DNA from: Chloroflexota bacterium
GTDB taxonomy: Bacteria; Chloroflexota; UBA6077; FW602-bin22; JAMCYS01
DNA: 64,000 nucleotides
Assembly (NCBI GenBank): GCA_023473795.1
Contig: JAMCYS010000086.1
Span: forward strand, 62,001-126,000
Direction of reading: 5' to 3'
Shown here: one piece after another, positions 1-64,000 of the stretch
Position numbering within the stretch: the first letter of the stretch is position 1
Layout of the letters: each line of letters opens with the position of its first letter
Notes under the pieces: model-generated
What the model was told of the DNA's origin: nothing
Databases searched by the model: none
What the model saw: the letters and a program-made list of their open reading frames with translations, nothing else
Made by a program: the position numbers and the translations under genes

Positions 1-633
1 TTTACCTTCGGGCTCTTCATCTTTGCTATTGGTCTCGTGCTCAACGTACGCGCGAACCTGGGCCTTGGCCCGTGGAACGTCTTCCAGTACGCGCTGACGC
101 TCTGGACGCCGCTCAGTCTGGGTCAGGTCTCGCAGGTCGTGGGGCTGGCTATCATTGGCGCCAGTTACCTTCTCGGCATCAAGCCGGGAATCGGCACTGT
201 CGCCAACATGCTGTTAATCGGCGTCTTCATCGACGTCGGCATGGCCTGGATTCCGGATGCTCGGGAGCCGCCGCAGCAGTACGTGGCGCTGGCCGCCGGA
301 TTGCTGGCCCTGGGCTTCGGCTCGGGGATGTACATCAAGCCCGCCTTCGGCGCGGGACCACGCGATAGCCTGATGCTCGGCCTGGTGCTGAGATCGGGTT
401 GGCGGGTCGGCCTGATCCGTAACCTGCTGGAAGGAACCGTGCTGGTGGCCGGCTACCTGCTGGGAGGACCGGTCGGCATCGGTACGGCCTTGTTCGTTCT
501 GCTGATTGGACCGGCAGTCGACGCCGGCCTGGTGTTCTGGCGAGTGCCGGTGCAGCGCAGACGACGGGCCTTCGGCAGCTGGCTGCGACGACCCGCGGAT
601 GGCGCCGAGGCCTCGGTGAGTTCGGCCCCTTAG
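1..633 (+). CDS. YczE/YyaS/YitT-type integral membrane protein (5' end outside window)
   Basis: The reading frame is open from base 1, so the true start lies upstream; a GTG at 37 is internal. The visible ~210 residues are almost wholly hydrophobic, with about five membrane segments. They carry the paired Gly-rich motifs LGLGPWN near the start and GAGPRDSLMLG in the middle, plus two PGIGT/VGIGT segments, which is the internal repeat of the YczE/YyaS family. The function of this family is not established in general; in Bacillus the homologue sits beside lipopeptide synthesis genes. A short Arg-rich cytoplasmic tail ends the protein. It is followed 30 bases later by the cyclophilin lipoprotein gene in the same direction, so the two may be co-transcribed. 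Family call is good; role unknown. Confidence 0.8.
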   Translation, partial: FTFGLFIFAIGLVLNVRANLGLGPWNVFQYALTLWTPLSLGQVSQVVGLAIIGASYLLGIKPGIGTVANMLLIGVFIDVGMAWIPDAREPPQQYVALAAGLLALGFGSGMYIKPAFGAGPRDSLMLGLVLRSGWRVGLIRNLLEGTVLVAGYLLGGPVGIGTALFVLLIGPAVDAGLVFWRVPVQRRRRAFGSWLRRPADGAEASVSSAP

Positions 634-663
634 TGCCCGTCTTAGAGGGAGGTTAGGCCCAGT

Positions 664-1326
664 ATGCACACAGTGAGTAGACTCTGGCGACCGCTGGCCC
701 TGTTCCTGCTGGTCGCTTTCGTGGCCGGTTGTCAGTCTCCGGCCGCCCCGGCCGCGAGCCCGGCTAAGCCCGCGGCGCAATCGCAAGGAGGAGCATCGTT
801 GCCCAAGCAGTACAGCGCGCCGCCCCCGATGACCCTCGATACCAAAAAGACCTACACGGCGATCATTCACACCACGGACGGCGACATGAAGGTCGACCTC
901 TTCGCCAAAGAAACGCCCAAGACGGCGAACAACTTCGTGTTCCTGGCCCGCGAGGGCTTCTACGATAACGTGAAGTTCCACCGCATCATCAAGAACTTCA
1001 TGGTTCAGACCGGCGACCCCACCGGCACGGGGACGGGCAGCCCCGGCTACCGCTTCAACGACGAGCCGGTGACTCGCAACTACGTGCGCGGTACGTTGGC
1101 CATGGCCAACTCCGGGCCGAATACCAACGGCAGCCAGTTCTTCATCGTCCACGCCGACTACCCCCTGCCGAAGAACTACACCATCTTCGGCCAGGTCACC
1201 GGCAAGGACAGCCTGGACGTTCTGGACAAAATAGCCAATACCCCGGTGGGGCCCGACGCGCGGGGGGAGATATCGCGGCCTACCCAGGACGTGCGCATCA
1301 CCGGCGTGGATATCGCCGAGCAGTAG
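664..1326 (+). CDS. Cyclophilin-type peptidyl-prolyl cis-trans isomerase, lipoprotein
   Basis: The 220-residue protein catalyses cis-trans isomerisation of Xaa-Pro bonds, probably assisting folding of exported proteins at the outer face of the membrane. Residues 1-23 form a lipoprotein signal peptide ending in VAGC (lipid-attached Cys23), followed by a low-complexity Ala/Pro/Ser/Gln linker to about residue 55. The cyclophilin fold follows, with the motifs FHRIIKNFMVQTGDP, GTLAMANSGPNTNGSQFFI and the F/H residues expected in the active site. A GGGAGG ribosome site lies 10 bases before the ATG. It follows the YczE gene by 30 bases and converges on the PfkB kinase gene. Family assignment is secure; the substrate is unknown. 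Confidence 0.93.
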   Translation: MHTVSRLWRPLALFLLVAFVAGCQSPAAPAASPAKPAAQSQGGASLPKQYSAPPPMTLDTKKTYTAIIHTTDGDMKVDLFAKETPKTANNFVFLAREGFYDNVKFHRIIKNFMVQTGDPTGTGTGSPGYRFNDEPVTRNYVRGTLAMANSGPNTNGSQFFIVHADYPLPKNYTIFGQVTGKDSLDVLDKIANTPVGPDARGEISRPTQDVRITGVDIAEQ

Positions 1327-1365
1327 ATGACCGGGACTGCCGCGCCGACCGGCGCAGCAGCCGCT

Positions 1366-2298
1366 CTAGGCTACACTCTCCACCACTACCTGGGGCAGGA
1401 TCGACTTGACCTCGTCCGCGGTGCCGAGGTGCGTGCCCACGGTCATCGCCGTGGCCGCACCGGCCGCCGTTCCCAGACGCAGGCCATCGCGGATCGGCTC
1501 GCCCCGCGCTAGGGCCAGGGACAGGCCTGCCACCAGCGAATCGCCCGAGCCAACCGTGCTCCGCCGTTCCACCACCGGTGGCACGGCGCGGTAGGCCTGC
1601 CCCTTCTCCACGCAGATGGCTCCCTGCGCGCCCATGGAGATGACTACCACTTCCACGCCCTGGCCGAGCGATTCTCTAGCCCCTGCCAGCACCGCCGGCA
1701 AGTCCGGCAGCGCGCGTCCCAGCAGGCGCTCTGCCTCCCGCACGTTGGGTTTGATGCGGGTCGGCCCGACCGCCACCCCGGCGCGAAAGGCTTCGCCATC
1801 GACATCAAGGATTGTCTTCACGCCTTTGGCACGCGCCAGACGAACGTAGTCGGCGTAAGTGTCGGGCGGCAACCCGTTTGGCAGGCTACCTGCCAGCACT
1901 AGCACGCTGCCCGCCTGGACCCAGTAGGCCAGAATCTGAGCCAGCGCTTCCGCGTGCTCAGCGCTGACCCCCGGTCCCGCGCCGTACAGGCTCGTGGCAG
2001 CGCCGGAGGCTTCGTCCACCACCGTGACATTGATCCGAGCCTGGCCGGGAAGGCGCACGAAATGGCTCTGCACCCCTTCGTCGTCGAGGGCTCGCTCCAC
2101 GACCGCGCCGATCTCTCCCGCGAGAAAGCCAAAGGCTATGGTGGGATAGCCGAGACGGTGGACTACTCTAGAAACGTTAATGCCTTTGCCCGCCGGATCG
2201 AGCTGGGCATCGTGGAAGCGATTGACCGCGCCCACGTCGAGCCGGTCAACGAAGACTGTCTGGTCCACGGCTGGATTGCAGGTAAGGGTGATGATCAA
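1366..2298 (-). CDS. 1-phosphofructokinase / tagatose-6-phosphate kinase family sugar kinase (PfkB)
   Basis: This 310-residue ribokinase-superfamily (PfkB) kinase transfers phosphate from ATP to a phosphosugar. The N-terminus MIITLTCNPAVDQTVFVD is typical of the FruK/LacC branch. The ATP/anion-hole signature GSGDSLVAG near residue 250 carries the catalytic Asp, and the glycine-rich AGKGIN segment near residue 38 marks substrate binding. It lies 33 bases downstream of the SDR gene at the end of the first ABC-importer cluster, so it probably phosphorylates a product of that transported sugar. Whether the substrate is fructose-1-P, tagatose-6-P or another keto-sugar phosphate cannot be told from sequence alone. 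Confidence 0.88.
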   Translation of the reverse strand: MIITLTCNPAVDQTVFVDRLDVGAVNRFHDAQLDPAGKGINVSRVVHRLGYPTIAFGFLAGEIGAVVERALDDEGVQSHFVRLPGQARINVTVVDEASGAATSLYGAGPGVSAEHAEALAQILAYWVQAGSVLVLAGSLPNGLPPDTYADYVRLARAKGVKTILDVDGEAFRAGVAVGPTRIKPNVREAERLLGRALPDLPAVLAGARESLGQGVEVVVISMGAQGAICVEKGQAYRAVPPVVERRSTVGSGDSLVAGLSLALARGEPIRDGLRLGTAAGAATAMTVGTHLGTADEVKSILPQVVVESVA

Positions 2299-2331
2299 CG
2301 GTTCCCCGACCTGGCTGCTTCACAAGGAGCG

Positions 2332-3111
2332 CTAGGCCATCCAGGTGCCACCGTTCACACTCAACGTCTGGCCGGTGACGAAACTGTTCTCCGGCTGCAC
2401 GAGGAAGAGAACGGCCCGGCCAATGTCCTCTGGTTCCCCCAGCCTACCGACCGGAATGAGGGCCTGGCGCCGCTTGATCTCCGCCTCGCCGACCCGCCCC
2501 AGCATAGGAGTCATGATCGGTCCCGGCGCGATCACATTGACGGTAATGCCCAACGGTGCCAGCTCGAAAGCCATGGCCTTGGTTAGGGCAACGACCCCCG
2601 CCTTGGCCACCGCGTAGTCGGCCTGGGCCCAACCGCCGGGTTTGGCGCCCAACACGTGCCCGGCCAAGGCGACCCGGGAAGAGAGATTGACGATCCGACC
2701 GTAGCCCACCGTCAGCATGCTTGGCAGCACCGCCCGGCTGCAATAGAAGCAGCTATTCAAGTTGCCGTCGATTACCCGCTGCCAGGACTCGTTGTCGGTA
2801 TCCTTGAGCATCTTCCCGGAGCCCTCGACGCCCGCGTTGTTAACCAGGATATCGATGCGGCCGAAGCGCTTGAGCGTGTCGTCGATCAGCCGTTGCACCT
2901 GTTCGGGCTGGCTAACGTCGGTCGGCACATCGACGACTTCGCCGCCCCTGGCTCGGATTTCCGCCGCGGCTGCCGCCAGCGTCTCCGCGCCCCGGGCAAC
3001 CATCATCACACGCGCCCCTTGCCCCGCCAAAAGGACGGCGATCGCCTTGCCGATGCCTTTGGATGCGCCGGTTACTATTGCCACCTGTCCGGAAAGCGTA
3101 CCCTCGCTCAT
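2332..3111 (-). CDS. Short-chain dehydrogenase/reductase (SDR)
   Basis: A classical SDR of 259 residues: the cofactor motif TGASKGIGK is near residue 16, NNAGVEG near residue 92, and the catalytic Tyr-Lys pair is in YAVAKAG near residue 165. The C-terminal PGPIMTPM and NGGTWMA segments are typical of the FabG/gluconate-5-dehydrogenase group. It probably oxidises or reduces a sugar or polyol with NAD(P). It is placed between the first binding-protein gene (147 bases upstream, across a strong hairpin) and the PfkB kinase gene (33 bases downstream). The order importer - SDR - kinase suggests import, redox conversion and phosphorylation of one substrate. The exact substrate is not known. Confidence 0.9.
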   Translation of the reverse strand: MSEGTLSGQVAIVTGASKGIGKAIAVLLAGQGARVMMVARGAETLAAAAAEIRARGGEVVDVPTDVSQPEQVQRLIDDTLKRFGRIDILVNNAGVEGSGKMLKDTDNESWQRVIDGNLNSCFYCSRAVLPSMLTVGYGRIVNLSSRVALAGHVLGAKPGGWAQADYAVAKAGVVALTKAMAFELAPLGITVNVIAPGPIMTPMLGRVGEAEIKRRQALIPVGRLGEPEDIGRAVLFLVQPENSFVTGQTLSVNGGTWMA

Positions 3112-3189
3112 CTAGTTCCCCTCACAATTATGGTGCCAAGAGCTAGCATACACTATGACCGAGCCCAGGCCAAGCTGAGCCGACCAACG

Positions 3190-3229
3190 CTGCGGGCGCG
3201 GCCGGGCGTGAGCCCGGCCGCGCCCGCAG
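3190..3229 (-). terminator. Strong GC hairpin between binding-protein and SDR genes
   Basis: An 18-bp perfect stem (3190-3207 with 3212-3229) closes a 4-base loop, 29 bases past the stop of the binding-protein gene. No T-run follows on the minus strand. It is therefore either a weak terminator or an mRNA 3'-stabiliser that would raise binding-protein message over the SDR/kinase message. Confidence 0.6.
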
Positions 3230-3258
3230 CCAAGATTCTCGTCTCCAGCCCAGCCGAA

Positions 3259-4650
3259 CTAGGGGTTAATCTTGACGCCTTCCTTCTGCAGAATGCCAAT
3301 CACGTCGGTCTGCAGGGACTTCATCGCGTCATTCACCTTAGCTTGGCCGGAGATGACGCTGGTGATGGCCTGGGCCAAACGATCGCCGACCGGCGGGAAG
3401 GAAGGCACCGTGCGGTAGGCCATGTAGCCCCCCTCGCCCGCCTGCTTCATCACGCCCTCCTCCAGGGCCGTCAAGTCGGAATCACCCCACTTGTACTTCT
3501 TTCTGACGTCCGCGTTGTTGAGCACCGAGGAACGGGTCGTGGCGATGTGGCCGTAGTTCATCGCCATCTTCAGCATCGTCTCTTTGCTGACCGCCCACTT
3601 GATGAACTCCCAGGCGGCCTTCTTGTTCTTGCCCGCGGGGTTCATTAGGAAGCCGTGCACCGCCAGTTGGGGAAAGTGTCCAGCCGGACCCTTGGGCGTC
3701 TGGGTGAAGGCGAACTTGTCCGCGATCTGGGTTCTCTTGGTATCGATGATCTGCTGCACGTTGCCGGTGCCGTCGAGGTAGACGGCTGCCTTACCCTGGT
3801 GCATTATGGTTTCGGCGACCGCCGCCTCCAGGCTGCCGCAACCGGGGGCGCCATACTTGGCGCACATGGTCGTGAACATGTCCGCCGCCTTGATCGCCTC
3901 TGGCGTGTTGAACATCGGCGTCAGGTCCGTGGGCGGATTCTTGAAGAACTTGCCACCGTAGGACAGCATCCAGTTAGGATAGATCCAGTGCATGTTGTTT
4001 TGGGTGACGAAGAAAGCGACATCCGGGGTGTGGATCTTGGCCGCCGCCGCCTGGAGGTCATCAAAGGTCTCCGGGAACTTGCTGTAGCCCGCCTTCTCCA
4101 GCAGGTCCTTGCGGTAGCCTACGATCGTGCAGTCCGCCAGCCAGGGGAAGGCGTAGATCTTGCCGCCGACGGTGAAGGGTGCGATGGCGCCGCTGACGAA
4201 GTCCGGCACGTCGAACTGGGCCTTGTCGGTCAAATTCGGGTCGTTGATGTACGAGTCGAGCGGTTCGGCCCAGCCGGCGCCGATCCAACGCCCGGTGCGG
4301 ATGTAGATCATCTGCAGCACGTCGTAGGCGCCGGAGGCAGTGGACAGCTCCAGGTCGGCCTTCTGGTTCAGGTTCTGGAACGCCAGCATGTCCACCTGGC
4401 CCTTGATGCCCGTCTTCTGCTCCAAATCGGCCAGGTTCTCTGACAAACCGGTACCGTAGTCGATCTGTGTCATCAAGAGCTTGACCGTGGTGCCTGCGTA
4501 GGGCTTGGCACCAGCGGCCACCGGCGCCTGCGTAGCCGCGGGTGGCGCCGCGGACGTACAGGCGGCCAACAGTGTCACCCCACCGGCCGCCGCCGCTCCC
4601 TTGAGCAGCTGTCGACGAGAAACGCGGAGCTCGCTCAGATTCTTGGCCAT
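3259..4650 (-). CDS. Carbohydrate ABC transporter substrate-binding protein
   Basis: This 463-residue extracytoplasmic binding protein belongs to the MalE/UgpB-like family 1 and delivers a sugar or polyol to the MalFG-type permeases encoded just upstream. The N-terminus has a twin-arginine motif (SRRQLLKGA) running into a lipobox (LLAAC, Cys near residue 31), so it is probably Tat-exported and lipid-anchored. A short Ala/Pro/Thr linker follows. The body shows the usual family features: a YDVLQM-type segment, a GKIYAFPW segment and aromatic residues near the C-terminus. It is the third gene of the permease-permease-binding protein order and is followed by a strong hairpin, then by SDR and kinase genes. 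Ligand unknown. Confidence 0.9.
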   Translation of the reverse strand: MAKNLSELRVSRRQLLKGAAAAGGVTLLAACTSAAPPAATQAPVAAGAKPYAGTTVKLLMTQIDYGTGLSENLADLEQKTGIKGQVDMLAFQNLNQKADLELSTASGAYDVLQMIYIRTGRWIGAGWAEPLDSYINDPNLTDKAQFDVPDFVSGAIAPFTVGGKIYAFPWLADCTIVGYRKDLLEKAGYSKFPETFDDLQAAAAKIHTPDVAFFVTQNNMHWIYPNWMLSYGGKFFKNPPTDLTPMFNTPEAIKAADMFTTMCAKYGAPGCGSLEAAVAETIMHQGKAAVYLDGTGNVQQIIDTKRTQIADKFAFTQTPKGPAGHFPQLAVHGFLMNPAGKNKKAAWEFIKWAVSKETMLKMAMNYGHIATTRSSVLNNADVRKKYKWGDSDLTALEEGVMKQAGEGGYMAYRTVPSFPPVGDRLAQAITSVISGQAKVNDAMKSLQTDVIGILQKEGVKINP

Positions 4651-4732
4651 GGCTTAGTCCACCCCTCCTGTACTAATCTCGACGCCGCTGGAATCCAACG
4701 CGGGGACGCGGGTACGGCGCCGGCCCCGCCCG

Positions 4733-5590
4733 CTAACCCTTGACGGCACCGGCCGTGAGACCGGTAATGAGATACTTCCGCACAGCCAGAGAGAACAAGA
4801 CGACCGGCAGCATGATCATCGTGCCCGCAGCCGAGATCTTGCCCCACTCCCAGGTCTCGTAGTTCATGAAGTTGGCGATCGCCACCGGTCCGGTTACTGC
4901 TTCACTTCGCGTCAGAATCAGCGAGAAGAAGAAGTCGTTCCACGACATGAGAAAGCAGAAGATGGCGGTAGTCGCCAGGCCGGGGGCGCAGAGAGGCAAG
5001 GTAACCCGCCAGAAGGTGCCGATGATGCTGGCGCCGTCGATGTAGGCCGCCTCCTCCAACGCGGTCGGGATGCCGTCGAAGAACGTGCGCATCATCCAGA
5101 TGACGAGAGAAAGGTTGAAAGTAAGATATACGATCACCAGCCCATGCAGGGTGTCAATCCAGTCCAGCTGCTTGTAGATCAAGAAGAAAGGAATGCCGAA
5201 CGCTACAGGTGGGGCCATGCGAGTCGACAGGGTCCAGAGGGAGAGGGCCTGGTCTCGCCTGAAGTGCCCGCGCGAGAGGGCGTAGGCCGCCGGCACGCCG
5301 AGGATGAGGGAGATGACGGTGGTCGCGACGGAAACGACGGCGCTGTTGCCGAGCGGCTGCAGGAACTTCGGCGTCATCACCAGCGCGTAGTTGTCCCAGA
5401 CGGGCGCGAAGATCAAGTTGGGCGGCATGACAAAGGCATCGCGTGCGGGCTTCAGAGAGAGTTCGACCAGGTGGAATACTGGGAAGAGCACGATCACCAG
5501 CAGTATGGCCGTTAGGAAGTAGAGAAGCGAACGACGTATGGTGTGCGACAGAGGCCTGCGGTTGGCTACATACACGCTGGCGCTACTCAA
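4733..5590 (-). CDS. Carbohydrate ABC transporter permease, MalG type
   Basis: Inner-membrane permease of 285 residues with six predicted membrane segments. The cytoplasmic EAA loop that docks the ATPase is EEAAYIDGASIIGTFWRVTLPL near residue 180, and the family C-terminus GLTAGAVKG is present. It starts with TTG at 5590, inside the last codons of the MalF gene (8-base overlap), with GGAGG six bases before it. It forms a heterodimer with the MalF-type partner. No ATPase gene is present in the cluster, so a shared MsiK/MalK-like ATPase encoded elsewhere probably serves it. It is a clear paralogue of the permease gene at 9408-10265, sharing even the same TTG-overlap junction. Confidence 0.93.
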   Translation of the reverse strand: MSSASVYVANRRPLSHTIRRSLLYFLTAILLVIVLFPVFHLVELSLKPARDAFVMPPNLIFAPVWDNYALVMTPKFLQPLGNSAVVSVATTVISLILGVPAAYALSRGHFRRDQALSLWTLSTRMAPPVAFGIPFFLIYKQLDWIDTLHGLVIVYLTFNLSLVIWMMRTFFDGIPTALEEAAYIDGASIIGTFWRVTLPLCAPGLATTAIFCFLMSWNDFFFSLILTRSEAVTGPVAIANFMNYETWEWGKISAAGTMIMLPVVLFSLAVRKYLITGLTAGAVKG

Positions 5591-6521
5591 CTTCCGCCTC
5601 CTGGCCCACAGTGCGGATGATCGTGGCGCTGAGGACGAACGTCACGACCAGCATCACCACTATGATGGCGCTGGAATAGCCGATATAGGAATAGGAGAAC
5701 CCCTCCAGGAACGCGTAGAAGTTCGTCGCCTCGGTCACGTTGCCCGGTCCGCCGCCGGTCATTATGTAAATTTGAGGGAAAGCCTTGACACTATCGATGA
5801 AACGAAAGAGGCCGGCGACGAGGAGGACCGGTCTCAAGAGAGGCAAGGTGATGTAGCGAAAGACCTGCAAACCAGACGCGCCGTCTATCTTCGCCGCCTC
5901 GAGAGGCTCTTCTGGCATCATCTGCAGGGCTGCCAACACCATTAGGAGCACGAAAGGAGTCCATTCCCACACGTCCGAGATGATGATCGCCCAGAGCGCC
6001 AGATTGGCGTCCATCAACCACACCGGCTGCGGCAAGTGCACGAGACCAAGCAGCCAGTTGAGCACGCTGACGTTTGGCGTGAAGAACAGCTTCCAGTTAA
6101 GGGCCACAACTACGGGCGGGAGCACCATGGGGATGATGAACGCCGAGCGGATCAGGTCCAGAAAGCGTAGGCGGGCATTCAGGAGTAGCGCCAGGCCTAG
6201 TCCTATGAGGAGCTGCAGCGTGACGTCGAAGAAGGAGAGGCGGGCCTGCACCGCGAGGGAGTTCCAGAAGCGACCGTCGTCAATCAGGCCCTGGAAATTC
6301 TCCATGCCAACGAAGCGCAAGGAAGCCAGCTTTGCCAGATTCAGGGGAGTAACGCTAGTGGCGAGGAGAAACACAGTCGGCACAATGGTGACGATGAAGA
6401 GTACGATCAGCGCCGGAGCGAGCAGGGCGACAAACGTGCGGCCGCGTGCCCGCGACCAGGAGGCCCCCGCTCGCCGAGGCTTGGCTAGGCGGAACGCGAC
6501 GGATTCCTCGCCCGGCTGCAC
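5583..6521 (-). CDS. Carbohydrate ABC transporter permease, MalF type
   Basis: First gene of the importer operon: a 312-residue permease with about six membrane segments. The EAA loop EEPLEAAKIDGASGLQVFRYI lies near residue 200. I place the start at GTG 6521 because GGAGGT sits eight bases upstream. An upstream in-frame start at 6590 would add 23 residues of non-membrane sequence without a ribosome site. A strong promoter (6617-6645) precedes it and a palindrome lies in the leader. It overlaps the MalG gene by 8 bases, so translation is coupled. It pairs with MalG and the binding protein of this operon; the substrate is unknown. Confidence 0.92.
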   Translation of the reverse strand: MQPGEESVAFRLAKPRRAGASWSRARGRTFVALLAPALIVLFIVTIVPTVFLLATSVTPLNLAKLASLRFVGMENFQGLIDDGRFWNSLAVQARLSFFDVTLQLLIGLGLALLLNARLRFLDLIRSAFIIPMVLPPVVVALNWKLFFTPNVSVLNWLLGLVHLPQPVWLMDANLALWAIIISDVWEWTPFVLLMVLAALQMMPEEPLEAAKIDGASGLQVFRYITLPLLRPVLLVAGLFRFIDSVKAFPQIYIMTGGGPGNVTEATNFYAFLEGFSYSYIGYSSAIIVVMLVVTFVLSATIIRTVGQEAEVE

Positions 6522-6581
6522 GTGCCCTGACCTCCCCCGATCTTGGTCACACTGAGGAACGAGGGTCGCCCGCCAGGAGAC

Positions 6582-6595
6582 ACACGACATCGTGT
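6582..6595. promoter_or_regulatory. Palindrome in leader of the first importer operon (possible operator)
   Basis: ACACGA-CA-TCGTGT is a perfect 6+6 palindrome about 15-25 bases downstream of the likely transcription start. A looser outer pair, GAGAC/GTCTC, surrounds it. The position suits a roadblock-type repressor site. No cognate regulator can be named. Confidence 0.4.
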
Positions 6596-6616
6596 CTGTC
6601 GGTCTCTTGCTACCGG

Positions 6617-6645
6617 ATTGTACATCGCTAGAGGCCGCTTGTCAA
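6617..6645 (-). promoter_or_regulatory. Sigma-70 promoter of the first sugar importer operon
   Basis: On the minus strand TTGACA (6645-6640), a 17-base spacer and TACAAT (6622-6617) give a near-consensus promoter. The start would be near 6610, about 90 bases before the MalF GTG. Confidence 0.7.
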
Positions 6646-6662
6646 CGCCTACCAGGCCTGAG

Positions 6663-6818
6663 ATCCGTGCATAACTGGCAGGTATGGCGGTAGGGGCGGG
6701 GCTCCGTACCCGCCCGCCCGTCTAATCCCCACGCCGAGCTGGCAACTACGCCGCTACGGCGGCCGCGGCCGCTGGCGGGCGGGCAGAGACGCCCGCCCCT
6801 ACGGGATTATGCACGGAT
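6663..6818. repeat. 156-bp MITE-like palindromic element
   Basis: Outer arms ATCCGTGCATAA (6663-6674) and TTATGCACGGAT (6807-6818) are perfect inverted repeats. Inside them lie a second pair, GTAGGGGCGGG (6690-6700) and CCCGCCCCTAC (6792-6802), and a very GC-rich core. No coding sequence is evident. The nested inverted-repeat plan matches non-autonomous mobile or REP-type repeats. It fills much of the 487-base non-coding stretch 6522-7008, between two divergent promoters. Confidence 0.6.
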
Positions 6819-6890
6819 GTCAGCTACCAGGCCAGTCGCGGCAACAACGCTGGCGGTGACGTGGCGCAGCCCGAACACGGCTTGTCTACC

Positions 6891-6919
6891 TTGACGGGCA
6901 GCACCCACGATGCTATCCT
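6891..6919 (+). promoter_or_regulatory. Sigma-70 promoter of the Gfo/Idh/MocA gene
   Basis: TTGACG (6891-6896), a 17-base spacer and TATCCT (6914-6919) lie about 90 bases upstream of the ATG at 7009. Confidence 0.55.
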
Positions 6920-7008
6920 GGCCATAGTGGGCAACCGCTTTCTGCCGAACTAGCGACCCCGAACCTGTTCCCACCACAGGTCGCATCTTAGTCGGGAGAG
7001 GAGATCCA

Positions 7009-8202
7009 ATGCCAGGAGCCAGCTTCCACGCTACTCGCCCGCTCTCAGGCGTGCCCACGATCCCCGTCGGCGTCATCGGCTACGGCTGGATCGGCCGCGC
7101 TCACTCCGTGGCGATGAATCGGCTGCGGGACGCCACCTGGCCGCCCAACGTGCTACCGCGGTTGGTGGCCATCTGTGGCCGCAATGAAGAGAAAGTCGGC
7201 GCCGCGGCCCAGCGCTGGGGGTACGAGGGCTACTACACCGACTGGCACGATCTCGTGACCGATCCAGACATCCAGGCGGTGATCGTCGGCGCTCAAGCCT
7301 ATTTGCACCGCGAGCCATCCCTGGCCGCCCTGGCGGCAGGCAAGCACGTGCTTTGCGAGAAACCGCTGGCGCCGGACCTCCCGGAAGCGCGGCAGATGCG
7401 CGACGCCGCTCGGCAGAGCAGGACGCTGGCGATGACCGGTTTCAGCTACCGCTTCGTGCCGGCGCTCAAATTGATGCGCGATATCGTGCACAGTGGCGCC
7501 TTGGGGCCCATTAGCCTTTTCCGCGGCCACTATCTGAACGAGTCACGCCGCGACCCCCTGCTGCCCGCCTTTGGCGACGCGCCCGAAGTGAGGGGGCGCG
7601 GGCCACTCAACGACGTGGGCTCCCACCTCATCGACATCGCCCGCTTCCTGCTCGGCGACATAGCGGCCGTTTCCGGCAAGGTGCTTACCCACCTGACGCC
7701 CCGGCCGTCCCCAACCAGACCGGGTGAAATGGTAGACGTACCGCAGGAGGACACGTTCCACGGCGTGGTGGACTTCGCTGGCGGGACGACGGGCATCATT
7801 GAAGGCAGCGCGGTCGCCACGGGCCGCAAGAACTGGTTTTCGGTTGAGGTGAACGGCGTGCAAGGCACCGTGCGCTTCAACCTTGAGCGGCTCAACGAGC
7901 TAGAGGTCTACTTGCTGGACGGGGCCCAGCCGGAGGCCATGGGTTTCCGGGACATCCTCGTCACGGAGAGCAGCCATCCCTACCTCAGATACTGGTGGCC
8001 AAAGGGGCACGTAGTTGGCTGGGAAGCGACCCTGGTCAACGAGGTCCATCACTTCTTGAGCTGCATCCAGGGTGGGCGGGCGTTGGCTCCCGAAGGAGCG
8101 ACTTTCGAGGATGGCTACCAGGCAGCGCTGGTGGCGGAGGCGCTGCGCCGGTCCTCCCGAGACGGATGCAGGGTAGAGGTCAGCAGCCTGGAGCGCGGAT
8201 AG
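7009..8202 (+). CDS. Gfo/Idh/MocA family oxidoreductase
   Basis: A 397-residue NAD(P)-dependent sugar or inositol dehydrogenase-like enzyme. The N-terminal Rossmann motif VGVIGYGWIGRAH begins near residue 20. The family EKP motif (HVLCEKPLAPD, near residue 117) supplies the conserved Lys, and GSHLIDIARFLLGD carries the His/Asp active-site pair typical of the family. GGAGAGGAG precedes the ATG. The gene stands alone on the plus strand between two sugar-importer operons of the opposite strand, flanked by two MITE-like repeats. It probably oxidises or epimerises the imported cyclitol or sugar; which position it attacks is unknown. Confidence 0.92.
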   Translation: MPGASFHATRPLSGVPTIPVGVIGYGWIGRAHSVAMNRLRDATWPPNVLPRLVAICGRNEEKVGAAAQRWGYEGYYTDWHDLVTDPDIQAVIVGAQAYLHREPSLAALAAGKHVLCEKPLAPDLPEARQMRDAARQSRTLAMTGFSYRFVPALKLMRDIVHSGALGPISLFRGHYLNESRRDPLLPAFGDAPEVRGRGPLNDVGSHLIDIARFLLGDIAAVSGKVLTHLTPRPSPTRPGEMVDVPQEDTFHGVVDFAGGTTGIIEGSAVATGRKNWFSVEVNGVQGTVRFNLERLNELEVYLLDGAQPEAMGFRDILVTESSHPYLRYWWPKGHVVGWEATLVNEVHHFLSCIQGGRALAPEGATFEDGYQAALVAEALRRSSRDGCRVEVSSLERG

Positions 8203-8238
8203 TCGACGCGGGTGCGGCTCGCGACCGCAACCGCCTTG

Positions 8239-8388
8239 GAGGCTGTGCAAGAAGTGGGCTCTGGCATGAATGCCAGTAGTAGGGACGGCGGCTGAAGCCG
8301 CGCTCGGCCATTCATGGCCCGTCCCTAACCCCGTCTTTCAAAGCGGGGAGCGCAACTGATGTCAGCGTCGGGATCCTCGCACAGCCTC
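8239..8388. repeat. 150-bp MITE-like palindromic element
   Basis: Outer arms GAGGCTGTGC (8239-8248) and GCACAGCCTC (8379-8388) are perfect inverted repeats. Nested within them is TAGGGACG/CGTCCCTA (8280-8287 and 8320-8327), with two short hairpins between (GGCT/AGCC and GGCCAT/ATGGCC). The size and architecture match the element at 6663-6818, though the arms differ. It lies in the gap between the convergent Gfo/Idh and sugar-isomerase genes. Confidence 0.55.
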
Positions 8389-8411
8389 TCAGAGCAGCCC
8401 CGGCCGCCAGT

Positions 8412-9272
8412 TCAGGCCAAAGTTGGCAAAGTCCTCTTTAGCCAGGCAATACTATCGGCCAGCTCGTCGTCCTCATTGCGGTCGGGCGGCAATATGTCCA
8501 GTTCCACGCAGAGGAGCCCGTCGTAGCCCGCGTCCTTGAGCGCCCGCAGCACCCGCGTGAGGTCCAGAAAGCCGTTACCCAGCCCTATCGAAGGGAAGAA
8601 CGTCTTCCAGGCCCGCGGCGACCCAACCCCTGTGGCCGTTGCGTCCTTGACGTGGGTGGTGACCGCGTACGGCGCCAGCTTCACGCTCTCGGCGATCGTG
8701 TCTTCGAACAGGCGCAGGTTGTTGCAGGTGTCGAGCGTCACGCCCAGATTGGGGGCGTCCACCCTGTGGATCAGCTCGATCATCTCGTCGGCCAGGAAAT
8801 CGCCGTGATTCTCCAGCCCCAGAGTGAGGCCTAGGTCCGCCGCCACCGCGCTGAGACTCTTCAACTGCGGCACCAGGCGCCGGTAGCTGTCCTCAACCGG
8901 TTCCTGGCCACGAAAACGGAAGTTGCCGCAGGGAACGCGCATCACCTTGGCGCCGAGCAGCTCCGCCGAGCGGAAGTGCGCGCGCAAGTCCCGGTAGGCT
9001 TCCTCGGACTTGCCCATGTGCAGGCCCAGCGGGTGACCCCAGGCAAGCACCCTCTCCAGCCCGGCCGCATCCAGCTTGGCCCGCAGGTCACGCAGGAAGC
9101 GCTCGTCCAGAGACGGCATGAAGCAGCTCTCCAACGACACTCCCGCCACTTCCAACTTGACGGCGGCGGCGATGAGCTCGTCGATGGTGCGGCGCTCGCC
9201 AACCGGGGATTGTTCCGGATAGACCTCGCCGAAGAAACGGTGCCAGCAATAGCTGTCGATACCGGGACGCAT
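8412..9272 (-). CDS. Sugar phosphate isomerase/epimerase (xylose isomerase-like TIM barrel)
   Basis: The 286-residue protein has the AP-endonuclease-2/xylose-isomerase-like TIM-barrel fold. Metal-ligand segments are visible: LGLENHGDFLADE near residue 150 (Glu), VTLDTCNNLRLFED near 178 (Asp), TTHVKDATATG near 205 (His/Asp) and LCVELDILPPD near 260 (Glu). Such enzymes isomerise or epimerise sugars, keto-sugars or inosose. It is the last gene of the second importer operon, separated from MalG by a hairpin, so it probably acts on that importer's substrate. The TIM barrel and the Gfo/Idh enzyme next door are a pairing common in cyclitol and keto-sugar pathways. Confidence 0.87.
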   Translation of the reverse strand: MRPGIDSYCWHRFFGEVYPEQSPVGERRTIDELIAAAVKLEVAGVSLESCFMPSLDERFLRDLRAKLDAAGLERVLAWGHPLGLHMGKSEEAYRDLRAHFRSAELLGAKVMRVPCGNFRFRGQEPVEDSYRRLVPQLKSLSAVAADLGLTLGLENHGDFLADEMIELIHRVDAPNLGVTLDTCNNLRLFEDTIAESVKLAPYAVTTHVKDATATGVGSPRAWKTFFPSIGLGNGFLDLTRVLRALKDAGYDGLLCVELDILPPDRNEDDELADSIAWLKRTLPTLA

Positions 9273-9356
9273 TGTTCTTGCCCTCCCATAGACCAGTTCG
9301 TTGCCCTGCCCCCGGCAGAGTCCCCCTGGTCAGCAAGCCGAGCTGAGGCAGGCAGA

Positions 9357-9387
9357 AGTCCCCCCTCCCAACTTGGGAAGGGGGACT
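9357..9387 (-). terminator. Intercistronic hairpin between MalG and the isomerase
   Basis: AGTCCCCC (9357-9364) pairs with GGGGGACT (9380-9387), with further pairing inside the loop. It lies about 20 bases after the MalG stop and has no clear T-run. It may reduce expression of the isomerase relative to the importer. Confidence 0.45.
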
Positions 9388-9407
9388 CGACAGGAGTCTG
9401 GTGACGA

Positions 9408-10265
9408 CTAGCCCTTGACGGCTCCGGCGGTCAGTCCGCGCACCAGATAGTTGCGCACGAGCAGCGAGAAGATGACAACCGGCAACATGACCATCGTGCC
9501 GCCCGCCGCGATGTTGCCCCACTCCCAGCCCTCATAGGTCATGAAGTTGACCACCGCGACCGGTGCCGTCATAGACTTCGTCCTGGTCAGGATCAGAGCA
9601 TAGAAGAAGTCATTCCACGAGAAGAGGAAGGTGAAGATGGCCGTCGCCGCCAGGCCGGGCGCCGAGAGGGGTAGAATGACCCTCAAGAAGGTCCCCCAGA
9701 CGCTGGCGCCGTCGATGAGCGCCGCCTCCTCCAGCACCCGGGGAATGCTGTCGAAGAAGGTGCGCATCATCCAGATGACGAGCGAGAGGTTGAAGGTGAG
9801 ATAGACAATCACCAAGCCGTGCAGAGTGTCTAGCCAGTCCAACCGTTGGTAGACCAGGAAGAAGGGAATGGTGAAGGCGATAGGCGGCGCCATGCGCGTC
9901 GCCAAAATCCAGAGTGCGATAGGGCCCTGGCCCCGAATGCGCGAACGCGAAAGGGTATACGAAGCCGGAACCCCGAAGAGCAGGGAGAGGACAGTCGTCG
10001 TCACCCCGACGATGGTGCTGTTGGTGAACGACCTCTGGTACTGGCCGCCAAACAGGGCAGCATAGTGCTCGAGCGTCGGCTGGAAGAACAGCACCGGCGG
10101 CCAGGCGGCGATGAGCTCGTCCGGCTTGAAGGACATTATCAGCAGCCAGAGGAAGGGAAACATCACCACAATGATCAGCAGTATGACGGCAGCGTAACCC
10201 AACGGCCTGGTCCAGGCGCGCCGCCGGGCCTTGCTGCTCTGTTTGGCAACAGCCGAGCTACTCAA
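9408..10265 (-). CDS. Carbohydrate ABC transporter permease, MalG type (second importer)
   Basis: Permease of 285 residues with the EAA loop LEEAALIDGASVWGTFLRVILPL and the C-terminal GLTAGAVKG. I choose TTG 10265 as start: GGAGG lies just upstream, and the junction (TTG AGT AGC inside the GAG TAG end of MalF, 8-base overlap) is the same as in the first importer, where the protein is also 285 residues. A longer in-frame start at 10283 exists but would overlap MalF by 26 bases. It is closely related to the gene at 4733-5590, which suggests duplication of a whole importer cassette. Partner ATPase not in the window. Confidence 0.92.
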   Translation of the reverse strand: MSSSAVAKQSSKARRRAWTRPLGYAAVILLIIVVMFPFLWLLIMSFKPDELIAAWPPVLFFQPTLEHYAALFGGQYQRSFTNSTIVGVTTTVLSLLFGVPASYTLSRSRIRGQGPIALWILATRMAPPIAFTIPFFLVYQRLDWLDTLHGLVIVYLTFNLSLVIWMMRTFFDSIPRVLEEAALIDGASVWGTFLRVILPLSAPGLAATAIFTFLFSWNDFFYALILTRTKSMTAPVAVVNFMTYEGWEWGNIAAGGTMVMLPVVIFSLLVRNYLVRGLTAGAVKG

Positions 10266-11208
10266 CGTCCACCTCCATCCCAACCGTGCGGATAATCAGC
10301 CAGGCGAGGAGGAACGTGGCAAGGACCATCACCACCGTGATGGCGCTGGCGAAGCCGAGATACGAAAAGTTAAAGGCCTGCATGAAGGAGTACCAGTTCG
10401 TCACGTTGGTTACCGAACCAGGACCGCCCTGAGTCAGAATGTAGATTAGCGGAAAGGCCTTCATACTATCGATCAAACGGAACAGCCCGGCCACGAGGAT
10501 CGCCGGCCGCAGCAACGGCAGCACGACGTACATGAACTTCTGCCAGGCCCCGGCGCCGTCGATGAGCGCCGCCTCCAGCGGCTCCTCCGGCAGCATTTGC
10601 AGGGCGGCCAGCAACATCAACATCGTGAAGGGAAACCACTCCCAGACGTCGGCGATGATAATTGACCAGAGCGCGTAGTCAGGGCTGGTGATCATCGCCC
10701 CCATCGGATGGCCGATGGCGTTCAAGAACAGGTGGAAGGGGCTAATGTCCGGTGTGTAGAGCACCTTCCAGATGATCGCCACCACGATCGGCGGCAGCAC
10801 CATCGGAATCAAGAACATCGTGCGCACGGCCTCCAGGAAGCGGGAGCGAGAGTTGAGCAACACCGCCACCGCCAGTCCGGCCAGCAGCTGGAAGCCCACC
10901 GTCCAGAACGAGAGTTGCACTTGGATCCAGACCGATTCCTGGACACGCCCGTCCTGGATCAAGGCCACGTAGTTCTGCAGCGGGTCTGAGAAGTCGGTCT
11001 CCGACCCAGGGAGGGTTGGATTCAGAGGCGTCAAGCTGGTCACGAACAGATAGATCGTCGGTAGCAGGGTGACGACCACCAGCACGATCAACGCCGGCCA
11101 GAGCCCATACATGAACTCGCGGCGCCGCTGGTTCTCCCAGCCGTGGGCGGGCGCCAGCACTAACTGTTGTAGGTCAGTCGACGCACGGGTATCGTTGCGA
11201 TCCGCCAT
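10258..11208 (-). CDS. Carbohydrate ABC transporter permease, MalF type (second importer)
   Basis: A 316-residue inner-membrane permease. A polar N-terminal tail of about 30 residues precedes six membrane segments, and the EAA loop EEPLEAALIDGAGAWQKFMYV is near residue 212. It follows the binding-protein gene across an intercistronic hairpin and overlaps MalG by 8 bases. Its ribosome site is weak, in line with the permeases being made in smaller amounts than the binding protein. It should form the translocation pore with MalG of this operon. Confidence 0.92.
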   Translation of the reverse strand: MADRNDTRASTDLQQLVLAPAHGWENQRRREFMYGLWPALIVLVVVTLLPTIYLFVTSLTPLNPTLPGSETDFSDPLQNYVALIQDGRVQESVWIQVQLSFWTVGFQLLAGLAVAVLLNSRSRFLEAVRTMFLIPMVLPPIVVAIIWKVLYTPDISPFHLFLNAIGHPMGAMITSPDYALWSIIIADVWEWFPFTMLMLLAALQMLPEEPLEAALIDGAGAWQKFMYVVLPLLRPAILVAGLFRLIDSMKAFPLIYILTQGGPGSVTNVTNWYSFMQAFNFSYLGFASAITVVMVLATFLLAWLIIRTVGMEVDVE

Positions 11209-11240
11209 CTAGATTACCCCGACCTAGTCGATGCGAAATG

Positions 11241-11270
11241 GGTGCAGCGGGCATCCCGGCCCGCTGCACC
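11241..11270 (-). terminator. Intercistronic hairpin between binding protein and permeases
   Basis: A 12-bp perfect stem (GGTGCAGCGGGC 11241-11252 with its complement 11259-11270) lies 19 bases past the binding-protein stop, with no T-run. The placement parallels the malE-malF intergenic structure of enteric bacteria, which protects the binding-protein mRNA and lowers permease message. Confidence 0.55.
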
Positions 11271-11289
11271 TCGATACATGAACCCAGGG

Positions 11290-12795
11290 CTAGATGTCGA
11301 TCTTGAAGCCGGCCTTCTTGATGTCGGCGGCCGCTTCCTGATTGGCGGTCTTCATCGCCGCCTCAGGCGTAGCCTGGCCGGTGGCGATCGCCGAGACGGC
11401 CTTATTGATCGCGGCGCCGATCTGCGGGAACGGCACCACCGTGCGGTATGCCATGTAGGCGGGCTTCTGGCCAAGAAGATTGGCGTACAGCGAGGCCACG
11501 TCCTGGCCGTTCAGAGTCATCATCTTCTTATACTCGGGGGTGTTCACCACCGAGAGCCGGCAGATGGTCGAGTACTTGAGCTCGATAGAAAGACGCTTGA
11601 TCATCTCGGGCGAGTAGGCCCACTTGATCCACTCCCAGGCGGCGTCCTTGTTCTTGGAGCCAATCGGGATGCCGGCGCCGTGGGAGTTGATCTGCGGGAA
11701 GGCGCCTTTCGGCCCGGACGGGAAGACGGCGTACTTTACGGTGGTGGCGCACTTGCTCTTGGCCGGGTCGGCGATCGGCGATAGCCAGGCCAGCGACTGG
11801 GTGCGGAAGTTGGCGCGTCCCTGCAGCTGCGCTTCCATCGCCTGTGTGTCGGTGTAGGAGAGCACGCCGTCAGGACAGTACTTCTTCAACAGGTTGGCGT
11901 AGAAACCGGCGCCCTGCGCCACTTCGGGGGTGTCCAGGACCGGCGTCAGATTGTCCGGCGGGTTCTTCAAGATGGAGCCGCCGTAACCCTGAATGTAACC
12001 AATCGACTCCCAGTGGTGCAGGTTGTCCTCGACGAAGGCCTTGACCCCATCTTTGTCTTGCACGGCGTCGAAGACCTTGATCATCTCGTCGAAGGTCTTC
12101 GGCATCTGCAGGCCCGCCTTCTCCACCAGGTCGCCGCGCGCCGCCGCCATCAGCTGGCCGCCGCACTCGTGCGGCATGGCGAAGCGGTGCCCGTCCTTGC
12201 CCCGCAGGGCCTGCATTGCAGCGGGGGCGAAATCGTCGGCATTCCACTCCTTGGGCGTCTTGTTCGGGTCGGCGATGTACGGCTCCAGGTCGGTGAACCA
12301 GCCGGCGCCGATCCACTTGCTAGTGTAGATGAACGTGATGTTGGCGAAGTCGTAGGCCGAGCCCTTGGTGGAGAGCTCGAGGTCCATCTTCTGGTTGTAG
12401 TTCGCGAAGACGTTGACGTCGATGTTGACCTTGGCGCCGGTCAACGCCTCGAACTCGGGCGTGAGGGCCTTGATCTGATCCGAGTACGGGTGCTGGAACA
12501 AAGCCCCGTTCAGACTCACACCGGCCAGCTTCTTGGCCGCGCCGGCTTGGGTCGGGGCCTGCGTCGCCGCCGCCGCGGCACTCGGCGCGGGCGCCGTGGT
12601 CGCGGCTGGCTTGGGAGCCTGGGTCGCCGCAGGCGCCGTGGTCGCGGCCGGCTTGGGAGCCGTCGTCGGCGCCGCAGCCGGCGTCTGGCAACCGGCGGCA
12701 ATGGCAGCGGCGCCGAGGGCGGTCACCGCGCCGAGGAAGGCACGCCGGGTCACGATGCGCTTGCCGCTAGGATCCTTGGACATTTGGTCTGACAT
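11290..12795 (-). CDS. Carbohydrate ABC transporter substrate-binding protein (second importer)
   Basis: The 501-residue lipoprotein receptor has a Tat-like signal (TRRAFLGAV) leading to a lipobox AAGC near residue 36. A long low-complexity linker of repeated Ala/Pro/Thr/Lys (about residues 37-88) should hold the domain away from the membrane. The binding domain resembles the receptor at 3259-4650 (LSTKGSAYDFANI, WIGAGWF, YMAYRTVVPFPQIG), so both importers may descend from one duplicated cassette. It is first in its operon, with its own promoter (12917-12945) and a CcpA/LacI-like site over the start point, so it is probably under catabolite or sugar-responsive repression. Ligand unknown. Confidence 0.9.
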   Translation of the reverse strand: MSDQMSKDPSGKRIVTRRAFLGAVTALGAAAIAAGCQTPAAAPTTAPKPAATTAPAATQAPKPAATTAPAPSAAAAATQAPTQAGAAKKLAGVSLNGALFQHPYSDQIKALTPEFEALTGAKVNIDVNVFANYNQKMDLELSTKGSAYDFANITFIYTSKWIGAGWFTDLEPYIADPNKTPKEWNADDFAPAAMQALRGKDGHRFAMPHECGGQLMAAARGDLVEKAGLQMPKTFDEMIKVFDAVQDKDGVKAFVEDNLHHWESIGYIQGYGGSILKNPPDNLTPVLDTPEVAQGAGFYANLLKKYCPDGVLSYTDTQAMEAQLQGRANFRTQSLAWLSPIADPAKSKCATTVKYAVFPSGPKGAFPQINSHGAGIPIGSKNKDAAWEWIKWAYSPEMIKRLSIELKYSTICRLSVVNTPEYKKMMTLNGQDVASLYANLLGQKPAYMAYRTVVPFPQIGAAINKAVSAIATGQATPEAAMKTANQEAAADIKKAGFKIDI

Positions 12796-12895
12796 TGACT
12801 CTCATCCTCCACTCAATTTCGACTGAGCTTCGTTGGCGGTGCGGCCGGCCCGCACCGGCCGCCTCGGTATGACCTTTAGCGCGGCATCGGCCATT

Positions 12896-12909
12896 TGTTA
12901 GCGCTTTGA
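12896..12909 (-). promoter_or_regulatory. LacI/CcpA-type operator (cre-like) at the start point of the second importer
   Basis: On the minus strand the site reads TCAAAGCGCTAACA. It matches the cre consensus TGWAANCGNTNWCA at every fixed position except the second, with the central AGCGCT palindrome of LacI-family operators. It lies just downstream of the -10 box, across the predicted start. No LacI-family gene is in the window. Confidence 0.55.
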
Positions 12910-12916
12910 TCGACAG

Positions 12917-12945
12917 AGCATAACACAAGGTATTATGCCAGTCAA
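12917..12945 (-). promoter_or_regulatory. Sigma-70 promoter of the second sugar importer operon
   Basis: Minus strand TTGACT (12945-12940), a 17-base spacer and TATGCT (12922-12917). The start is expected near 12910, inside the cre-like site. Confidence 0.6.
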
Positions 12946-13059
12946 CACGCGCACCGCTGGCGCGACTGCGTGCTCAGTTGGCATGGTCTGGCAGACCGGC
13001 CGACTTATCCAGCACGCCGGCCGTTCATTGGCGAGCTTGCCAGGCTACCTTCGGCATTC

Positions 13060-15486
13060 TTACTCCAACCTATGCTCGGTGCGCCGGATGATGTTGTCCT
13101 GTGTCGCCCGGTCGATGGTGGTGAACAGCGCACAGTAGCCCGCCACGCGCACCATGAGATTGCGATGCCGCTCGGGGTGCTCCTGCGCATCCCTCAGCGT
13201 GGCCGCGTCCACCACGTTGAACTGCACGTGCCAGCCGCGCCAATCGGCGAAGGAGCGCAACAGCCCCACCAGCCGCCGCAGCCCCCCTCCAGCCAGTACG
13301 TCCGGAGAGAATTTCAGGTTCAGTATCTGCCCGCCCGTGATCTCCAGGGACGGCAGCTTGGTCACGGAGCGGATGGCTGCCGTCGGGCCCAGCACATCGC
13401 TGCCCGGCTGTGGCGATGAGCCCTCGGCTAGAGTCTCGCCTGCCCGCCGGCCGTCGGGAGTGGCCCCGACGACGAAACCCGCCGGCACGTTGGCGGAAAC
13501 CGTGGAGGTCGAGGCGAAGTAGCCCCCACCGATGGGCCCCCGCCCCCAGCGTCGGTTGTGATACTGGCCAACCTCGCGGATGAAGTCGCCGTAGGCCCGC
13601 GCCGCCAACAGGTCCACCGAGTCGTCGTCGTTGCCGTACTTGGGCACCTTGTTGAGGAGCAGCTGACGCAGTTCCTCTCCCCCAGGGCTCGCCCAGTTAG
13701 CCCGCATTGCCGCCAGAAGGTCGCCGCCCGAAACGACCCGCTTCTCGTAAACCATCTGCCGCAGCGCCGCCAGGGAGTTGGCGACGTTGGCGATGCCGAC
13801 CTGCGAGCCGCTGATTATGTCGTACAGCGCCCCGCCCTCGTTGAGTGTCTTACCCCGTCCGATGCAGTCCTGCACCAGAGCCGAGCAAAGCGGGTCCGGT
13901 GCGTTTACTTCTAACGAAGCATCGACCACGGAGTCGGCGATTATCGTTAACTTGATGTAAAACGCCAGCTGCCGGCGCCAGGCGGCGAGCACCTCGTCAA
14001 AGCTGCCAAAGGTAGCCAGACTGCCTTTTCCAGGGCGGAGCGACACGCCGCTGGCCAGATCTTGCCCGCCGTTGAGGGCCAGCTCCAGGACCTTCATGAA
14101 GTTCAAGAAGGTCATACCATTGCAGCGGTAGCCCCACTTGCCGGGCACCGCCACCTCGACGCAGCCGATCATCGCGTAGTCGTGGGCGTCGGCCAGCGAT
14201 ATGCCCCGGGCCAAGAGAGCGGGCACGATGGCCTCGTCATCTTCCATAGCCGGCATGCCGTAGCCCTGGCTAATGGCCTCGGCGCAGGCCAGAAGATAGG
14301 CGTCTGGGCTCCGGTGATGGTAGCGCGCGGAGAGGTTAGGCGCCGGCAGGCGGGTGGCGTCCATCGCCTTTAGGGCCAGGTAGGTGACCTCGTTAGTGGC
14401 ATCGGCACCGTCGGGCGTCTGGCCGCCAATGGTAGCGTTCTGGTAGAGCGGGTAGCCCGCCGCGTACTGGGTGTTGGCCCAAGGCCTGACCTTGTTGATC
14501 CAGTGCAGCTTGACCCACAGACAGGCCAGCAGCTCCGCCGCCGCGCCAGGCGATGTCCGTCCGGCCGCCAGATCGGCCTTGTAGAAGGGATACAAGTACT
14601 GGTCGATGCGTCCCAGAGAGACCGAGTGGCCGCTGCTCTCGATCTGCAGCGCGAGCTGCACGAACCAGACGCTCTGCACGGCCTCTTGAAAGGTGCGGGG
14701 GGGCAGGGCGGGAACCCGCTCGCAGGCTGACGCGATGACGTTCAGCTCGCGACGCCGCTCAGACCGGCCCTCGGTCGCGGCAAGGCGGCGGGCCAAGGAG
14801 GCGAAGCGCGCCGCGAAGGCCTTGACCGCGTCACAAACGAGGAGGACCGATTCCAGGAACGGCACCTTATCGAAATCGCCCGGCACCGCCAGATCGAGAG
14901 CCGAAAGGGCCAGCTCGGCTCGCCGGCGCACGCCCGCCAGGCCCTCCCGCAGCAGGGTGGGATAGTCGACCGAGAGGTGAGCCGGCCCGCACGAGGTCAG
15001 CGGGATAATGTTGAAGGCCTTGACCTCGCGCCAGGCTTGTTCCACCTCTCTCGGTAACGTGACCAGGACTCTGTCGGTGTGCGTGTGCCCACCCCAGCGG
15101 GGGATGATGCCGAGCAGATCGGCCCGCACCGCGGGCGGCACCAGAAAGGGGTCCGCCGAGCGACCGGGCAGAAGGTCGATTTCCTCGGCGAGCCAATCGA
15201 CCGCGTATTCTGGGAAGACCGGCGCCGCCCGCACGGCGCTCGCCTGGTTACCGACCAGCAGCTCGTCGTCGGCGATGTAGATGCTCATCTGCTCCAGCGT
15301 GGCCGCGAGAGCCAGGGCGCGGCGGCGCACCGGCGGCTGGGCCAGATTGGCGAAATAAGCATCGGTGACCAACAGGGCACGTTCGCTGCAAAGACGCGGG
15401 GCGGCATAGAGCGCTTGATCCTTGAGATGGCGCACGCGCTCGGTCGCGGCGGAGCCGTCCAGGAAAGCAAGAGTGGTCGTCGCCAA
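13060..15486 (-). CDS. Glycyl-radical enzyme, pyruvate-formate-lyase/diol-dehydratase family (CxE type)
   Basis: An 808-residue anaerobic radical enzyme. The thiyl-radical loop is GCVE with Cys442 and Glu444; the CxE pattern marks the dehydratase/lyase branch (diol, choline, isethionate, hydroxyproline enzymes) rather than true pyruvate formate-lyase, which has Cys-Cys. The C-terminal radical motif RVAGYCALF...QDNIIRRTEH places the glycyl radical at Gly783. Start is TTG at 15486 with AGGAGG seven bases before it. It lies between the LarA-like gene and the second importer in one direction, so its substrate is probably an imported polyol, sugar acid or sulfonate. No radical-SAM activase of the PflA type is in the window, although one is obligatory. 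Confidence 0.9.
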   Translation of the reverse strand: MATTTLAFLDGSAATERVRHLKDQALYAAPRLCSERALLVTDAYFANLAQPPVRRRALALAATLEQMSIYIADDELLVGNQASAVRAAPVFPEYAVDWLAEEIDLLPGRSADPFLVPPAVRADLLGIIPRWGGHTHTDRVLVTLPREVEQAWREVKAFNIIPLTSCGPAHLSVDYPTLLREGLAGVRRRAELALSALDLAVPGDFDKVPFLESVLLVCDAVKAFAARFASLARRLAATEGRSERRRELNVIASACERVPALPPRTFQEAVQSVWFVQLALQIESSGHSVSLGRIDQYLYPFYKADLAAGRTSPGAAAELLACLWVKLHWINKVRPWANTQYAAGYPLYQNATIGGQTPDGADATNEVTYLALKAMDATRLPAPNLSARYHHRSPDAYLLACAEAISQGYGMPAMEDDEAIVPALLARGISLADAHDYAMIGCVEVAVPGKWGYRCNGMTFLNFMKVLELALNGGQDLASGVSLRPGKGSLATFGSFDEVLAAWRRQLAFYIKLTIIADSVVDASLEVNAPDPLCSALVQDCIGRGKTLNEGGALYDIISGSQVGIANVANSLAALRQMVYEKRVVSGGDLLAAMRANWASPGGEELRQLLLNKVPKYGNDDDSVDLLAARAYGDFIREVGQYHNRRWGRGPIGGGYFASTSTVSANVPAGFVVGATPDGRRAGETLAEGSSPQPGSDVLGPTAAIRSVTKLPSLEITGGQILNLKFSPDVLAGGGLRRLVGLLRSFADWRGWHVQFNVVDAATLRDAQEHPERHRNLMVRVAGYCALFTTIDRATQDNIIRRTEHRLE

Positions 15487-15502
15487 AGGCGATCCTCCTC
15501 CC

Positions 15503-15577
15503 GGCGCGGGCGCGCTACCCGCGCCGGTTGCCAGAGACAGACTTCCTGAGCAGGCCTTCCGGGCACCGCTCAGGAAG
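15503..15577 (-). repeat. Two consecutive intercistronic hairpins between the LarA-like and glycyl-radical genes
   Basis: CTTCCTGAGC (15542-15551) pairs with GCTCAGGAAG (15568-15577), and GGCGCGGG (15503-15510) pairs with CCCGCGCC (15518-15525). They occupy nearly all of the 105-base gap and end just before the ribosome site of the glycyl-radical gene. They probably act as processing or stability elements; no T-run follows. Confidence 0.5.
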
Positions 15578-15591
15578 AGGCGCGACGCTAA

Positions 15592-17016
15592 CTACTTGTC
15601 GGCGAACACGTGCGCCGGCACCTTGAGCAGGTACTCGGGCAGCGCCAGGATCTTGGGATTCTTGCCGACGTACTTCTCGGCGGCCTTAACGGCCTCATCG
15701 AAAGTGGCCGTGGGAATGAAGCCCATCGAGCGGGCGATGCCGGGCTCCTTGGCACCGGGCATGAACATGGCTTTCGTGCTGCGCAGGGCAACGCCGCCCA
15801 TATACAGCATCGAGAAGGCGTGGAACGGGTGGTAAGCATGCTCGAAGCGGAATTTGCTGATGTACTCGGGCCGGGAGGCGAACTCCTCCTCGTACTTCAC
15901 CATGTCCTCAGGCGCGTTGCCGTTCTTCTGGTAGACGTCGTAAATCTCCCGGTAGGCCGGGAACCACTCGTCGTTGAACCAGCCGTCGCAAATCGAGGGC
16001 ACGATGACAACCGGGTTGGGGTTGAGCGCACCCGCGACGCGGCAAAGCGTGGCGCCGACCGCTTGCGTCATCAGGATCGGGTTGGTGCCCATGCCGGGGC
16101 CGTAGTGGAAGGTGCGAGGTTCGCCGAAGACCAACACGTCGGCCTTTTCGGTAGCCATGTGCACGTTCGTACGCTTGTCGGCCAGCGGCCAACTGGCCTG
16201 CTGCACGCCCTCGCACGAACCGGCAAAGACGCCAAGCACTTGGGCATTGGTGTCCACCACAGCATCCACCGCGAACATCCTCTTGCCGATTCGCTCTTCG
16301 ATCGTCTTGCCGATCGTATCGAATTGCTCGCGCATGTACTGATGGGTCGTGGTGGGCATGAAATCGTCGCGGTACATGGTTGCCGGCGTGTGATGGCAGC
16401 GAATCGAACGCCAGTGGGTGAGCCCTGTTACCAGCATCTTGTAGCCGCCGGAATAGCCGCCGTACGGATTGCCCTGAGCGTGACCGAGGATGATGGCGAA
16501 GTCAGACTCGGCGACCAGACGATTGCAGAAGACCCGGTCGCCGTGACTGTCGACGCCCAGGTCGACCACGCCCTCCGGGTCCTCGGCATCGTGCCGGACC
16601 AGCCGCCCGCTGTCGGCGAACTCGTCAACGATCTCCTTCGGCAGATACATGTAAAGCTCTTCGCGGGTGTTCTCGCGATGCAGTCCGGGCGCCTGCAGAA
16701 GGGTGATGTTCTCTTCCTTGACCCCAGCGGCGCGCAGCTCCTCCAGAATCAGGGGGATGGCTACTCGGCGGTGAGTGCGCTCGTGCATGCCGCCCTTCAC
16801 CCGGTCGGGGAAGGCCATTACTACCTTGCTCCGCGGTCCCACCGATTCGCGGATGGGCTTCATGCCCGCCGGATTGGCCAGCGCCTTGCGCGTGGCTTCC
16901 CAGGGGTCAACGGCGGGCGGGTCGACGTAGGTCTCACCGTAACGGACCACGGTAGCGCTCTGCGGCAGCTCGACGGTCATCTTGCCGTCGCCGTACTCCA
17001 GCGTGACTTCCCTCAT
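15592..17016 (-). CDS. LarA-like (DUF2088) nickel-pincer racemase/epimerase family protein
   Basis: A 474-residue LarA-superfamily protein. LarA epimerises alpha-hydroxy acids with a nickel-pincer nucleotide. Family landmarks are visible: an acidic-Arg segment FPDRVKGG near residue 70 (where LarA binds substrate), APGLHREN near 110 (catalytic His region) and YSGGYKMLVTG near 190 (SGGxK, the Lys that attaches the cofactor in LarA). The 20-70 residues beyond classical LarA length and the DRVKGG in place of D-x-T-R suggest a different substrate. It is 27 bases from the reductase gene upstream and is followed by the glycyl-radical gene. The NPN-cofactor genes larB, larC and larE are not in the window. 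Confidence 0.78.
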   Translation of the reverse strand: MREVTLEYGDGKMTVELPQSATVVRYGETYVDPPAVDPWEATRKALANPAGMKPIRESVGPRSKVVMAFPDRVKGGMHERTHRRVAIPLILEELRAAGVKEENITLLQAPGLHRENTREELYMYLPKEIVDEFADSGRLVRHDAEDPEGVVDLGVDSHGDRVFCNRLVAESDFAIILGHAQGNPYGGYSGGYKMLVTGLTHWRSIRCHHTPATMYRDDFMPTTTHQYMREQFDTIGKTIEERIGKRMFAVDAVVDTNAQVLGVFAGSCEGVQQASWPLADKRTNVHMATEKADVLVFGEPRTFHYGPGMGTNPILMTQAVGATLCRVAGALNPNPVVIVPSICDGWFNDEWFPAYREIYDVYQKNGNAPEDMVKYEEEFASRPEYISKFRFEHAYHPFHAFSMLYMGGVALRSTKAMFMPGAKEPGIARSMGFIPTATFDEAVKAAEKYVGKNPKILALPEYLLKVPAHVFADK

Positions 17017-17043
17017 TTATGTCTCCTGTCTGATGTGCGGTCT

Positions 17044-17928
17044 CTAGCCTTCCACTTTGACGCCGTAGAGCTCTTCGTAGACCTTGATCAAAGCGCTAGT
17101 GTCCTCTGCGCCAAGGGACTTGGCGCGGGCCATTTCGTTCAGCACCTGCATCGTCGCGCTGAGCGGCATCGGCGCCTTGTAGGCCTTGGCCATTTCCAGG
17201 GCCAGCATGTTGTCCTTCCAGAGCAGATCGATCGCGAACAGCGGCGAGTAGTCCCGCGCCAGCATCTTGGGCCCCAGTTCCTTGAACAGATTGCTCACCG
17301 TGGCAGCACCGCTGCTGGCGATAAGGTCGAAGAGAATCTTGGGCGGCATGTCGACCTTGGCAGCCAAAGCCATCACTTCCGCCGTGACAGCATTGATGGC
17401 GCCGAACATCAGGTTATTGAGCAGTTTGACCACATTGCCGCTGCCGGAATCGCCGACGCGCTCGATGCGCTTGGCCACCTTGTCCAGGACCGGGCGGGCC
17501 TTCTCCAGCGCGGCCGCGTCACCCCCAACCGGCAACGCCCAGGCCCCGCAGCCCTGCGGGCGGCCAAGGACGGGGGCATCCAAATAGGCAACTCCCTTCT
17601 CACCAGCCAGTTTGGCCATCTTCTGGGTTGACATCGGGTCCACGGTACTCATGTCCACGATAACCTGGCCCTGGCGCGCGGCCGAGAGCAGTCCGTCCGG
17701 GCCAGCGACAACCTCCGCCACGTCGGCAGGCATGGGCAAAGAAAGGATGACTACGTCCGCCTCGCGCGCCACCTCAACCGGGCTCTTGACGATCTTGGCG
17801 CCTGCCGCCTGCGCCTTCGCTTCGGCGGCTGGGGCAATGTCCCGAGCAACGACCTCGTGGCCGCCCTCCACGAACTTGGCCACCATGCGGCCACCCATAG
17901 TTCCGGTGCCAATGACTCCGACCTTCAT
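17044..17928 (-). CDS. NAD(P)-dependent 2-hydroxy-3-oxopropionate reductase / 3-hydroxyisobutyrate dehydrogenase family
   Basis: The 294-residue beta-hydroxyacid dehydrogenase has an N-terminal Rossmann motif GVIGTGTMGGRM, the substrate segment DAPVLGRPQG near residue 117, and the catalytic Lys helix GSGNVVKLLNNLM near residue 165. The family reduces tartronate semialdehyde to glycerate (GarR) or oxidises 3-hydroxyisobutyrate. It is the first gene after the GntR regulator and leads the LarA-like and glycyl-radical genes. With the enolase-superfamily dehydratase and HpaI aldolase divergently encoded at 19.7-21.7 kb, a GarR-like role is the best inference; the exact aldehyde is uncertain. Confidence 0.88.
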   Translation of the reverse strand: MKVGVIGTGTMGGRMVAKFVEGGHEVVARDIAPAAEAKAQAAGAKIVKSPVEVAREADVVILSLPMPADVAEVVAGPDGLLSAARQGQVIVDMSTVDPMSTQKMAKLAGEKGVAYLDAPVLGRPQGCGAWALPVGGDAAALEKARPVLDKVAKRIERVGDSGSGNVVKLLNNLMFGAINAVTAEVMALAAKVDMPPKILFDLIASSGAATVSNLFKELGPKMLARDYSPLFAIDLLWKDNMLALEMAKAYKAPMPLSATMQVLNEMARAKSLGAEDTSALIKVYEELYGVKVEG

Positions 17929-18056
17929 TTGCGCCTCGCTCCTTCACGACTACAATTTCCGCTGGGGTTGGCCGGCGGCACTTGCTGCCTCGCCGGGCGA
18001 CAGTTTACGACCGGAACGGCCCAGTCGCAAGCCATGCTGTCTGCTGGGTAGTCAAT

Positions 18057-18755
18057 CTACGATTCCGCATCCTGACTCGACGCAGGTACATCTCGCAAAG
18101 CGCTGACAAGGTCCGCCGCGGTATGGCGAATGTGCGCCCGAAGAAGCCGCTCCGCCTCGCGGGCGTCGCCGGCAGTCAACGCTGCCAGGATCAGCCCGTG
18201 CTCCTCGTGCGCCGCGCGCGGCCGCCCGTCCAGCCGCACGGTCCGCAGCCGGATCATTTGAAACTGATCGTGCAGGGTACCGAACAGGCCGATGAGCCGT
18301 TTGTTGCCGCTCGTTTCGACGATGAGAGTGTGGAATTCCACGTCCAGGCGGTTGAACGCACGCCGGTCCTCGGACTCGACGAAGGGAATGCTAGCGGTCA
18401 CAAGAGCGCGCAGGCGGTCGATAACCTCTGAGGTCAGACGCGTCCACCCCTTGGACAGGGCAAACCCTTCCAGCAGCTCGCGCAGCTCGCCGGCCTCGAC
18501 GATGTCGTCGACGCTGAAGGAGGTAACCATCGCACCGCGGCGCGGCAGCAGCGTGACCAGTCCTTCTCTCTCCAGGCGGGTAAGAGCCTCTCGGACAGGG
18601 GTCGTGCTTACGCCGAAGCTACTGGCGAGGGCGCCTTCCGTCAAGCGGCAACCAGCCCCTAAGGACCCCTCGACGATGGCCTCTTTGAGGGCGTCATACA
18701 CCGTCTCGGTGAGATTGCGGTGCGGCTGCAGACGTGGCAGCGCGTTGTTCTGCAC
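18057..18755 (-). CDS. GntR-family transcriptional regulator, FCD (FadR) subfamily
   Basis: A 232-residue repressor-type regulator. The winged helix-turn-helix (TETVYDALKEAIVEGSLGAGCRLTE, then GVSTTPVREALTRLEREGLV) spans residues 12-75, and an all-helical FCD effector domain fills the rest, with the metal-ligand D/H residues (FNRLDVEFHTLIVE; HEEHGLIL). FCD regulators sense carboxylic acids such as sugar acids. I place the start at GTG 18755, which has GGGAGG in front; the longer frame to 18812 would overlap its own promoter. It probably controls itself and the flanking catabolic genes through the AGGACA-N3-TGTCCT site at 18793. Confidence 0.9.
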   Translation of the reverse strand: MQNNALPRLQPHRNLTETVYDALKEAIVEGSLGAGCRLTEGALASSFGVSTTPVREALTRLEREGLVTLLPRRGAMVTSFSVDDIVEAGELRELLEGFALSKGWTRLTSEVIDRLRALVTASIPFVESEDRRAFNRLDVEFHTLIVETSGNKRLIGLFGTLHDQFQMIRLRTVRLDGRPRAAHEEHGLILAALTAGDAREAERLLRAHIRHTAADLVSALRDVPASSQDAES

Positions 18756-18783
18756 CAGTCGCCTCCCTTGGTGACCTAAGGAT

Positions 18784-18812
18784 ATACTACAGAGGACATA
18801 CTGTCCTGTCAA
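18784..18812 (-). promoter_or_regulatory. GntR promoter with embedded operator palindrome
   Basis: Minus strand TTGACA (18812-18807), a 17-base spacer and TAGTAT (18789-18784). The spacer holds AGGACA-GTA-TGTCCT (18793-18807), a perfect 6+6 palindrome, so repressor bound there would exclude RNA polymerase. This geometry indicates autoregulation by the GntR protein. Confidence 0.7.
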
Positions 18813-18863
18813 TAGCGTCGCAGCTCGCTACGTTGGCAAGCCGCGGCTGGCCGCGACGTGCGA

Positions 18864-18892
18864 TTGACAGCCCCTGTTGGCGGACCTAGAAT
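18864..18892 (+). promoter_or_regulatory. Sigma-70 promoter of the VOC gene
   Basis: TTGACA (18864-18869), a 17-base spacer and TAGAAT (18887-18892). The start is about 90 bases before the GTG at 18991. It is divergent from the GntR promoter, with 50 bases between the -35 boxes. Confidence 0.65.
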
Positions 18893-18990
18893 TGGCCTCA
18901 GGGCAAGTGATTGCTCGTGGCCCGGACGGCACTTCTTGCCGTCCCAAATGACAGGCGGCGCCCGATTTTGAGTAGTTGGAGGATTCAGAC

Positions 18991-19500
18991 GTGGCAGAAC
19001 AGCCCTCGTTCAGACTGAACAAGATCGCTCACGTATGTCTAGTGGTCAAGGACATCGACAAGTCCATGGCGGCCTACTACCGGGACTTCGGCGTTGGCCC
19101 CTGGCGCCTCGTCACCTACGGCTCGGCCGACTGCGCGGAAGGCTCCACCTACCGCGGGCAGCCGGGCAACTTCCGTATGCGCTTTGCCCTGACGGACGTA
19201 GGCGGCCTGACGCTGGAGATGGTGCAAACCCTGCAGGGGCCGACCATCTACGATGATCACCTGAAGAAGTGCGGCGAAAGCGTTCACCACATGGGCATCA
19301 TAGTCGACGAGCTGGACAAGGCAGTGGCCGAATTCGCGGCAATGGGTTTCAAACCCATCATGACCGCCCGCGGCTGGGGCAAGAGTCACGACGGTCACTT
19401 CGCCTATATGGGCACAGAGGACGCGCTGGGCGTCGTCTACGAGCTGGTCAAGATGCCGACCGTGCGCTTCGACCCCGACGGCTTCTATCCCCCTCAGTAG
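18991..19500 (+). CDS. VOC (glyoxalase/dioxygenase fold) family protein
   Basis: A 169-residue protein with two beta-alpha-beta-beta-beta modules of the vicinal-oxygen-chelate fold. HVCLVVKDIDKSMAAYY near residue 14 and VHHMGIIVDELDKAVAEF near residue 95 each begin with the metal-binding His; a Glu ligand is likely in LTLEMVQ and VVYELVK. Relatives include methylmalonyl-CoA epimerase and glyoxalase I. Start GTG 18991 has GGAGG eight bases upstream. It is first in the plus-strand set with the enolase-superfamily and aldolase genes, though each has its own promoter. Likely an epimerase or lyase on the pathway; substrate unknown. Confidence 0.85.
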   Translation: MAEQPSFRLNKIAHVCLVVKDIDKSMAAYYRDFGVGPWRLVTYGSADCAEGSTYRGQPGNFRMRFALTDVGGLTLEMVQTLQGPTIYDDHLKKCGESVHHMGIIVDELDKAVAEFAAMGFKPIMTARGWGKSHDGHFAYMGTEDALGVVYELVKMPTVRFDPDGFYPPQ

Positions 19501-19590
19501 CCACCCGGAGTCCGTCGCACCGGCGCCGTTCGGCAACACCCTCTGGCACACGGGCCGGGCCTCTCAGGCTCGGCCGTCTCTCGTTGCCGG

Positions 19591-19618
19591 TTGACACCTG
19601 CCGCTCGCTAGTTAAAAT
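19591..19618 (+). promoter_or_regulatory. Sigma-70 promoter of the enolase-superfamily gene
   Basis: TTGACA (19591-19596), a 16-base spacer and TAAAAT (19613-19618), 39 bases before the ATG at 19658. Confidence 0.65.
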
Positions 19619-19657
19619 GCCTCAAGTGGATTCTAGCGGAGGCAAGAGGAAGCATAG

Positions 19658-20851
19658 ATGAAGATTACCGCCATCGAGATGCTCGTCTGTGGTGCCGGCT
19701 GGCGACCGTGGTCGTTCGTCAAGATCGGCACCGACGAAGGACTAGTCGGCTACGGCGAGGTCAGCGAGGGCCGCAACCTGTACGGGGTTATGGGCTGCGT
19801 CAGGGACCTGGAGAGCGTTCTTCTGGGTCGCGACCCGCGGCCCGTCGAATTGCTCAACGTGGACATGCAGCGAATCATCCGGCAGAGCCCAGGCGGTGTG
19901 GCCCAGAAGGCCGTGGCCGGTATCGACTGCGCCCTGTGGGACATCAAGGCGAAGGCGCTCGGCGTGCCGGTGTACGAGATGTTAGGCGGACCAACACGCG
20001 GCCGGCTGCGGCTTTACTGGTCGCACTGCGGCACCTCGCGCGCGCAATTCGGCGACGTCATCGGAACCCCACCTATCCGTTCCCTGATGGACATCAGCGC
20101 CCTCGGCAAAGAGGTTGTAAAGCGTGGCTATACCGCCCTCAAGACCAACATCGTTATCCCCGGCGTCCCAGCTAAGGTGCACATGCCCGGCTTTGTCGGC
20201 TTCTACGCCAGCCGCGACGTAGGCATCGACACCTTGGACTTGAACCCGAGCCCCCGCTTGCTGAAGCAGATCGAGGACTTGATCGGCACGTTCCGGGAAG
20301 CGGTGGGACCGGAAGTGGACATCGCGCTTGACCTCAACTTGAACTTCAAGACCGAGGGCTTCAAGAAGGTCGCGAAGGTCATAGAGCCCTTCCGGCCGAT
20401 GTGGATGGAATTGGACACCTATGATCCGAAGGCCTTGCGCGAGATCAAGGAATCAACGTCCGTGCCGATCTGTTCGGGCGAGAACCTGTATGCTCCGCTA
20501 GGCTACCGGCCCTACTTCGACCTCTATGCACTGGATGTGGCCATGATCGACGTGCCCTGGAACGGCTTCACCGCCGCCAAGAAGATCGCCGACCTAGCCG
20601 ACGCCTACCAGATCAACATCGCGCCCCACAACTACTACAGCCATCTTTCCACTCTGATGAGCGCCCATCTCTGCGCCGCGACGGCGAACGTGCGCATTTG
20701 CGAAATCGACGTTGACGACGTGCCCTGGAAGAGCGACCTGCTTACCCAACCAGTGGAGATCAAGGACGGCTACCTGACGGTACCGACGAGGCCGGGCTGG
20801 GGTGCCGACCTGAACGAGAAGGAAATCGCCAAGCATCCGTGGTCAAGCTAG
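19658..20851 (+). CDS. Mandelate racemase/muconate lactonizing enzyme family protein (acid-sugar dehydratase-like)
   Basis: This 397-residue enolase-superfamily enzyme should abstract the proton alpha to a carboxylate, typically to dehydrate an aldonate or aldarate. An N-terminal capping domain (1-130) is followed by a barrel with the expected ligands: the Lys of YTALKTN near residue 155, the metal residues in DIALDLN (Asp), MWMELD (Glu) and CSGENLY (Glu), and the catalytic His in NIAPHNYYSH near residue 328. It is followed 24 bases later by the HpaI-type aldolase gene, so the dehydrated product (a 2-keto-3-deoxy acid) is probably the aldolase substrate. An insertion around residues 165-185 sets it apart from the usual members. 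Confidence 0.88.
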   Translation: MKITAIEMLVCGAGWRPWSFVKIGTDEGLVGYGEVSEGRNLYGVMGCVRDLESVLLGRDPRPVELLNVDMQRIIRQSPGGVAQKAVAGIDCALWDIKAKALGVPVYEMLGGPTRGRLRLYWSHCGTSRAQFGDVIGTPPIRSLMDISALGKEVVKRGYTALKTNIVIPGVPAKVHMPGFVGFYASRDVGIDTLDLNPSPRLLKQIEDLIGTFREAVGPEVDIALDLNLNFKTEGFKKVAKVIEPFRPMWMELDTYDPKALREIKESTSVPICSGENLYAPLGYRPYFDLYALDVAMIDVPWNGFTAAKKIADLADAYQINIAPHNYYSHLSTLMSAHLCAATANVRICEIDVDDVPWKSDLLTQPVEIKDGYLTVPTRPGWGADLNEKEIAKHPWSS

Positions 20852-20875
20852 CGCCAGAAGGAAAAGGAGAAGGGA

Positions 20876-21700
20876 ATGCGCAAGAACTACCTACGCGAAC
20901 TGCTGCAGGCTGACAAGCCCACCCTGGGCACCCACGCCTTCAGCTCCTGGCCGACCATCTTCGAGCTCATCGGCCATAGCGGCGCCTTCGATTACGTGGA
21001 GTTCTCGGGCGAGTATGCCCCGTTCGACCTCTACGCCCTGGAGAATTTGGGACGGGCCGTCGAGCTGTTCCCCAACTTCAGCGGCATGATCAAGGTCGAC
21101 CAGGAGCCGCGCACCCACCTGGCCGTGCGCGCTCTCTGCTCGGGCTTCCAGAGCGTCCTCTTCGCCGACGTGCGCACCGTGGCGGACGCGGTGGAGTGCG
21201 TGCAGGCGGTGCGAGCCGAGACTCCCACCACCGGCGGGCGCCACGGAGTGGCCCTCTCTCGCGAGGTAGGTGTGGTACTCGAGGCCGGCTCACCCGCCTT
21301 CGTGCAGGCGATGGAAGACGCGATTGTCGCCATAATGATCGAGAAGAAGGAGGCGGTGGAAAACCTGGAGTCCATCCTCTCCGTCAAGGGCATTGACATG
21401 GTCCAGTTCGGGCCGAGCGACTTCTCGCTCAGCTCGGGCCTGGTCGGCCAGCGCAGCCACCCCGCCATCCGGGAGGCGGAAGAGCACATGATCAAGGTGG
21501 CACTCCAGAAGGGTATCGCCCCGCGAGTCGAGGTCCACGAGCCGAAGCAGGCCGAGCGCTACTTGGGCCTGGGCGTCAAGCACTTCTGCATCGGCTGGGA
21601 CGTGCGCATCCTCTTCAACTGGTGGAAGGAGAACGGCAACGCCATGCGCTCGATGCTCGGCGAGGTCGCTGGCGGCTCCCAGGCGGGGACCTCGTACTAG
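20876..21700 (+). CDS. HpcH/HpaI family aldolase (class II, pyruvate-type)
   Basis: A 274-residue TIM-barrel aldolase of the HpcH/HpaI/citrate-lyase-beta family. These metal-dependent enzymes cleave 4-hydroxy-2-keto acids (GarL, RhmA, HpaI) to pyruvate and an aldehyde. Visible landmarks are the substrate Arg region KVDQEPRTHLAVRAL, the Glu/Asp metal segments MIEKKEAVENLESIL and VQFGPSDFSLSSG, and a C-terminal GWDVRILFNWW. The classical family Gly-rich RYPP segment is not obvious, so it is a divergent member. The ATG has a purine-rich site (GGAGAAGGG). It is co-transcribed with the enolase-superfamily gene and ended by a perfect bidirectional terminator. Confidence 0.85.
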   Translation: MRKNYLRELLQADKPTLGTHAFSSWPTIFELIGHSGAFDYVEFSGEYAPFDLYALENLGRAVELFPNFSGMIKVDQEPRTHLAVRALCSGFQSVLFADVRTVADAVECVQAVRAETPTTGGRHGVALSREVGVVLEAGSPAFVQAMEDAIVAIMIEKKEAVENLESILSVKGIDMVQFGPSDFSLSSGLVGQRSHPAIREAEEHMIKVALQKGIAPRVEVHEPKQAERYLGLGVKHFCIGWDVRILFNWWKENGNAMRSMLGEVAGGSQAGTSY

Positions 21701-21747
21701 CAGAGGACGTCTGCCTGGGGGTAGTTAGCCCAGGTCAAAGTCACCGC

Positions 21748-21785
21748 AAAACGACGGGGCGACCTGACGGTCGCCCCGTCGTTTT
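21748..21785. terminator. Bidirectional rho-independent terminator
   Basis: A 17-bp perfect stem (21748-21764 with 21769-21785) with loop TGAC is flanked by AAAA on one side and TTTT on the other. It serves the aldolase gene (plus) and the aconitase gene (minus). Confidence 0.9.
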
Positions 21786-21803
21786 CCGAGATTCGCGCGC
21801 TTA

Positions 21804-24605
<2,802 letters not shown>

Positions 24606-24741
24606 GTAGGGAACCTCCTCTAACGACTGCGCGGGCGCCAAAGTCCCGCCTGGTCCCGCCATCCGACGTAGGCGAACGGTCGCGCGGCGGTCCACTACGT
24701 CTATTTTACATCACCCGCTCGCTAGCGTCCGGACCGTCCGA

Positions 24742-24770
24742 TTGACGAGCACGCTTGCTCGGTCTAGAAT
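24742..24770 (+). promoter_or_regulatory. Sigma-70 promoter of the thioesterase gene
   Basis: TTGACG (24742-24747), a 17-base spacer and TAGAAT (24765-24770), 25 bases before the ATG at 24795. Confidence 0.6.
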
Positions 24771-24794
24771 GATCAAGGGGTAGGAATTCGATAG

Positions 24795-25268
24795 ATGAGT
24801 GACGAGACAAACGGCCAGAAGGTGCCACGGACGCACACCATTCGCGTGCGCGTTCGTCAGAGCGACACGGACTACTTGGGCATCGTTTACAACCCGGTCT
24901 ACCTGGACTATGCCATGGAGGCCGTGTTCCAGCACGTCGAGAGCCACAAGTTCGCCCTGGAACGCCTCCGTTCCCTCGGTGGTTATTTCGTGGTGCGCCG
25001 GCACGAAATCGACTACCTGCGGCCGGCCCGGGCCAGCGACGAGCTGTTGGTGACCACGCGCATCCTGGGGATGAAGGGCCTGCTGGCCACTCGCGCCACC
25101 AGCATCGTCAACGCGACGACCGGGGAGCAGTTGGCACGGGCCAAGACCGACTACGTCTTCGTGCGAGACAACGGCCGGCCGGGCCACATCCCCAGGGCGA
25201 TCATCGACGCTTTCGAGTGGGGCGAGCAGTCTGAGCCGGCTGTTGGCGCCGCCGGGGGCGACGCCTAG
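24795..25268 (+). CDS. Acyl-CoA thioesterase, 4HBT/YbgC family (hotdog fold)
   Basis: This 157-residue hotdog-fold protein should hydrolyse an acyl-CoA thioester. The catalytic segment RVRQSDTDYLGIVYNPVYLDY (the Asp of SDTD and the GIVYNPVYLDYAMEA helix) matches YbgC/4-hydroxybenzoyl-CoA thioesterases. An ATG start follows a GGGG-AGGA region. The last four bases overlap the tail of the convergent giant activase gene. Placement between aconitase and a 2-hydroxyacyl-CoA dehydratase-activase relative suggests a role in CoA-thioester metabolism, but the acyl group is not known. Confidence 0.88.
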   Translation: MSDETNGQKVPRTHTIRVRVRQSDTDYLGIVYNPVYLDYAMEAVFQHVESHKFALERLRSLGGYFVVRRHEIDYLRPARASDELLVTTRILGMKGLLATRATSIVNATTGEQLARAKTDYVFVRDNGRPGHIPRAIIDAFEWGEQSEPAVGAAGGDA

Positions 25269-28200
25269 CGCTGGCGCACCTGCTCCGCCAGATCGGCCAC
25301 GCGCTCGGGGTTCACCCTATCCGCAAAACCGTCGAAGGTGAGGCTGATCCAGGGCTTGTGCCCGTAGCGCTTGGAGACCTGCTCGGCCAGCGCCGCCACA
25401 ATGCCGCCCGGCATGCAGCCATGGGGCATCACGGAGATCACGCCCGCAAAGTGAGGATTGCGCATTTGCCGAAGGCCGCTGCCCAGCGACAGCACTGCCT
25501 CGCTGCCGTTGCGGCTTGGTAGGTACTCCGCGGAGGCGTCCAGCAGGTCTCGGGTGCTGGGCTCCGGCTCTGGCAGCGCCTCGCGGCACCAGCCGAAGAC
25601 ACGGCCGTCGAAGTAATCCATGGCCAGTTTGCGCAGGCCGCCCCGCAAAGTACGCCCCAGGTCCCGATTTTGCCAGCCGTCCTCCAGGTTGCGCAGTGAG
25701 ACGTACTTCATCCACTCGCTCATCGGCGCCACTTCTACCTCCAGACCATTGGCCTCGCAGAGGCCGACCAGGTCCTTATTGCAGAAGCGGTTGGCGCGCA
25801 AGTAGATCTCGCCGTTGATCCCCACCAGGGGCCGTCGCGGCGGGGCGGGGTCGCGCAGGGCCAACAGCGCCGCGGTCGCCTCGCGGAGATGCCCGGCGAA
25901 GGGCCGCCTGGCCGCCACTGCGCCCACTATCACGTCGAGATAATGGCGGTAGACGCGCTCCGTCTCCCCCTTCTGGCGCTCGTACGGTCTGGTCAGCCAC
26001 AGCAGCCTCTGCAACTGGTCCACCGCCACGACGCCTTGCCAGGCCAGGAGCTCGAAAGCGGTGCCCAGGCCTAGGTCGGCATAGGCATTGTTGGAGACGG
26101 TGGTTAGCACCGTCAGCTCGATGCCAAGTTCGTCGAGAATCTTCTGCTGTTCCTGCGCATATTTGCCCAGACGGCAGGGGCCGAAGGAGCCCGCCATCAG
26201 GGTGCGCGCTCCCTTGGGGAGGGCGCCGTCGCTGGCGGCCCGCAGCAGCACTCCGAGCGAATCGCGGAATGGTAGACACTCCTTGCCGCTGGTCACGTCA
26301 CGGCTGAGAGCCAGACTGCGCTCGTCAGACTCGGGCAGCAACTCGGCCTGGACGCCGAACGCCCGCATGGCCGCCACGACCGCCGCCGCGTGATCGGCCA
26401 TTGGCGGGATCAGCATCGTCTCGCCGGCCCGGATGACCGTGGGCACTCGGCGCGCGTAGTCGGCTGGCTGGGCGCCATAGGCCAGCCCCGCCCGTCTGTA
26501 ACCGCGCAGGGTGTCGACCAGCGCCTCGATTCGCGTGACGTAGCCCGCCTCGGCCGCGTGCTCGTCGACCTCTATCTGGCCGAGCGGCTTGGCCCCCATC
26601 ATGTCCTCGACGATGTTCTGGATAATGGAATTGGGGCCGCAACCGAAGTTTGAGAGGAACAGGCCGAAGAGCTGGGGATTCTCCGCAATCAGCTTGGCTG
26701 CGGCCAGCAGCTTGCGTTCGTAGTTCCAGTACGGGCGATCGCTGATCGCCCCAACGTCCACGCTCGCCAGGGGTAAGTAGTCCAGCGGGATAGGTACCAC
26801 GCCCAGCTTCGCCAGCTCCTGCGCCATACCTAGGTTGGCGCCGGCGTCCTGGGCGTTGTAGGCGCGCGAGAGCAGCACCACGCCGATCTTCTGCGGATCG
26901 GCCGCGAGCTCGGCGAGCAGTCGCCGCCCCGCCTCTGCCAGCTGCTCTTCGAATTGTTGCTGCCTAAGCAAAGCCTTCCGCCCAGCCGCCCGGCCGCGCG
27001 CCTGGTCAAAACCAAGGCGCTTGGCGATAGCGGCGCAGCTATCTAGCCAAACCTCGTCGCCCCGCGAGAGATCGATGATGGGATCAAGCACCCTATCTCC
27101 CAAGCTGAAAGCCGAGCGGATGATGTACGGGGCGGCCTGGATGAGCGGGCAGGAATAGCGCTGGTCCTCCTCGCCCCCTTTGCGGCCCATGCGAATAGCG
27201 TTGGGCACGAGCACGAAATCGACCCCGTGTGAGAGCAACTCGGCGACGTGGCCGTGCAGCAGTTTCAGCGGGAAGCAGCTGTCCGTATAGGCGTGCTCCA
27301 GCGAGCGCTCTATGGACTGCTTGTTCGTGCCGGCGGAGAGCGACACCTCCACGCCCAGCTCGTTGAGGAACGACAGCAGCAGCGGCGCCAGGTCGAAGGT
27401 CATCAGGGCCCGTGGCACTCCCACGCTGACCCCTGCGCCCTTACCCGGGTCGTAGTCGGCGAAGAGCAGAGCCTCGCGCTCGCTGAACGGCGTCGTCGGC
27501 TTGATCCCCGTGCCGCCGGCCGCGTCGTAACGGTCGCAGCGCGAGCCGTAGTAGAGGCGGCGGCTATCGTCGGTGGTCATGAGGCTGATGGCGCAGCTGT
27601 TCTCACAATGGTGGCAGGTGAAATTGCTGAGCTTGTACCCCGCCTCGGCGATGGCCGTGAAACCGCGGAAGGGGGACACGTTGTCCTCCGGGAGCGACTC
27701 TTTGGCGAGCAGGGCAGCGCCAATGGCGCCGGTGACCTCTTTGTGAACCGGTACGATGAAGGTCCTGTCGGGAAACTCGGCCTGGAAGGCGGAAACGCAG
27801 GCCTGATTGTAGAAGACAGCACCTGTGAGGAAGACCCGTTTGCCGACTCGGCTGGTGCCCACCACCTTGGAGCGGTAGTTCTTGGCCAGGGAGACGGCCA
27901 GGCTGGCGGCAATCACATCCAGCCCCACGCCACCGTGCTGGGCCGACGTCACGGCCTGGCTCATGAACGCCGCACAGCGCTCGCCCAGATCCAGCTGGCT
28001 TGGCGCGGAAAAGGCCAGCCGAGCGAACTCGCCGGTGCGAGTGGAGACACCGAGCTGCTCGGCGAGCTCGTCGATGAAACTGCCGGTACCGGCCGCACAG
28101 GCCTTGTTCATCTGGTAATCGAGGACGGTGCCGTTCTCCAGATAGACGTACTTGGAGTCCTGCCCCCCAAGTTCGAACACGGTATCGACCGCCGAGTCAA

Positions 28201-29425
28201 TGAGCAGTGCGGCCCGCGTTTGCGCCGTGATCTCGTTCTTGATCAGGTCGGCGCCGATGAAGTTGCCGACCAGGTAGCGGCCCGAGCCGGTTACGCCCGC
28301 GCCGCGCACTCGCACTTTGCCATCGACCTGCGGCGCCAGGGCCGCCATCACCTGTTTCACCGCCTCCAAGGGTTGGCCGGCGGTCATCAGGTAGTGCTTG
28401 GCCAGGACCTCACCCTCGGGAGTAACCACGGCCGCCTTGGTGCTCGTGGAGCCGACGTCCACGCCGACGTAGACGTCGACCAGCCCACCTCGGTTGTCCA
28501 GCTCTCGCGGCCGCCAGCCATCCGGGCTGGCGCTGGCGGCGAGTGAGCGGGCCACGTGGAACACCTCGCCTTCGCCCATGCGCTCCGGGCGCAGCGCCGA
28601 GGGTGCGGCTTTGGCCGAGCGCGCCAGCAAGGCCGCGCCGAGGGCTTCGCGCCCGGCAGGGTCGGACGGCACCAGCACGCTCGGGCCACCCAGAGCTTCG
28701 GCTAAAGCCCGGCGGACGCCCGAGTTGAGGGCCACTCCCCCCAGCAAATAGACCGCCGGCTGGAAGGTGTCCCGCCACTGGGCCAAGATCATCCGCGCCA
28801 CGCTGTCAGATAGACCTGCCAGCATAGCCGCGACCGGCCAGCCCTTCTGCTGCAAGTGGATCAAGTCGGACTTGGCGAAGACGCTGCAGCGAGCGGCGAT
28901 GCGGGGCGGCGCCTCTTGCCATTCCAGACTCTTGGGACCGAACTCCTCGATGGGGATGCCCAAACGGGATGCCTGCTGCTCCAGGAAACGCCCCGTGCCC
29001 GCCGCACAGAGAGGCGAGCGAGCCACGTGCCACGGCTGGCCCAGGCCTCCCTGCAGGCCCACGACGAAGGCGGACTGGCCGCCGATCGCGACAATCGTGC
29101 GCGCGTCGGCACTGTCCGCGAGCAGCCCGGCGATGGCCGAGAAGGGCGAGGAGAAAGTCAACCAACCAGCCTGCCCGGCGTAGAGGCCCCTACCAGAACC
29201 GCAGACCCCCGCGCCGCCAAGCGCCGCCAGATCCACCTGGCCCGAGGCACGGTCAAACAGAGCCGCCACGGCGGCGGCTGGACCGGTGTAGATGCGCTCG
29301 CAGTCGGCCCAACACTGCTGCCCGGCCACGTCCACGACGGCCAGGCGCGCGTTGACCGAGCCGATATCCAGGCCTAGAAAGTGGTGGGCGCCGCACCCCG
29401 GCTCCGATTCGCTCGCAGAAGACAA
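25265..29425 (-). CDS. Giant 2-hydroxyacyl-CoA dehydratase activase-like protein (two BcrAD/BadFG ATPase domains plus DUF2229)
   Basis: About 1386 residues. Two ASKHA-fold ATPase domains in tandem begin with LGLDIGSVNARLAVVD and, near residue 323, YVGVDVGSTSTKAAVV. Each carries the cluster motif CAAGTGxF (the second as KACAAGTGSFIDE), where HgdC/BcrA-type activases bind a [4Fe-4S] cluster between subunits. Then come a CHHCENSC cysteine knot, a DUF2229 region (YTDSCFPLKLLHGH) and a dehydratase-like half with GCGPNSIIQN, CLPFRDSLG and FGPCRLGKY. Such proteins drive ATP-dependent one-electron reductions in anaerobes. TTG 29425 with GGAGG close by is the likely start; GTG 29437 is the alternative. 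No hgdAB-type dehydratase subunits lie next to it. Confidence 0.88.
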   Translation of the reverse strand: MSSASESEPGCGAHHFLGLDIGSVNARLAVVDVAGQQCWADCERIYTGPAAAVAALFDRASGQVDLAALGGAGVCGSGRGLYAGQAGWLTFSSPFSAIAGLLADSADARTIVAIGGQSAFVVGLQGGLGQPWHVARSPLCAAGTGRFLEQQASRLGIPIEEFGPKSLEWQEAPPRIAARCSVFAKSDLIHLQQKGWPVAAMLAGLSDSVARMILAQWRDTFQPAVYLLGGVALNSGVRRALAEALGGPSVLVPSDPAGREALGAALLARSAKAAPSALRPERMGEGEVFHVARSLAASASPDGWRPRELDNRGGLVDVYVGVDVGSTSTKAAVVTPEGEVLAKHYLMTAGQPLEAVKQVMAALAPQVDGKVRVRGAGVTGSGRYLVGNFIGADLIKNEITAQTRAALLIDSAVDTVFELGGQDSKYVYLENGTVLDYQMNKACAAGTGSFIDELAEQLGVSTRTGEFARLAFSAPSQLDLGERCAAFMSQAVTSAQHGGVGLDVIAASLAVSLAKNYRSKVVGTSRVGKRVFLTGAVFYNQACVSAFQAEFPDRTFIVPVHKEVTGAIGAALLAKESLPEDNVSPFRGFTAIAEAGYKLSNFTCHHCENSCAISLMTTDDSRRLYYGSRCDRYDAAGGTGIKPTTPFSEREALLFADYDPGKGAGVSVGVPRALMTFDLAPLLLSFLNELGVEVSLSAGTNKQSIERSLEHAYTDSCFPLKLLHGHVAELLSHGVDFVLVPNAIRMGRKGGEEDQRYSCPLIQAAPYIIRSAFSLGDRVLDPIIDLSRGDEVWLDSCAAIAKRLGFDQARGRAAGRKALLRQQQFEEQLAEAGRRLLAELAADPQKIGVVLLSRAYNAQDAGANLGMAQELAKLGVVPIPLDYLPLASVDVGAISDRPYWNYERKLLAAAKLIAENPQLFGLFLSNFGCGPNSIIQNIVEDMMGAKPLGQIEVDEHAAEAGYVTRIEALVDTLRGYRRAGLAYGAQPADYARRVPTVIRAGETMLIPPMADHAAAVVAAMRAFGVQAELLPESDERSLALSRDVTSGKECLPFRDSLGVLLRAASDGALPKGARTLMAGSFGPCRLGKYAQEQQKILDELGIELTVLTTVSNNAYADLGLGTAFELLAWQGVVAVDQLQRLLWLTRPYERQKGETERVYRHYLDVIVGAVAARRPFAGHLREATAALLALRDPAPPRRPLVGINGEIYLRANRFCNKDLVGLCEANGLEVEVAPMSEWMKYVSLRNLEDGWQNRDLGRTLRGGLRKLAMDYFDGRVFGWCREALPEPEPSTRDLLDASAEYLPSRNGSEAVLSLGSGLRQMRNPHFAGVISVMPHGCMPGGIVAALAEQVSKRYGHKPWISLTFDGFADRVNPERVADLAEQVRQR

Positions 29426-29504
29426 GGCTACCTCCACCTGCGGACGGACAAAGCTGCCGGCGGCGGACCAGACAGCCGTCGGCGGCCCACTCTTGGGCTA
29501 GCCT

Positions 29505-29532
29505 ATTATAGCAGGGCGGCGGGTTCGGGCAA
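29505..29532 (-). promoter_or_regulatory. Extended -10 promoter of the giant activase gene
   Basis: Minus strand TTGCCC (29532-29527), a 16-base spacer and TATAAT (29510-29505), preceded by TGC as an extended -10. It lies in the 391-base gap 29438-29828. Apart from the KGG terminator, the rest of that gap shows no gene or RNA that I can support. Confidence 0.6.
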
Positions 29533-29728
29533 CCGTGCCGGCGTTGACCAGTGGACCGGCGTCCCAACTGGCTAGTTCGCGCGGACTAACCTCGACGTGG
29601 CACAGCTAGACCCCGCGTGTGGCCGGGTGTGGCGCTGGCACTTATGCTGTTGGGATTGAACTACCTCGCGGACGCCCTTCGCGAAGATCTCGACCCGCGA
29701 CGCATAAACGTCGCCTGAAGACAGCAAA

Positions 29729-29754
29729 GCGCCCCGGCGAATTCGCCGGGGCGC
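29729..29754 (-). terminator. Terminator downstream of the KGG gene
   Basis: A 26-base perfect palindrome (29729-29754, centre GAATTC) is followed on the minus strand by TTTG. It lies 75 bases past the KGG gene stop. Confidence 0.65.
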
Positions 29755-29828
29755 CTGATCTGAGCCATCAGATGGCTGAACGATCAGCAGGTGCAATTCC
29801 CCTCCTGCATCCAGCCCTGGGCCGCTGC

Positions 29829-30173
29829 TTACTCGGTCTTGGCAGCCTCACGAGCACGCTGTGCTGCCAGCTTGCGCGCCTCGCCGCCACGCCGGCCGAT
29901 CTCGGCGTAGAACTCGGGGCCCCTCGACTCCAAAAGGCTCTCGCCACCCTTGCGGCCGATCTCGGCGTAGAACTCCAGGCCGTGTCGCGCCTTCACAGTT
30001 GAACCGCCCTTGCGGCCGATGGCCTCGTAGAAAGCCTTACCCTTCACTTCGGACACCGCCGCGCCGCCCTTGCGACCTATGCGCCGGTAGTGCTCGTCGC
30101 CGTACCGTTCCTTGGTGGTCATACCGCCCCTGCGGCCGGCCTCCCGAACGGTCATTTCCTTCTCACCTTCCAT
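29829..30173 (-). CDS. KGG-repeat stress-induced protein (GsiB-like)
   Basis: A very hydrophilic 114-residue protein made of about five tandem units of 20-21 residues, each ending in (I)GRKGG or GRRGG with aromatic spacing such as EFYAEIGRKGGE. This is the KGG repeat of general-stress/desiccation proteins like Bacillus GsiB. They are thought to be intrinsically disordered hydrophilins that protect against water stress; no enzymatic role is known. The gene stands alone with its own terminator. An AT-rich tract near 30245-30270 probably holds its promoter, but no clean consensus was seen. Confidence 0.9.
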   Translation of the reverse strand: MEGEKEMTVREAGRRGGMTTKERYGDEHYRRIGRKGGAAVSEVKGKAFYEAIGRKGGSTVKARHGLEFYAEIGRKGGESLLESRGPEFYAEIGRRGGEARKLAAQRAREAAKTE

Positions 30174-30419
30174 GATATCGCTCCTCTCGTCCTTTCTGCC
30201 CGCACCGTCCGGCGAGCCTTCGCCGCCCGGCCACAGTTCCTATCGGTAGCTAAATATAGCATAAAACTGGTCAAACTGCCAGGGGCTCAATCCGATGCCA
30301 GAAGGCCAACCCTCCAGCCCCCAGCCGGTTGAAGGCGTGCTCTGCCAATTGCTGCTATTCTACCACAACCGACTTGCCAATGGGTAGTCAAGAGAGGCAG
30401 GGATCGGGCTCAGGGGGAG

Positions 30420-31922
30420 CTAGATGCCAAGCGAGATCTTGTGCCGGGGCCGCCGCGACCGCTCTTCCTTCGCCAGGGACGCACGCCGTCGCATCGCCTT
30501 CTCAGCAGGGACCTCGCTGCTCTTGGCCACTGTCGGCCAGAGGGAACCACCTATCGGCACCCCGTCGATGACCTCCGGCCGGCCGAGGCCGCGTCGAGCC
30601 ATCTCGGCGCCGCCGGCAACGCTGAGCGTGATCTCCACCCCCGCGTCCTCCGGGAGCGCGGCGCGCACGGCGTCGGCAATCATCTGGTACACGAGCGGAC
30701 TGACGGCCGGCCTTTCTACCTCGCCGTCCCCCAGGCGGATGTGGGTGTGGCCGACTCCGGAGCCCGCCTGCAGATGAATACCTTGCTTGGGGGCAGATCG
30801 GGCCTCCGCCCGCACCTGGTGAGCGATGTTGCCGGGGCTGGCCGCCGGGTCGCTCGCCGCGGTGGCCACCGCCACCCGGTGCTCCTCGAAGTCGGTTTCC
30901 CCTATGCCAGATACGGGCACGCGGACTACCGCCCCAACCGGCGAGCGCAGCTCTACGTCGGGCATCGTGCGACCGTTGAACAGCAACTCTACCGACGCCA
31001 GACTCGCCGCCGCCGCCGCGGCACCTACCGACACCGGGATGTTCTTGGCCACCCCGGCCACGTGACCGTCGGGACGCCTATGAATGCTCTCACCCGTTAT
31101 CCCGGCATCTTCTAGGTCGGTCGGTTCGTCAAGCGTGAAGGGCAGACCGTCCAGCGAGTAGCCTAGCTCCTGGCCCATGAGCTTCAGTGCCTGCGCCGCG
31201 CGTGGCAGCCGTAGCTCGCTTTCGCGGATGAGGCGCGACTGGGCGAACACTTCGTCGGGCGTGCCGCTGGCGACAATGTGCCCGTGACGCAACACATACA
31301 CCAGGTCGGCGTATCTGGGCACGAAGTCTATGTCGTGGGTCGCCATCACAACGGTCACTCCCTGACCCACCTTCAGGCGGTAGAGCAGGTCCATCATGCG
31401 GCTGGCGCCCATCGGGTCGAGTCCGGCCGTCGGCTCGTCGAGGATGATTATCGACGGCTGCAGAGCCAGCACGCCTGCCAGAGACACCCGTCGCTTCTGA
31501 CCGAAGCTGAGGGCGTGGATTGGCCGGCGCTCCAGGCCCGGCAAGCCCACCAGTTCGAGGCACTTCTTGACCCGCGACTCGATCTCTGTGGGTGGCACCC
31601 CCATGTTGCGGGGCCCAAAAGCCACATCCTCGCCCACGGTGGCCGCGAAAAGTTGATCGTTGGGATCCTGGAAGACAAACCCCAGGGAACGGTATAGCCA
31701 GGTCAAGTCGCCTTTGCCCACCTCACGACCGCTCACCAGCACTCTCCCCGAGGCGGGGTGCAGGCTGCCGCTGAAGTGGCGAAACAGCGTCGTCTTGCCC
31801 GATCCGTTCGGCCCGAGGAGGAGTACGAACTGGCCATCGCCGGCCACGAAGTTGACGTTTTCCAGCGCCTTCACGCCGGTGGGGTAGACGTAGGTTAGGT
31901 CGATCGTCTCCAGCTTGCCCAT
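30420..31922 (-). CDS. cbiO: Cobalt/nickel ECF transporter ATPase (CbiO) fused to a degenerate CbiD domain
   Basis: 500 residues. Residues 1-235 are a complete ECF-type ATPase: Walker A GPNGSGKTT (37-45), Q-loop FQDPNDQLF (84-92), signature LSFGQ (138-142), Walker B IIILDEP (158-164) and switch His196. It should energise the CbiM/N/Q importer encoded upstream. From about residue 292 the sequence follows CbiD, the cobalt-precorrin-5B C1-methyltransferase, in order: an Ala-rich helix, VATAASDPAASPGN, GIHLQAGSGVGHT, AVSPLVYQMI, GVEITLSVAGGAEMAR, IDGVPIGGS. The catalytic-type signatures of CbiD (TTGTCAAAA, KDAGDDPDVTHG, NPVPRRMI) are altered, so methyltransferase activity is doubtful. A regulatory, corrinoid-sensing or structural role is possible. 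No other cobalamin-synthesis genes are nearby. Confidence 0.88.
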   Translation of the reverse strand: MGKLETIDLTYVYPTGVKALENVNFVAGDGQFVLLLGPNGSGKTTLFRHFSGSLHPASGRVLVSGREVGKGDLTWLYRSLGFVFQDPNDQLFAATVGEDVAFGPRNMGVPPTEIESRVKKCLELVGLPGLERRPIHALSFGQKRRVSLAGVLALQPSIIILDEPTAGLDPMGASRMMDLLYRLKVGQGVTVVMATHDIDFVPRYADLVYVLRHGHIVASGTPDEVFAQSRLIRESELRLPRAAQALKLMGQELGYSLDGLPFTLDEPTDLEDAGITGESIHRRPDGHVAGVAKNIPVSVGAAAAAASLASVELLFNGRTMPDVELRSPVGAVVRVPVSGIGETDFEEHRVAVATAASDPAASPGNIAHQVRAEARSAPKQGIHLQAGSGVGHTHIRLGDGEVERPAVSPLVYQMIADAVRAALPEDAGVEITLSVAGGAEMARRGLGRPEVIDGVPIGGSLWPTVAKSSEVPAEKAMRRRASLAKEERSRRPRHKISLGI

Positions 31923-31955
31923 CTCACTCCTCCACGCTCAACTATTGCCCCTGGC

Positions 31956-32801
31956 CTAGACAAGTAGACCCAAACCCAGTGCCGCCGCCAGGCCCAGCGC
32001 CACCCAGAACAGCGCTTTGACGTCAGTTGAGGTGAACCCGGCCTCACCCGCTGGCACGGGTAGGTCACCCCTGTATCCTCGCAGCAGCATCGCTTGGTAT
32101 ACGCGCTCTGCTCGGTCATAGGAGTTGACGACGACCATGCCGCCCAGAATGCCGTAGGAGCGCATGCTGTTGCGCCAGGTGCTGTGGCCGAGTCTGGTCT
32201 TCTGGGCCTCGCGGATGCGCTCAGCTTCCTCAGCCAAAAGGAAGACGTAGCGGTAGGTCAGGGCGGCGATCTCCACGACAATGGGGGGCACCCGCAGCCA
32301 GGCTGCCGTCGCCAGCATCCCGGTCATCGGCGTCGTCATGCTGACAACCAGAACCGCCGCCGTGCCGCCAATCACCCGGCTGGCTATGGTCAAGCCATGC
32401 GCCAGCCCCTCTGCGCTGGCCACCGCCGGTCCCAGCGTGAACAGCGGCGTCTGACCGGTAAGGAATACCTGGGTGAGAAACGCCACCGCCGCGAAGTACC
32501 AGGGCACCAGCAACCGGGTGGTGACGGTCCGTCCCGCTATCCCGGCCCTGAGCAAGAGAGCGACCGCCACTAAGAATATCACAAATCCGGTCAGCGGCGA
32601 GGGAGCAACCAGGTTGACGAGCAACGCCGCCGCGAGAGCGATCAACTTTGCCCGTGGGCCGACCCCTCCCAGCGCCTTCTCCCGGTCCAGCACCTGTTCG
32701 TCCTCGGTCGCGACCTCGGCAAACTCGTTGTGTTCGTGGCTGTGACCGAAGCCCAGTCCGTGGCCCGCGTGCCGGTGTTCGTGTTCGTGGTGATTAGGCA
32801 T
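31956..32801 (-). CDS. cbiQ: ECF transporter transmembrane subunit CbiQ with His-rich N-terminus
   Basis: A 281-residue transmembrane component of a cobalt or nickel ECF importer. Six or so membrane segments are followed by the cytoplasmic coupling motifs of the EcfT family (LRVPPIVVEIAALTYRYVFLL; RAERVYQAMLLRGYRG). I start at ATG 32801, which has GGAGG six bases before it and begins one base after the CbiN-like stop, so translation is coupled. The first ~24 residues contain nine His (MPNHHEHEHRHAGHG..GHSHEH), an unusual cytoplasmic metal-binding tail. A longer frame to 32912 would overlap the upstream gene and is rejected. Confidence 0.9.
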   Translation of the reverse strand: MPNHHEHEHRHAGHGLGFGHSHEHNEFAEVATEDEQVLDREKALGGVGPRAKLIALAAALLVNLVAPSPLTGFVIFLVAVALLLRAGIAGRTVTTRLLVPWYFAAVAFLTQVFLTGQTPLFTLGPAVASAEGLAHGLTIASRVIGGTAAVLVVSMTTPMTGMLATAAWLRVPPIVVEIAALTYRYVFLLAEEAERIREAQKTRLGHSTWRNSMRSYGILGGMVVVNSYDRAERVYQAMLLRGYRGDLPVPAGEAGFTSTDVKALFWVALGLAAALGLGLLV

Positions 32802-32802
32802 C

Positions 32803-33120
32803 CTAGGCCTCCTTGCGGTCCGAGGCCTTTTTCTGCCCTTCCCGCTGTTCCTGGGCGGGAGTACCGAAAAGAGAGCGCCAGGAATAGCCGACAATGAACC
32901 CCCCAATCGCACCGGCGATGGTGAACATGAAGAGCTGCAAGTCGCCGGTGACGTTGATCAGAGGGTTGGCCACCGTACCGCCCATTTGCTGAGCTCGGGT
33001 TTGCACCACGGACACGTCCACCCCTTCCCACTGGCTGGGAATGAACAAGGACACTAGGACCATAGCGGCCAGCAGGACACCGGCCAGCATGAGTGCTCTC
33101 TTACCAGTCATCTGCCTCAC
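32803..33120 (-). CDS. CbiN-like small membrane subunit of the cobalt/nickel importer
   Basis: 105 residues with two membrane helices (about 10-27 and 60-82) separated by a short extracytoplasmic loop, then a charged tail. The topology, position between CbiM and CbiQ, and the second helix LQLFMFTIAGAIGGFIVGY echo CbiN, whose typical second helix reads IESLLF..GAGxIGY. The loop lacks the usual CbiN sequence, so this is a remote homologue or a functional replacement. It is co-transcribed between cbiM (17 bases upstream) and cbiQ (1 base downstream). Confidence 0.68.
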   Translation of the reverse strand: MRQMTGKRALMLAGVLLAAMVLVSLFIPSQWEGVDVSVVQTRAQQMGGTVANPLINVTGDLQLFMFTIAGAIGGFIVGYSWRSLFGTPAQEQREGQKKASDRKEA

Positions 33121-33137
33121 CCCTTCTGCGTCATCCC

Positions 33138-33809
33138 TTAGCTCTCAGCCCGAACGGGTATGCCCAAGCGCGCCGCCAGGTCGGGCCGGCGCTCGCGGAT
33201 GAAATTGAACAGACCGACGGTGAACAGGCCGTCCAAGACAATGAGTAGCACCAGGCTCGGCAGGAAGAGGACGAATGTCGCTATCGTCATGTCAATTATC
33301 GAGCGGTCGCCGTGCAGGGCGACAGCCATCGTCGCCGACGTCGCGAAATAGACCGTCAGATCGGCCACGGCACCGGCCAGAGCCAGACCGACCCACAGAG
33401 GCAAGTTAGACCGCTTGAAGACCAGGTAGATGCCGTAACCCGTGAAACCGCCGAAAACGCCCATGTTGAGGGTGTTGGCGCCCCAAGAGGAGATGCCCCC
33501 GTGCGCCATGAATAGAGCCTGGAGCATCAGCACGATCCCGGTGACGGTCGCCGCCGCCCAGGGACCGAGTAAGATGGCCGCGATGGCTATGGCCGTCGGG
33601 TGGGCGCTGCTACCCGATACGGGAGAGGGAATCGGTAGTGCCGAGATGACAAAGACCGCCGCCGAGACCAGCCCAATTATCGGTTTGACGGCTGGATCCT
33701 CATCAACCTTCTTTTTGATCTCGGATACGCCCTTGGCAACGAACGGCACAACCGCCACTGTGGTCGCGGCCGCCACGGGCAGCGTCAGGATACCTTCAGA
33801 GATATGCAT
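33138..33809 (-). CDS. cbiM: Cobalt/nickel ECF transporter substrate-binding subunit CbiM
   Basis: The 223-residue S-component of a CbiMNQO/NikMNQO importer. It begins MHISEG, in which Met1 and His2 provide the conserved N-terminal metal site. Other family motifs are SGSSAHPTAIAIAAILLGPWAA near residue 66 and FMAHGGISSWGANTLNMG near residue 100. Seven membrane segments are predicted. It is the first gene of the operon cbiM - cbiN-like - cbiQ - cbiO(cbiD). The metal may be cobalt or nickel: a LarA-like Ni enzyme in the same window would benefit from nickel, whereas the CbiD-like tail argues for cobalt. Confidence 0.93.
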   Translation of the reverse strand: MHISEGILTLPVAAATTVAVVPFVAKGVSEIKKKVDEDPAVKPIIGLVSAAVFVISALPIPSPVSGSSAHPTAIAIAAILLGPWAAATVTGIVLMLQALFMAHGGISSWGANTLNMGVFGGFTGYGIYLVFKRSNLPLWVGLALAGAVADLTVYFATSATMAVALHGDRSIIDMTIATFVLFLPSLVLLIVLDGLFTVGLFNFIRERRPDLAARLGIPVRAES

Positions 33810-33993
33810 TGTGGATGCCTCCCAACTCTTTCCTCAGCTGGGTGAGCGTTGACTGGCTATCTTGCCCAGACCCCTGATCGGTCGGCGTCTGGCTATTAGG
33901 CTGCCACACCCAGGACGCCATATAAGCAATTCCCGTGCCAGTCTCCCGCCAGAACGAGCGTCCGGTGGTCAATCTTAAGCTGGATTCATTATA
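33810..33993 (-). promoter_or_regulatory. Promoter and long structured leader of the cobalt/nickel importer operon
   Basis: Minus strand TATAAT (33993-33988) would start a leader of roughly 170 bases before cbiM, much longer than other leaders here. Within it CTGGGTG and CACCCAG (33838-33844 and 33906-33912) can close a domain that contains a CCAGAC/GTCTGG hairpin (33866-33871 with 33887-33892). A B12-box-like AGCCAGACGCC occurs but the rest of the cobalamin riboswitch core is absent. A metal-responsive leader is possible but not shown. Confidence 0.3.
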
Positions 33994-34102
33994 AATCGTA
34001 GCAGGTTCGACCCGGTGACCGTCGGCGGGCCAATCGTTGACCCCAACCAGAACGAGCTGCTACGATGCCGAACGACTCATTTCTTGGTGGAGGTATCGAG
34101 GC

Positions 34103-35359
34103 GTGCGCTCACTGCCTCTGGGCGGGTCGTGGCGACACGGCGATTTCCGGCGCCTCTGGGCTGGGCAGACGATCTCCCAATTCGGCAGCCAGGTCACTCT
34201 GCTGGCCCTGCCTCTGGTTGCCGCCGTCTTATTGGAAGCCAGTCCCTTCGAGATGGGCTTGCTCGCCGCGCTCGAGATGGCGCCATTTCTGCTGGTGGGG
34301 CTGCCCGCCGGGGTCTGGGTCGACCGTTGGCCCCGCCGTCCCGTCCTCATTGTCGGCGATGTGGGACGGGCGCTCGTACTGGCGAGCGTGCCATTGGCTT
34401 ATGTGCTGGGCCGGCTGAGTCTGCCGCAACTTTACCTAGTGGCTTTCGTATCCGGCACGCTAACCGTGTTCTTCGACGTCGCCTACATGTCGTACCTGCC
34501 GTCCCTCATGACACGCGATCGCTTGGTGGAGGGCAACAGCAAACTGGAGACCACCCGGGCAGCGGCTCAGATCGGCGGTCCCGGCCTGGCTGGGGTGCTC
34601 ATCCAGGCCTTCTCGGCGCCCGTGGCGATAGCGGCGGATGCTGTATCGTTTGTGATCTCCGCGGCATTCTGCCTGGCGATTAGCAGTAAGGAGAAACTGC
34701 CAAGTAGAGAGGCAATGGGCAAGCGAGTCGGTATGGGGACGGAAATCGGCGATGGGCTATCGTTCGTGCTGAGCCACCCGCTACTGCGCGCCATCGCCAC
34801 CACGACGGCCCTGGCGAACCTCTCCGCTTCGGCCATCATGGCCCTCTATGTGTTGTTTGCCGTGCGCGAACTCGGCCTTGAGGCAGGAATGCTCGGACTG
34901 ATATTCGGTCTAGCCAACTTCGGTTTCCTAGTGGGGGCGCTGCTGGCAGAGCAAACTGCACGCCGAGTGGGGGTCGGGCCAACCATCGTTGCCAGTTCGC
35001 TCTTGAGCGCTCTCGGTCTGCTCCTCGTCCCGCTGGCGGCCCGAAGCAACGCCATCGCGGTGCTTATTGCCTCAGGGCTGATCGCCAGCCTGGCCGTGCC
35101 CATCTACAACATCAACCAGGTTAGCCTCCGGCAGGCGATTTGTCCCCAGCGCCTGCAGGGGCGTATGAACGCCACAATGCGCTTCCTCGTCTGGGGAACC
35201 ATGCCTCTCGGCTCCCTTCTCGGCGGGATGCTGGGAGAGGCGCTAGGGCTGCGAGCTGCTCTTGCCGTTGTCGCTTTGCTGGGTCTTTCCTGCTTCCTGC
35301 CTGTCCTCTTCTCCCCAGTCCACTCACTGCAGCAGCAGCCGGAACCGCTGCCGGACTAG
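34103..35359 (+). CDS. Major facilitator superfamily exporter (EntS-like)
   Basis: A 418-residue transporter with about twelve membrane segments. The short N-terminus GDFRRLWAGQTISQFGSQVT is typical of the MFS_3/EntS group of exporters. The loop-2 motif appears as GVWVDRWPRRPVLIVGD near residue 73, and NQVSLRQAICPQRLQGRMNATMRFLVWG near residue 340 is the matching segment of the second half. I start at GTG 34103, with GGAGGT eight bases upstream; an in-frame ATG-less extension to 34037 has no ribosome site. It is divergent from the cobalt/nickel importer. Substrate unknown (drug- or siderophore-like compounds are typical). Confidence 0.88.
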   Translation: MRSLPLGGSWRHGDFRRLWAGQTISQFGSQVTLLALPLVAAVLLEASPFEMGLLAALEMAPFLLVGLPAGVWVDRWPRRPVLIVGDVGRALVLASVPLAYVLGRLSLPQLYLVAFVSGTLTVFFDVAYMSYLPSLMTRDRLVEGNSKLETTRAAAQIGGPGLAGVLIQAFSAPVAIAADAVSFVISAAFCLAISSKEKLPSREAMGKRVGMGTEIGDGLSFVLSHPLLRAIATTTALANLSASAIMALYVLFAVRELGLEAGMLGLIFGLANFGFLVGALLAEQTARRVGVGPTIVASSLLSALGLLLVPLAARSNAIAVLIASGLIASLAVPIYNINQVSLRQAICPQRLQGRMNATMRFLVWGTMPLGSLLGGMLGEALGLRAALAVVALLGLSCFLPVLFSPVHSLQQQPEPLPD

Positions 35360-35517
35360 GCCCCAGCCGCCAACGGCCGGCAGGACCGATCGCTCTGCGC
35401 CCGGCGGCGAGCACCTTCGACCCTAATCTTGTCCTGGTCGTAGAGGCCTGCCGCGGTACGACTCGCCCGTGAACTGCCTTCAAGCAAAAGCGGTAAGAGG
35501 CGCAGCCGACCGGGGAG

Positions 35518-35551
35518 TGCTATACTGGTCGCCGGTTTGCCGGCGACCAGT
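35518..35551 (+). promoter_or_regulatory. Extended -10 promoter overlapped by a 28-base perfect hairpin
   Basis: TG (35518-35519), one base, then TATACT (35521-35526) forms an extended -10. The hairpin ACTGGTCGCCGG / CCGGCGACCAGT (35524-35535 and 35540-35551, loop TTTG) begins in the -10 and covers the start site and early leader of the first GT39-like gene. It may be an operator or a 5'-stabilising stem. Confidence 0.45.
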
Positions 35552-35571
35552 ACTGATCCCGAGAAGGTGAG

Positions 35572-38064
35572 ATGGGCGGAAGCGAACTGATCCAACATCA
35601 AGCGGTGGCCAGTGAACGTCCTAGGCCCACGTCCCGCCGGCGATTCAATCTGGCCCAGGCCGCGTGGTTGGGCGCGCTGGCGCTTGGCGCCTATCTGCGC
35701 TTCGCCTACATCGAGCTGAGCGAGTTTGGCGTCGACCAGGAGACCGCCCTGCACTACGCCCGCACCGTGCGCCGGGGTTGGGAGTTTCCTCTCGTCGGCA
35801 TGGCCTCCAGCGTGGGCCCGGTGTTCGGCCCCGGCGAATACTACCTGATGGCCCTGCCCCAATTCATCAGCGATAGCCCCGAGCTCTCCATAGTCTACGT
35901 TGGCCTACTGGGGCTCTTCGCCGGGGCTCTGTTCTCGTACCTGGTCTGGCGCCACCTGGGGCGGTTCGAGGGCGTGGTGACCATGGCACTGTTTGCCACG
36001 GGGCCCTGGGCGGTGTATCTCACCCGCAAGATCTGGACGCCGGACACGCTGCCGCTGTTCAGCGCCTTGGCTTTCGCCTGTCTGATCGCCGGCCTGGTGC
36101 GGAAGCGCTGGTGGGGCGTCCCCCTGGCTGCCTTCTGCATCGGCTACGCGGTGCAGGTGCACCACTCCGCCGTTGGCCTGCTGCCCGGTTTCCTATTGGT
36201 GGTGCTGCTGTTCATTCGTCGCCAGCGCCTGTGGCAGACCGCGCTCTCACTTCTCACATTAGCTCTACCGTCGTCTCTCTACGCTTGGCACGCCTGGCAG
36301 GATGGCCCGACCGAACTGATAAGGCTGCTGAACCTCTACGGTAAACCGCCTGACTACGACTTGCGATCTGTCGACCTCGCCCTCAGCCTGCTCTCGGGCG
36401 CCCACTACGTGGACGGTCTCGACGTCTCTTTCCCGCCAGGCGTGGTCGTACCGCAGCTGCCTGGTGTGGTGCTGTTGCTGGGCTTGGCCAGCTGCCTAGG
36501 CCTGGTGGTCGTCGCCTACGACCTCTGGCGAACGCGGTCGCGTGGCCAACTTACCGCCGCCAACGTGGTGCGCGTTATCGCTCTGGTCTGGGTCTTAGTG
36601 CCGCTGGCACTGACCGTTCGGCACTCCTTCGAGCTCTACCTGCGCTACGAGCTGTTCCTCTTGCCGATCGCCTTTCTCTTCCCCGCCGCCGGCCTTACCG
36701 CCCTGGCGCGAATCGCGGCCTGGCTCGGTCGACGATTCTCGTCCCAATCAGTGTCGCCTCAATCCCGATGGGCACTGGCCCTATCGGCAGCCGTGATTCT
36801 CTACGTCGCACTGAGCGGCGCGGTACGCGTCGAGGCAGTCTACCGATCCTACGCCCTGGCCACATTCCCGGTGCTCGGCGGCCCGTACGAATCGACTTCC
36901 CTGCCACTCCTCGGAGAAACGCGCCAGGCGTTCGACCATTTGCAGACCATCGCGGCCCCAGACCGCGACGCGGTCGTGGTCGGCCAGCAGTTTATCACCC
37001 AGCGCGGACCCGTCGAATATCTGAATGACAACCGCTACCGCCTGCGCTTGAGCGATACCGACGAGAGCTTCTTGCTCCCCAACGGCAAGTCCAGACTGCT
37101 ATTCCTGTCCGGCAGCCAATCCGTGGGCAAGCTGGTGGAGATGTTCGGCGGTAAGCAACGCACCGACCTTGAGTTCGGGTGGCCACCGCGCGACGAGAGA
37201 GTGAACGTCTACGATTTGGAGGCACGCAGTCTACCGACAGGCTTCACGACGGTCAAGCCTGGCCAGATCCTGGCCAACGGCCTTGAACTGCTGGCCTATG
37301 GCGCCAATACCACAGATGAGCGCAACGCCGATCTAGTGTCGGTCTGGCGGGTATCTGACGCCGACTTGGCGCTGCGGCCCTACTACTTCTACAACGCGTT
37401 TGTTCACGTTTTCGAGTACCGGGGTCAGCAGGTGGATGTCGGCGGGGAAGCGGAGCTGCCGATGACCGCTCAGTGGCGGACCGGCGACTATGTAGTCGTA
37501 CCGTTCCATCTAACCACGCGAGACCCCCTTGCCCGGGCGCTGTATCGGATCGAAGCCGGCGTCTACGTGCGCAACCCGCCCCGCGCTCCCCTGCCGACTC
37601 TGGCGGGCTCGCTACCCGTGGCCTCGCTGGGCCTCGTTCGCCTTGGCCCCAGCATCCAACCGCTTGCCAACGCGGGCCAGACGGCGGAGTTCGGCAATAG
37701 CCTGCGGCTGGCAGCTAGCTCCGTGTCGCGTGCAGGCAACCTAGTGGAAGCGAGTCTGGTCTGGCAGGCGAAAGCGGCGGTGTCCCAAGACTACACCGTC
37801 TTCGTGCACGTTTACGACCAAGCCGGCCAGCTGGCGGCACAGAGCGACGGCTGGCCGGCAAACGGCAATTACCCCACGTCCGGCTGGCAACCGGGGGAAT
37901 ACGTGGCCGATAAACGGACTGTCAACCTGCCTCCCAATCTCCCGCCTGGGACCTACACGGTCAAGGTTGGTCTCTACGACGCCAAGACGATGGAGCGTTT
38001 GGCGCCGGCACCCGATCACGGCGACCGTGCCGTGGTGATTGGCACCTTCCAGAGCGCCAGATAG
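35572..38064 (+). CDS. GT39-like membrane glycosyltransferase-family protein, copy A
   Basis: 830 residues. About twelve membrane helices (residues 25-430) resemble the PMT/ArnT (GT39, GT-C fold) family, which moves sugars from lipid-phosphate donors. The first extracytoplasmic loop has FGVDQETALHYARTV, the place of the catalytic acidic residue. After the membrane part come two beta-rich modules of about 120 residues. The last has a clear signature: DYTVFVHVYDxxGQLAAQ, GNYPTSGWQPGEYV and LPPGTYTVKVGLYDAKTMERL. ATG 35572 has GAGAAGG ahead. It is the first of four tandem paralogues; the acceptor could be envelope glycans or proteins. The function of the beta modules is not known. Confidence 0.75.
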   Translation: MGGSELIQHQAVASERPRPTSRRRFNLAQAAWLGALALGAYLRFAYIELSEFGVDQETALHYARTVRRGWEFPLVGMASSVGPVFGPGEYYLMALPQFISDSPELSIVYVGLLGLFAGALFSYLVWRHLGRFEGVVTMALFATGPWAVYLTRKIWTPDTLPLFSALAFACLIAGLVRKRWWGVPLAAFCIGYAVQVHHSAVGLLPGFLLVVLLFIRRQRLWQTALSLLTLALPSSLYAWHAWQDGPTELIRLLNLYGKPPDYDLRSVDLALSLLSGAHYVDGLDVSFPPGVVVPQLPGVVLLLGLASCLGLVVVAYDLWRTRSRGQLTAANVVRVIALVWVLVPLALTVRHSFELYLRYELFLLPIAFLFPAAGLTALARIAAWLGRRFSSQSVSPQSRWALALSAAVILYVALSGAVRVEAVYRSYALATFPVLGGPYESTSLPLLGETRQAFDHLQTIAAPDRDAVVVGQQFITQRGPVEYLNDNRYRLRLSDTDESFLLPNGKSRLLFLSGSQSVGKLVEMFGGKQRTDLEFGWPPRDERVNVYDLEARSLPTGFTTVKPGQILANGLELLAYGANTTDERNADLVSVWRVSDADLALRPYYFYNAFVHVFEYRGQQVDVGGEAELPMTAQWRTGDYVVVPFHLTTRDPLARALYRIEAGVYVRNPPRAPLPTLAGSLPVASLGLVRLGPSIQPLANAGQTAEFGNSLRLAASSVSRAGNLVEASLVWQAKAAVSQDYTVFVHVYDQAGQLAAQSDGWPANGNYPTSGWQPGEYVADKRTVNLPPNLPPGTYTVKVGLYDAKTMERLAPAPDHGDRAVVIGTFQSAR

Positions 38065-38117
38065 GCTGATCGACAAGTCTAGGCGTCTTCCGCCTGGTCT
38101 ACGGCTGTCGCCACCAT

Positions 38118-38146
38118 TTGCACACCACCGCTCGTTTGGGTATACT
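38118..38146 (+). promoter_or_regulatory. Sigma-70 promoter of the DUF2892-like gene
   Basis: TTGCAC (38118-38123), a 17-base spacer and TATACT (38141-38146), about 40 bases before the GTG at 38188. Confidence 0.5.
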
Positions 38147-38187
38147 AAAAGCCAGCGTAACCAACAGCTAATTTGCGAGGTGGCAAA

Positions 38188-38403
38188 GTGGCAAGCACAA
38201 TTAGATTCCTGAACAGCTGGGTCGGTCGAGCCGCGCGCGTGGTCCTTGGCCTGGCACTGATCTACTGGGGCTGGTTCCTCAACGGTTCCTCTACCCTCGG
38301 CATTGTGGTGGCAGTGGTCGGTCTGGTGCCGATTGCCATGGCTCTCTGGGGGCGCTGCCTTCTGCAGTTCCTGCCCGGCGGCCGCAAAGCAGGGGAGGCA
38401 TAG
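38188..38403 (+). CDS. Small DUF2892-like (YgaP membrane-domain) protein
   Basis: 71 residues with an amphipathic N-terminus (IRFLNSWVGRAARVVLGLALI) and two membrane helices, ending WGRCLLQFLPGG. This matches the small DUF2892 inner-membrane family, related to the C-terminal domain of rhodanese YgaP. GTG 38188 is preceded by GAGGT at a good distance; an earlier in-frame TTG (38173) lacks one. It has its own promoter and terminator and simply sits between GT39-like copies A and B. The single Cys in GRCLL is typical of the family. Function unknown. Confidence 0.75.
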   Translation: MASTIRFLNSWVGRAARVVLGLALIYWGWFLNGSSTLGIVVAVVGLVPIAMALWGRCLLQFLPGGRKAGEA

Positions 38404-38451
38404 CCAGCAACCCCTGCCGGTAATAGCGTTCTCCCCCGGAAAGCCACAACC

Positions 38452-38480
38452 CGAGCCCTCTCCGCAAACGAGAGGGCTCG
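38452..38480 (+). terminator. Terminator after the DUF2892-like gene
   Basis: The 11-bp stem CGAGCCCTCTC / GAGAGGGCTCG (38452-38462 with 38470-38480) has a 7-base loop, followed by TCCCGTTCT. The poor T-run makes it moderate. Confidence 0.6.
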
Positions 38481-38561
38481 TCCCGTTCTGGCGCCCTTCC
38501 TTGCCGAAGTGCTCATTCACTCCAACCATCCCTTCCCGCAACCGCCGGGCAAGAGGTTCGT

Positions 38562-38590
38562 TTGACAGGCTAGGACAGCTAGGTTAGACT
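38562..38590 (+). promoter_or_regulatory. Sigma-70 promoter of GT39-like copy B
   Basis: TTGACA (38562-38567), a 17-base spacer and TAGACT (38585-38590). The start is near 38597, which supports the TTG start at 38624. Confidence 0.65.
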
Positions 38591-38623
38591 AGCCAGCCGA
38601 GTCCGCCCCGGGGAGGTTGTCGC

Positions 38624-41068
38624 TTGCAGCTGAAGGCAGTCAGCCCTGCGACGACGTCAGCCCACACTCATGGCTTGGCGGCGACGACCTGGCTGGTTCT
38701 TCTGGCGCTGGGTGGATATCTTCGCTGGTCCTACCCACAGCTGACGCTCTTTGGCCTCGACCAACAGACAGTTGTCCACATGGGGCAGGCCATAAGGCTG
38801 GGCTGGGAGCGCCCTCTGGTTGGCGTCACCTCGGCCCTGGGCGCCGTACAGGGCGCCGTCGAATACTACTTAATGACCGTGCCCCAGTTCTTCAGCGACG
38901 CCCCTGAATTCTCGGCCGCCTACGTCGGTCTCCTCGGGCTGCTGGCTGGGGCCATCTTCTCGGCAGCCGTCTGGCGGGTCTTCGGCAAGGGTCTGGCGCT
39001 AGGCGCCTGGGCCCTCTTTGTCACGGGACCCTGGGCGGTGCACTACACCCGCACGATCTGGACTCCGGACACGGCTCCGCTCTTCACGGCGCTGGCCTAT
39101 GCTCTCCTCGTCGCCTCGCTTGCCTATCGCGTGCGCTGGGCCCTGCCGCTCGCCGCCCTGGCCCTGGGCATCGTCGTTCAGATTCACCAGGCTGGCGCAA
39201 TGCTCCTACCCGGCGCCGCTCTCTGTCTGCTTCTCTGCATACGGAGAGTGCGCCCGCTCGAACTGATCGTGGGATTGCTCCTCTTCGCCGCCACCTTCGC
39301 CCCCTGGTTGCTGGGCAACCTGCAGAGGGAGTCGGGCGATCTGCAGCGGCTGCTGAGCGCAGGCAACGCCGAGGCGCAGGTTGACCTACTGGCACCGACG
39401 CTTCTACAGAACTTGGCAGCGGGGGCCGGCTACCCGCTGGCGGGTGGCGCGTTGATCCCCGGCGGGCAGGCCCCACTTGCGTGGCCAGGGTTGACGGAAT
39501 TGTTGGTAGGCGCCTTCTGGCTTGGCGTCGTTCTAGCCGTCTGGCGGGTGGCCAGGGACTGCTGGCGGCGAAGGCTGGAGCCGAGCACCGTGGCCCTGGC
39601 CCTTGCCCTGGGACTGGCAGTGCTACCGGCGGCCATCGACTTGAGGCATTCCGTTTCCTTGTACTTCCGTTACTTCGTCTGCACCTTCCCCGTGCTCTTC
39701 CTCTTCCCGGCGCTGGCTTTCGCCGCCATACCAGGTTGGCTTGCCCGGCTGAGCCCGAGCCGAGGGCGGGTTGCCGGCGAGTGGGCGATGACAGCGCTCC
39801 TGGCGCTGGCGGCGGTGGGAGGCGCCTGGCGGGTAGAGGCTGTGAACCAGGCATTCTTGACCGCCGGGGCGGTCCCAGCGGCGGGACAGAGCGACATGTT
39901 CCCCCTGCCATTCATTAAGGACTCCCGCGTGGCCATGCAGAGGCTCGAGCAGATCGTCTCCGCGGACTACGACACGATAGTCACCGGCTCGGTAGCCCGG
40001 GGGCCGCTTGAGTATCTCGCCGCCAACCGCTACCGCCTGCGCTATATCGACCAGCCGACGATGCTCGTGCTGCCGGTTGAGCGCTCCCGCATGGTGTTTC
40101 TGCCCGATTCCTACTGGGCGGCTGATCTGGCGCTCGCGCTCGGCGGGGTGGAGAACAAGAACGTGGCCCTGCTCTGGCCGCCTTCCGAATTGAAGACTCG
40201 GCTGGTCGACGTCGACCCCGCCCGCGTCGCCATCTCCGATCGCTTCACCAAAGTAGCGCCGGGACAGGTGCTGCCCAACGGGCTGGAACTGCTGGCCTAT
40301 GCCGTGGAGAACAGCACCGCTCGTGGCTGTGACTTGCTGACCGTCTGGCGAGTCGCCAACGCGGAGTGGGCCCACCGCTTCTGGCTCTACAACTCCTTCA
40401 CCCACGCCGCCACGTTGACCGGCCAGCAGGTCGACATCTGGGGCGAGGTCGAGCTGTCCACGTCTTCCAACTGGAAGCAGGGCGACCTTCTGGTCGTACC
40501 CACCAAGGTCGTGGCCCAAAAGGACCTGGCGAGGGGCGGCTACAAGCTCCAGATGGGCGTTTATGTGCGCTTCCCGGCCCGGCAGACGATACCCGTAGAT
40601 CCCGGCGCCACGGAAGTCGTCAGCATCGAACCGGCTCGGCTAGGTCAGCCGACGGTTGCCGAAACGACCAAACCCGTGGCGACCTTCGAGCAGGGCATTT
40701 CCTTGCAGAAGGGCGCCGCCAAGCTGAGCCAGGACGGCAAAAGGGTTGACATCAACTTCGGCTGGCGGAGTGAAGACGGATTGCAGCGCGACTATACCGT
40801 CTTCGCCCACGTCTACGACGCGCAAGGCAAGTTGGTTGCCCAGGCCGACAGCTTCCCGGTAGCCGGCAACTACCCGACGTCCTTGTGGCCGGCCGGCGAG
40901 TACGTGAGCGATGACCGAACGGTCGAACTACAGTCTGCCTTGGCGCCCGGCGACTACACCATCAAGGTTGGGCTTTACGACGCCAAGACCATGCAGCGCC
41001 TTAAACCGGCGCCCGCAACGAGTGACCTGGCGGTGGCGGTCGCCACAATACGGGTGCCAGCAAAATGA
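38624..41068 (+). CDS. GT39-like membrane glycosyltransferase-family protein, copy B
   Basis: 814 residues, the same plan as copy A: roughly twelve membrane helices, then two beta modules. The last module reads DYTVFAHVYDAQGKLVAQ, GNYPTSLWPAGEYV and PGDYTIKVGLYDAKTMQRL, nearly identical in pattern to A. The first-loop motif is FGLDQQTVVHMGQAI, with Gln where A has Glu. I accept TTG 38624 as start: GGGAGG lies seven bases before it and the promoter ends just upstream. Copies A and B are the closest pair of the array. Likely envelope glycosylation; the donor and acceptor are unknown. Confidence 0.75.
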   Translation: MQLKAVSPATTSAHTHGLAATTWLVLLALGGYLRWSYPQLTLFGLDQQTVVHMGQAIRLGWERPLVGVTSALGAVQGAVEYYLMTVPQFFSDAPEFSAAYVGLLGLLAGAIFSAAVWRVFGKGLALGAWALFVTGPWAVHYTRTIWTPDTAPLFTALAYALLVASLAYRVRWALPLAALALGIVVQIHQAGAMLLPGAALCLLLCIRRVRPLELIVGLLLFAATFAPWLLGNLQRESGDLQRLLSAGNAEAQVDLLAPTLLQNLAAGAGYPLAGGALIPGGQAPLAWPGLTELLVGAFWLGVVLAVWRVARDCWRRRLEPSTVALALALGLAVLPAAIDLRHSVSLYFRYFVCTFPVLFLFPALAFAAIPGWLARLSPSRGRVAGEWAMTALLALAAVGGAWRVEAVNQAFLTAGAVPAAGQSDMFPLPFIKDSRVAMQRLEQIVSADYDTIVTGSVARGPLEYLAANRYRLRYIDQPTMLVLPVERSRMVFLPDSYWAADLALALGGVENKNVALLWPPSELKTRLVDVDPARVAISDRFTKVAPGQVLPNGLELLAYAVENSTARGCDLLTVWRVANAEWAHRFWLYNSFTHAATLTGQQVDIWGEVELSTSSNWKQGDLLVVPTKVVAQKDLARGGYKLQMGVYVRFPARQTIPVDPGATEVVSIEPARLGQPTVAETTKPVATFEQGISLQKGAAKLSQDGKRVDINFGWRSEDGLQRDYTVFAHVYDAQGKLVAQADSFPVAGNYPTSLWPAGEYVSDDRTVELQSALAPGDYTIKVGLYDAKTMQRLKPAPATSDLAVAVATIRVPAK

Positions 41069-41140
41069 TTTGGCAGCCCCCAGGCCTGGCTTCGTTGCCA
41101 ACGATCGTCAGGAAGACTTACCAGCGGGCGAGGACAGACA

Positions 41141-43681
41141 ATGCAGGCTAGCTTCACGGCTGATCGACCTACCGCTCGCCCTTCGCTCGGCGCACGCTGG
41201 CGGACCGCCATTACTTACTCCGCGCTGTTGGCGATCCTTGCGCTCGCTCTTTGGCTGCGCTGGGATCGGCTGGACTATATGGAATTCACCCAAGACCAAG
41301 CCTGGCCAATATCGCGTGCCTACGAATGGGTTGCCAACGGCAATTTCCCCCTCCACGGCTACGTCACATCGGTTGGCGGCATGAACGGGCCGATCGAGGC
41401 CTGGCTTCTCGCGTTGCCCATAGCGCTGTCCCACGACCCCCGCATGGCTACAGCTTTCGTGGGTCTTCTGCAGGTGCTGGCCATTGCTGGCACCTTCTTC
41501 CTAGGGCGACGCTATTTCGGCACGACCGCCGGTCTGGTAGCTGCCCTCGCTTTCGCCGTCAACCCCTGGGCACTCGAGTATTCCCGCAAGATCTGGACGC
41601 CTGATATTCTGCCGCTTCTCTCGGTCCTCTTCTTCACGGCCGTCTTCGCCGCCGTCGTGCGGAACAAGCAATGGCACTACTCTCTGGCCATCCTCTGGTT
41701 CGTGGTGCTCTTCTTAGGCCATCCTTCAACGGTCGTGTATGCCCCGATTCTTCTCCTCGCGATGATAGTGGGTTGGCGTAGGTTCGGGCCCAGGCCGCTC
41801 CTGCTTGGCACAGCCCTAGGGCTGCTCACTGCCGCGCCATATCTCTACTCCGATTCGCTGTGGGGCTTCGGCAGCCTGCAAGCCTACTTGAAAGTCGGGC
41901 CGAATTCGTCGTCGTTTGATCTCGAATCATTGAAATACATTCTGACAATGGCCACGGCCCGTTACTTCCCCATCATGATGGGCTTCGGACTGCGGGGCGA
42001 TTGGGTGCTGCCCGACTTAGCTATACAGAACGACATCACTCTGTGGCTGATGCTGACCGGGCTCGGAATCTGCGTTTGCCAGGTAGCGATCCACCTCTGG
42101 CATAAGCGAAAGTTCGATGATGCCGCCAAGAAGTACGGCTTGATCTTGCTTTGGTTCGTGGTGCCACTGGGAGTCTCCCTGCGCCATGCGAACGAGTTCT
42201 ACCCGCACTACTTCATCGCGATCTACCCGCTGCAGTTCATTCTGATTGGTATCACCCTGGCAGTGCCGGGGCAGATTCTGAATCGGGTTGGTCGGCCCAC
42301 GTGGCAGTATCTGCAATGGGCCGGCGCTGGCCTGCTGGGGTTACTGGTAATGTATCTGTCGTTCTCCAACGTGATCTTCTTCCGGACCTATCTCGACTAC
42401 ATTGTCAGTAACGGGCCCCAGGGGCCATATGGCACACCGTTGCTGTACAGCCGGCGGGCCATGGATACCGCTGTCGACTTGAGCCAGCGCTTTGGCGGAG
42501 AAAGAGTGTACGTCTACTCTTACCTCCAGCGTCAGGCCCTGGAATACCTAGCTTGGGACCGGCTGGACCTGAGGTTCGTCGAGCCGCCTGATGCCATGCT
42601 CGTGCCCAACTCCCCCGCTGCCGGCGCGTTGTTCATCCTAGCCTCGGACGAGCTCGGGGGAAGAGATTACCACCTGCTAGACAGCAACAGCCCTATGGTC
42701 TCGCGCCTATTGACAATGGGTTGCCGGGAGGTAGAGGGTGCCGCCGTCCGGGGCCCTGACGGCCACGACTACTACCGGTTCTTTCAGATGCCAGCGGGCG
42801 GCGCCGCGGCCGTGCTGGACAAATTCACTCACCTGAAGGATGGGCCGTCTCTCGCCAACGGCCTGCGCTTGGACGCGTACTCTCTCTCCCCTGCGGCACC
42901 GCCAGGGGAGAGCGCCACTGTCGCTCTAGCCTGGAGTCAATTGGAGACAGTCAAGAGCGACGAGACGCAGTACGTGAACCTGTTCTCCCATCTGGTCGAT
43001 TCGCAGGGGACGGAGATTGCCAGCAGCGACACCGAACTCTTCGAGTACTCGCGCCTACAACCTGACGAGGTTCTGCTCTCCTTCCATCAGGTTGGAGTGC
43101 CGCCCACGGCTGGGCCCGCGCTCGCCTGGTTTGACGTCGGCGCCTACAATCGACTGAATCGCAAGGAGCTTTCTTGGCTGGATGGCCAAGGCAAACCGCG
43201 CAAGGAGCCGGTCAAGATCGGCCCGATCAAGATCGCGCCGCCGCGCCTGGCCTCCCAGCCGGCCAATACGGCCGGCTTCAAGTTTGGCGACAGCCTGCGG
43301 TTGCTGGGCTTCGATGTTCTTCCCCAGCAGGCGACCGCCGGGCAGGAGATGGCGGTGACCCTGCGCTGGCGCGCCCTCGCCCGACTGGCGACAGATTACG
43401 CGGTCTCGGTGCAGATGCTCGACTCCTCCGGCAAGCTGCTAGCCCAGCATGACTCTCCACCCGTGGGCGGCAACTACCCCACGTCGTACTGGACCGAGAA
43501 CGAGGAAATCGTCGACTCGCACCCGATCGTGGTGCCGCCAACCGCGGCCCCAGGCCCCTACCGCATGATCATCGTGGTCTATGCCTCGGACAGCAAGCAA
43601 CGGCTGACTGCCGTTGGCGACGACGGCGCTGCCGCCGATCACGCAACCTTGGGTGAGATTACCGTGGTCAAGGTGCCGTGA
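41141..43681 (+). CDS. GT39-like membrane glycosyltransferase-family protein, copy C
   Basis: 846 residues: membrane part (about 25-420) and two beta modules. The first-loop motif is MEFTQDQAWPISRAYEW. The helices include NPWALEYSRKIWTPDILPLLS, which also appears in A and B in the form TRKIWTPDT or TRTIWTPDT and is a family hallmark. The final module is more divergent (DYAVSVQMLDSSGKLLAQ, GNYPTSYWTENEEIV). GCGAGGA precedes the ATG. The stop overlaps the start of copy D by 4 bases (GTGA), so C and D are translationally coupled. It resembles the broken copy at 49996-51461 in its middle region. Confidence 0.75.
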   Translation: MQASFTADRPTARPSLGARWRTAITYSALLAILALALWLRWDRLDYMEFTQDQAWPISRAYEWVANGNFPLHGYVTSVGGMNGPIEAWLLALPIALSHDPRMATAFVGLLQVLAIAGTFFLGRRYFGTTAGLVAALAFAVNPWALEYSRKIWTPDILPLLSVLFFTAVFAAVVRNKQWHYSLAILWFVVLFLGHPSTVVYAPILLLAMIVGWRRFGPRPLLLGTALGLLTAAPYLYSDSLWGFGSLQAYLKVGPNSSSFDLESLKYILTMATARYFPIMMGFGLRGDWVLPDLAIQNDITLWLMLTGLGICVCQVAIHLWHKRKFDDAAKKYGLILLWFVVPLGVSLRHANEFYPHYFIAIYPLQFILIGITLAVPGQILNRVGRPTWQYLQWAGAGLLGLLVMYLSFSNVIFFRTYLDYIVSNGPQGPYGTPLLYSRRAMDTAVDLSQRFGGERVYVYSYLQRQALEYLAWDRLDLRFVEPPDAMLVPNSPAAGALFILASDELGGRDYHLLDSNSPMVSRLLTMGCREVEGAAVRGPDGHDYYRFFQMPAGGAAAVLDKFTHLKDGPSLANGLRLDAYSLSPAAPPGESATVALAWSQLETVKSDETQYVNLFSHLVDSQGTEIASSDTELFEYSRLQPDEVLLSFHQVGVPPTAGPALAWFDVGAYNRLNRKELSWLDGQGKPRKEPVKIGPIKIAPPRLASQPANTAGFKFGDSLRLLGFDVLPQQATAGQEMAVTLRWRALARLATDYAVSVQMLDSSGKLLAQHDSPPVGGNYPTSYWTENEEIVDSHPIVVPPTAAPGPYRMIIVVYASDSKQRLTAVGDDGAAADHATLGEITVVKVP

Positions 43682-46608
43682 ACCTCAGTCTAACCAGCGC
43701 CAGGCCAATAACGCGCGGCGCCTGGCTCGCCGTAGGGGCAGAGGCAGCGGCCGTTGTTGCCATAGTCGCCGTGGCCTGGGCCCTGCGAGTTTACCGACTC
43801 GACCTCGCCCCTCCCGGACTACACCAGGACGAGGCCATCTACGGCATCCTCGGTCTTTATGTAATGCATGGCAACCACGCGCTCTTCTTCGGCGAGCGCG
43901 AGGCCCTCTTCATGTACTTCATCGCCGCCGCCGTGCGCCTGATGGGCCCGGACGTGATCACTCTGCGTCTGGTGGCGGCGGTCGTCGGCACCGCCACCGT
44001 GCTGCTGCTCTGGGTTGTGGCCCGCCTGATGTACGGACGCAGGGTAGCTTTGCTGGCCGCTGCTGGCCTGGCCGCCTCATATTGGCACGTGACGCTCAGT
44101 CGGGACATCTTCCGCGCCGGCACTCTGCCTCTGTTGGAGTGCCTGGCCTTCGGCTTGCTCTGGGTCTCACTGCGCTCGCGGTCGCGGTGGTTGCGTTTAC
44201 CTGCCTACGCGCTGGCCGGTGGGGCCCTCGGGCTCACCCTTTACACCTACATTGCCGCTCGCGTCGTGCCCGCGGTTGTCCTTCTCTTCTTCGTCGGGCA
44301 GATCCTCTGGGAGAGGCGCGGCTTGCGTCCGGCTTGGCTGACCCTTCCCCTGTACCTTGCTGCCGCCGCGTTGGTCTACGCGCCCCTGGGTTCGCTCTAC
44401 CTGGCCAACCCGGAGAGCTTCCTCGGACGCATGAGTGAGGTTTCCCTGGCGGTAGATCAGGCTAGCGCCACTCCTGTCGGCTACCTGGAGAACCTGCTGC
44501 GTGTGGCAGGGATGTTCTTCGTGGCCGGCGACCAGAACTGGCGGCACAATTTCGACGGGAGGCCGGTCTTCGGCCCCTTCTTCGCCCTGGCCTTCCTCAT
44601 CGGCTTGGCAGTCTGCCTCCGGGGCTGGCGCCGGGGCGAGAACCGGTTCCTGATGCTGTGGGCGGCCCTGATGCTGGCACCGACGGCCGCGGCGACGGAC
44701 GCGCCGCACTACCTGCGAGCAATCGGCGCGGTGCCGGCGCTGTACTTGCTGGCCGCCATCGGCTGGGTGGCCGCTTGGGACTGGGTGCGCCCTCGCTTGG
44801 CAACCAGCGCCCGACCCTGGCGCGCTCTGGCAGGGCGAGCTGCTTTCCCGGCCCTCGTCTCGCTGCTGCTCCTGGTGCCAGCCGGCGTCACGGGCTGGAC
44901 GTACTTCAATCTGTGGTTGCCCCGGCAGGAGACCTACGATGCCTACAACGGGCAGTTGGCAGCGGCGGGAAGGTTCATGGCGGCTTCGCCGGAATGGCGC
45001 GCCAGCGCCCAGAAGAAGCTGGATTTCTTCGTCAGCAGGCGCTTCTGGCAGGACAACCCATCGGTTCTCTGGTACGTTTGGCAGATTCTCTCGGGACAGG
45101 AACGAAACCTTGCCGATAGCCGGCTCGGCTCACCCTGGTTTGACGAGACGCGAGCTCTGCCCTTGCAGCCGGGTGGTGGCCACTACTTGCTTGCCGACGG
45201 CTCCTCCTGGGCAGCCACCGCGTTGGCTCGTTTGTGGCCAGGGCAGGTCACCAGGGAGAATGGGGACGCCGGCCCGGACGGCCGGCCTGCGGTCGTCGCC
45301 TTGCGCGCCCCGGCTTTGCCGCCGCCGGTCGCCGCCGCCCAGCCGCTGGCGTCATTTGGCGGCTGCTTCGAGTTGGTCTCTTACACTCTCTCGCCCAGCG
45401 TGACCTCGGGCGGCGAGGCGGAGCTGGTGACCACCTGGCGGTTGGGCACCCCTCCCGGCTCGTGGCGGCAGCGTGACAGCACGATGACGGTATTCGCGCA
45501 CGTTCTCGATGCGGACGGTTCCTTGCTGACGGGGGACAATGGTCTCGGCTACTTCCCAATCGACTGGCAACCGGGCCAGACACTGCTGCTGCGCCACGTC
45601 CTGCGCCTGCCCGCCGGCACGGCTCCCGGCAAGTACTCGTTGGTGCTGGGTCTGGTGGGACCGGATGGCAAACGGGTCGAGGAAAGCATCGGCCACGGCC
45701 CGGACAACACGCTACGCCTCGAAGCGGCCATCTCGGTGACGGCAGCGACCGAACCGGCGTCCATGCCAAGAGTGAGCCAGCCGGTCGATTGGCCTGCCGC
45801 CGGACAGTTCTCCCTGCGCGGTGTGGACCTCGGCGGCGAAGGGGTGCTGGCGGGCGAATCGCTGCGAGCCCTCCTCTATTGGCAGGCCACCGGCGACGTT
45901 GCCGACGAGTACGATTTGCCGCTGCTTCTGTTGGACGGCAGCGGCAAAGAAGTGGCACGCGACGACGGCCGACCGGCCTTCGGCCGCTATTCCACGTCTC
46001 TGTGGCAAGCCGGGCAACTGGTGCGCGATCCTCGCCAGCTCGCCGTGGGGGCGCGCGTGCGCGCCGGCACCTACACGCTCACCGTCGCAGCCGTGAACCG
46101 CCGTACGGCCGCCAGCACCGCGCCGTTCGCCCTCGGCACCGTGACGGTCAGCGAGCCCGCGCGCACGTTCGCGGCGCCGGCGATAGCGAACCTTCTTGAA
46201 AGGCCAGCCAGCTTCGGCGGCGAGGCCGAGCTGCTTGGTTACGACTCGGACATCGCCACGGCTAAAGCCGGAGGCCAGGCGCACTTCACGCTGTACTGGC
46301 GCGCTCAGGGCGAGTCCGACAAGCGCTACAAGGTCTTCGTGCACGTTCTCTCGCCGGCAGGCAAGGTGGCGGCGCAGTCGGACGCTGAGCCGGCGAACGG
46401 CTCCCGGCCGACGTCCACCTGGGTGCGGGGAGAGATCGTGGCCGACGGCCACACGATTCCTCTGCCCGACAGCCTGTCCAGCGGCGAGTATGCTGTAGAA
46501 ATCGGACTATACGACCCCGCCGACGGCAGCCGCTTGCCGCTACTAGACGCGGCCGGAAAGCAGGTCGATACTCGACTCCTACTGCCGGCCGTTTCCTTCG
46601 GCCGCTAA
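43678..46608 (+). CDS. GT39-like membrane glycosyltransferase-family protein, copy D (three beta modules)
   Basis: 976 residues, the longest of the array. The membrane part has the canonical PPGLHQDEAIYGI first loop with the acidic DE pair expected of active PMT/ArnT-type enzymes. Three beta modules follow instead of two: about residues 560-665, 690-820 and 840-970. The last has RYKVFVHVLSPAGKVAAQ, GSRPTSTWVRGEIV and GEYAVEIGLYDPADGSRL. It starts at GTG 43678 inside the last codons of copy C. The intact acidic pair makes D the best candidate for an active transferase in this set. Substrates unknown. Confidence 0.76.
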   Translation: MNLSLTSARPITRGAWLAVGAEAAAVVAIVAVAWALRVYRLDLAPPGLHQDEAIYGILGLYVMHGNHALFFGEREALFMYFIAAAVRLMGPDVITLRLVAAVVGTATVLLLWVVARLMYGRRVALLAAAGLAASYWHVTLSRDIFRAGTLPLLECLAFGLLWVSLRSRSRWLRLPAYALAGGALGLTLYTYIAARVVPAVVLLFFVGQILWERRGLRPAWLTLPLYLAAAALVYAPLGSLYLANPESFLGRMSEVSLAVDQASATPVGYLENLLRVAGMFFVAGDQNWRHNFDGRPVFGPFFALAFLIGLAVCLRGWRRGENRFLMLWAALMLAPTAAATDAPHYLRAIGAVPALYLLAAIGWVAAWDWVRPRLATSARPWRALAGRAAFPALVSLLLLVPAGVTGWTYFNLWLPRQETYDAYNGQLAAAGRFMAASPEWRASAQKKLDFFVSRRFWQDNPSVLWYVWQILSGQERNLADSRLGSPWFDETRALPLQPGGGHYLLADGSSWAATALARLWPGQVTRENGDAGPDGRPAVVALRAPALPPPVAAAQPLASFGGCFELVSYTLSPSVTSGGEAELVTTWRLGTPPGSWRQRDSTMTVFAHVLDADGSLLTGDNGLGYFPIDWQPGQTLLLRHVLRLPAGTAPGKYSLVLGLVGPDGKRVEESIGHGPDNTLRLEAAISVTAATEPASMPRVSQPVDWPAAGQFSLRGVDLGGEGVLAGESLRALLYWQATGDVADEYDLPLLLLDGSGKEVARDDGRPAFGRYSTSLWQAGQLVRDPRQLAVGARVRAGTYTLTVAAVNRRTAASTAPFALGTVTVSEPARTFAAPAIANLLERPASFGGEAELLGYDSDIATAKAGGQAHFTLYWRAQGESDKRYKVFVHVLSPAGKVAAQSDAEPANGSRPTSTWVRGEIVADGHTIPLPDSLSSGEYAVEIGLYDPADGSRLPLLDAAGKQVDTRLLLPAVSFGR

Positions 46609-46631
46609 TCGCCATGGCCGCAAGGGACGGG

Positions 46632-47042
46632 TCATAGTCCCTCGATAACCAGGCTTTCGACTCGTCCACTGGCCAAATCGGCCACGCGAACGCGGTGGTT
46701 GTTGGTGTCGGCGATGTAGAGCATGCCTTGGCCGGCCGCGATCCCTTCCGGTTCCCAGAAGAGGGGTTCGGTACCGTCCCGATAGCCGGCTTCGCCCGTG
46801 CCCAGCAGCGTCCTCGCCTCGCGGGTGGCCGGATCCACAACCTTGATCTTGTTGTTGTAGGCGTCGGCTGCATACAGGCGACCGTCAAGCCAAGTGACGT
46901 CGTAGGCGTGCTGCAGCCGAGCCTCATCGCCCCGCCCATCGCGGTCGCCGAAGTCGAAGAGACCCTTGCCGACGATGGTCTCCACGCGACCGCCATCCAT
47001 AGGATCCAGCAGGCGCACTGCGCTCGATTCGCTATCGGTGTC
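46632..47042 (-). pseudogene. 3' remnant of an NHL-repeat protein (NHLRC2/thioredoxin-like family)
   Basis: The frame encodes two beta-propeller NHL repeats: GRLYAADAYNNKIKVVDPATREARTLLGTG and GMLYIADTNNHRVRVADLASGRVESL. It continues, still in frame, upstream of the first possible start (GTG 47018) through DTDSESSAVRLLD, the standard NHLRC2-family segment. Homology ends abruptly where the gamma-glutamyltransferase gene stops (47047). A normal family member has about 350-500 more residues including a thioredoxin-like domain, so this is a truncated C-terminal piece and probably not a functional gene. It could be reported as a 128-residue ORF. Confidence 0.7.
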
Positions 47043-47046
47043 GGGG

Positions 47047-48732
47047 CTAGATGCCGATGGCGTAGGCGTCGCGGCGAGGGTCGGCGCCGCCCATGAGCAC
47101 TCCGCTTGCGGGGTCGATTTCGATCATCACTTCGCTGCCCATTGCCTCCCAGGGGGCAATCTCGGTGACCGGCTGGCCTAACTCCCTGAGCGCCTTCGCC
47201 GTCTCCGGCGCAAAGCGAGCCTCCAGCTGCAGTTGATCCTGGCAGGTGTGCGGCACAGTGGACTCCGTGGCATTCTGCAGGTGGCGCCAGCGGGGCGCCT
47301 CGACTGCCTCTTGCACGTTGTGACCAAAGTCCAATACGTGGGTGAGTACCTGCAGATTAGTCTGCACCTGAGTATCGGCGCCCGGCGTGCCCATCACCAG
47401 GCGCGGAAGACCGTCTTTGAAGACCATCACGGGGTTCATCGTATGTCGCACCCGCTTGCCGGGAGCCAGGCAATCGACGTGGCCTTCTTCCAGGTGCCAG
47501 TAGGTCATACGATTGTTCAGAAGGATGCCCGTGCCATCTGCCACGAGGGCCGAGCCGAAGGCAGACTGGATGCTCTGTAACTGGCAGACGGCGTTGCCCT
47601 CGCCGTCCACGACCACGAAGCAGGTCGTGTCTTCGCGCTCGGTCGCCCCGCGGCTGTGCTGCCGCTCCCCACGTGCGCTACCGCGACTTTGGTGGGACCA
47701 GGGGTCTCCGGCCGCCACGGATTGGGCAGCCCGGCGCAGGTCGATCAGCTCGGCGCGCTCGCGGGCATACGCTTTGGACAGCAGCCCCTCCACCGGCACG
47801 TCCACCCACTCCGGATCGGCCAGGTAGCGCTCTCGGTCGGCGAAAGCCAGCTTCTTGGCCTCGACCATCAGCTGCACGGCGGCCGGACTCAGCCAGCCCA
47901 AAGCCCGTAGGTCCGAGAGCCCCACCAGATTGAGCATCTGCAGCATCGTCAGCCCGCTGGAGTTCGGGGGAGCGTTGTAGACCGTGTAGCCGCGATAGTC
48001 CACGCTTATCGGCTCTTGCCAGTGGGCCCGGCACTCGGCCAGGTCACGCGGTGAGAGTAGTCCTCCCTGCTGCTCGCTGAAGCGAACCAGCTGCTGACCA
48101 ATCTCGCCCGTGTAGAACGCCGCCGCGCCTTCTCTGGCGATGACCGTCAGGGTACGCGCTAGGTCGCGCTGCACCAGCAGTTCACCCGGCCGCAGAGGCT
48201 TGCCGGCAGGGGCAAAGATGGCCCGCGAGGATGGGTAATTGAGAAGTGCCGGTTCGGCTGACATGTACTCGGCCAGGCGATGGCCAACGGGAAACCCCTC
48301 TCGCGCCCAGCCGATAGCGGAGGCAAACAGACTCTCCACTGGCAGCCTGCCGTAGCGCTGGTGAGCCCCCAACCAGCCGGCCACCAGACCGGGCGTGGAG
48401 ACGCTGCGCATGCCCTTCATAGGGATGCCGTCGGCGAAGGTCTCCCGAGTCGCGGCGAACGGAGCGGCGCCCGTGGCGTTGACGACCTGCACCGTGCCCT
48501 GCGACCGATCGTACACCATTATGAAGCCGTCCCCGCCCATCCCGGACATGTGGGGTTCGACGACGTTGAGCGCTGCGGCCGTCGCCAGAGCAGCATCCAC
48601 GGCGTTGCCGCCTGCCTGCAGGGCGGTGGTCCCAGCCAGAGCGGCAAGGGGGTGGCCGGCCACCACCATGCCACGCTTGCTCATTACCACCGGCCTGTGC
48701 GCCTGGCGCACCGCTTCGCCCGGAAAGACCAT
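47047..48732 (-). CDS. Gamma-glutamyltransferase family protein (YwrD-like)
   Basis: A 561-residue Ntn-hydrolase proenzyme. The N-terminal half has the family landmarks VVAGHPLAALAGTTALQAGGNAVDAALATAAALNVVEPHMSGMGGDGF. The autocleavage/nucleophile Thr is in REDTTCFVVVDGEGNAV, and the small-subunit substrate loop follows (LNNRMTYW). It hydrolyses or transfers gamma-glutamyl groups from glutathione-like compounds. No signal peptide is visible, so it appears cytoplasmic, as in the YwrD group. Its 3' end abuts the NHL remnant, which suggests it arrived by a rearrangement that cut that gene. It is divergent from the radical SAM gene. Confidence 0.9.
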   Translation of the reverse strand: MVFPGEAVRQAHRPVVMSKRGMVVAGHPLAALAGTTALQAGGNAVDAALATAAALNVVEPHMSGMGGDGFIMVYDRSQGTVQVVNATGAAPFAATRETFADGIPMKGMRSVSTPGLVAGWLGAHQRYGRLPVESLFASAIGWAREGFPVGHRLAEYMSAEPALLNYPSSRAIFAPAGKPLRPGELLVQRDLARTLTVIAREGAAAFYTGEIGQQLVRFSEQQGGLLSPRDLAECRAHWQEPISVDYRGYTVYNAPPNSSGLTMLQMLNLVGLSDLRALGWLSPAAVQLMVEAKKLAFADRERYLADPEWVDVPVEGLLSKAYARERAELIDLRRAAQSVAAGDPWSHQSRGSARGERQHSRGATEREDTTCFVVVDGEGNAVCQLQSIQSAFGSALVADGTGILLNNRMTYWHLEEGHVDCLAPGKRVRHTMNPVMVFKDGLPRLVMGTPGADTQVQTNLQVLTHVLDFGHNVQEAVEAPRWRHLQNATESTVPHTCQDQLQLEARFAPETAKALRELGQPVTEIAPWEAMGSEVMIEIDPASGVLMGGADPRRDAYAIGI

Positions 48733-48829
48733 GCCTCGAACCTCCTTCGGCGGACCGCTAGAGGAGTAGATGCTGGCGGTTGGCCGATATTAGCACGCCC
48801 GTCGAGCGGTCGCAAATGCGCCCGCGCGG

Positions 48830-48842
48830 TATAATGCCACCA
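48830..48842 (+). promoter_or_regulatory. -10 box of a leaderless radical SAM transcript
   Basis: A perfect TATAAT (48830-48835) ends six bases before the ATG at 48842. The normal start point would coincide with the A of the start codon, and there is no SD sequence. The -35 region is not recognisable. Confidence 0.65.
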
Positions 48843-49999
48843 TGGGCCTGACCACGGAGACCAAGATCGATCTACTGGCCGAGGGCGCGGGCTTCGACGT
48901 CTGCCAGGCTGCCCCTGGGGCTTCGCCTCTCCGGCATGACGACCTATCGCGCTGGCTCTATCCTGCCGTCGTGTCCGGCGGCAGAGTGGTGAATCTCTTC
49001 AAAGTGCTGCTCAGCAACGTCTGCTTCAACGACTGCTCCTACTGTGCGAACCGCCGCGACTCCGCTTGCCGGCGGGCGAGCCTCGGGCCCGAGGAGCTTG
49101 TTCGCTCCTTCCTAGAACTCCACCGTCGCGGCCGGGCCCAGGGGCTTTTCCTCAGCTCGGCCCTAGCAGGCAGCGGACCGGCGACGATGGACCGGTTACT
49201 GGCCGCGGTGGAGCATCTGCGGCTGCGGGAGGGGTTTCGGGGCTACATCCACCTGAAGATAATGCCCGGAGCCGAGAGAGAGGCCGTCGCGCGAGCGGTG
49301 CAGTTGGCCGACCGCGTGTCAATCAATCTCGAGGCGCCCAACCCCAGCCGCCTCGCCGGTCTCAGCAACGACAAGAACTTTGCCGAACTGCTGCAGCGCC
49401 TGCGCTGGGCGCACGAGCTGCGCCGGGAGAGCGGCGGCGCCCCCTCCGGTCTCACCACTCAGTACGTGGTGGGAGCGGCGGGGGAGTCCGACGCCGAGCT
49501 CCTGGCCACGTCTGGCCGGCTCTACAGGGAGGTTGGGCTGGCGCGGGCCTACTACAGCGCCTTTCGCCCCCTGCCCGGCACGCCGCTGGAAGGACTGCCC
49601 GCCACCTCGCCGCGGCGCGAACTGCGGCTCTATCAGGCCGACTTTCTTCTGCGCAGCTACGGCTACCGGGCCGACGAAATGGTAGTCGATGGCGATGGCA
49701 ACCTGCCCCAGAACAGCGACCCCAAGGTCGCCTGGGCGCGGGCGCATCCTGAGCGCTTTCCTGTGGATATCCAGACCGCTGGGCGCAGCCAGCTGCTGCG
49801 CGTGCCGGGGATAGGCCCGCGGGGAGCCGAGGCAATTCTCGCCGCTCGCCGCCAGGCCAGGCTGCGCGACCCGCGCCAGTTGCGGGCCCTGGGCATCGCG
49901 GCCGGGCACGCCGCGCCGTACGTTCTGCTGGACGGGAAGCAGCCGGCGTCCGCCCGGATGCGTCAAGCCAGTCTCTGGACAGAAGACGAACTCCGCTAG
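48842..49999 (+). CDS. Putative DNA modification/repair radical SAM protein (UDG-linked family) with helix-hairpin-helix
   Basis: A 385-residue radical SAM enzyme. The cluster motif CFNDCSYC (Cys61, 65, 68) is followed by ANRRDSACRRASL, GLFLSSALAGSG, YIHLKIMPG, RVSINLEAPNPSRL, TTQYVVGAAGESDAELL, YYSAFRPLPGTPLEG and the HhH segment LLRVPGIGPRGAEAIL near residue 320. This order defines the UDG-linked radical SAM family (rSAM_link_UDG), usually encoded beside a small partner and a uracil-DNA glycosylase. Neither partner is in this window. The HhH implies nucleic-acid binding. The reaction is unknown. The stop overlaps the end of the convergent GT39 pseudogene by 4 bases. Confidence 0.88.
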   Translation: MGLTTETKIDLLAEGAGFDVCQAAPGASPLRHDDLSRWLYPAVVSGGRVVNLFKVLLSNVCFNDCSYCANRRDSACRRASLGPEELVRSFLELHRRGRAQGLFLSSALAGSGPATMDRLLAAVEHLRLREGFRGYIHLKIMPGAEREAVARAVQLADRVSINLEAPNPSRLAGLSNDKNFAELLQRLRWAHELRRESGGAPSGLTTQYVVGAAGESDAELLATSGRLYREVGLARAYYSAFRPLPGTPLEGLPATSPRRELRLYQADFLLRSYGYRADEMVVDGDGNLPQNSDPKVAWARAHPERFPVDIQTAGRSQLLRVPGIGPRGAEAILAARRQARLRDPRQLRALGIAAGHAAPYVLLDGKQPASARMRQASLWTEDELR

Positions 50000-51461
50000 G
50001 GCCCGATTTCCACCGTCGGCAACTCCACGAAATCTCCCACAGTCTCTCCGGCGCTGCTGGTGACTTGCAGCCGCCGCACGTCCTGGGGCGTACACATGCC
50101 GACGACAAGCCGATAGCGGCCTGGCCTGAGACCACGCAGGCTGAGGGAGCGGACGTCGGCTACTACCTCACCCGCCTGCCACAAGGAAGTGGGATACTTG
50201 CCGTCGCGAGGAGGACTATCCGTCTGTGCCACTAGCTTGCCGTCCGCCAAAATCTGCACGAATACGGTGTAGTCTCGGGTCGGCGGTCTGGCTGCCCACC
50301 AGTAGAGAGTGGTATCCAAGCACTAGTCTGTAAGCTACGCCTTTGCCAGGTCGTAGCCCAGCAGTTCGACCTCGCCACCCAAGGTAAGGCCGACGCTGCT
50401 GCCGGCTGAAAGCGGCGGGGCCAGATCCGGCGCCACCCCGGCAGCAAAAGGCCCGAGGCGCAGGTCGCCGGAGGCGGGCTGTCCGCGAGCGTCGAGCAGC
50501 TGCGCCGCATCCCGCCGCCAGCAATGGAACATGCCCAGCGACAGCCAGGCCTGCTGGCACTGCAAGTCGCTGGCCGCAGGTAGCTCGCTCCAACTGAGCA
50601 TCACATCGCCTTCGCGCAAGAACTCCATCCGCTCCAGGGTGATGTCGGCGATGGCCAGGTCCTGGCCGGCACTGTCCTGGAGATGCTGGGCAAGGCAGTA
50701 GTTGGGCTCGAACGAGCTACGGTCGGGCGTTCGCCAGACTTCCCAGGCCGCAATCAGGCGCAGGCGGTCTGGCGTGGGTGACCGGGCAGGATACTCCATC
50801 GGGCGAGCCGGAGCCCGTTGTCAAAGCGTGAATAGGGCCCCTCGTTCTGCAGTGTGGACAGTATGCGATCGCGGCCGCCGGCCGGCAAGCGAAAGAAACG
50901 AATCGTGGTCTGCCCTCCCGGCACGACCACGGCCTTGTCCGGCAGCTCCATAAGTCCCAGGTCGGCCAGGCGAGCAGCCTCTAGCGGTCCGCCGAAGGTA
51001 AGCATGTAGAACCGATCGCGGCCCGTTTCAGGGCCGAGTAAGAGCTGCTGGGGCTCGGTCGACTGCCTAACAGGCAGGCCATACGACTCGGCATAGTAGG
51101 CAACAGTCTCCCGCGCGCGCTCGGGGCTCCAGACGTAAAGGGGCTCGCCAGGAGACTCGGCCTGCAATCTGGCCGCCACGGAAAACGCCTGCCTGTAGTA
51201 GGAAGCGGGAATGCCATAGACCTGCTCCAGCCCGTTGCGCTGGATAAGCGCCAAAACGGTGTCATACTGCCAGGCTTGCCCGCCGGCCACCAGCACTACC
51301 GGCAGCGCGATGAGGGCCCAGGAAGTGCTCGCCCGAGCTGCCAGGTGCCCGCGTGCCCACAACCGAGACACGCGCTCGCCCAACCACACCAGCCCCAGGC
51401 CGGCAACTATGAACTGGGAAGGCTGGGTGGCGATCAGGTACCGATGGTAATCCCGTCGATG
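49996..51461 (-). pseudogene. Decayed fifth GT39-like gene
   Basis: Three fragments follow copy C-like sequence in order. 51461-50754: YHRYLIATQPSQF membrane end and the linker to FDNGLRLARW. 50799-50335: the first beta module, one frame away. 50319-49996: the last module, DYTVFVQILADGKLVAQ, GKYPTSLWQAGEVV, GRYRLVVGM. One frameshift lies near 50790. Two in-frame TAG codons (50337-50335 and 50325-50323) separate the last two pieces, which share a frame. The N-terminal ~350 residues with the catalytic membrane region are missing; homology stops near 51461, beside the promoter of the opposite-strand leader. This is a broken relative of the 35.6-46.6 kb array. Confidence 0.82.
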
Positions 51462-51464
51462 CTG

Positions 51465-51591
51465 TGATATAATACTGGTGCAGCAAGAGAATATTGGCTG
51501 GCTGGGGCCTGATGGCTCGGCTGCCGCCAAACTTGCCGGAACGACCCGGCGGAAGGGCTGCCCTCCGGGCAACGGGGGTCGAGCCCTTTTT
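51465..51591 (+). ncRNA. Candidate structured leader / attenuator RNA upstream of the cold-shock gene
   Basis: An extended -10 (TG-A-TATAAT, TATAAT 51468-51473) starts a GC-rich transcript near 51480. It ends in a terminator-like hairpin: AAGGGCT (51553-51559) with AGCCCTT (51582-51588) and a T5 run (51587-51591). A mutually exclusive stem pairs GGCTCG (51514-51519) with CGAGCC (51580-51585), and CGACCC (51542-51547) pairs with GGGTCG (51576-51581). That terminator/anti-terminator layout is typical of riboswitches or attenuators. It matches no RNA family I recognise (not SRP, 6S, TPP, SAM or cobalamin). The downstream ORF starts 93 bases later. Confidence 0.4.
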
Positions 51592-51683
51592 GTTGCACAA
51601 ATACTATGCTGCCGTGTGTTCGCTGAAAATGACTTATCGAACTAACAGGATTGTTGCGCGGTAGCCCTGGAGAAAGGGAAGGA

Positions 51684-52079
51684 ATGAGCGAGCGCTTTAC
51701 GTCGCGGCGTCACTCCCGCAGCGAAGATACCGTATTTCCGCCGACGGCGGCCGAAACTGACTACTGCCCGCCTCACTACTGGGTAATTGAGAAGGGCTAT
51801 CAGTGGTGCCGCAAGTGCGGGGAGCGCAGGGATACTAACGGCGAACGGCCGGGCATGATCGCGGGCGTCGTCACCCGCATCATCACCGAGCGCGGCGTGG
51901 GATACGTAAAGGACAATACCGGGCGGGAGTATTTCTTCAATCGCTCCGGCGTGCGCGACAACGGCTTCGTCGAACTTGTTGTGGGTCAGGAAGTTGAGTT
52001 TGAGCCTGGTTACGGCAGCCAAATGGGTGGCCGAGCGCTGAACGTGCGCATCCTTCCAGCCAAGGTTGTGGCCGAGTAA
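51684..52079 (+). CDS. Zinc-knuckle plus cold-shock-domain protein
   Basis: 131 residues in two parts. Residues ~26-50 hold CPPHYWVIEKGYQWCRKCGERR, a small Cys-rich knuckle. Residues 58-131 form an S1/cold-shock-like beta barrel (MIAGVVTRIITERGVGYVKDNTGREYFFNRSGV...GQEVEFEPG), with RNP1-like GVGYV and RNP2-like YFFNRS. It should bind single-stranded nucleic acid. I prefer ATG 51684 (GGAAGGA just before); 51651 is an earlier in-frame start. A structured leader precedes it and a terminator follows. Most cold-shock proteins are about 70 residues and lack the knuckle. Confidence 0.75.
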   Translation: MSERFTSRRHSRSEDTVFPPTAAETDYCPPHYWVIEKGYQWCRKCGERRDTNGERPGMIAGVVTRIITERGVGYVKDNTGREYFFNRSGVRDNGFVELVVGQEVEFEPGYGSQMGGRALNVRILPAKVVAE

Positions 52080-52108
52080 GCCTCTACTTCTCTCACTGTT
52101 CTCTGCGC

Positions 52109-52144
52109 AACGCGGTCAAGCTTGCAGGCGGGCTTGACCGCGTT
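52109..52144 (+). terminator. Terminator of the cold-shock-domain gene
   Basis: AACGCGGTCAAGC (52109-52121) pairs with GCTTGACCGCGTT (52132-52144), followed by TTG. It lies 30 bases past the stop. Confidence 0.85.
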
Positions 52145-52305
52145 TTGTGTTGACTGTATACTACTGATGCTTACGAGTTTCGCCGGTCGGATATGTAGTC
52201 GGGGACTGAATGGCTTGTCCCTTGCCAGCCAACCACCTCCTTCAATTGTCTCGCTGACGAATGCTCCGCGGCAATACTCGTCTCGTAAGGAGTCAGCCCA
52301 AGAGT

Positions 52306-52635
52306 ATGCCCGACAAGACCCTGACCTGCCGCGACTGTGGCCGTGAGTTCGAATTCTCCGCCAGCGAGCAGGAGTTCTACGCCCAGAAGGGCTTCACGAA
52401 CGAACCGAGCCGCTGTCCGGAGTGCCGCTCGGCCCGCAAGGCGCGCACGGGTGTCACCGCCAGCAGCGGCGCCTCGCGCCAGCAGCGGGAGATGTTCCCC
52501 GCCGTGTGTTCTCGCTGCGGCAAGGAGACGATGGTCCCGTTCCAACCTCGGACCGACCGGCCGGTCTATTGTTCAGACTGCTTCGCGCTGGAGCGAGGGA
52601 CCGCCCCGAGGCGCTCCTCTCCCTCCCGCTGGTAA
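52306..52635 (+). CDS. Small zinc-ribbon protein (zf-trcl type, two ribbons)
   Basis: 109 residues with two zinc ribbons. CRDCGREFEFSASEQEFYAQKGFTNEPSRCPECRSARK near the start fits the probable zinc-ribbon (zf-trcl) family, and CSRCGKETMVPFQPRTDRPVYCSDCF is a second CxxC...CxxC unit near residue 65. A flexible Ser/Ala linker joins them. Such proteins are common in Chloroflexota and candidate phyla and may bind nucleic acid or partner proteins; no function is established. ATG 52306 is chosen because the zinc-ribbon family begins MPDKTLTCRDCG; the longer frame from 52261 is unlikely. Confidence 0.82.
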   Translation: MPDKTLTCRDCGREFEFSASEQEFYAQKGFTNEPSRCPECRSARKARTGVTASSGASRQQREMFPAVCSRCGKETMVPFQPRTDRPVYCSDCFALERGTAPRRSSPSRW

Positions 52636-52730
52636 ACGCGAGGCTGTCCAAGTCGTAGTATAGAGAAGCTCGGGGCTGGTTCCACAACCGCGAGCAGGGG
52701 CGCGGCGGTCAAGAACGAGCCGTTCGGCAG

Positions 52731-52758
52731 AAAGCGGGTGCGCGTGCGCACCCGCTTT
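52731..52758. terminator. Terminator between zinc-ribbon and amidohydrolase genes
   Basis: AAAGCGGGTGCGC (52731-52743) pairs with GCGCACCCGCTTT (52746-52758). With A3 and T3 ends it can serve both converging genes. Confidence 0.75.
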
Positions 52759-52805
52759 GACGTTACTGTGGTTGACCGGCGCCGTCGCGGCTCTGTTGGC
52801 TCGGC

Positions 52806-54017
52806 TCAACGCCTGATGAAGGTGTAAGGCAGGGCCGTGTGCTCCCGTCGCGCCAGCACTTCACCGCCCAGGATCGTGGCACGGCACGCAAGACGCTTAT
52901 CCGTGGCGACCTCGTTGCCGAAGAAGTCCCTGTACTGGAAACTCCCTCCCTCTACCTCCAACACGGCCATGTCGGCCGGCCCGCCGACCGCGAGGCGCCC
53001 TCTTCCCGCCTCGGGTGGCAGCAGATACGCGGCGCCGAGCGTAGCTTTGTACAGCACCTCCGGCAGGCTCAAGCCAAGTGCCAGGAATTTCGACAGGGTG
53101 TTGGGCAGGTCAATCGTCAGTTGGTCGACCGTGACCGTAGTGAGATCGGTCGAGATGCTATCGGGCGCAAATCCGGCAGCAAGCGCCGCCTTGATCACCG
53201 GGAAGCTCGTGAACAGCCTGGCGCTGCCGCTGTCGATGTGCACGCCGCGCGCTTTGGCCTCGCGATAGTCGTCGCGGATTGTCCCGTCGGTCCGCACCAC
53301 GGCGCTCGGCCCAGGGTGGAAAACGTGCGTTACCACGTCGCCGGCTCGCAGGTACGGCAGGATGTCGCGAAACGAAGGCGGCGGTTGCACCGCGTGCACC
53401 ACGAGCGGCAAGCCAACTTCGTCGGCCAGCTCCCGGCCGGCGGCGACCGGTGCCAGAGAGGTCAGGCCGTTGTACATCCTCACTTTAATGCCCACGATGC
53501 GGTCGCGGTTGCGGTCCACTATCTCAACCGCGGAGGTTAGGTGCAACAGGCGGAGGTCGTCGTGCTCCTGCACTTCCAGTCCGCGCACGCCTTCGAACGC
53601 CAGTCCGATAGCCGAGACGTTTAGCAGAGCGTAGACGTGCGAGCGCGCAGGCTCGAGGACATAGTGGCGGAAGCCGATGAACCCTAAGGCGCCCGTGGAG
53701 CCGGCATCGACGAAAGCCGTGACGCCGCTGCGGCTGGCGAGTTCATCCGGGTCGACACCTACCAAGTGACCCAACGGATACACGTGCACGTGGCTGTCGA
53801 TCAGGCCTGGGCAGACGACCTTGCCGCTGGCATCGACCTCCCGCGCTGCCTGCCCGGATGGCAGACTAGGGGCAATCCCGACGACGCGGCCGCCTCGTAC
53901 AGCCACGTCCGCTCTGGCAAAGACTCGTCTGTCAGGGTCAAAGACCTCCCCGCCGCGGACGACCAAGTCGAACCGCCCCGCCGCATTCGTCTCACGCTGA
54001 TCTTCTGCTTCTGGCAT
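52806..54017 (-). CDS. Amidohydrolase/deacetylase family metallohydrolase (dihydroorotase-like)
   Basis: A 403-residue amidohydrolase of the dihydroorotase/D-hydantoinase-like group. The metal HxH motif is in VCPGLIDSHVHVYPLG near residue 75. Further ligands appear in VGIKVRMYNG (the Lys region), VVHAVQPPP (His), VTHVFHPGP (His) and PDSISTDLTT (Asp). The C-terminal cap contains GRLAVGGPADMAVLEVE. ATG 54017 has GGAGG seven bases before it; the frame to 54083 overlaps malQ and is rejected. It follows malQ by 13 bases. It probably hydrolyses a cyclic amide or acetylated compound; substrate unknown. Confidence 0.87.
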   Translation of the reverse strand: MPEAEDQRETNAAGRFDLVVRGGEVFDPDRRVFARADVAVRGGRVVGIAPSLPSGQAAREVDASGKVVCPGLIDSHVHVYPLGHLVGVDPDELASRSGVTAFVDAGSTGALGFIGFRHYVLEPARSHVYALLNVSAIGLAFEGVRGLEVQEHDDLRLLHLTSAVEIVDRNRDRIVGIKVRMYNGLTSLAPVAAGRELADEVGLPLVVHAVQPPPSFRDILPYLRAGDVVTHVFHPGPSAVVRTDGTIRDDYREAKARGVHIDSGSARLFTSFPVIKAALAAGFAPDSISTDLTTVTVDQLTIDLPNTLSKFLALGLSLPEVLYKATLGAAYLLPPEAGRGRLAVGGPADMAVLEVEGGSFQYRDFFGNEVATDKRLACRATILGGEVLARREHTALPYTFIRR

Positions 54018-54030
54018 CACGTCTCCTCCG

Positions 54031-55569
54031 TCAAGCCCTGTCCCAGAGCCGGCTGGGCAGCCGTCCGCGACGGTAGATGGCACTCAACTCAGCCAGGCGC
54101 TGGGCCACATCCGTGGTTAGTTGCTCTGCCCGCACGCGCCAGCGCCAATTGCCATCGGCCCGCCCGGGGAAGTTCATTCGCGCCTCGTTGCCCAAGTCGA
54201 GCACGTCCTGCAGGGGCGCGATGGCGATCGCCGCCACCGACTGCCAGGCCAAACGAATCAAGTCCCAGGCGATGTCGCTGCCGTCCCTGGCCAAGTAGAC
54301 GCGCACCCGGTGGCGCACGATCTCCGGCTGGGAGGCATACCAGCCGCGAGTCGTCTCATTGTCGTGGGTGCCGGTGTAAGCGACCGTGTTCTGCACGTAG
54401 TTGTGCGGCAGATAGGGATTGCGGGCGTCGTCACCGAAGGCGAACTGCAGCACCCTCATGCCCGGATAGCCGAGCTCATCACGGAGGGCGTCCACCTCGG
54501 GAGTGATCAATCCCAGGTCTTCGACGATGATCGGCAACTCGCCCAACTGTTGGCGCGCCACCCGGAACAGGTCCGCTTGCGGGCCCTTGACCCAGCGACC
54601 GTGCTCGGCCGTCGGCTCGGAGGACGACACCTCCCAGTAGGTCTCGAAGCCACGGAAATGGTCGATGCGGATTATATCCACCGTCCGCAGCGTTTGGCGC
54701 AAGCGCGCCACCCACCAGGCATAGCCGCCGCGGGCCAACACATCCCAGCGATATAGAGGGTTGCCCCAGCGTTGGCCGGTGGCGCTGAAGATGTCGGGCG
54801 GGACGCCCGACACCACCGTGGGCAGCCCACGTTCGTCCAGGTAGAACAGCGATTGGTTGGCCCAGACGTCCGCGCTGTCGTAGGCGACGAAGATGGGTAT
54901 ATCGCCCACGATTTGTATGCCTTTGCCGTTGGCATAGTCCTTGAGGCGGCGCCACTGGCGATAGAAAAGGAACTGGGTGAACTCCTCGGTCTCGACCGCC
55001 TGCGCGTGCTCAGCTCGCGCCTTGGCCAGCGCCGCCGGCCGGCGTTGCGCCAGGTCGACGCCGAAATCGTTCCACGAAACCCCGCCCTTGGCTCGTTTCA
55101 GTGCCACGTACAGCGCGTAGTCACCCAGCCAGCCGGCCTCGGCCTGCCGAAACTCGACGAAGTCGGCCTTGAGACCCGGCGGCGCGGCGGCGACGAAGCG
55201 CCGGTGGGCCTGGGCCAGCAGCGGCAGCTTGTAGGCCGCGACGGCGGGATAGTCGACCTGGTCGGCCAACCCCGCGGGCGGGTCCGGCAACTCCTCGCCT
55301 GCCAGCAGCCCTTCGTCGACCAGCAGCCGCAGAGAGACAAGCAGCGGATTGCCGGCAAAGGCCGAGAGCGCCGCGTAGGGCGAGTCCCCGTGCCCGGGCG
55401 GGTTGAGAGGCAGAATCTGCCACAGCTGCTGGCCTGCCGTAGCCAGGAAATCGATGAACCTGAAGGCATCCTGGCCCAGATCGCCGATGCCGTGCGGGCC
55501 CGGCAGCGAGGTAGGATGCGCAATAACGCCCGCGAAGCGCGGCGGGAGCAAACGCTGCTTGCCTTCCAT
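54031..55569 (-). CDS. malQ: 4-alpha-glucanotransferase
   Basis: A 512-residue GH77 enzyme (amylomaltase) that transfers alpha-1,4-glucan segments between maltodextrins. The family landmarks are IAHPTSLPGPHGIGDLG at the N-terminus, WQILPLNPPGHGDSPYAALSAFAGNPLLVSL, IVGDIPIFVAYDSADVWAN, and the active-site segments IRIDHFRGFETYWEV (Asp nucleophile), PIIVEDLGLITPEV (Glu) and YTGTHDNETTRGWY (third Asp). The ATG at 55569 is preceded by GGCAGG six bases away; a TTG two codons upstream is possible. It precedes the amidohydrolase gene by 13 bases. It fits storage or dietary glucan metabolism. Confidence 0.95.
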   Translation of the reverse strand: MEGKQRLLPPRFAGVIAHPTSLPGPHGIGDLGQDAFRFIDFLATAGQQLWQILPLNPPGHGDSPYAALSAFAGNPLLVSLRLLVDEGLLAGEELPDPPAGLADQVDYPAVAAYKLPLLAQAHRRFVAAAPPGLKADFVEFRQAEAGWLGDYALYVALKRAKGGVSWNDFGVDLAQRRPAALAKARAEHAQAVETEEFTQFLFYRQWRRLKDYANGKGIQIVGDIPIFVAYDSADVWANQSLFYLDERGLPTVVSGVPPDIFSATGQRWGNPLYRWDVLARGGYAWWVARLRQTLRTVDIIRIDHFRGFETYWEVSSSEPTAEHGRWVKGPQADLFRVARQQLGELPIIVEDLGLITPEVDALRDELGYPGMRVLQFAFGDDARNPYLPHNYVQNTVAYTGTHDNETTRGWYASQPEIVRHRVRVYLARDGSDIAWDLIRLAWQSVAAIAIAPLQDVLDLGNEARMNFPGRADGNWRWRVRAEQLTTDVAQRLAELSAIYRRGRLPSRLWDRA

Positions 55570-55662
55570 AATCAACCTGCCAACCTCACTCGGCGCCAGT
55601 AAGCGCCGCCCAACATTCTAGCGCCTTCAGCCAACGCGGACAAGGTCAGGTCGCCACACTAC

Positions 55663-56718
55663 CTAGCGCTCTTCGTGCTCGTGGCGATGATGAAGATCCG
55701 GCCAATGGGGGTGACGATGCACCAGCGAGGTATGCTGGTGAAGAGCGCTGTGCCTCGCCAACTCCGGCGCCTCATGTCCGTGGTGCAAGTCGGAGTGCTC
55801 GTGCGCGTGCACGTGCGTCAGGGGCTGGTGCGTGTGGACGTGGCTGTGCTCCTCGCTGAAGAGCAGGCGCCAGGACCCCAGCAGTATAAGTGCCGCCACC
55901 GCCTGCCAGGGAGTCAACGGTTCACGCAGCAGGAGCAGCGAAAGCGCCAACCCGAAGAAGGGAGCGCTGGCAAAGAGCATTTGCGAGCGCGCCGCCCCCA
56001 GTCTCTGTGCCGCCGTTATGTAGAGCGTGATACTGCCACCATACGCCAGGCCACCGAGCAGCAACGATTCCAGGCCCACGACCGGGGTCACGCTTTCTCC
56101 AACGGCAAAGCCAATGAGTAGATTGGCCGTGCCCGCCAGCAACCCCTTCCAGAAGGTGACCGTGGCTGGGGTGATGCCGTCGATCAACGCGGTGAGGTTA
56201 TTATCCACGCCCCAAGCCAGGCAAGCGGCGGCGACGAACAAGGCTGGGTAGAGGCCCGACCAACCGCCCAGGGAAAGCAAGGCGCCGGCCAGAAACACGC
56301 CTCCGTTGGCCAGCCAGGCTCTCCGCCCGAGGTGCTCGTGGAAGAGGGCGCTGGCGATCACCGCTGTTGCCACAGTCTCCAGGTTAAGCCAGATGGAGAC
56401 CGAGGCCGCCGGCGCCGACCGCAGGCCGAGCAACAACAGCACCGGTCCCAGGGCCCCGCCAAAGACGACGCTGCCCAGCAGTCGCAGCCGGTTGGCCGTA
56501 TCACCAGGCAATCTGAACTCGCGCCGCTTGCCCGCCACTAAGGCCGGCGTCACAAGGGCCGCCGCCCCGAGGTAGAGCAGGCCGGCGAGCGCGAAGGGGC
56601 CCACCGCGCCCAGGAGCCACTTGCTAAGGGGGGTGGAGGCGCCGAATAGCAGCGCCGCCAGCACCGCTAGCGATGTCGGCGCCAGGTGTCTGCCATTGGC
56701 GGCGAGTGCACGGGCCAT
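55663..56718 (-). CDS. EamA/DMT-family transporter with His-rich C-terminal tail
   Basis: 351 residues. Ten membrane segments in two EamA repeats span residues 10-285: SLAVLAALLFGASTPLSKWLLG opens the first and ACLAWGVDNNLTALIDGITPATVTFWKG the second. They are followed by a cytoplasmic tail of about 62 residues containing 21 His in HxH and HHRH patterns (for example THVHAHEHSDLHHGHE and LHHRHEHEER). DMT transporters export metabolites, amino acids or drugs. The tail suggests metal binding, so a metal efflux or metal-regulated role is likely but unproven. A weak extended -10 (TGC-TACACT, minus strand, near 56784) may drive it, facing the GIY-YIG promoter. Confidence 0.85.
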   Translation of the reverse strand: MARALAANGRHLAPTSLAVLAALLFGASTPLSKWLLGAVGPFALAGLLYLGAAALVTPALVAGKRREFRLPGDTANRLRLLGSVVFGGALGPVLLLLGLRSAPAASVSIWLNLETVATAVIASALFHEHLGRRAWLANGGVFLAGALLSLGGWSGLYPALFVAAACLAWGVDNNLTALIDGITPATVTFWKGLLAGTANLLIGFAVGESVTPVVGLESLLLGGLAYGGSITLYITAAQRLGAARSQMLFASAPFFGLALSLLLLREPLTPWQAVAALILLGSWRLLFSEEHSHVHTHQPLTHVHAHEHSDLHHGHEAPELARHSALHQHTSLVHRHPHWPDLHHRHEHEER

Positions 56719-56748
56719 TGTTCAGCTCCCTCGACCACTCGCGCCGGA

Positions 56749-56777
56749 TTGACACCGGCACGCCAACTGTCTATCCT
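56749..56777 (+). promoter_or_regulatory. Sigma-70 promoter of the GIY-YIG gene
   Basis: TTGACA (56749-56754), a 17-base spacer and TATCCT (56772-56777). It overlaps the probable opposite-strand promoter of the DMT transporter gene. Confidence 0.6.
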
Positions 56778-56853
56778 GAGTGTAGCACAGGTGCCGACGC
56801 CGTCCCTCCGACGAATCGCGGTTGGCCGCCGGCAACGATTCTGGGAGCAGTCC

Positions 56854-57207
56854 GTGAACGAGCAATCGCGCCGTAAGGAATTGCGAGAGCAATACAAGCG
56901 GAGTCGTCCCGAGGCAGGGGTGTACCGCATCGTCAACGGCAAGAACGGCAAGTCCCTTCTGGGTTCGACTGCCAACCTCGCCAGCCTCCGCAGCAAAATG
57001 GAGTTCGCCAAGTCCACCAACACGCCAGGCGCTCTGGACCGCCGTTTGGCCAAAGATGTTGCCCAATTTGGCCTCGACGCCTTCTCACTGGAGATTCTCG
57101 ACGTTCTGGAAATCCGCCCGGAGATGACCGCAGCCGACGTACAGGAGGAACTGGCAACGCTGGAGGCGCTCTGGCGCGAGAGAATGGATCCCTCCTTTCT
57201 CTACTGA
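56854..57207 (+). CDS. GIY-YIG-type nuclease family protein
   Basis: 117 residues. The GIY-YIG core is recognisable but altered: GVYRIVNGKNGKSLLGSTANLASLRSKMEF, where GVY replaces GIY and LLG replaces YIG. The Arg of LRSK stands at the catalytic position, and a later Glu-rich helix (VQEELATLEALW) holds the metal Glu candidate. I start at GTG 56854, with GGGAG six bases upstream; the upstream frame is Arg/Ser-rich junk. Stand-alone GIY-YIG proteins are common and mostly uncharacterised. The changes in both hallmark tripeptides leave nuclease activity open. Confidence 0.72.
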   Translation: MNEQSRRKELREQYKRSRPEAGVYRIVNGKNGKSLLGSTANLASLRSKMEFAKSTNTPGALDRRLAKDVAQFGLDAFSLEILDVLEIRPEMTAADVQEELATLEALWRERMDPSFLY

Positions 57208-57510
57208 CCACGGTAGCACCGGTTATGTCCACTTAACAGGAAAGCAGCTGCACGCCGCCGCCAGTTTATGCCCCCTGCCAACTCTCCGCAGTGCCGAACG
57301 CCAGACAATAGCCCAATGGTCCAAACGGTTGGCACCATCGTGACGCCCCGGCATTGATACCATCTCGACGCCGTCGGCATCGTCTACCGCAGGCAGCGCT
57401 AGTTGTTGCTATCTCGCCTGACGTGTGATAGCATTGAGGACAAGACACCGCAGGCACCGTCCAAGTTGGTCTTCCGGCTCGACGTTCCTCTCGAGAAAGG
57501 AGTGACCGCG
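57208..57510. other. 303-base intergenic region with a promoter candidate for ybaK
   Basis: No gene is seen between the GIY-YIG and YbaK genes. TTGCTA (57406-57411), a 17-base spacer and TAGCAT (57429-57434) form a weak sigma-70 promoter about 75 bases before the ATG at 57511. Nothing else was recognised. Confidence 0.35.
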
Positions 57511-57984
57511 ATGGATTGCTTGACCAAACTCGAGGCCTTCCTCCGCGACAACAAGGTTCCCTTCCAGGTGCAACACCACCCCGTCGCCTACACTGCCCAG
57601 GAGCTCGCGGCCAGTGAGCACATTCCCGGCAGGCTGGTGGCAAAATCCGTCGTCGCCTTCGTGGATGGCAGGATGGTGATGCTCGTGCTACCCGGACCGC
57701 GCAAGGTGGACTTCGCCAAGGCAGAGGCGCTGTTCGCCGCCAAGGAGGTGCGCTTGGCGCGTGAGGCAGAATTCGCCGCCACCTTCCCCGATTGCGACGT
57801 GGGCGCAATGCCGCCATTCGGCAACATGTACGGCCTGCCGGTGTACGTGGACAAGTCCTTGGCCGCGGACGACAAGATAGTCTTCCCGGCGGGCACGCAC
57901 ACGGACACGATCAGCATGCGCTATGCCGATTTCGCCAACCTGGCCCAGCCGACCGTGGTCGACTTCGGGCACGGTGTTCCTTAG
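57511..57984 (+). CDS. YbaK/EbsC-family aminoacyl-tRNA deacylase
   Basis: A 158-residue YbaK/ProX-fold editing protein that hydrolyses mischarged aminoacyl-tRNAs (Cys-tRNA(Pro) in the best-known case). The signature Lys is in GRLVAKSVVAFVDGR near residue 48. The FPDCDVGAMPPFGNMYGLPVYVDKSL segment forms the substrate pocket (the Gly-rich GAMPPFG loop), and the C-terminal HTDTISMRYADF strand completes the fold. The YTAQELAASEHIPG region matches stand-alone relatives. GGAG lies nine bases upstream of ATG 57511. It could edit Ala- or Cys-tRNA(Pro); the exact specificity cannot be read from sequence. Confidence 0.86.
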   Translation: MDCLTKLEAFLRDNKVPFQVQHHPVAYTAQELAASEHIPGRLVAKSVVAFVDGRMVMLVLPGPRKVDFAKAEALFAAKEVRLAREAEFAATFPDCDVGAMPPFGNMYGLPVYVDKSLAADDKIVFPAGTHTDTISMRYADFANLAQPTVVDFGHGVP

Positions 57985-58284
57985 GCCACGACTTCCCTAG
58001 GCTAGCCAATCAGGAAGGTGCCTCGGACCGCAAGACGCCAACCGTGAACTGGCCTGGGCAGTGGAAACGAGGTACACGGCTGGTGCTTGTCTCGGCGTGC
58101 CTGGCAGGCTACCCGCCGGCTCCGACCGGCCCCATTGCCGAGCCGTCATGAGATTGTTGGCCGCGGGGGCGGCCAGAGCGGCTCAACAGGCTTCGCAGCA
58201 GGTATAGATTCCGCAGCAAAGTGGGCGTCGACCCTCGACGCCTACGCGAGCGTTGGCGAGCGAGGTGCTCTGCAGGGGGCTCTC

Positions 58285-58701
58285 TTGGTCGTAGAGCAGC
58301 ACAAGGGCTACGCAATCGTTCGCCCATCCACCAAGTTCATCTCCAAACAAGGCCTGACCAACTTTCTCGGCCTCTCCGGCGAAAACGTGGGCGCCAAGGG
58401 GCTGTGCATGAACATAGTTGTTATCCCCCCGGGCAAATCGGCCGAGCCGCACTGCCACGAATCGGAGACGGCCATTTACGTCATGCAGGGCACGATAGTC
58501 ACGCGATTCGGGGAGGGTCTGCAGGAGGAGGCCGAGACCTGCGAGGGCAGTTTCCTCTATATCGGCCCCTACACCTGGCACCAGCCAGTCAACCGTTCCG
58601 ACAGGGAGGCGGTGGCGATCATCGCTCGCAACGATCCGAACGAGCAAGAGCACGTGATCCCCTACACTGGCCGGGAGAAGAGCACGGTGGGGCAACCCTA
58701 G
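58285..58701 (+). CDS. Cupin-domain protein (start uncertain)
   Basis: A single-domain cupin beta-barrel of about 138 residues. The metal-binding motif 1 is PGKSAEPHCHESETAIYVMQGTI and motif 2 is LYIGPYTWHQPVNRS, with the expected His/Glu ligands. The preceding KFISKQGLTNFLGLSGENVGAKGLCMNIV strand is typical of the cupin group with a WxxP-type ending. The frame is open back to 58087, but that part is low-quality sequence. TTG 58285 with GGGGG in front is my choice, though no start is convincing. A strong terminator follows. Function unknown; members include small-molecule dioxygenases and isomerases. Confidence 0.75.
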   Translation: MVVEQHKGYAIVRPSTKFISKQGLTNFLGLSGENVGAKGLCMNIVVIPPGKSAEPHCHESETAIYVMQGTIVTRFGEGLQEEAETCEGSFLYIGPYTWHQPVNRSDREAVAIIARNDPNEQEHVIPYTGREKSTVGQP

Positions 58702-58717
58702 CAGTGCTCAATTCGCG

Positions 58718-58752
58718 AGAAAGGGCCGCGGCGACCCGCCGTGGCCCTTTCT
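58718..58752. terminator. Bidirectional terminator between cupin and hcp
   Basis: AGAAAGGGCC (58718-58727) pairs with GGCCCTTTCT (58743-58752) around an inner CGGCG/CGCCG stem. A-rich on the left and T-rich on the right, it can serve both converging genes. Confidence 0.8.
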
Positions 58753-58776
58753 GTTTCGTGCTCTCCCCGCAGGAGT

Positions 58777-60429
58777 CTAGCCTACAATGGCTGCCAGGTC
58801 CGCCTGCGGGGTGGTGACGGGCATGACGTTGAAGTTGTCTACCAGCACCTGCAGCACGGCCGGGGTGACGAAAGCCGGCAGGCTGGGGCCCAACCGGATG
58901 TTCCGAATACCCAGGTGCAGCAAAGAGAGAAGGATGACTACTGCCTTCTGCTCGTACCAGGAGAGCACCAGGGAGAGCGGCAAGTGGTTCACGTCGGTGC
59001 CGAAGGCGTTGGCGAGGGCCAGAGCGATTTGCACCGCCGAGTAGGCGTCGTTACACTGGCCCACGTCCAGCAAGCGGGGCAGCCCCGCCAGGGTGCCGAA
59101 TGCAAGTTTGTTGAAGCGGTACTTGCCACAAGCTAGCGTCAGGATCAGCGAATCAGCCGGCACCGACTGGGCGAGCTCGGTGTAGTAGTTGCGGCCAGCC
59201 TTGGCACCATCGCAACCGCCGATCAGGAAGAAGTGCTTGATTGCCCCCGACTTCACGGCATCCACAACCTTGTCGGCCACACCCAAGACGGCGTGGTGGC
59301 CAAACCCCACCAGAATGCTCTCCCCGGGGCCGTCCGCGCTGAAGCCCGGCGCCGCCAGCGCCGCCTCGATTACTGGGCGGAAGTCCCTGTCGCCGACGTG
59401 GGTGACGCCCGGCCAAGCCACCAGCCCACTGGTGAAAATGCGCCCGATGTAGCTATCCTTCGGCCGTTGAATGCAATTGGTTGTCATGAGAATGGCGCCC
59501 GGGAAGGCGTCAAACTCCCGTCGCTGGTCCTGCCAGGCGCCGCCGTAGTTGCCCACAAGCCGTGCGTACTTCTTCAGACCCGGGTAACCGTGCGCCGGCA
59601 GCATCTCGCCGTGGGTGTAGACGTTGATGCCGGTGCCCTCCGTCTGCTTCAGCAGCTCCTCGAGGTCCTTGAGGTCGTGCCCGGAGACGACAATGGCCTT
59701 GCCTTTAACGGGGTCGACCCGCACTGGGGTGGGAACCGGGTGGCCGTAGGCACTGGTGTTGGCCCTGTCCAGCAGTTCCATCACGCGCAGGTTCACTTTG
59801 CCTACTTTGAGCGCCAGGGCGGTCAACCCCTCGGCCGTGGGCTGGGGCTCAGTGAGGGCATCGAGGGCCTCGTGCACGAACGCGTAAACAGCCTCTTCCT
59901 CCTGCCCCAGAATGCGCGCGTGTTCCGCGTACGCGGCCATCCCCTTCAGCCCATAGGTCACCAGCTCCTGCAGTCCGACTACGTCCTCCCCGAGCGCGGC
60001 CTGCCGCTTCTCAATGGATACGGACTTGCCCTGGCGCACCAGACCATCCAGATCGCCCGCCGGTTTCCAGGCTGCCGGTCCACCGAGCGGCTGCGCCGTC
60101 ATGTCCGCCCGCAGGGATGCCTCAGCGTACAGCCGCCGCGCCTTGTCCCGCAGGCGGGCGCCTTCGGCGAGAAGCCCCTGCAAACGGGCAGGGTCGAAGT
60201 TTACATTGGTGACCGTGGTGAAAAGGGCTTCGATGGTAAACCTGTTGATCTCGGGATCGCTGACACCCAAACGGCGAGTGCGGTGGGCATACATCGCCAA
60301 TCCCTTGCTGGCGTGCAGCAGAAGATCCTGCAGGGCCGCTGTGGTCGCGTCCTTGCCACAGACGCCAACCTGAGTGCAGGCTTTGCCTTGGGATGTCTGC
60401 TCGCACTGGTAACAGAACATGCTACTCAA
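58777..60429 (-). CDS. hcp: Hydroxylamine reductase (hybrid-cluster protein)
   Basis: 550 residues. The N-terminal cluster motif [24 protein letters not shown] carries four Cys (CxxC-x8-C-x5-C). The hybrid-cluster ligands are in the segments [70 protein letters not shown] and [19 protein letters not shown] (Cys, Glu and His). Hcp reduces nitric oxide or hydroxylamine in anaerobic nitrosative stress. TTG 60429 is chosen: GGAGG sits six bases before it, whereas the ATG two codons later is too far from any SD. It follows the Rrf2 regulator by 11 bases as one operon. Confidence 0.96.
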
Positions 60430-60440
60430 ACCGTATCCTC

Positions 60441-60914
60441 CTACGTTCCTGTCTGGCCCACTCCGGCCAGGGACACTGCCCCTAGTTGGTGGTTCCCGGC
60501 GCAGCCGGCAAGATCCGCCACGCTGGTAACGCGCAGGTAGTCCAGAAGTTCGCGCGCTGCCGCCTCCAAGTGCCCACCGAACATGCATTCGCCCTGACAC
60601 ACCGGAGCGCCCAGAAGGCAACCGGTCGCGGCGGGGGGGCCATCGACGGCGGCACAGACCTCGAACAGGGTGAGCGCGCCAGGTTCCCTGGCGAGGACGA
60701 AGCCGCCGTGCGGACCGCGTGTCGAGCGCACCAGGCCCGCCTTGCCCAGCCGCTGGAGTACCTTTGCCAGATGGGCCTCGGAAGCGCGGAGCCGCTTCGC
60801 GATCTGTCCCACGGTCGCCGTCTCAGCCGTGGAACCTGCCAGCAGGCAGACGGCATGCAGGGCTAGGGAGGAAGCCTCGGAGAGTCGAATTAGGCCGGCC
60901 AAGTGGCTCACCAA
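60441..60914 (-). CDS. Rrf2-family transcriptional regulator (NsrR/HcpR-like)
   Basis: The 157-residue winged-helix regulator begins [23 protein letters not shown], followed by the DNA-binding helices of the Rrf2 family ([29 protein letters not shown]). Cys99, Cys106 and Cys110 in [13 protein letters not shown] form the cluster-binding set, so it probably senses NO or redox through an Fe-S cluster. It is transcribed with hcp, the usual target of such regulators. The leader before TTG 60914 is very short and lacks an SD. The site at 60922-60943 is its likely operator. NO- or nitrite-response is the best inference. Confidence 0.9.
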
Positions 60915-60921
60915 CTAAAGG

Positions 60922-60963
60922 AGTATTTCGGTACCATTTTACTGGATAAGGGCGAGCTGTCAA
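60922..60963 (-). promoter_or_regulatory. rrf2-hcp promoter with candidate Rrf2 operator
   Basis: Minus strand TTGACA (60963-60958), a 16-base spacer and TAAAAT (60941-60936). The imperfect palindrome AGTA-N4-GGTACC-N4-TACT (60922-60943) covers the -10 and start point, and matches its own reverse complement at 14 of 22 bases. Binding there would block transcription. Confidence 0.6.
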
Positions 60964-60997
60964 GTACCTCGACAAGCCTGGACCCACAGACAGGAAA

Positions 60998-61019
60998 GCC
61001 CGCGCCTGTTGGCGCGGGC
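60998..61019 (-). terminator. Terminator of trxB
   Basis: GCCCGCGCC (60998-61006) pairs with GGCGCGGGC (61011-61019) across a 4-base loop. On the minus strand it is followed by TTTCC, 34 bases past the trxB stop. Confidence 0.75.
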
Positions 61020-61052
61020 CCAAAAGGAATCGGGGTCGCGGTGGCGGCTAGT

Positions 61053-62048
61053 CTACCCTTCCACCCCGGGCGAGACTAGACCCCTTTCCGTACGCTTGTG
61101 CAGGTACTCGTCCGCGCCCAGAGCGGCCACCGCCCCGTCCGCGGCGGCGGTGACGATCTGCCGCGTAGCGCCGGCTCGCACGTCGCCCACGGCGAAGACC
61201 CCCGGCGCGGAAGTAGCCATGCGGGCATCGGTAACGACATAGCCCCAGTCATCCAGCGCCAGCTGGCCGGTGAACAAGTCCGTATTCGGGATCATGCCAA
61301 TCCAGACGAAGACGCCGTCGACCGGCAGCTCCTCCATTTCCCCGGTCAACACGTTGCGGATCTGGACGCCCCGCACCCGGTCCTCCCCGAGAACGCGCTC
61401 GACGACGACGTTGTAGCGCACGTCAATCTTGGGATTGGACAGCGCGCGCTCGGTGTTGGCCCGGTCCGCCCGCAACTGGTCGCGCCGGTGCAGCACATGA
61501 ACCTTCTCCGCGAAACGCGTGAGATAGTCGCTCTCCTTGACCGCGGAGTCCCCGCCGCCGACTGCCGCCGCCACCTTGCCCTCCATGAACGGGCCATCGC
61601 AGGTCGCGCAGACCGACACGCCGCGTCCCCAGAACTGATCCTCGCCCGGCACCCCCAGCTTGCGTGGGCGCGCGCCGGTGGCCAGAATCACGACGGGCGC
61701 CCGCAGCCGGCCTTCCGACGTCAGCACCATCTTAACGTCGGCAAGAAGGTTCATGCTCAGGACCTCGGCGTTGGCCCACTTAAGCCCGAAGCCCGTGGCC
61801 TGCCGTCGCATCCATTCGCCTATCTCCGCCCCGGATCCCTCGATGCACCCAGGGCAGTTGTCCACGCGCTCAGTTGTGGCCATCTGGCCGCCTGCTACGC
61901 TCTTCTCCACGAGGATGGTGTTCAGCCCTGCCCGCGCGGCATAAAGACCTGCCACCAGCCCGGCCGGGCCGCCTCCGACGATGACCACGTCATAGTCTTT
62001 GTCGTAGAGGCTTTCGTCGCCCGACCGGGTTATTCGGAAGTTAAGCAT
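61053..62048 (-). CDS. trxB: Thioredoxin reductase
   Basis: A 331-residue flavoprotein that reduces thioredoxin with NADPH. The FAD motif GGGPAGLVAGLYAARAG spans residues 25-41, the redox pair CATC is Cys147 and Cys150, the NAD(P) motif GGGDSAVKES begins near residue 164, and the C-terminal FAD segment is GVFAVGDVRAG. A 20-residue polar N-terminal extension precedes the FAD domain, slightly longer than usual. It has its own extended -10 promoter and a terminator. NADPH use is inferred; VHVLHRRDQLRA, the segment that normally binds the 2'-phosphate, is consistent. Confidence 0.95.
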   Translation of the reverse strand: MLNFRITRSGDESLYDKDYDVVIVGGGPAGLVAGLYAARAGLNTILVEKSVAGGQMATTERVDNCPGCIEGSGAEIGEWMRRQATGFGLKWANAEVLSMNLLADVKMVLTSEGRLRAPVVILATGARPRKLGVPGEDQFWGRGVSVCATCDGPFMEGKVAAAVGGGDSAVKESDYLTRFAEKVHVLHRRDQLRADRANTERALSNPKIDVRYNVVVERVLGEDRVRGVQIRNVLTGEMEELPVDGVFVWIGMIPNTDLFTGQLALDDWGYVVTDARMATSAPGVFAVGDVRAGATRQIVTAAADGAVAALGADEYLHKRTERGLVSPGVEG

Positions 62049-62106
62049 GATAAGTCGGTCTCCTCAAACAAGCTGGCCGTGCACGCCCACGGCGCTGCCA
62101 ATATCC

Positions 62107-62115
62107 ATTGTAGCA
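62107..62115 (-). promoter_or_regulatory. Extended -10 promoter of trxB
   Basis: Minus strand TG-C-TACAAT (62115-62107). No good -35 is present, which suits an extended -10 promoter. The start is about 50 bases before the trxB start codon. Confidence 0.5.
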
Positions 62116-62213
62116 TGTCCCCGCCACCCGCCTATGCAAAATGCACACCCCGTGCCAGGCTGGTACGGGGAGTAGCCGTGCCCAGGCCCACCCCCGTTCA
62201 TGGAGCCGCGCGC

Positions 62214-63041
62214 TCAGCCTTTGACGGCGCCCAGCGTCAGACCCCGCACCACATGCTTCTGGACTATGAGGACGAAGAGGACTACTGGCAACGTCACGGT
62301 CGTCGCCGTGGCATTCAACCCGCCCCAGTCGATCATGGTCTCGCCCATGAAGCTGTACACGGCCACGGGGAGCGTGCGCACAGCGGACCCGCCCAAGATG
62401 AGCGACAACATGAAGTTGTTCCACGAGAAGATGAACGCGAGAATGCCGGAAACGACAACTCCGGGCATCGACAGCGGCAACGCCACACGCATGAAGGTGC
62501 CATAGATCGAGCAACCGTCGATTCTAGCGGCGTCAAACAGCTCACCCGGCAGGTCTTCAAAGAAGCCTATCAAGATCCAGATAACAAGCGGCATGGTCAC
62601 GGTCAGGTGGCTGAGGATGACCGCCTGATGCGTACCGATTTGCCTGATTGTGCTGAAGAGGATGAACCACGGCAACAGATAGCTCATGCCAGGCAAAATG
62701 CGAGAGGATAGCACGGTCAGGGCCAGGAAGTGCTGGCGCCAGACCGCGATGCTGAAAGCGGCCGGCAGCCCCAGCAGCAGACCCAGCCCGGTGGAGCCCA
62801 GGGCTATGATCACACTGTTCAGGAAGTACTGGACTACTGGCGTCCGGTTGAACACCTTGTCGTAGTTGGCCAGCGTCGGTTCGAAGAAGAGAAGCGGCGG
62901 AATGGCTGTGTTCTGCAACTGGGTCTTCAGCGAAGCCATTACCATCCAGACAAACACGAAGATGAACGGCGCACTGAAGAAGACGACAAAGGCGTAGAGG
63001 AAGGTTCGTCGCAGCGCCTTGTTCCATTTCGGCCTTACCAC
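62214..63041 (-). CDS. Carbohydrate ABC transporter permease, MalG type (third importer)
   Basis: A 275-residue permease. It has six membrane segments, the EAA loop ELFDAARIDGCSIYGTFMRVALPL near residue 165 and the C-terminal GLTLGAVKG. I place the start at GTG 63041, inside the end of the MalF gene (7-base overlap) with GAGGAGG just upstream; the longer frame to 63539 is a shadow of MalF. Two EAA positions differ from the other two importers (LFDAARIDGCS), so this is a separate sugar system. Its ATPase is not in the window. Confidence 0.92.
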   Translation of the reverse strand: MVRPKWNKALRRTFLYAFVVFFSAPFIFVFVWMVMASLKTQLQNTAIPPLLFFEPTLANYDKVFNRTPVVQYFLNSVIIALGSTGLGLLLGLPAAFSIAVWRQHFLALTVLSSRILPGMSYLLPWFILFSTIRQIGTHQAVILSHLTVTMPLVIWILIGFFEDLPGELFDAARIDGCSIYGTFMRVALPLSMPGVVVSGILAFIFSWNNFMLSLILGGSAVRTLPVAVYSFMGETMIDWGGLNATATTVTLPVVLFVLIVQKHVVRGLTLGAVKG

Positions 63042-63964
63042 GATACCCTCCTCAGTCGCATGAAGACGACGCTCACACCCATCACCAGGGCGAAGAAGAT
63101 CATCAGGAGGGCGGACGAGTAACCCATGTTGAAGTACTCGAACGCCTGGATGAAAGAGTAAATGTTGAGGGTTTCCGACGCGTAGACCGGACCTCCCTTG
63201 GTGATGACGAAGATGCTGTCGAAAGTCTTGAGGGCATCGATGGAGCGGAACAGCACCGCCACCATGATCGTCGGACGCAGCAGCGGTAGCGTGATGTGCC
63301 AGAGCAGCTGCGCCGAGTTGGCCCCGTCGATTGCCGCCGATTCGTAGGGATCGGTCGGTAGCGCCGAAAGCCCGGCCAATACTATCAGCATAACCAGTGG
63401 AGTGAACTTCCAGCTGTCCACCACGACGAGACAGAGGAGAGCGATGCTCTGATCTGCCACCCAGATGCTGGGCGGCTGGCCGATGAGAGAGAGCAGATAG
63501 TTGAGCAATCCTGAAGTCGGGTCGTACATCATCAACCACACAAGCGAGACCGCCACCGGAGTGGCCATCATCGGCAGGAGAAACAGACTGCGGAAGATGC
63601 CCCGGCCCTTAAACTCCTCGTTGAAGACGAGGGCCATGGCGATGCCGAGGATGGTCTGCAACCCGACCGCCAGAGTGGTGAAGACGATTGTGCGCACGAA
63701 GGCACCAGAAAAACGCGCGTCCTGGGTGATGAGCTTCACGTAGTTGTCCAGACCGACAAATATCGGCCCTTTAGGGCTTGAGGCAAACCAGCTCTGGAAG
63801 CTCATCCACATCGTATAGACGACGGGGAAAACCATCATGCCGACGATTGCCAGCACGGCCGGCGCGGGCATTAGGTAGCGCGCGTTTCGCTCGTCGAAGA
63901 GATTGAAAGAGCGCCGGCGGACCGGGGCCCGCACGGGGACTGCCGGAACTTGGCTCATGGGCAT
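63035..63964 (-). CDS. Carbohydrate ABC transporter permease, MalF type (third importer)
   Basis: A 309-residue permease with the EAA loop TDPYESAAIDGANSAQLLWHI near residue 205 and six membrane segments after a polar N-terminus (VPVRAPVRRRSFNLFDERNARYLMP). ATG 63964 is only 36 bases from the window edge, so the expected binding-protein gene and promoter lie outside. It overlaps MalG by 7 bases, the same coupled arrangement as the other importers. Substrate unknown. Confidence 0.92.
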   Translation of the reverse strand: MPMSQVPAVPVRAPVRRRSFNLFDERNARYLMPAPAVLAIVGMMVFPVVYTMWMSFQSWFASSPKGPIFVGLDNYVKLITQDARFSGAFVRTIVFTTLAVGLQTILGIAMALVFNEEFKGRGIFRSLFLLPMMATPVAVSLVWLMMYDPTSGLLNYLLSLIGQPPSIWVADQSIALLCLVVVDSWKFTPLVMLIVLAGLSALPTDPYESAAIDGANSAQLLWHITLPLLRPTIMVAVLFRSIDALKTFDSIFVITKGGPVYASETLNIYSFIQAFEYFNMGYSSALLMIFFALVMGVSVVFMRLRRVSW

Positions 63965-64000
63965 ACCTCGGGACGGCGCTCGCCGACGTGGTTGCCGGCG

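Follow-up and report, generated by a model that had tools for sequence, protein, structure and literature searches.

A cbiM-cbiN-like-cbiQ-cbiO operon with an extended ATPase gene

The DNA analyzed here is a stretch of 64,000 nucleotides from contig JAMCYS010000086.1 of a Chloroflexota bacterium (the window). It carries, on its minus strand, a run of four ECF transporter genes, of which the last, P0001, encodes a CbiO ATPase with a domain derived from the methyltransferase CbiD (termed CbiD' herein) at its C-terminal side. The genes and the parts of P0001 are the following:

33138-33809, minus strand: cbiM, ECF S component (PF01891, E 1.2e-47; over the PRK08319 cut-off)
32803-33120, minus strand: CbiN-like small membrane protein (PRK02898, weak match, E 0.0016)
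31956-32801, minus strand: cbiQ, ECF T component (PF02361, E 1.5e-42; over the TIGR02454 cut-off)
30420-31922, minus strand: P0001, CbiO-CbiD' fusion, a single open frame of 500 amino acids
31218..31922, minus strand: CbiO ATPase domain, residues 1-235 (PF00005, E 1.3e-30; TIGR01166; all ABC motifs)
31050..31217, minus strand: CbiO C-terminal segment and linker (ELRLPRAAQALKLMGQELGYSLDGLPFTLDE...), residues 236-291, delimited by alignment
30525..31049, minus strand: CbiD', residues 292-466, corresponding to the N-terminal half of CbiD (PF01888)
30420..30524, minus strand: basic C-terminal end (residues 467-500) and stop codon

The four components of a group I ECF set are all present, with CbiN assigned by a weak match and by gene position; the CbiN-like gene lies at the identical position in the two related blocks described below (L015 and L016), with 40 to 47% identity. 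A first-pass annotation, made from the letters of this DNA, had already described a complete operon of this composition, and the family matches agree with it. Judging from the protein families and from the related operons, which lie in cobalamin clusters, the operon most likely encodes an ECF importer with cobalt as its substrate. It shares all four components with the group I ECF cobalt transporter CbiMNQO and differs from it in the extra domain on the ATPase, the weak CbiN match, and a histidine-rich N-terminus of CbiQ. The likely start of cbiQ is the ATG at 32801, and from there the first 30 residues contain 9 histidines (MPNHHEHEHRHAGHGLGFGHSHEHNE; 32724-32801, minus strand). No such N-terminus, which is possibly a metal-binding tail, is seen in CbiQ from either related block or from another contig of the assembly (C19, see below).

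The ATPase part of P0001 has a Walker A motif (GPNGSGKT at 37), a Q-loop (FQDP at 84), a signature motif (LSFGQ at 138), a Walker B motif (IIILDEP at 158), GLDP at 167, and an H-loop (THD at 195), and it passes the NCBIfam subfamily model for cbiO (TIGR01166, 226.5 bits; cut-off, 211.8). Residues 1-235 are an intact ECF ATPase, as first annotated. The first part of the linker that follows is also conserved in both related fusions. Directly downstream of P0001 lies a gene for a small KGG-repeat/LEA_5-like stress protein (29829-30173, minus strand), followed by one for a protein of 1,390 residues with two BcrAD_BadFG stretches and a DUF2229 domain, of the 2-hydroxyacyl-CoA dehydratase activase type (25265-29437, minus strand).

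Cobalamin-synthesis proteins used as queries gave no match in the rest of the window, tblastn detected no CbiX remnant downstream of P0001 within it, and no cobalamin riboswitch was found at the operon, either at the Rfam gathering score or in a permissive search of positions 33600-34300. The earlier remark that cobalamin-synthesis genes are missing thus applies to the window but not to the organism, since much of the pathway is encoded on contig C19 of the same assembly. This contig carries cbiC, cbiX, cbiX-cbiD, cbiET, cbiL, cbiF, cbiG, and cbiH, together with another, unfused cbiMNQO and a cobalamin riboswitch (Rfam); its CbiD, the second in the assembly, is complete (PF01888, E 3.5e-96) and fused behind CbiX. 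Contig C19 probably belongs to the window organism, because its GC content (0.658, compared to 0.644 for the window) and its tetranucleotide usage (correlation with the window of 0.857, compared to 0.07 to 0.80 for eight loci of other genomes) are similar and its CbiD is placed among the Chloroflexota CbiDs in the tree; the estimated contamination of the source bin is 4.8%. Contig C19 also contains cbiX and the start of cbiD twice (L017, 14965-16452), 752 bases apart and identical over 736 bases, which reflects either a recent duplication or an assembly error.

The CbiD-derived domain

The tail of P0001 matches the Pfam family CbiD (PF01888) with 68.1 bits (gathering score, 25; E 9.3e-19) over residues 299-456, which correspond to positions 7-159 of the 254 in the profile, confirming the first assignment of residues ∼292-466 to CbiD. 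The match to NCBIfam TIGR00312 (cbiD) is equally significant (E 4.8e-19), but its 68.7 bits lie well below the equivalog cut-off of 200, so the tail is a CbiD homologue that does not score as the enzyme. Only the N-terminal half of CbiD is covered. In the window protein and in both of its relatives the homology stops just past the GGISILGT segment, and the C-terminus of P0001 lies ∼40 residues beyond that position; neither a remnant of the C-terminal half of CbiD nor any further CbiD match was found elsewhere in the window.

Within the retained half, several signatures are changed: SVGAAAAAA replaces TTGTCAAAA, ATAASDPAASPGN replaces KDAGDDPDVTHG, SPLVYQMI replaces NPVPRRMI, and VIDGVPIGGS replaces GIVGGISILGT, while the segment QMIADAV is intact. 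The CbiD motifs TTG, KDAGDDPD, and NPVP are all absent; the KDAGDDPD segment is gone in all three fusions, and TTG and INPVP are gone in the window protein alone. We defined a conserved set of 57 positions, 16 of them polar, that are kept in at least 90% of 58 genuine CbiDs. The loss is stepwise: the window tail retains 23/57 (relatives, 49/57 and 43/57) and only 2/16 of the polar positions (relatives, 11/16 and 9/16), and because so few remain, the catalytic activity of CbiD' in P0001 has almost certainly been lost. The initial reading of the altered signatures as a probable loss of the catalytic role is supported by these counts and by the subthreshold TIGR00312 score.

A structure model of the tail reached a mean pLDDT of 65, a modest confidence, and a fold search of the PDB with it gave no significant match, the solved CbiD 1SR8 included, whereas a genuine CbiD handled in the same way found 1SR8 at E 1e-17. 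Helices and strands follow one another in the tail model as they do in the CbiD control model. A single-sequence search of the PDB with the window tail likewise returned no relative, but a profile built from the three CbiD' sequences matches 1SR8 (E 2.9e-7), so homology is shown here by sequence comparison rather than by fold. Compared to the cobalt-precorrin-5B (C1)-methyltransferase CbiD (1SR8), the tail is alike in the sequence of the N-terminal half and in the predicted helix and strand order and differs in lacking the catalytic motifs and the C-terminal half.

Related fusions and the descent of the tail

Among 29 genomes of the class and a sample of 400 genomes of the phylum, the truncated fusion was found in the window genome and in two others (G005 and G009), both members of a single, different family within the order. 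These relatives are Chloroflexi metagenome-assembled genomes (MAGs; contigs JAMCWX010000029.1 and JACPRP010000104.1). In both, the frame runs from CbiO through CbiD' into CbiX; downstream lie a genuine cbiD, cbiET, cbiL, cbiF, cbiG, cbiH, and cbiA, giving the order cbiC-[M-N-Q-O·D']·X-D-ET-L-F-G-H-A, and a cobalamin riboswitch (Rfam) precedes the operon. CbiX begins about where the basic end of P0001 (residues 467-500) lies and is absent from P0001. The relatives thus share with P0001 the block, the truncation point, and the clade, and differ from it in the C-terminal CbiX, the 43 to 49 of 57 conserved positions, the cobalamin operon, and the riboswitch. A class member without the block (G019) has the order cbiC-cbiX-cbiD, and in the relatives the M-N-Q-O·D' block sits exactly between cbiC and cbiX, while in the window genome it stands alone. 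This is compatible both with a gain of the block at that site in the relatives and with its loss from the site in the window lineage. In the first relative, CbiQ, CbiO, CbiD', and CbiX all lie in one open frame of 909 residues (L015, 9680-12409, minus strand). At loci L047 (10001-11128) and L046 (10001-11110), a CbiX cobaltochelatase is carried on the C-terminus of a cobalt transporter ATPase via a CbiD remnant, an arrangement for which keyword searches of the literature retrieved no description.

The first-pass annotation knew of no parallel to a CbiO-CbiD fusion, which is not borne out: full-length fusions of this kind recur in the phylum of Thermincola (Bacillota), where they were found in at least 11 of 399 sampled genomes (L083-L090 and L092-L094). 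They are open frames of 632 to 811 residues, mostly with cbiM and cbiQ on the upstream side and cbiET downstream. Like P0001, they carry CbiD behind CbiO on a single chain, as a rule downstream of cbiM and cbiQ; their CbiD is full length and lies beside cobalamin-synthesis genes, whereas that of P0001 is halved, eroded, and away from pathway genes. Parsimony on a 61-row tree requires nine changes of the fused state, so the fusion, or its loss, has occurred repeatedly. Several of the CbiD genes examined in this phylum lie immediately after cbiO, as in Thermincola itself, and in Dehalobacter restrictus the CbiD Dehre_2861 adjoins the transporter gene run Dehre_2862-2865, with CbiO encoded by Dehre_2862 (PMC4285132). 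Keyword searches of the literature, with most subscription journals outside their coverage, found no paper describing a CbiO-CbiD fusion. A further frame of 622 residues (L091, 1010-2875, minus strand) has a C-terminal CbiD preceded by ∼245 residues without a match to the CbiO query, which may possibly represent another fusion partner.

In the CbiD tree, the three CbiD' domains group together in a clade (support, 98/99) that lies outside the Chloroflexota CbiDs and has Bacillota CbiDs as its nearest other rows; a duplicate of the cbiD native to the lineage is therefore not supported as the source of the tail. The nearest outside row to the three CbiOs is a Thermincola CbiO, but the CbiO tree is poorly resolved, so a transfer from Bacillota would rest mainly on the CbiD tree. 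The best reading of P0001 is that of a truncated, almost certainly noncatalytic descendant of a CbiO-CbiD pair.

The divergence has been deep, with identity among the CbiO parts down to 54 to 61% and a branch of ∼10 changes per site leading to the window tail in the CbiD tree, a length that also fits a decaying passenger. The reading frame has nevertheless stayed open over 264 codons, which happens by chance in 0.2 to 0.4% of random sequences of like composition. The GC content of the tail by codon position (0.77/0.54/0.82) is of the coding type (flanking noncoding DNA, 0.60/0.68/0.69 and 0.51/0.57/0.68), and its synonymous codon bias is gene-like. The hydrophobicity pattern of the family is retained at nonidentical columns (r 0.30; 0/2,000 shuffles), a measure that the alignment itself favors somewhat. 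No relative close enough to allow a dN/dS estimate was found. Since the frame is open across this divergence, the tail has probably been retained as a folded, nonenzymatic module.

Possible roles of the tail

Could the unusual gene arise from an assembly or frameshift artifact that joins two genes? The draft assembly from which the window comes is fragmented, with 170 contigs, but two other MAGs carry a fusion truncated in the same way, and neither CbiX nor the missing half of CbiD has left a trace elsewhere in the window. With one arrangement in three genomes, a frameshift or chimera is excluded as the explanation, an artifact is exceedingly improbable, and the fusion can be taken as genuine, although an assembly frameshift had been a concern from the start. 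It is just as hard to credit that the tail still works as a C1-methyltransferase: its homology to CbiD is significant, but the C-terminal half is absent, the KDAGDDPD, TTG, and NPVP motifs are lost, and the same genome has a genuine CbiD elsewhere. A CbiD remnant without function, decaying at the C-terminus of a CbiO that it does not harm, deserves more serious consideration. The loss of 34/57 conserved and 14/16 polar positions, the very long branch, and the missing CbiX, riboswitch, and pathway neighbors at the window locus would all suit such a passenger. A dispensable tail should, however, have acquired a stop or frameshift while the CbiO parts drifted so far apart, and 264 open codons of coding-type composition with an intact QMIADAV speak against it. 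On balance, we regard a mere passenger as unlikely and a kept, nonenzymatic domain as somewhat likelier.

What such a domain might do is a more speculative matter. Docking and corrinoid sensing are both plausible from the sequence, and the suggestion of the first-pass annotation that the tail may couple metal import to corrinoid status is weakly favored. A specific form of the kept-domain reading is a regulator responsive to corrinoids or cobalt, in which the dead CbiD would bind a precorrin or cobalamin and gate the ATPase or transport. The tail sits on the ATPase, the lack of a riboswitch leaves room for control at the protein level, and CoaR provides a precedent of a corrin-pathway enzyme domain in a cobalt homeostasis protein: this cobalt sensor needs its CbiC-like domain for the response (PMC7689651, section 5.2.2). 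CoaR, a MerR regulator with a CbiC/CobH-like domain (PMC7689651), differs from P0001 in being a transcription regulator and in carrying another enzyme domain. The 14 polar positions lost from the tail probably include ligand contacts, and the CbiD' of the relatives joins CbiO to an enzyme, which suggests tethering over sensing; ligand gating therefore seems quite unlikely. The wider proposal, in which the pseudo-enzyme would be a module for a ligand or partner, import would be controlled by or docked to corrinoid synthesis, and in the relatives the CbiO-CbiD'-CbiX proteins would pass imported cobalt directly on to the chelatase, is one that we offer as a rather doubtful speculation.

As a whole, we consider it fairly probable that the window encodes a probable cobalt importer with a truncated, noncatalytic CbiD on its ATPase, inherited as a block, and that the tail has probably been kept. 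This Chloroflexota lineage may have acquired a gene run cbiM-N-Q-O-D like that of Bacillota; because the lineage's own CbiD would have gone on methylating, the additional copy could then have shed its C-terminal half and its catalytic residues. The sister family, in which this remnant is fused to CbiX and lies in a cobalamin operon, probably uses it to anchor the cobaltochelatase to the transporter, which would bring imported cobalt to the insertion step. In the window lineage, the block is isolated and has neither CbiX nor a riboswitch; its CbiO presumably powers import in the usual ECF way, and its tail would probably offer the ATPase a surface for docking or binding rather than an enzyme activity.

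To our knowledge, no route is established by which cells bring cobalt to the chelatase of the early-insertion (anaerobic) B12 pathway. For the late-insertion chelatase, dedicated cobalt delivery via CobW has been described (PMC7689651). The repeated fusion of a cobalt transporter ATPase to corrin enzymes, including CbiX in two genomes, hints at a physical coupling, and the decayed window copy alone is less interesting here than the recurrent CbiO-CbiD fusions and the CbiO-CbiD'-CbiX proteins. P0001, which carries its CbiD part despite the loss of the catalytic residues, would be useful for telling a structural role of that domain from an enzymatic one.

Follow-up and report, generated by a model that had tools for sequence, protein, structure and literature searches.

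Four unbroken ORFs (A-D) lying in tandem on the + strand (35572-46608) of the window, a stretch of 64,000 nucleotides from a Chloroflexota genome, probably encode extracytoplasmic GT-C_A glycosyltransferases in which a terminal β-sandwich module grips the acceptor and the internal modules serve mainly as spacers. Somewhat better than even confidence is placed in this reading. Gene A (35572..38064, +) specifies an 830-aa protein with a GT-C core, a soluble linker domain, and two C-terminal modules. Two modules are also found in the products of gene B (38624..41068, +; 814 aa, TTG start) and gene C (41141..43681, +; 846 aa). Gene D (43678..46608, +; 976 aa, GTG start), which shares its first 4 bases with the end of C, encodes an α/β domain and three modules. 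A first-pass annotation of this DNA had reported four large ORFs of 814-976 residues here, with two modules in A-C and three in D; the ORFs were found open, and the same count was returned by an iterated HMM built up from four seed modules across the source genome (E 3e-12 to 2e-34). In A, a divergent internal module (37303..37572, +; E 1.5e-12) precedes the terminal one (37669..38061, +; 131 aa). The corresponding pairs are located at 40289..40570 (+; E 3e-12) and 40727..40999 (+; E 1.4e-31) in B, and at 42869..43153 (+; E 1.8e-15) and 43301..43603 (+; E 5e-34) in C. The first, second, and terminal modules of D (45373..45675, 45814..46107, and 46231..46533, all +) were placed by both the module HMM and a structural model of D. 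Throughout A-D, the last modules score far better (E 2e-34 to 1e-31) than the first ones (3e-17 to 3e-12), and given these E-values the repetition of the module exceeds chance by far. Three motifs previously described for the module hold for the last modules of A and B and are looser in the last modules of D and C, whereas the internal modules are far more divergent.

No family in Pfam or NCBIfam covers the module, and no description of it was found in the literature searched. The terminal module of A, modelled alone using AlphaFold2 with 92 relatives, is all β (pLDDT 96.3). A Foldseek comparison of this model with the PDB, as the first-pass annotation had proposed, placed the carbohydrate-binding domain (CBD) of Aquifex Wzt in complex with 3-O-methyl-mannose at rank 1 (8dky; E 2.9e-5), and the top 25 included the further Wzt entries 8dl0, 7k2t, 8dne, and 2r5o. 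TM-scores against the Wzt CBD were moderate (0.43-0.65; 0.65 for 2r5o), and GH2 domains and NPC2/ML β-sandwiches scored almost equally well. Alignment of the module with a Wzt_C profile made from domains of the same class (hhalign) gave 87-89% (E about 3e-6), in register across 79-84 columns; the Ig-like CARDB family, handled identically, gave 0.9%. PF14524 was matched at E ≤ 0.01 by 12 of 93 modules (best 1.6e-6), and the module of A fell under its cut-off (17.8 vs 30.4 bits). No ABC ATPase fusion was found in the module proteins scanned, and module profiles run against PDB sequences returned no convincing relative. The residues named for the Aquifex Wzt sugar pocket include Leu300, Asn313, Ala348, and His350 (PMC9445017). 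Four of the six aligned pocket positions coincide with near-invariant module residues (Leu300-H47, Asn313-D60, Ala348-G101, and His350-Y103; P = 0.008, hypergeometric), each of them conserved in 90% or more of the 93 sequences. Because the pocket match comes from an alignment and the TM-scores are no more than moderate, the relation to the Wzt CBD is best described as distant homology and not family membership, with a site that is likely shared. The earlier guess that the module binds glycan thus gains support from both the best solved match and the profile match, and glycan binding is the predicted role.

Conservation differs between terminal and internal copies. In three sets with the same trend, D60, T70, D81, and Y103 are present in 82-100% of terminal modules vs 35-63% of internal ones. 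Terminal modules of the source genome retain D60 (93%), T70 (89%), D81 (82%), Y103 (89%), and R110 (96%); in its internal modules these five residues are found at 35-53%, and the core residues W32 and W73 stand at 100% and 88%. The set of loci fetched by pattern is biased at D41-H47 and W73-D81 and unbiased at D60, G101, and Y103. In the source-genome set, where that bias is absent, conservation of H47 (46%) and G101 (68%) falls short of that of D60 and Y103. Since terminal modules keep the polar motif and internal modules lose it, the terminal module is likely the functional binder, as judged from residue conservation.

The module search across Chloroflexota that had been suggested earlier found it in 55 of 151 genomes, C-terminal and mostly on GT-C hosts, with dozens of copies in many genomes. 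The source genome holds about 44 modules across about 30 proteins (HMM), together with 37 PMT_2 matches. Proteins carry one to four copies, and in 134 module ORFs the last module is followed by a short tail only, with a membrane helix after it in none. Among 55 proteins fetched by the module alone, PMT_2 was present in 39; the remaining hosts have DUF2079, TMEM260-like, PTPS_related, DUF2142, YfhO, GT87, or STT3 cores, and one is EpsI/DUF3485. PF02366 (PMT) was matched in 20 of 55 module proteins other than A-D. At least eight GT-C Pfam families therefore bear the module at their C terminus, and a fusion of EpsI to the module is also present in the source genome. Loci were retrieved by a pattern scan based on a four-sequence alignment. 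Of the 135 matches, 80 named loci were listed, and all but two of these bear Chloroflexota names (one Propionibacteriaceae and one just "bacterium"); the restriction to one phylum is based on these 80 of 135 matches and on seeds drawn wholly from Chloroflexota. The contig labelled Propionibacteriaceae (UBA8946; locus L143) carries module genes, and its assembly could be misnamed or contaminated. At locus L055 (G000:C29), an exosortase-partner EpsI domain (DUF3485) is joined to the module (7057-8409, -), and a peptidase S15 is joined to the same EpsI-module end (5032-7017, -), possibly through an assembly artefact or duplication. At locus L044 (-; 4231-5871 and 5856-6497), the gene for a 213-aa anchored module protein immediately precedes, and overlaps, a GT-C gene that has no module; judging from this pair, the module may also work as a separate subunit.

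These data bear on a rival explanation in which the modules are structural or mediate protein-protein contacts, by bracing the core, making dimers, or recognizing a protein acceptor (pilin, archaellin, or S-layer protein). Ig-like sandwiches frequently play such roles, the polar motif is gone from internal modules, and RbmA FnIII and complement MG domains were among the weak matches. Protein acceptors are plausible, as Chloroflexota archaellins bear likely O-glycans for which the responsible enzymes are unidentified (PMC12488501). However, the profile relation is specific, holding for the Wzt CBD but not for CARDB, the polar motif overlaps the Wzt sugar pocket, and one module is found on many different GT-C families; this explanation is considered unlikely. 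The polar motif is identical across at least eight GT-C host families and EpsI, and this leads to a further, tentative proposal that we regard as possible but doubtful: the terminal module could be a phylum-level "address tag" by which all host enzymes read one shared Chloroflexota envelope glycan or lipid-linked glycan cap. Wzt, by analogy, reads the O-antigen cap.

The membrane cores of A, B, and C fall into a single subfamily (identity over >500 residues, 41% for A-B and 29% for A-C), in which B is the nearest paralogue of A. Two further tandem genes of this subfamily are located on another contig (C31) of the same genome, and C is nearest to these. D resembles A-C in short stretches only and has its nearest relatives in another Chloroflexota subfamily; the earlier description of four tandem paralogues therefore stands for A-C and not for the core of D. 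Full-length A used as a probe gave no match in the collection of named genomes. The AlphaFold2 model of full-length D (mean pLDDT 85.8) contains 11 long membrane helices, a short α/β domain, and three β modules. Among solved structures it comes closest to ArnT (apo and undecaprenyl-phosphate-bound), AglB, and STT3, with EmbC, EmbB, and Pmt4 further down, which bears out the PMT/ArnT-like membrane core proposed at first pass. The 11 long helices between the N terminus of D and its soluble part would place the modules and loop 1 on one side of the membrane. In GT-C enzymes, the catalytic residue sits in the loop following the first membrane helix, and alignment identifies a catalytic-type Asp there in all four proteins (Asp55 of A, within VDQE; Asp46 of B, within LDQQ; Asp52 of C; and Asp51 of D) and among their relatives. 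The next residue is Glu in D (Asp51-Glu52) and Gln in A-C. A second acidic motif, IWTPD, is kept in A-C, takes variant forms in their relatives, and is missing from D; the longer form IWTPDT, attributed earlier to A-C, is exact in A and B and reads IWTPDI in C. PMT_2 (PF13231; cut-off 26.1 bits) is matched above cut-off just in C (40.8 bits) and D (30.9 bits), with A below (20.3 bits) and no match in B, although A and B align to C along the whole core. PF02366 (PMT, GT39) had no match in A-D in the Pfam scan, so the GT39 label, which had been applied to all four, is not safe in the strict sense. Their assignment as predicted GT-C_A proteins of ArnT/PMT-like type is safe, by model for D and by alignment for A-C.

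The surroundings of the array were also surveyed. Glycan genes, gtrAB, a donor synthase, and a flippase were sought in ten scanned neighbors and none was found; these neighbors include genes for cobalt transport, MFS, gamma-glutamyltranspeptidase, radical SAM, and aconitase functions, among others. The idea that the array sits in an operon for donor synthesis was rejected because the ten neighbors lack glycan genes, and conservation of the array as a unit was rejected because the three relatives examined have single genes. In relatives of the same order, the A-C type is represented by one gene, flanked by unrelated genes that vary from case to case. Adjacent module genes on the same strand occur at 26 of 79 loci, so arrays are ordinary for this module family. 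The array is a local expansion without a glycan pathway among those ten neighbors, and the claim that it implies a dedicated pathway was not supported; overall, the first-pass interpretation is partly supported. A cluster on contig C59 of the same genome contains several module GT-Cs together with a WbaP-type sugar transferase, two GT2 genes, and two GT4 genes, and through this company the module is linked, in that cluster at least, to the synthesis of surface polysaccharide. The genome as a whole has one GtrA-family match and 23 GT2 matches. The 112 genes surveyed around named loci have mixed functions, with few glycosyltransferases. Elsewhere in the window, one frame (30420-31922, -) encodes a CbiO-like ABC ATPase with a partial CbiD domain at its C-terminal side, an unusual fusion, and adjoins CbiQ- and CbiM-like genes.

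Close to the array, on the opposite strand, lies a decayed fifth copy (about 49999..51641, -) with frameshifts and stops; its N-terminal part is missing, and a C-like core end and a still recognizable terminal module are left. This copy, the Asp-Gln pair of A-C, and the single-copy state of relatives elsewhere would fit an explanation in which a lineage-specific expansion lacking any single function has left A-D as mostly noncatalytic or decaying paralogues, but the frames of A-D are all intact, the loop-1 Asp and acidic IWTPD are kept in A-C and relatives, and other families of the order still contain full-length relatives. This explanation is quite improbable. Binding of the lipid moiety in either donor or acceptor, as by ML-domain proteins (NPC2, MD-2), is very improbable, for although NPC2 occupied fold-search ranks 4-9 and the module of A alone was just over the ML cut-off (23.9 vs 22.7 bits), that match spans 33 residues, ML was matched in 2 of 44 and 1 of 93 modules, and the PDB profile search returned no ML chain.

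In the favored reading, acceptor-gripping glycosyltransferases with an ArnT/PMT/STT3 fold would take sugar from a predicted polyprenyl-phosphate donor and attach it, outside the membrane, to an acceptor. The Wzt-CBD-like modules would lie on the catalytic-loop side of the membrane. There the terminal module would use its conserved polar pocket to grip the acceptor, for which an envelope polysaccharide or the glycan of a glycoprotein is the likeliest candidate; the internal modules, which are degenerate, may be mainly spacers or weak secondary binders. Counted against this explanation are the moderate TM-scores and the close scores of other β-sandwiches, the score of the A module below the PF14524 cut-off, the failure to find a donor synthase or flippase in the ten neighbors scanned, the lack of an above-cut-off PF13231 match in A and B, Asp-Gln in A-C, the pattern bias behind part of the terminal-module conservation, and the lower conservation of H47 and G101 in the source genome. 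To our knowledge, the envelope chemistry of Chloroflexota is poorly known, and this nameless, sugar-reader-like module offers a handle for finding extracytoplasmic glycosyltransferases in the phylum. At about 130 aa and soluble, it is small enough for expression and ligand screening, and it merits its own Pfam entry. The module GT-Cs are also candidates for the enzymes that would O-glycosylate the archaellum of Chloroflexota, a modification considered likely (PMC12488501).

Several known systems share features with A-D. The CBM of EmbC binds the acceptor (PMC3044687), as do those of AftD and GT136 (PMC11127046). EmbA, EmbB, EmbC, AftD, and the GT136 enzyme ORF12 of Citrobacter youngae likewise combine a GT-C core with an extracytoplasmic carbohydrate-binding β-sandwich, and EmbC and EmbB are among the fold matches of D. 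A C-terminal CBM-like module after the membrane core, as in the EmbC/AftD/GT136 type, is found in A-D, where the 11 helices of the D model predict its membrane side and carbohydrate binding is predicted from pocket conservation. No common sequence family was found with these enzymes, and here one module family occurs in one to four copies on at least eight GT-C Pfam families. ArnT (GT83), PMT (GT39), and STT3/AglB (GT66) have the GT-C_A fold and the loop-1 Asp in common with A-D but are only about 10-15% identical and differ in their C-terminal domains. The Wzt CBD (PF14524; 8dky/2r5o) provides the best fold match, a significant profile match, and coinciding pocket positions; however, it is cytosolic, fused to an ABC ATPase, and a strand-swapped dimer, whereas the module is carried by membrane transferases, is often in tandem, falls below the family cut-off, and was modelled as a monomer. 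Gtr-type three-component periplasmic glycosylation also uses a GT-C enzyme and a lipid-linked donor (the donor being predicted for A-D), but gtrAB was not found beside the array. On the favored reading, A-D would be of a known kind, a GT-C enzyme with an acceptor-binding β-sandwich as in EmbC, AftD, and GT136. What is new is the module family itself: nameless, Wzt-CBD-like, multiplied inside proteins, spread across many GT-C families of one phylum, and conserved in its terminal copy.

Follow-up and report, generated by a model that had tools for sequence, protein, structure and literature searches.

A candidate transcription attenuator before a cold-shock-domain gene and a conserved hairpin at a neighbouring zf_Tbcl gene in Chloroflexota

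Attenuator leaders and the cold-shock-domain gene

Leaders of the Escherichia coli cspA type place a long, structured 5′ untranslated region (UTR) before a cold-shock-domain gene and act on stability and translation. Intrinsic-terminator attenuator leaders, such as those causing premature termination in E. coli 5′ UTRs, show the order promoter, structured leader, terminator and gene. To our knowledge, transcription attenuation in Chloroflexota is poorly mapped. Cold-shock proteins (Csps) can act on termination itself: PMC9765468 reports that E. coli CspD lowers intrinsic termination, and it cites other Csps as reducing termination at metY-rpsO.

In the window, the whole 64,000-nt stretch of Chloroflexota DNA analysed here, a promoter and an intrinsic terminator lie on the same strand upstream of a gene for a cold-shock-domain protein, in the same order as in the attenuator leaders. 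Compared with these, the leader is without a recognised aptamer, leader peptide or protein site, it is a single occurrence, and its termination is predicted. As in cspA, the gene has a long structured 5′ UTR (about 204 nt), whereas the leader differs in having a terminator calculated to stay paired over a wide temperature range. A cold-shock-domain protein could weaken this terminator too, as CspD does at small RNA terminators; however, the E. coli Csps act in trans on other genes (PMC9765468), whereas here only gene order suggests a role for a Csp. With moderate confidence, we regard the element as a transcription attenuator, a leader in which premature termination probably controls the cold-shock-domain gene by setting how many transcripts read through.

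Promoter, terminator and leader fold

The extended −10 promoter element TGATATAAT (51465–51473, + strand) was identified by exact string match and promoter score, exactly where a first-pass annotation had placed a TG-A-TATAAT promoter. By a simple promoter score with textbook weights, the promoter at 51468 is matched or beaten by 0.007% of sampled genome positions. The transcription start is predicted at 51480 (+), 7 nt past the −10 element, from standard sigma-70 spacing. The string TGNTATAAT occurs twice in the window (0.11 expected) and 16 times in a 459-kb sample of this genome made up of the window and 20 stretches (395 kb). Each of the 16 sites is followed within 350 nt by the start of a frame with 70 or more codons, and a terminator follows within 260 nt downstream at only one of them, the 51465 promoter; simple arithmetic gives a chance expectation of about 0.24 over the 16 sites. 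The promoters of two neighbouring genes (51468–51481 and 52157–52170, +) have TATAmTACTGrTGC in common. As a genome motif, the likeness of TATAATACTGGTGC (51468) and TATACTACTGATGC (52157) was rejected, with 25 matches at up to two mismatches versus 34 for a control pattern. Elsewhere in the window, a TATAAT 6 nt 5′ of the ATG of a radical-SAM/HHH gene (48830–48842, +) resembles a leaderless transcript.

About 80 nt beyond the promoter, a terminator scan found an intrinsic terminator (51553–51591, +), composed of a hairpin at 51553–51588 (−21.9 kcal/mol) and a T-run at 51587–51591. The stem AAGGGCT (51553–51559) with AGCCCTT (51582–51588) and the following five T residues were thus correctly located at first pass. 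Terminator-like hairpins number 59 in 459 kb on both strands together (0.064 per kb per strand), and this one is near the strongest 5% of them. A further 95 nt lead to the cold-shock gene (51684–52079, +), which has a ribosome-binding site just upstream and its own terminator by the same type of scan (52109–52144, +). The gene encodes a 131-aa protein, initially described as a zinc-knuckle/cold-shock protein, with a C-x-x-C N-terminal part and a probable cold-shock domain, whose PF00313 match (E 1e-5, 25.7 bits) is just below the gathering score of 27. No close relatives of the protein were found in genome-contig and viral-contig collections. Of 400 phylum genomes, 30 have matches at E ≤ 1e-8, mostly confined to the cold-shock domain; the source genome is one of the 30, and the best match outside it has E 1.7e-13. 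No strong second promoter was found in the interval between terminator and gene, where the best site is equalled by 9% of random 86-nt windows. As only this weak promoter-like site lies in between, the transcript of the cold-shock gene most likely starts at 51480 and runs through the terminator. The order of promoter, leader and terminator before the cold-shock gene, as read from the DNA, is unlikely by chance; therefore, of the first-pass wording "riboswitch or attenuator", the second term is a fair reading.

In the attenuator model, transcription would begin near 51480, and the first ~110 nt would fold into three hairpins, the last of which is the intrinsic terminator. Many transcripts would then stop at about 51592, and the fraction reading through would set the expression of the gene at 51684. 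A single-strand-binding cold-shock-type protein would be a likelier regulator of read-through than a small ligand, and indeed the likeliest one; it may be the protein that the gene itself encodes, which would give positive feedback.

The leader RNA (51478–51598, 121 nt) has a predicted fold of −65.7 kcal/mol with three hairpins, namely P1 (51494–51530, +), P2 (51533–51552, +) and the terminator, and its ends are joined by an 11-bp closing stem, P0, between 51478–51488 and 51588–51598 (+; computed duplex energy −16.0 kcal/mol), a feature missed at first pass. The fold is more stable than all of 500 shuffles (z −4.48) and, in a repeat, all of 200 (z −4.36). The value is about −2.2 for bases 51480–51594, with P0 left out, and −2.6 for the reverse strand. 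Of 5000 flank shuffles, 0.16% match the energy of P0, a stem spotted post hoc; among genome segment pairs with this geometry, the share is 9% when they are unselected and 0 of 38 when GC content is matched. The leader fold alone is not exceptional, because an optimised scan for local folds across the window places the element 26th of 153 structures. Two stronger local folds lie at 58647–58765 (z −6.7), overlapping the end of a gene together with its terminator-like hairpin, and at 29690–29824 (z −6.8).

Relatives of the leader and competing explanations

Searches of 29 genomes of the class and 400 of the phylum gave no homologous leader, and therefore there is no sign of selection on the leader structure; the best reading is that the leader is lineage-specific. 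In agreement with the earlier view that it fits no known RNA family, the Rfam 15 covariance models gave no match above gathering score and nothing beyond noise at E up to 10. The weak partial matches to M23, Lambda_thermo and Guanidine-II (15, 13.4 and 10.7 bits) are far lower than the respective gathering scores of 41.2, 50 and 32. A bacterial small SRP RNA was rejected, as the SRP RNA of this genome sits on another contig (C47, 72.4 bits). A repeat or mobile copy was also rejected, with no second DNA copy in the genome at E ≤ 10 except short matches, as were terminal inverted repeats of a mobile element, a candidate prompted by P0, for which no second copy was found. Among 61 genomes, the leader DNA gave short matches only, at five loci besides itself, judged on inspection to be chance pieces. 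A single-sequence covariance model of the leader, R1, was run on the 400 phylum and 29 class genomes. It matched 20 of the 400 at E ≤ 1 (best other 9.1e-4) and 9 of the 29 at E ≤ 5 (best other 1.0e-3), the window's own genome included in each count. The matches were rejected as homologues, since the alignments inspected contain many non-standard pairs and the best of four ORF-listed loci sits within a coding frame; those outside the own genome are judged to be chance.

The first-pass annotation had described two mutually exclusive structures with the standard wiring of an RNA switch. The alternative stem does exist and overlaps the terminator: its 5′ strand (51514–51522, +) partners with 51577–51585, GGCTCG (51514–51519) pairing with CGAGCC (51580–51585), so that bases 51582–51585 are common to both stems. 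Mutual exclusivity, however, is at chance level. The terminator-free fold has −51.2 kcal/mol versus −55.7, a gap of 4.5 kcal/mol. When the terminator was fixed and the 73 upstream bases were shuffled, the gap was equal or smaller in 64.6% of 2000 shuffles. The terminator 3′ arm was captured as fully in 26%, and as fully with an equal or smaller gap in 20%; a 6-bp Watson-Crick match to this arm arises in 23.5% of 2000 shuffles. In equilibrium folding, the pair probability of the alternative stem is 0.00 at 4–60 °C and 0.001 at 70 °C, and the calculated terminator pairing probability is 0.87–0.91 across 4 to 70 °C. Bistability and thermometer behaviour are therefore unsupported by calculation, as the gap is at chance, the alternative stem is near zero and terminator pairing is steady; a ligand or protein might still drive switching. 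The leader lacks the marks of a true two-state RNA switch, and the suggested temperature response is not borne out for the leader alone, which was rejected as an RNA thermometer.

The main rival to the attenuator, which we consider unlikely but deserving of serious weight, is an independent gene for a small RNA of ~115 nt, which would have a promoter and terminator to itself and ends protected by P0, the cold-shock gene being merely downstream. The RNA is bracketed exactly by promoter and terminator, P0 starts at or beside the predicted start site, and the fold z of −4.4 to −4.5 fits such a molecule; however, the cold-shock gene would then be left without a second strong promoter, and neither a homologue nor a second copy was found.

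Upstream of the promoter lies a 5′-truncated, frame-broken remnant of a glycosyltransferase-like gene (50047–51449, −), recognised by homology to an intact 870-codon frame at 41069–43678 in the window. We take the remnant to be membrane glycosyltransferase-like; a Pfam scan of the remnant piece gave no match. Its relatives lie at 35611–46569 in the window and comprise, in addition to the 870-codon query, two long matches and some partial ones near 45350–46570. As the homology begins at 51449, only 16 nt away from the promoter, promoter and cold-shock gene lie at a rearrangement junction, and they may have been joined recently. This neighbour bears on a distinctly unlikely second alternative, an unregulated promoter and terminator, either as a leaky terminator that lowers expression or as a by-product of the rearrangement in which the neighbour was truncated and this junction formed. 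Such a reading would suit the chance-level bistability, the broken remnant ending so close to the promoter and a leader found nowhere else searched, but it fits poorly with the rarity of a terminator after such a promoter (1/16) and with the strong sense-strand fold.

Translation-coupled attenuation is very improbable. A ribosome on a putative 50-codon ORF (51512–51664, +) would cover the terminator and cause read-through, and the frame is indeed open through the entire terminator, with its end 19 nt before the start codon of the cold-shock gene; however, its GGGG ribosome-binding site is weak, its start codon lies partly in the P1 hairpin loop, and 50-codon frames are common in GC-rich DNA. 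Least likely is the proposed ligand-binding riboswitch with 51514–51585 as aptamer and anti-terminator, for which one can draw a compact three-way fold and the alternative closing stem but which has the chance-level energy gap, the absence of Rfam matches and of detected conservation in the searches above, and a non-metabolic downstream protein against it.

A hairpin at the zf_Tbcl ribosome-binding site

The gene next after the cold-shock gene (52306–52635, +) has zf_Tbcl and zf_Tbcl_2 domains by Pfam, and all 29 class genomes contain this family, many of them with several copies. The hairpin GCGCUGAC...GGAGUCAGCG is found at the ribosome-binding site of many zf_Tbcl members, with a lower stem extending toward or over the start codon; in the window it lies at 52245–52305 (+). 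In an alignment of 32 sequences, 9 of 14 pairs vary on both sides, and the covariation score is 0.224 versus 0.148 when shuffled (0 of 500 as high), counts that are biased toward the stem because the sequences were picked from 45 candidates partly for having it. The covariance model of the hairpin, R2, matches 34 of 89 zf loci on the gene strand at E ≤ 1e-4, of which 29 are training members; at loci outside the selection (L156, L160, L161, L162, L165 and L166), five of six match at the same threshold. Over 578 kb (the window, background stretches and cold-shock-gene loci), the only significant R2 site is 52245–52305, a training member. R2 gave no match to the cold-shock leader, where its best score is 3.7 bits.

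A scan of genome contigs for the exact hairpin core returned at least 119 stretches, and 80 were examined among the matches listed. Thirteen of these 80 are records titled Chloroflexota or its classes, and in nine of the 13 the hairpin lies 5′ of a zf_Tbcl-like gene (four) or a DEAD-box helicase gene (five, one with a zf-like N-terminus). None of the other 67 matches listed has the hairpin before a zf_Tbcl-like or DEAD-box gene, two of them having too little flank. The helicase loci come from other Chloroflexota (L264, L275, L290, L303 and L310). Pfam found DEAD and Helicase_C domains in all four of the five helicases scanned, and also zf_Tbcl_2 in one. The nine records are not all independent: L249, for one, has the same leader as L162, from a class genome already in the sample. 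With these records included, 11 of 14 pairs vary on both sides among 21 distinct sequences (score 0.262 versus 0.131). Rfam gave no match in eight such hairpin loci or in the window, and no description of the hairpin was found in the titles and abstracts of the literature searched. A table in PMC2864571 includes a Chloroflexi-1 RNA. The zf_Tbcl hairpin is a stronger RNA candidate than the cold-shock leader and looks like a translational control element; a role in autoregulation or in the cold response is the obvious guess.

An improbable scheme joins the two elements. The end-closed 121-nt lineage-specific RNA would be an autoregulatory attenuator, in which the zinc-knuckle/cold-shock protein melts the terminator of its own leader, and together with the hairpin at zf_Tbcl and DEAD-box ribosome-binding sites it would make two RNA controls in one Chloroflexota RNA-chaperone (cold-shock) regulon. 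If the attenuator before the cold-shock-type gene is real, it would provide a direct test of autoregulation by terminator melting. The occurrence of the hairpin at the starts of both zf_Tbcl genes and DEAD-box helicase genes suggests that RNA-chaperone genes in Chloroflexota are under a common control.
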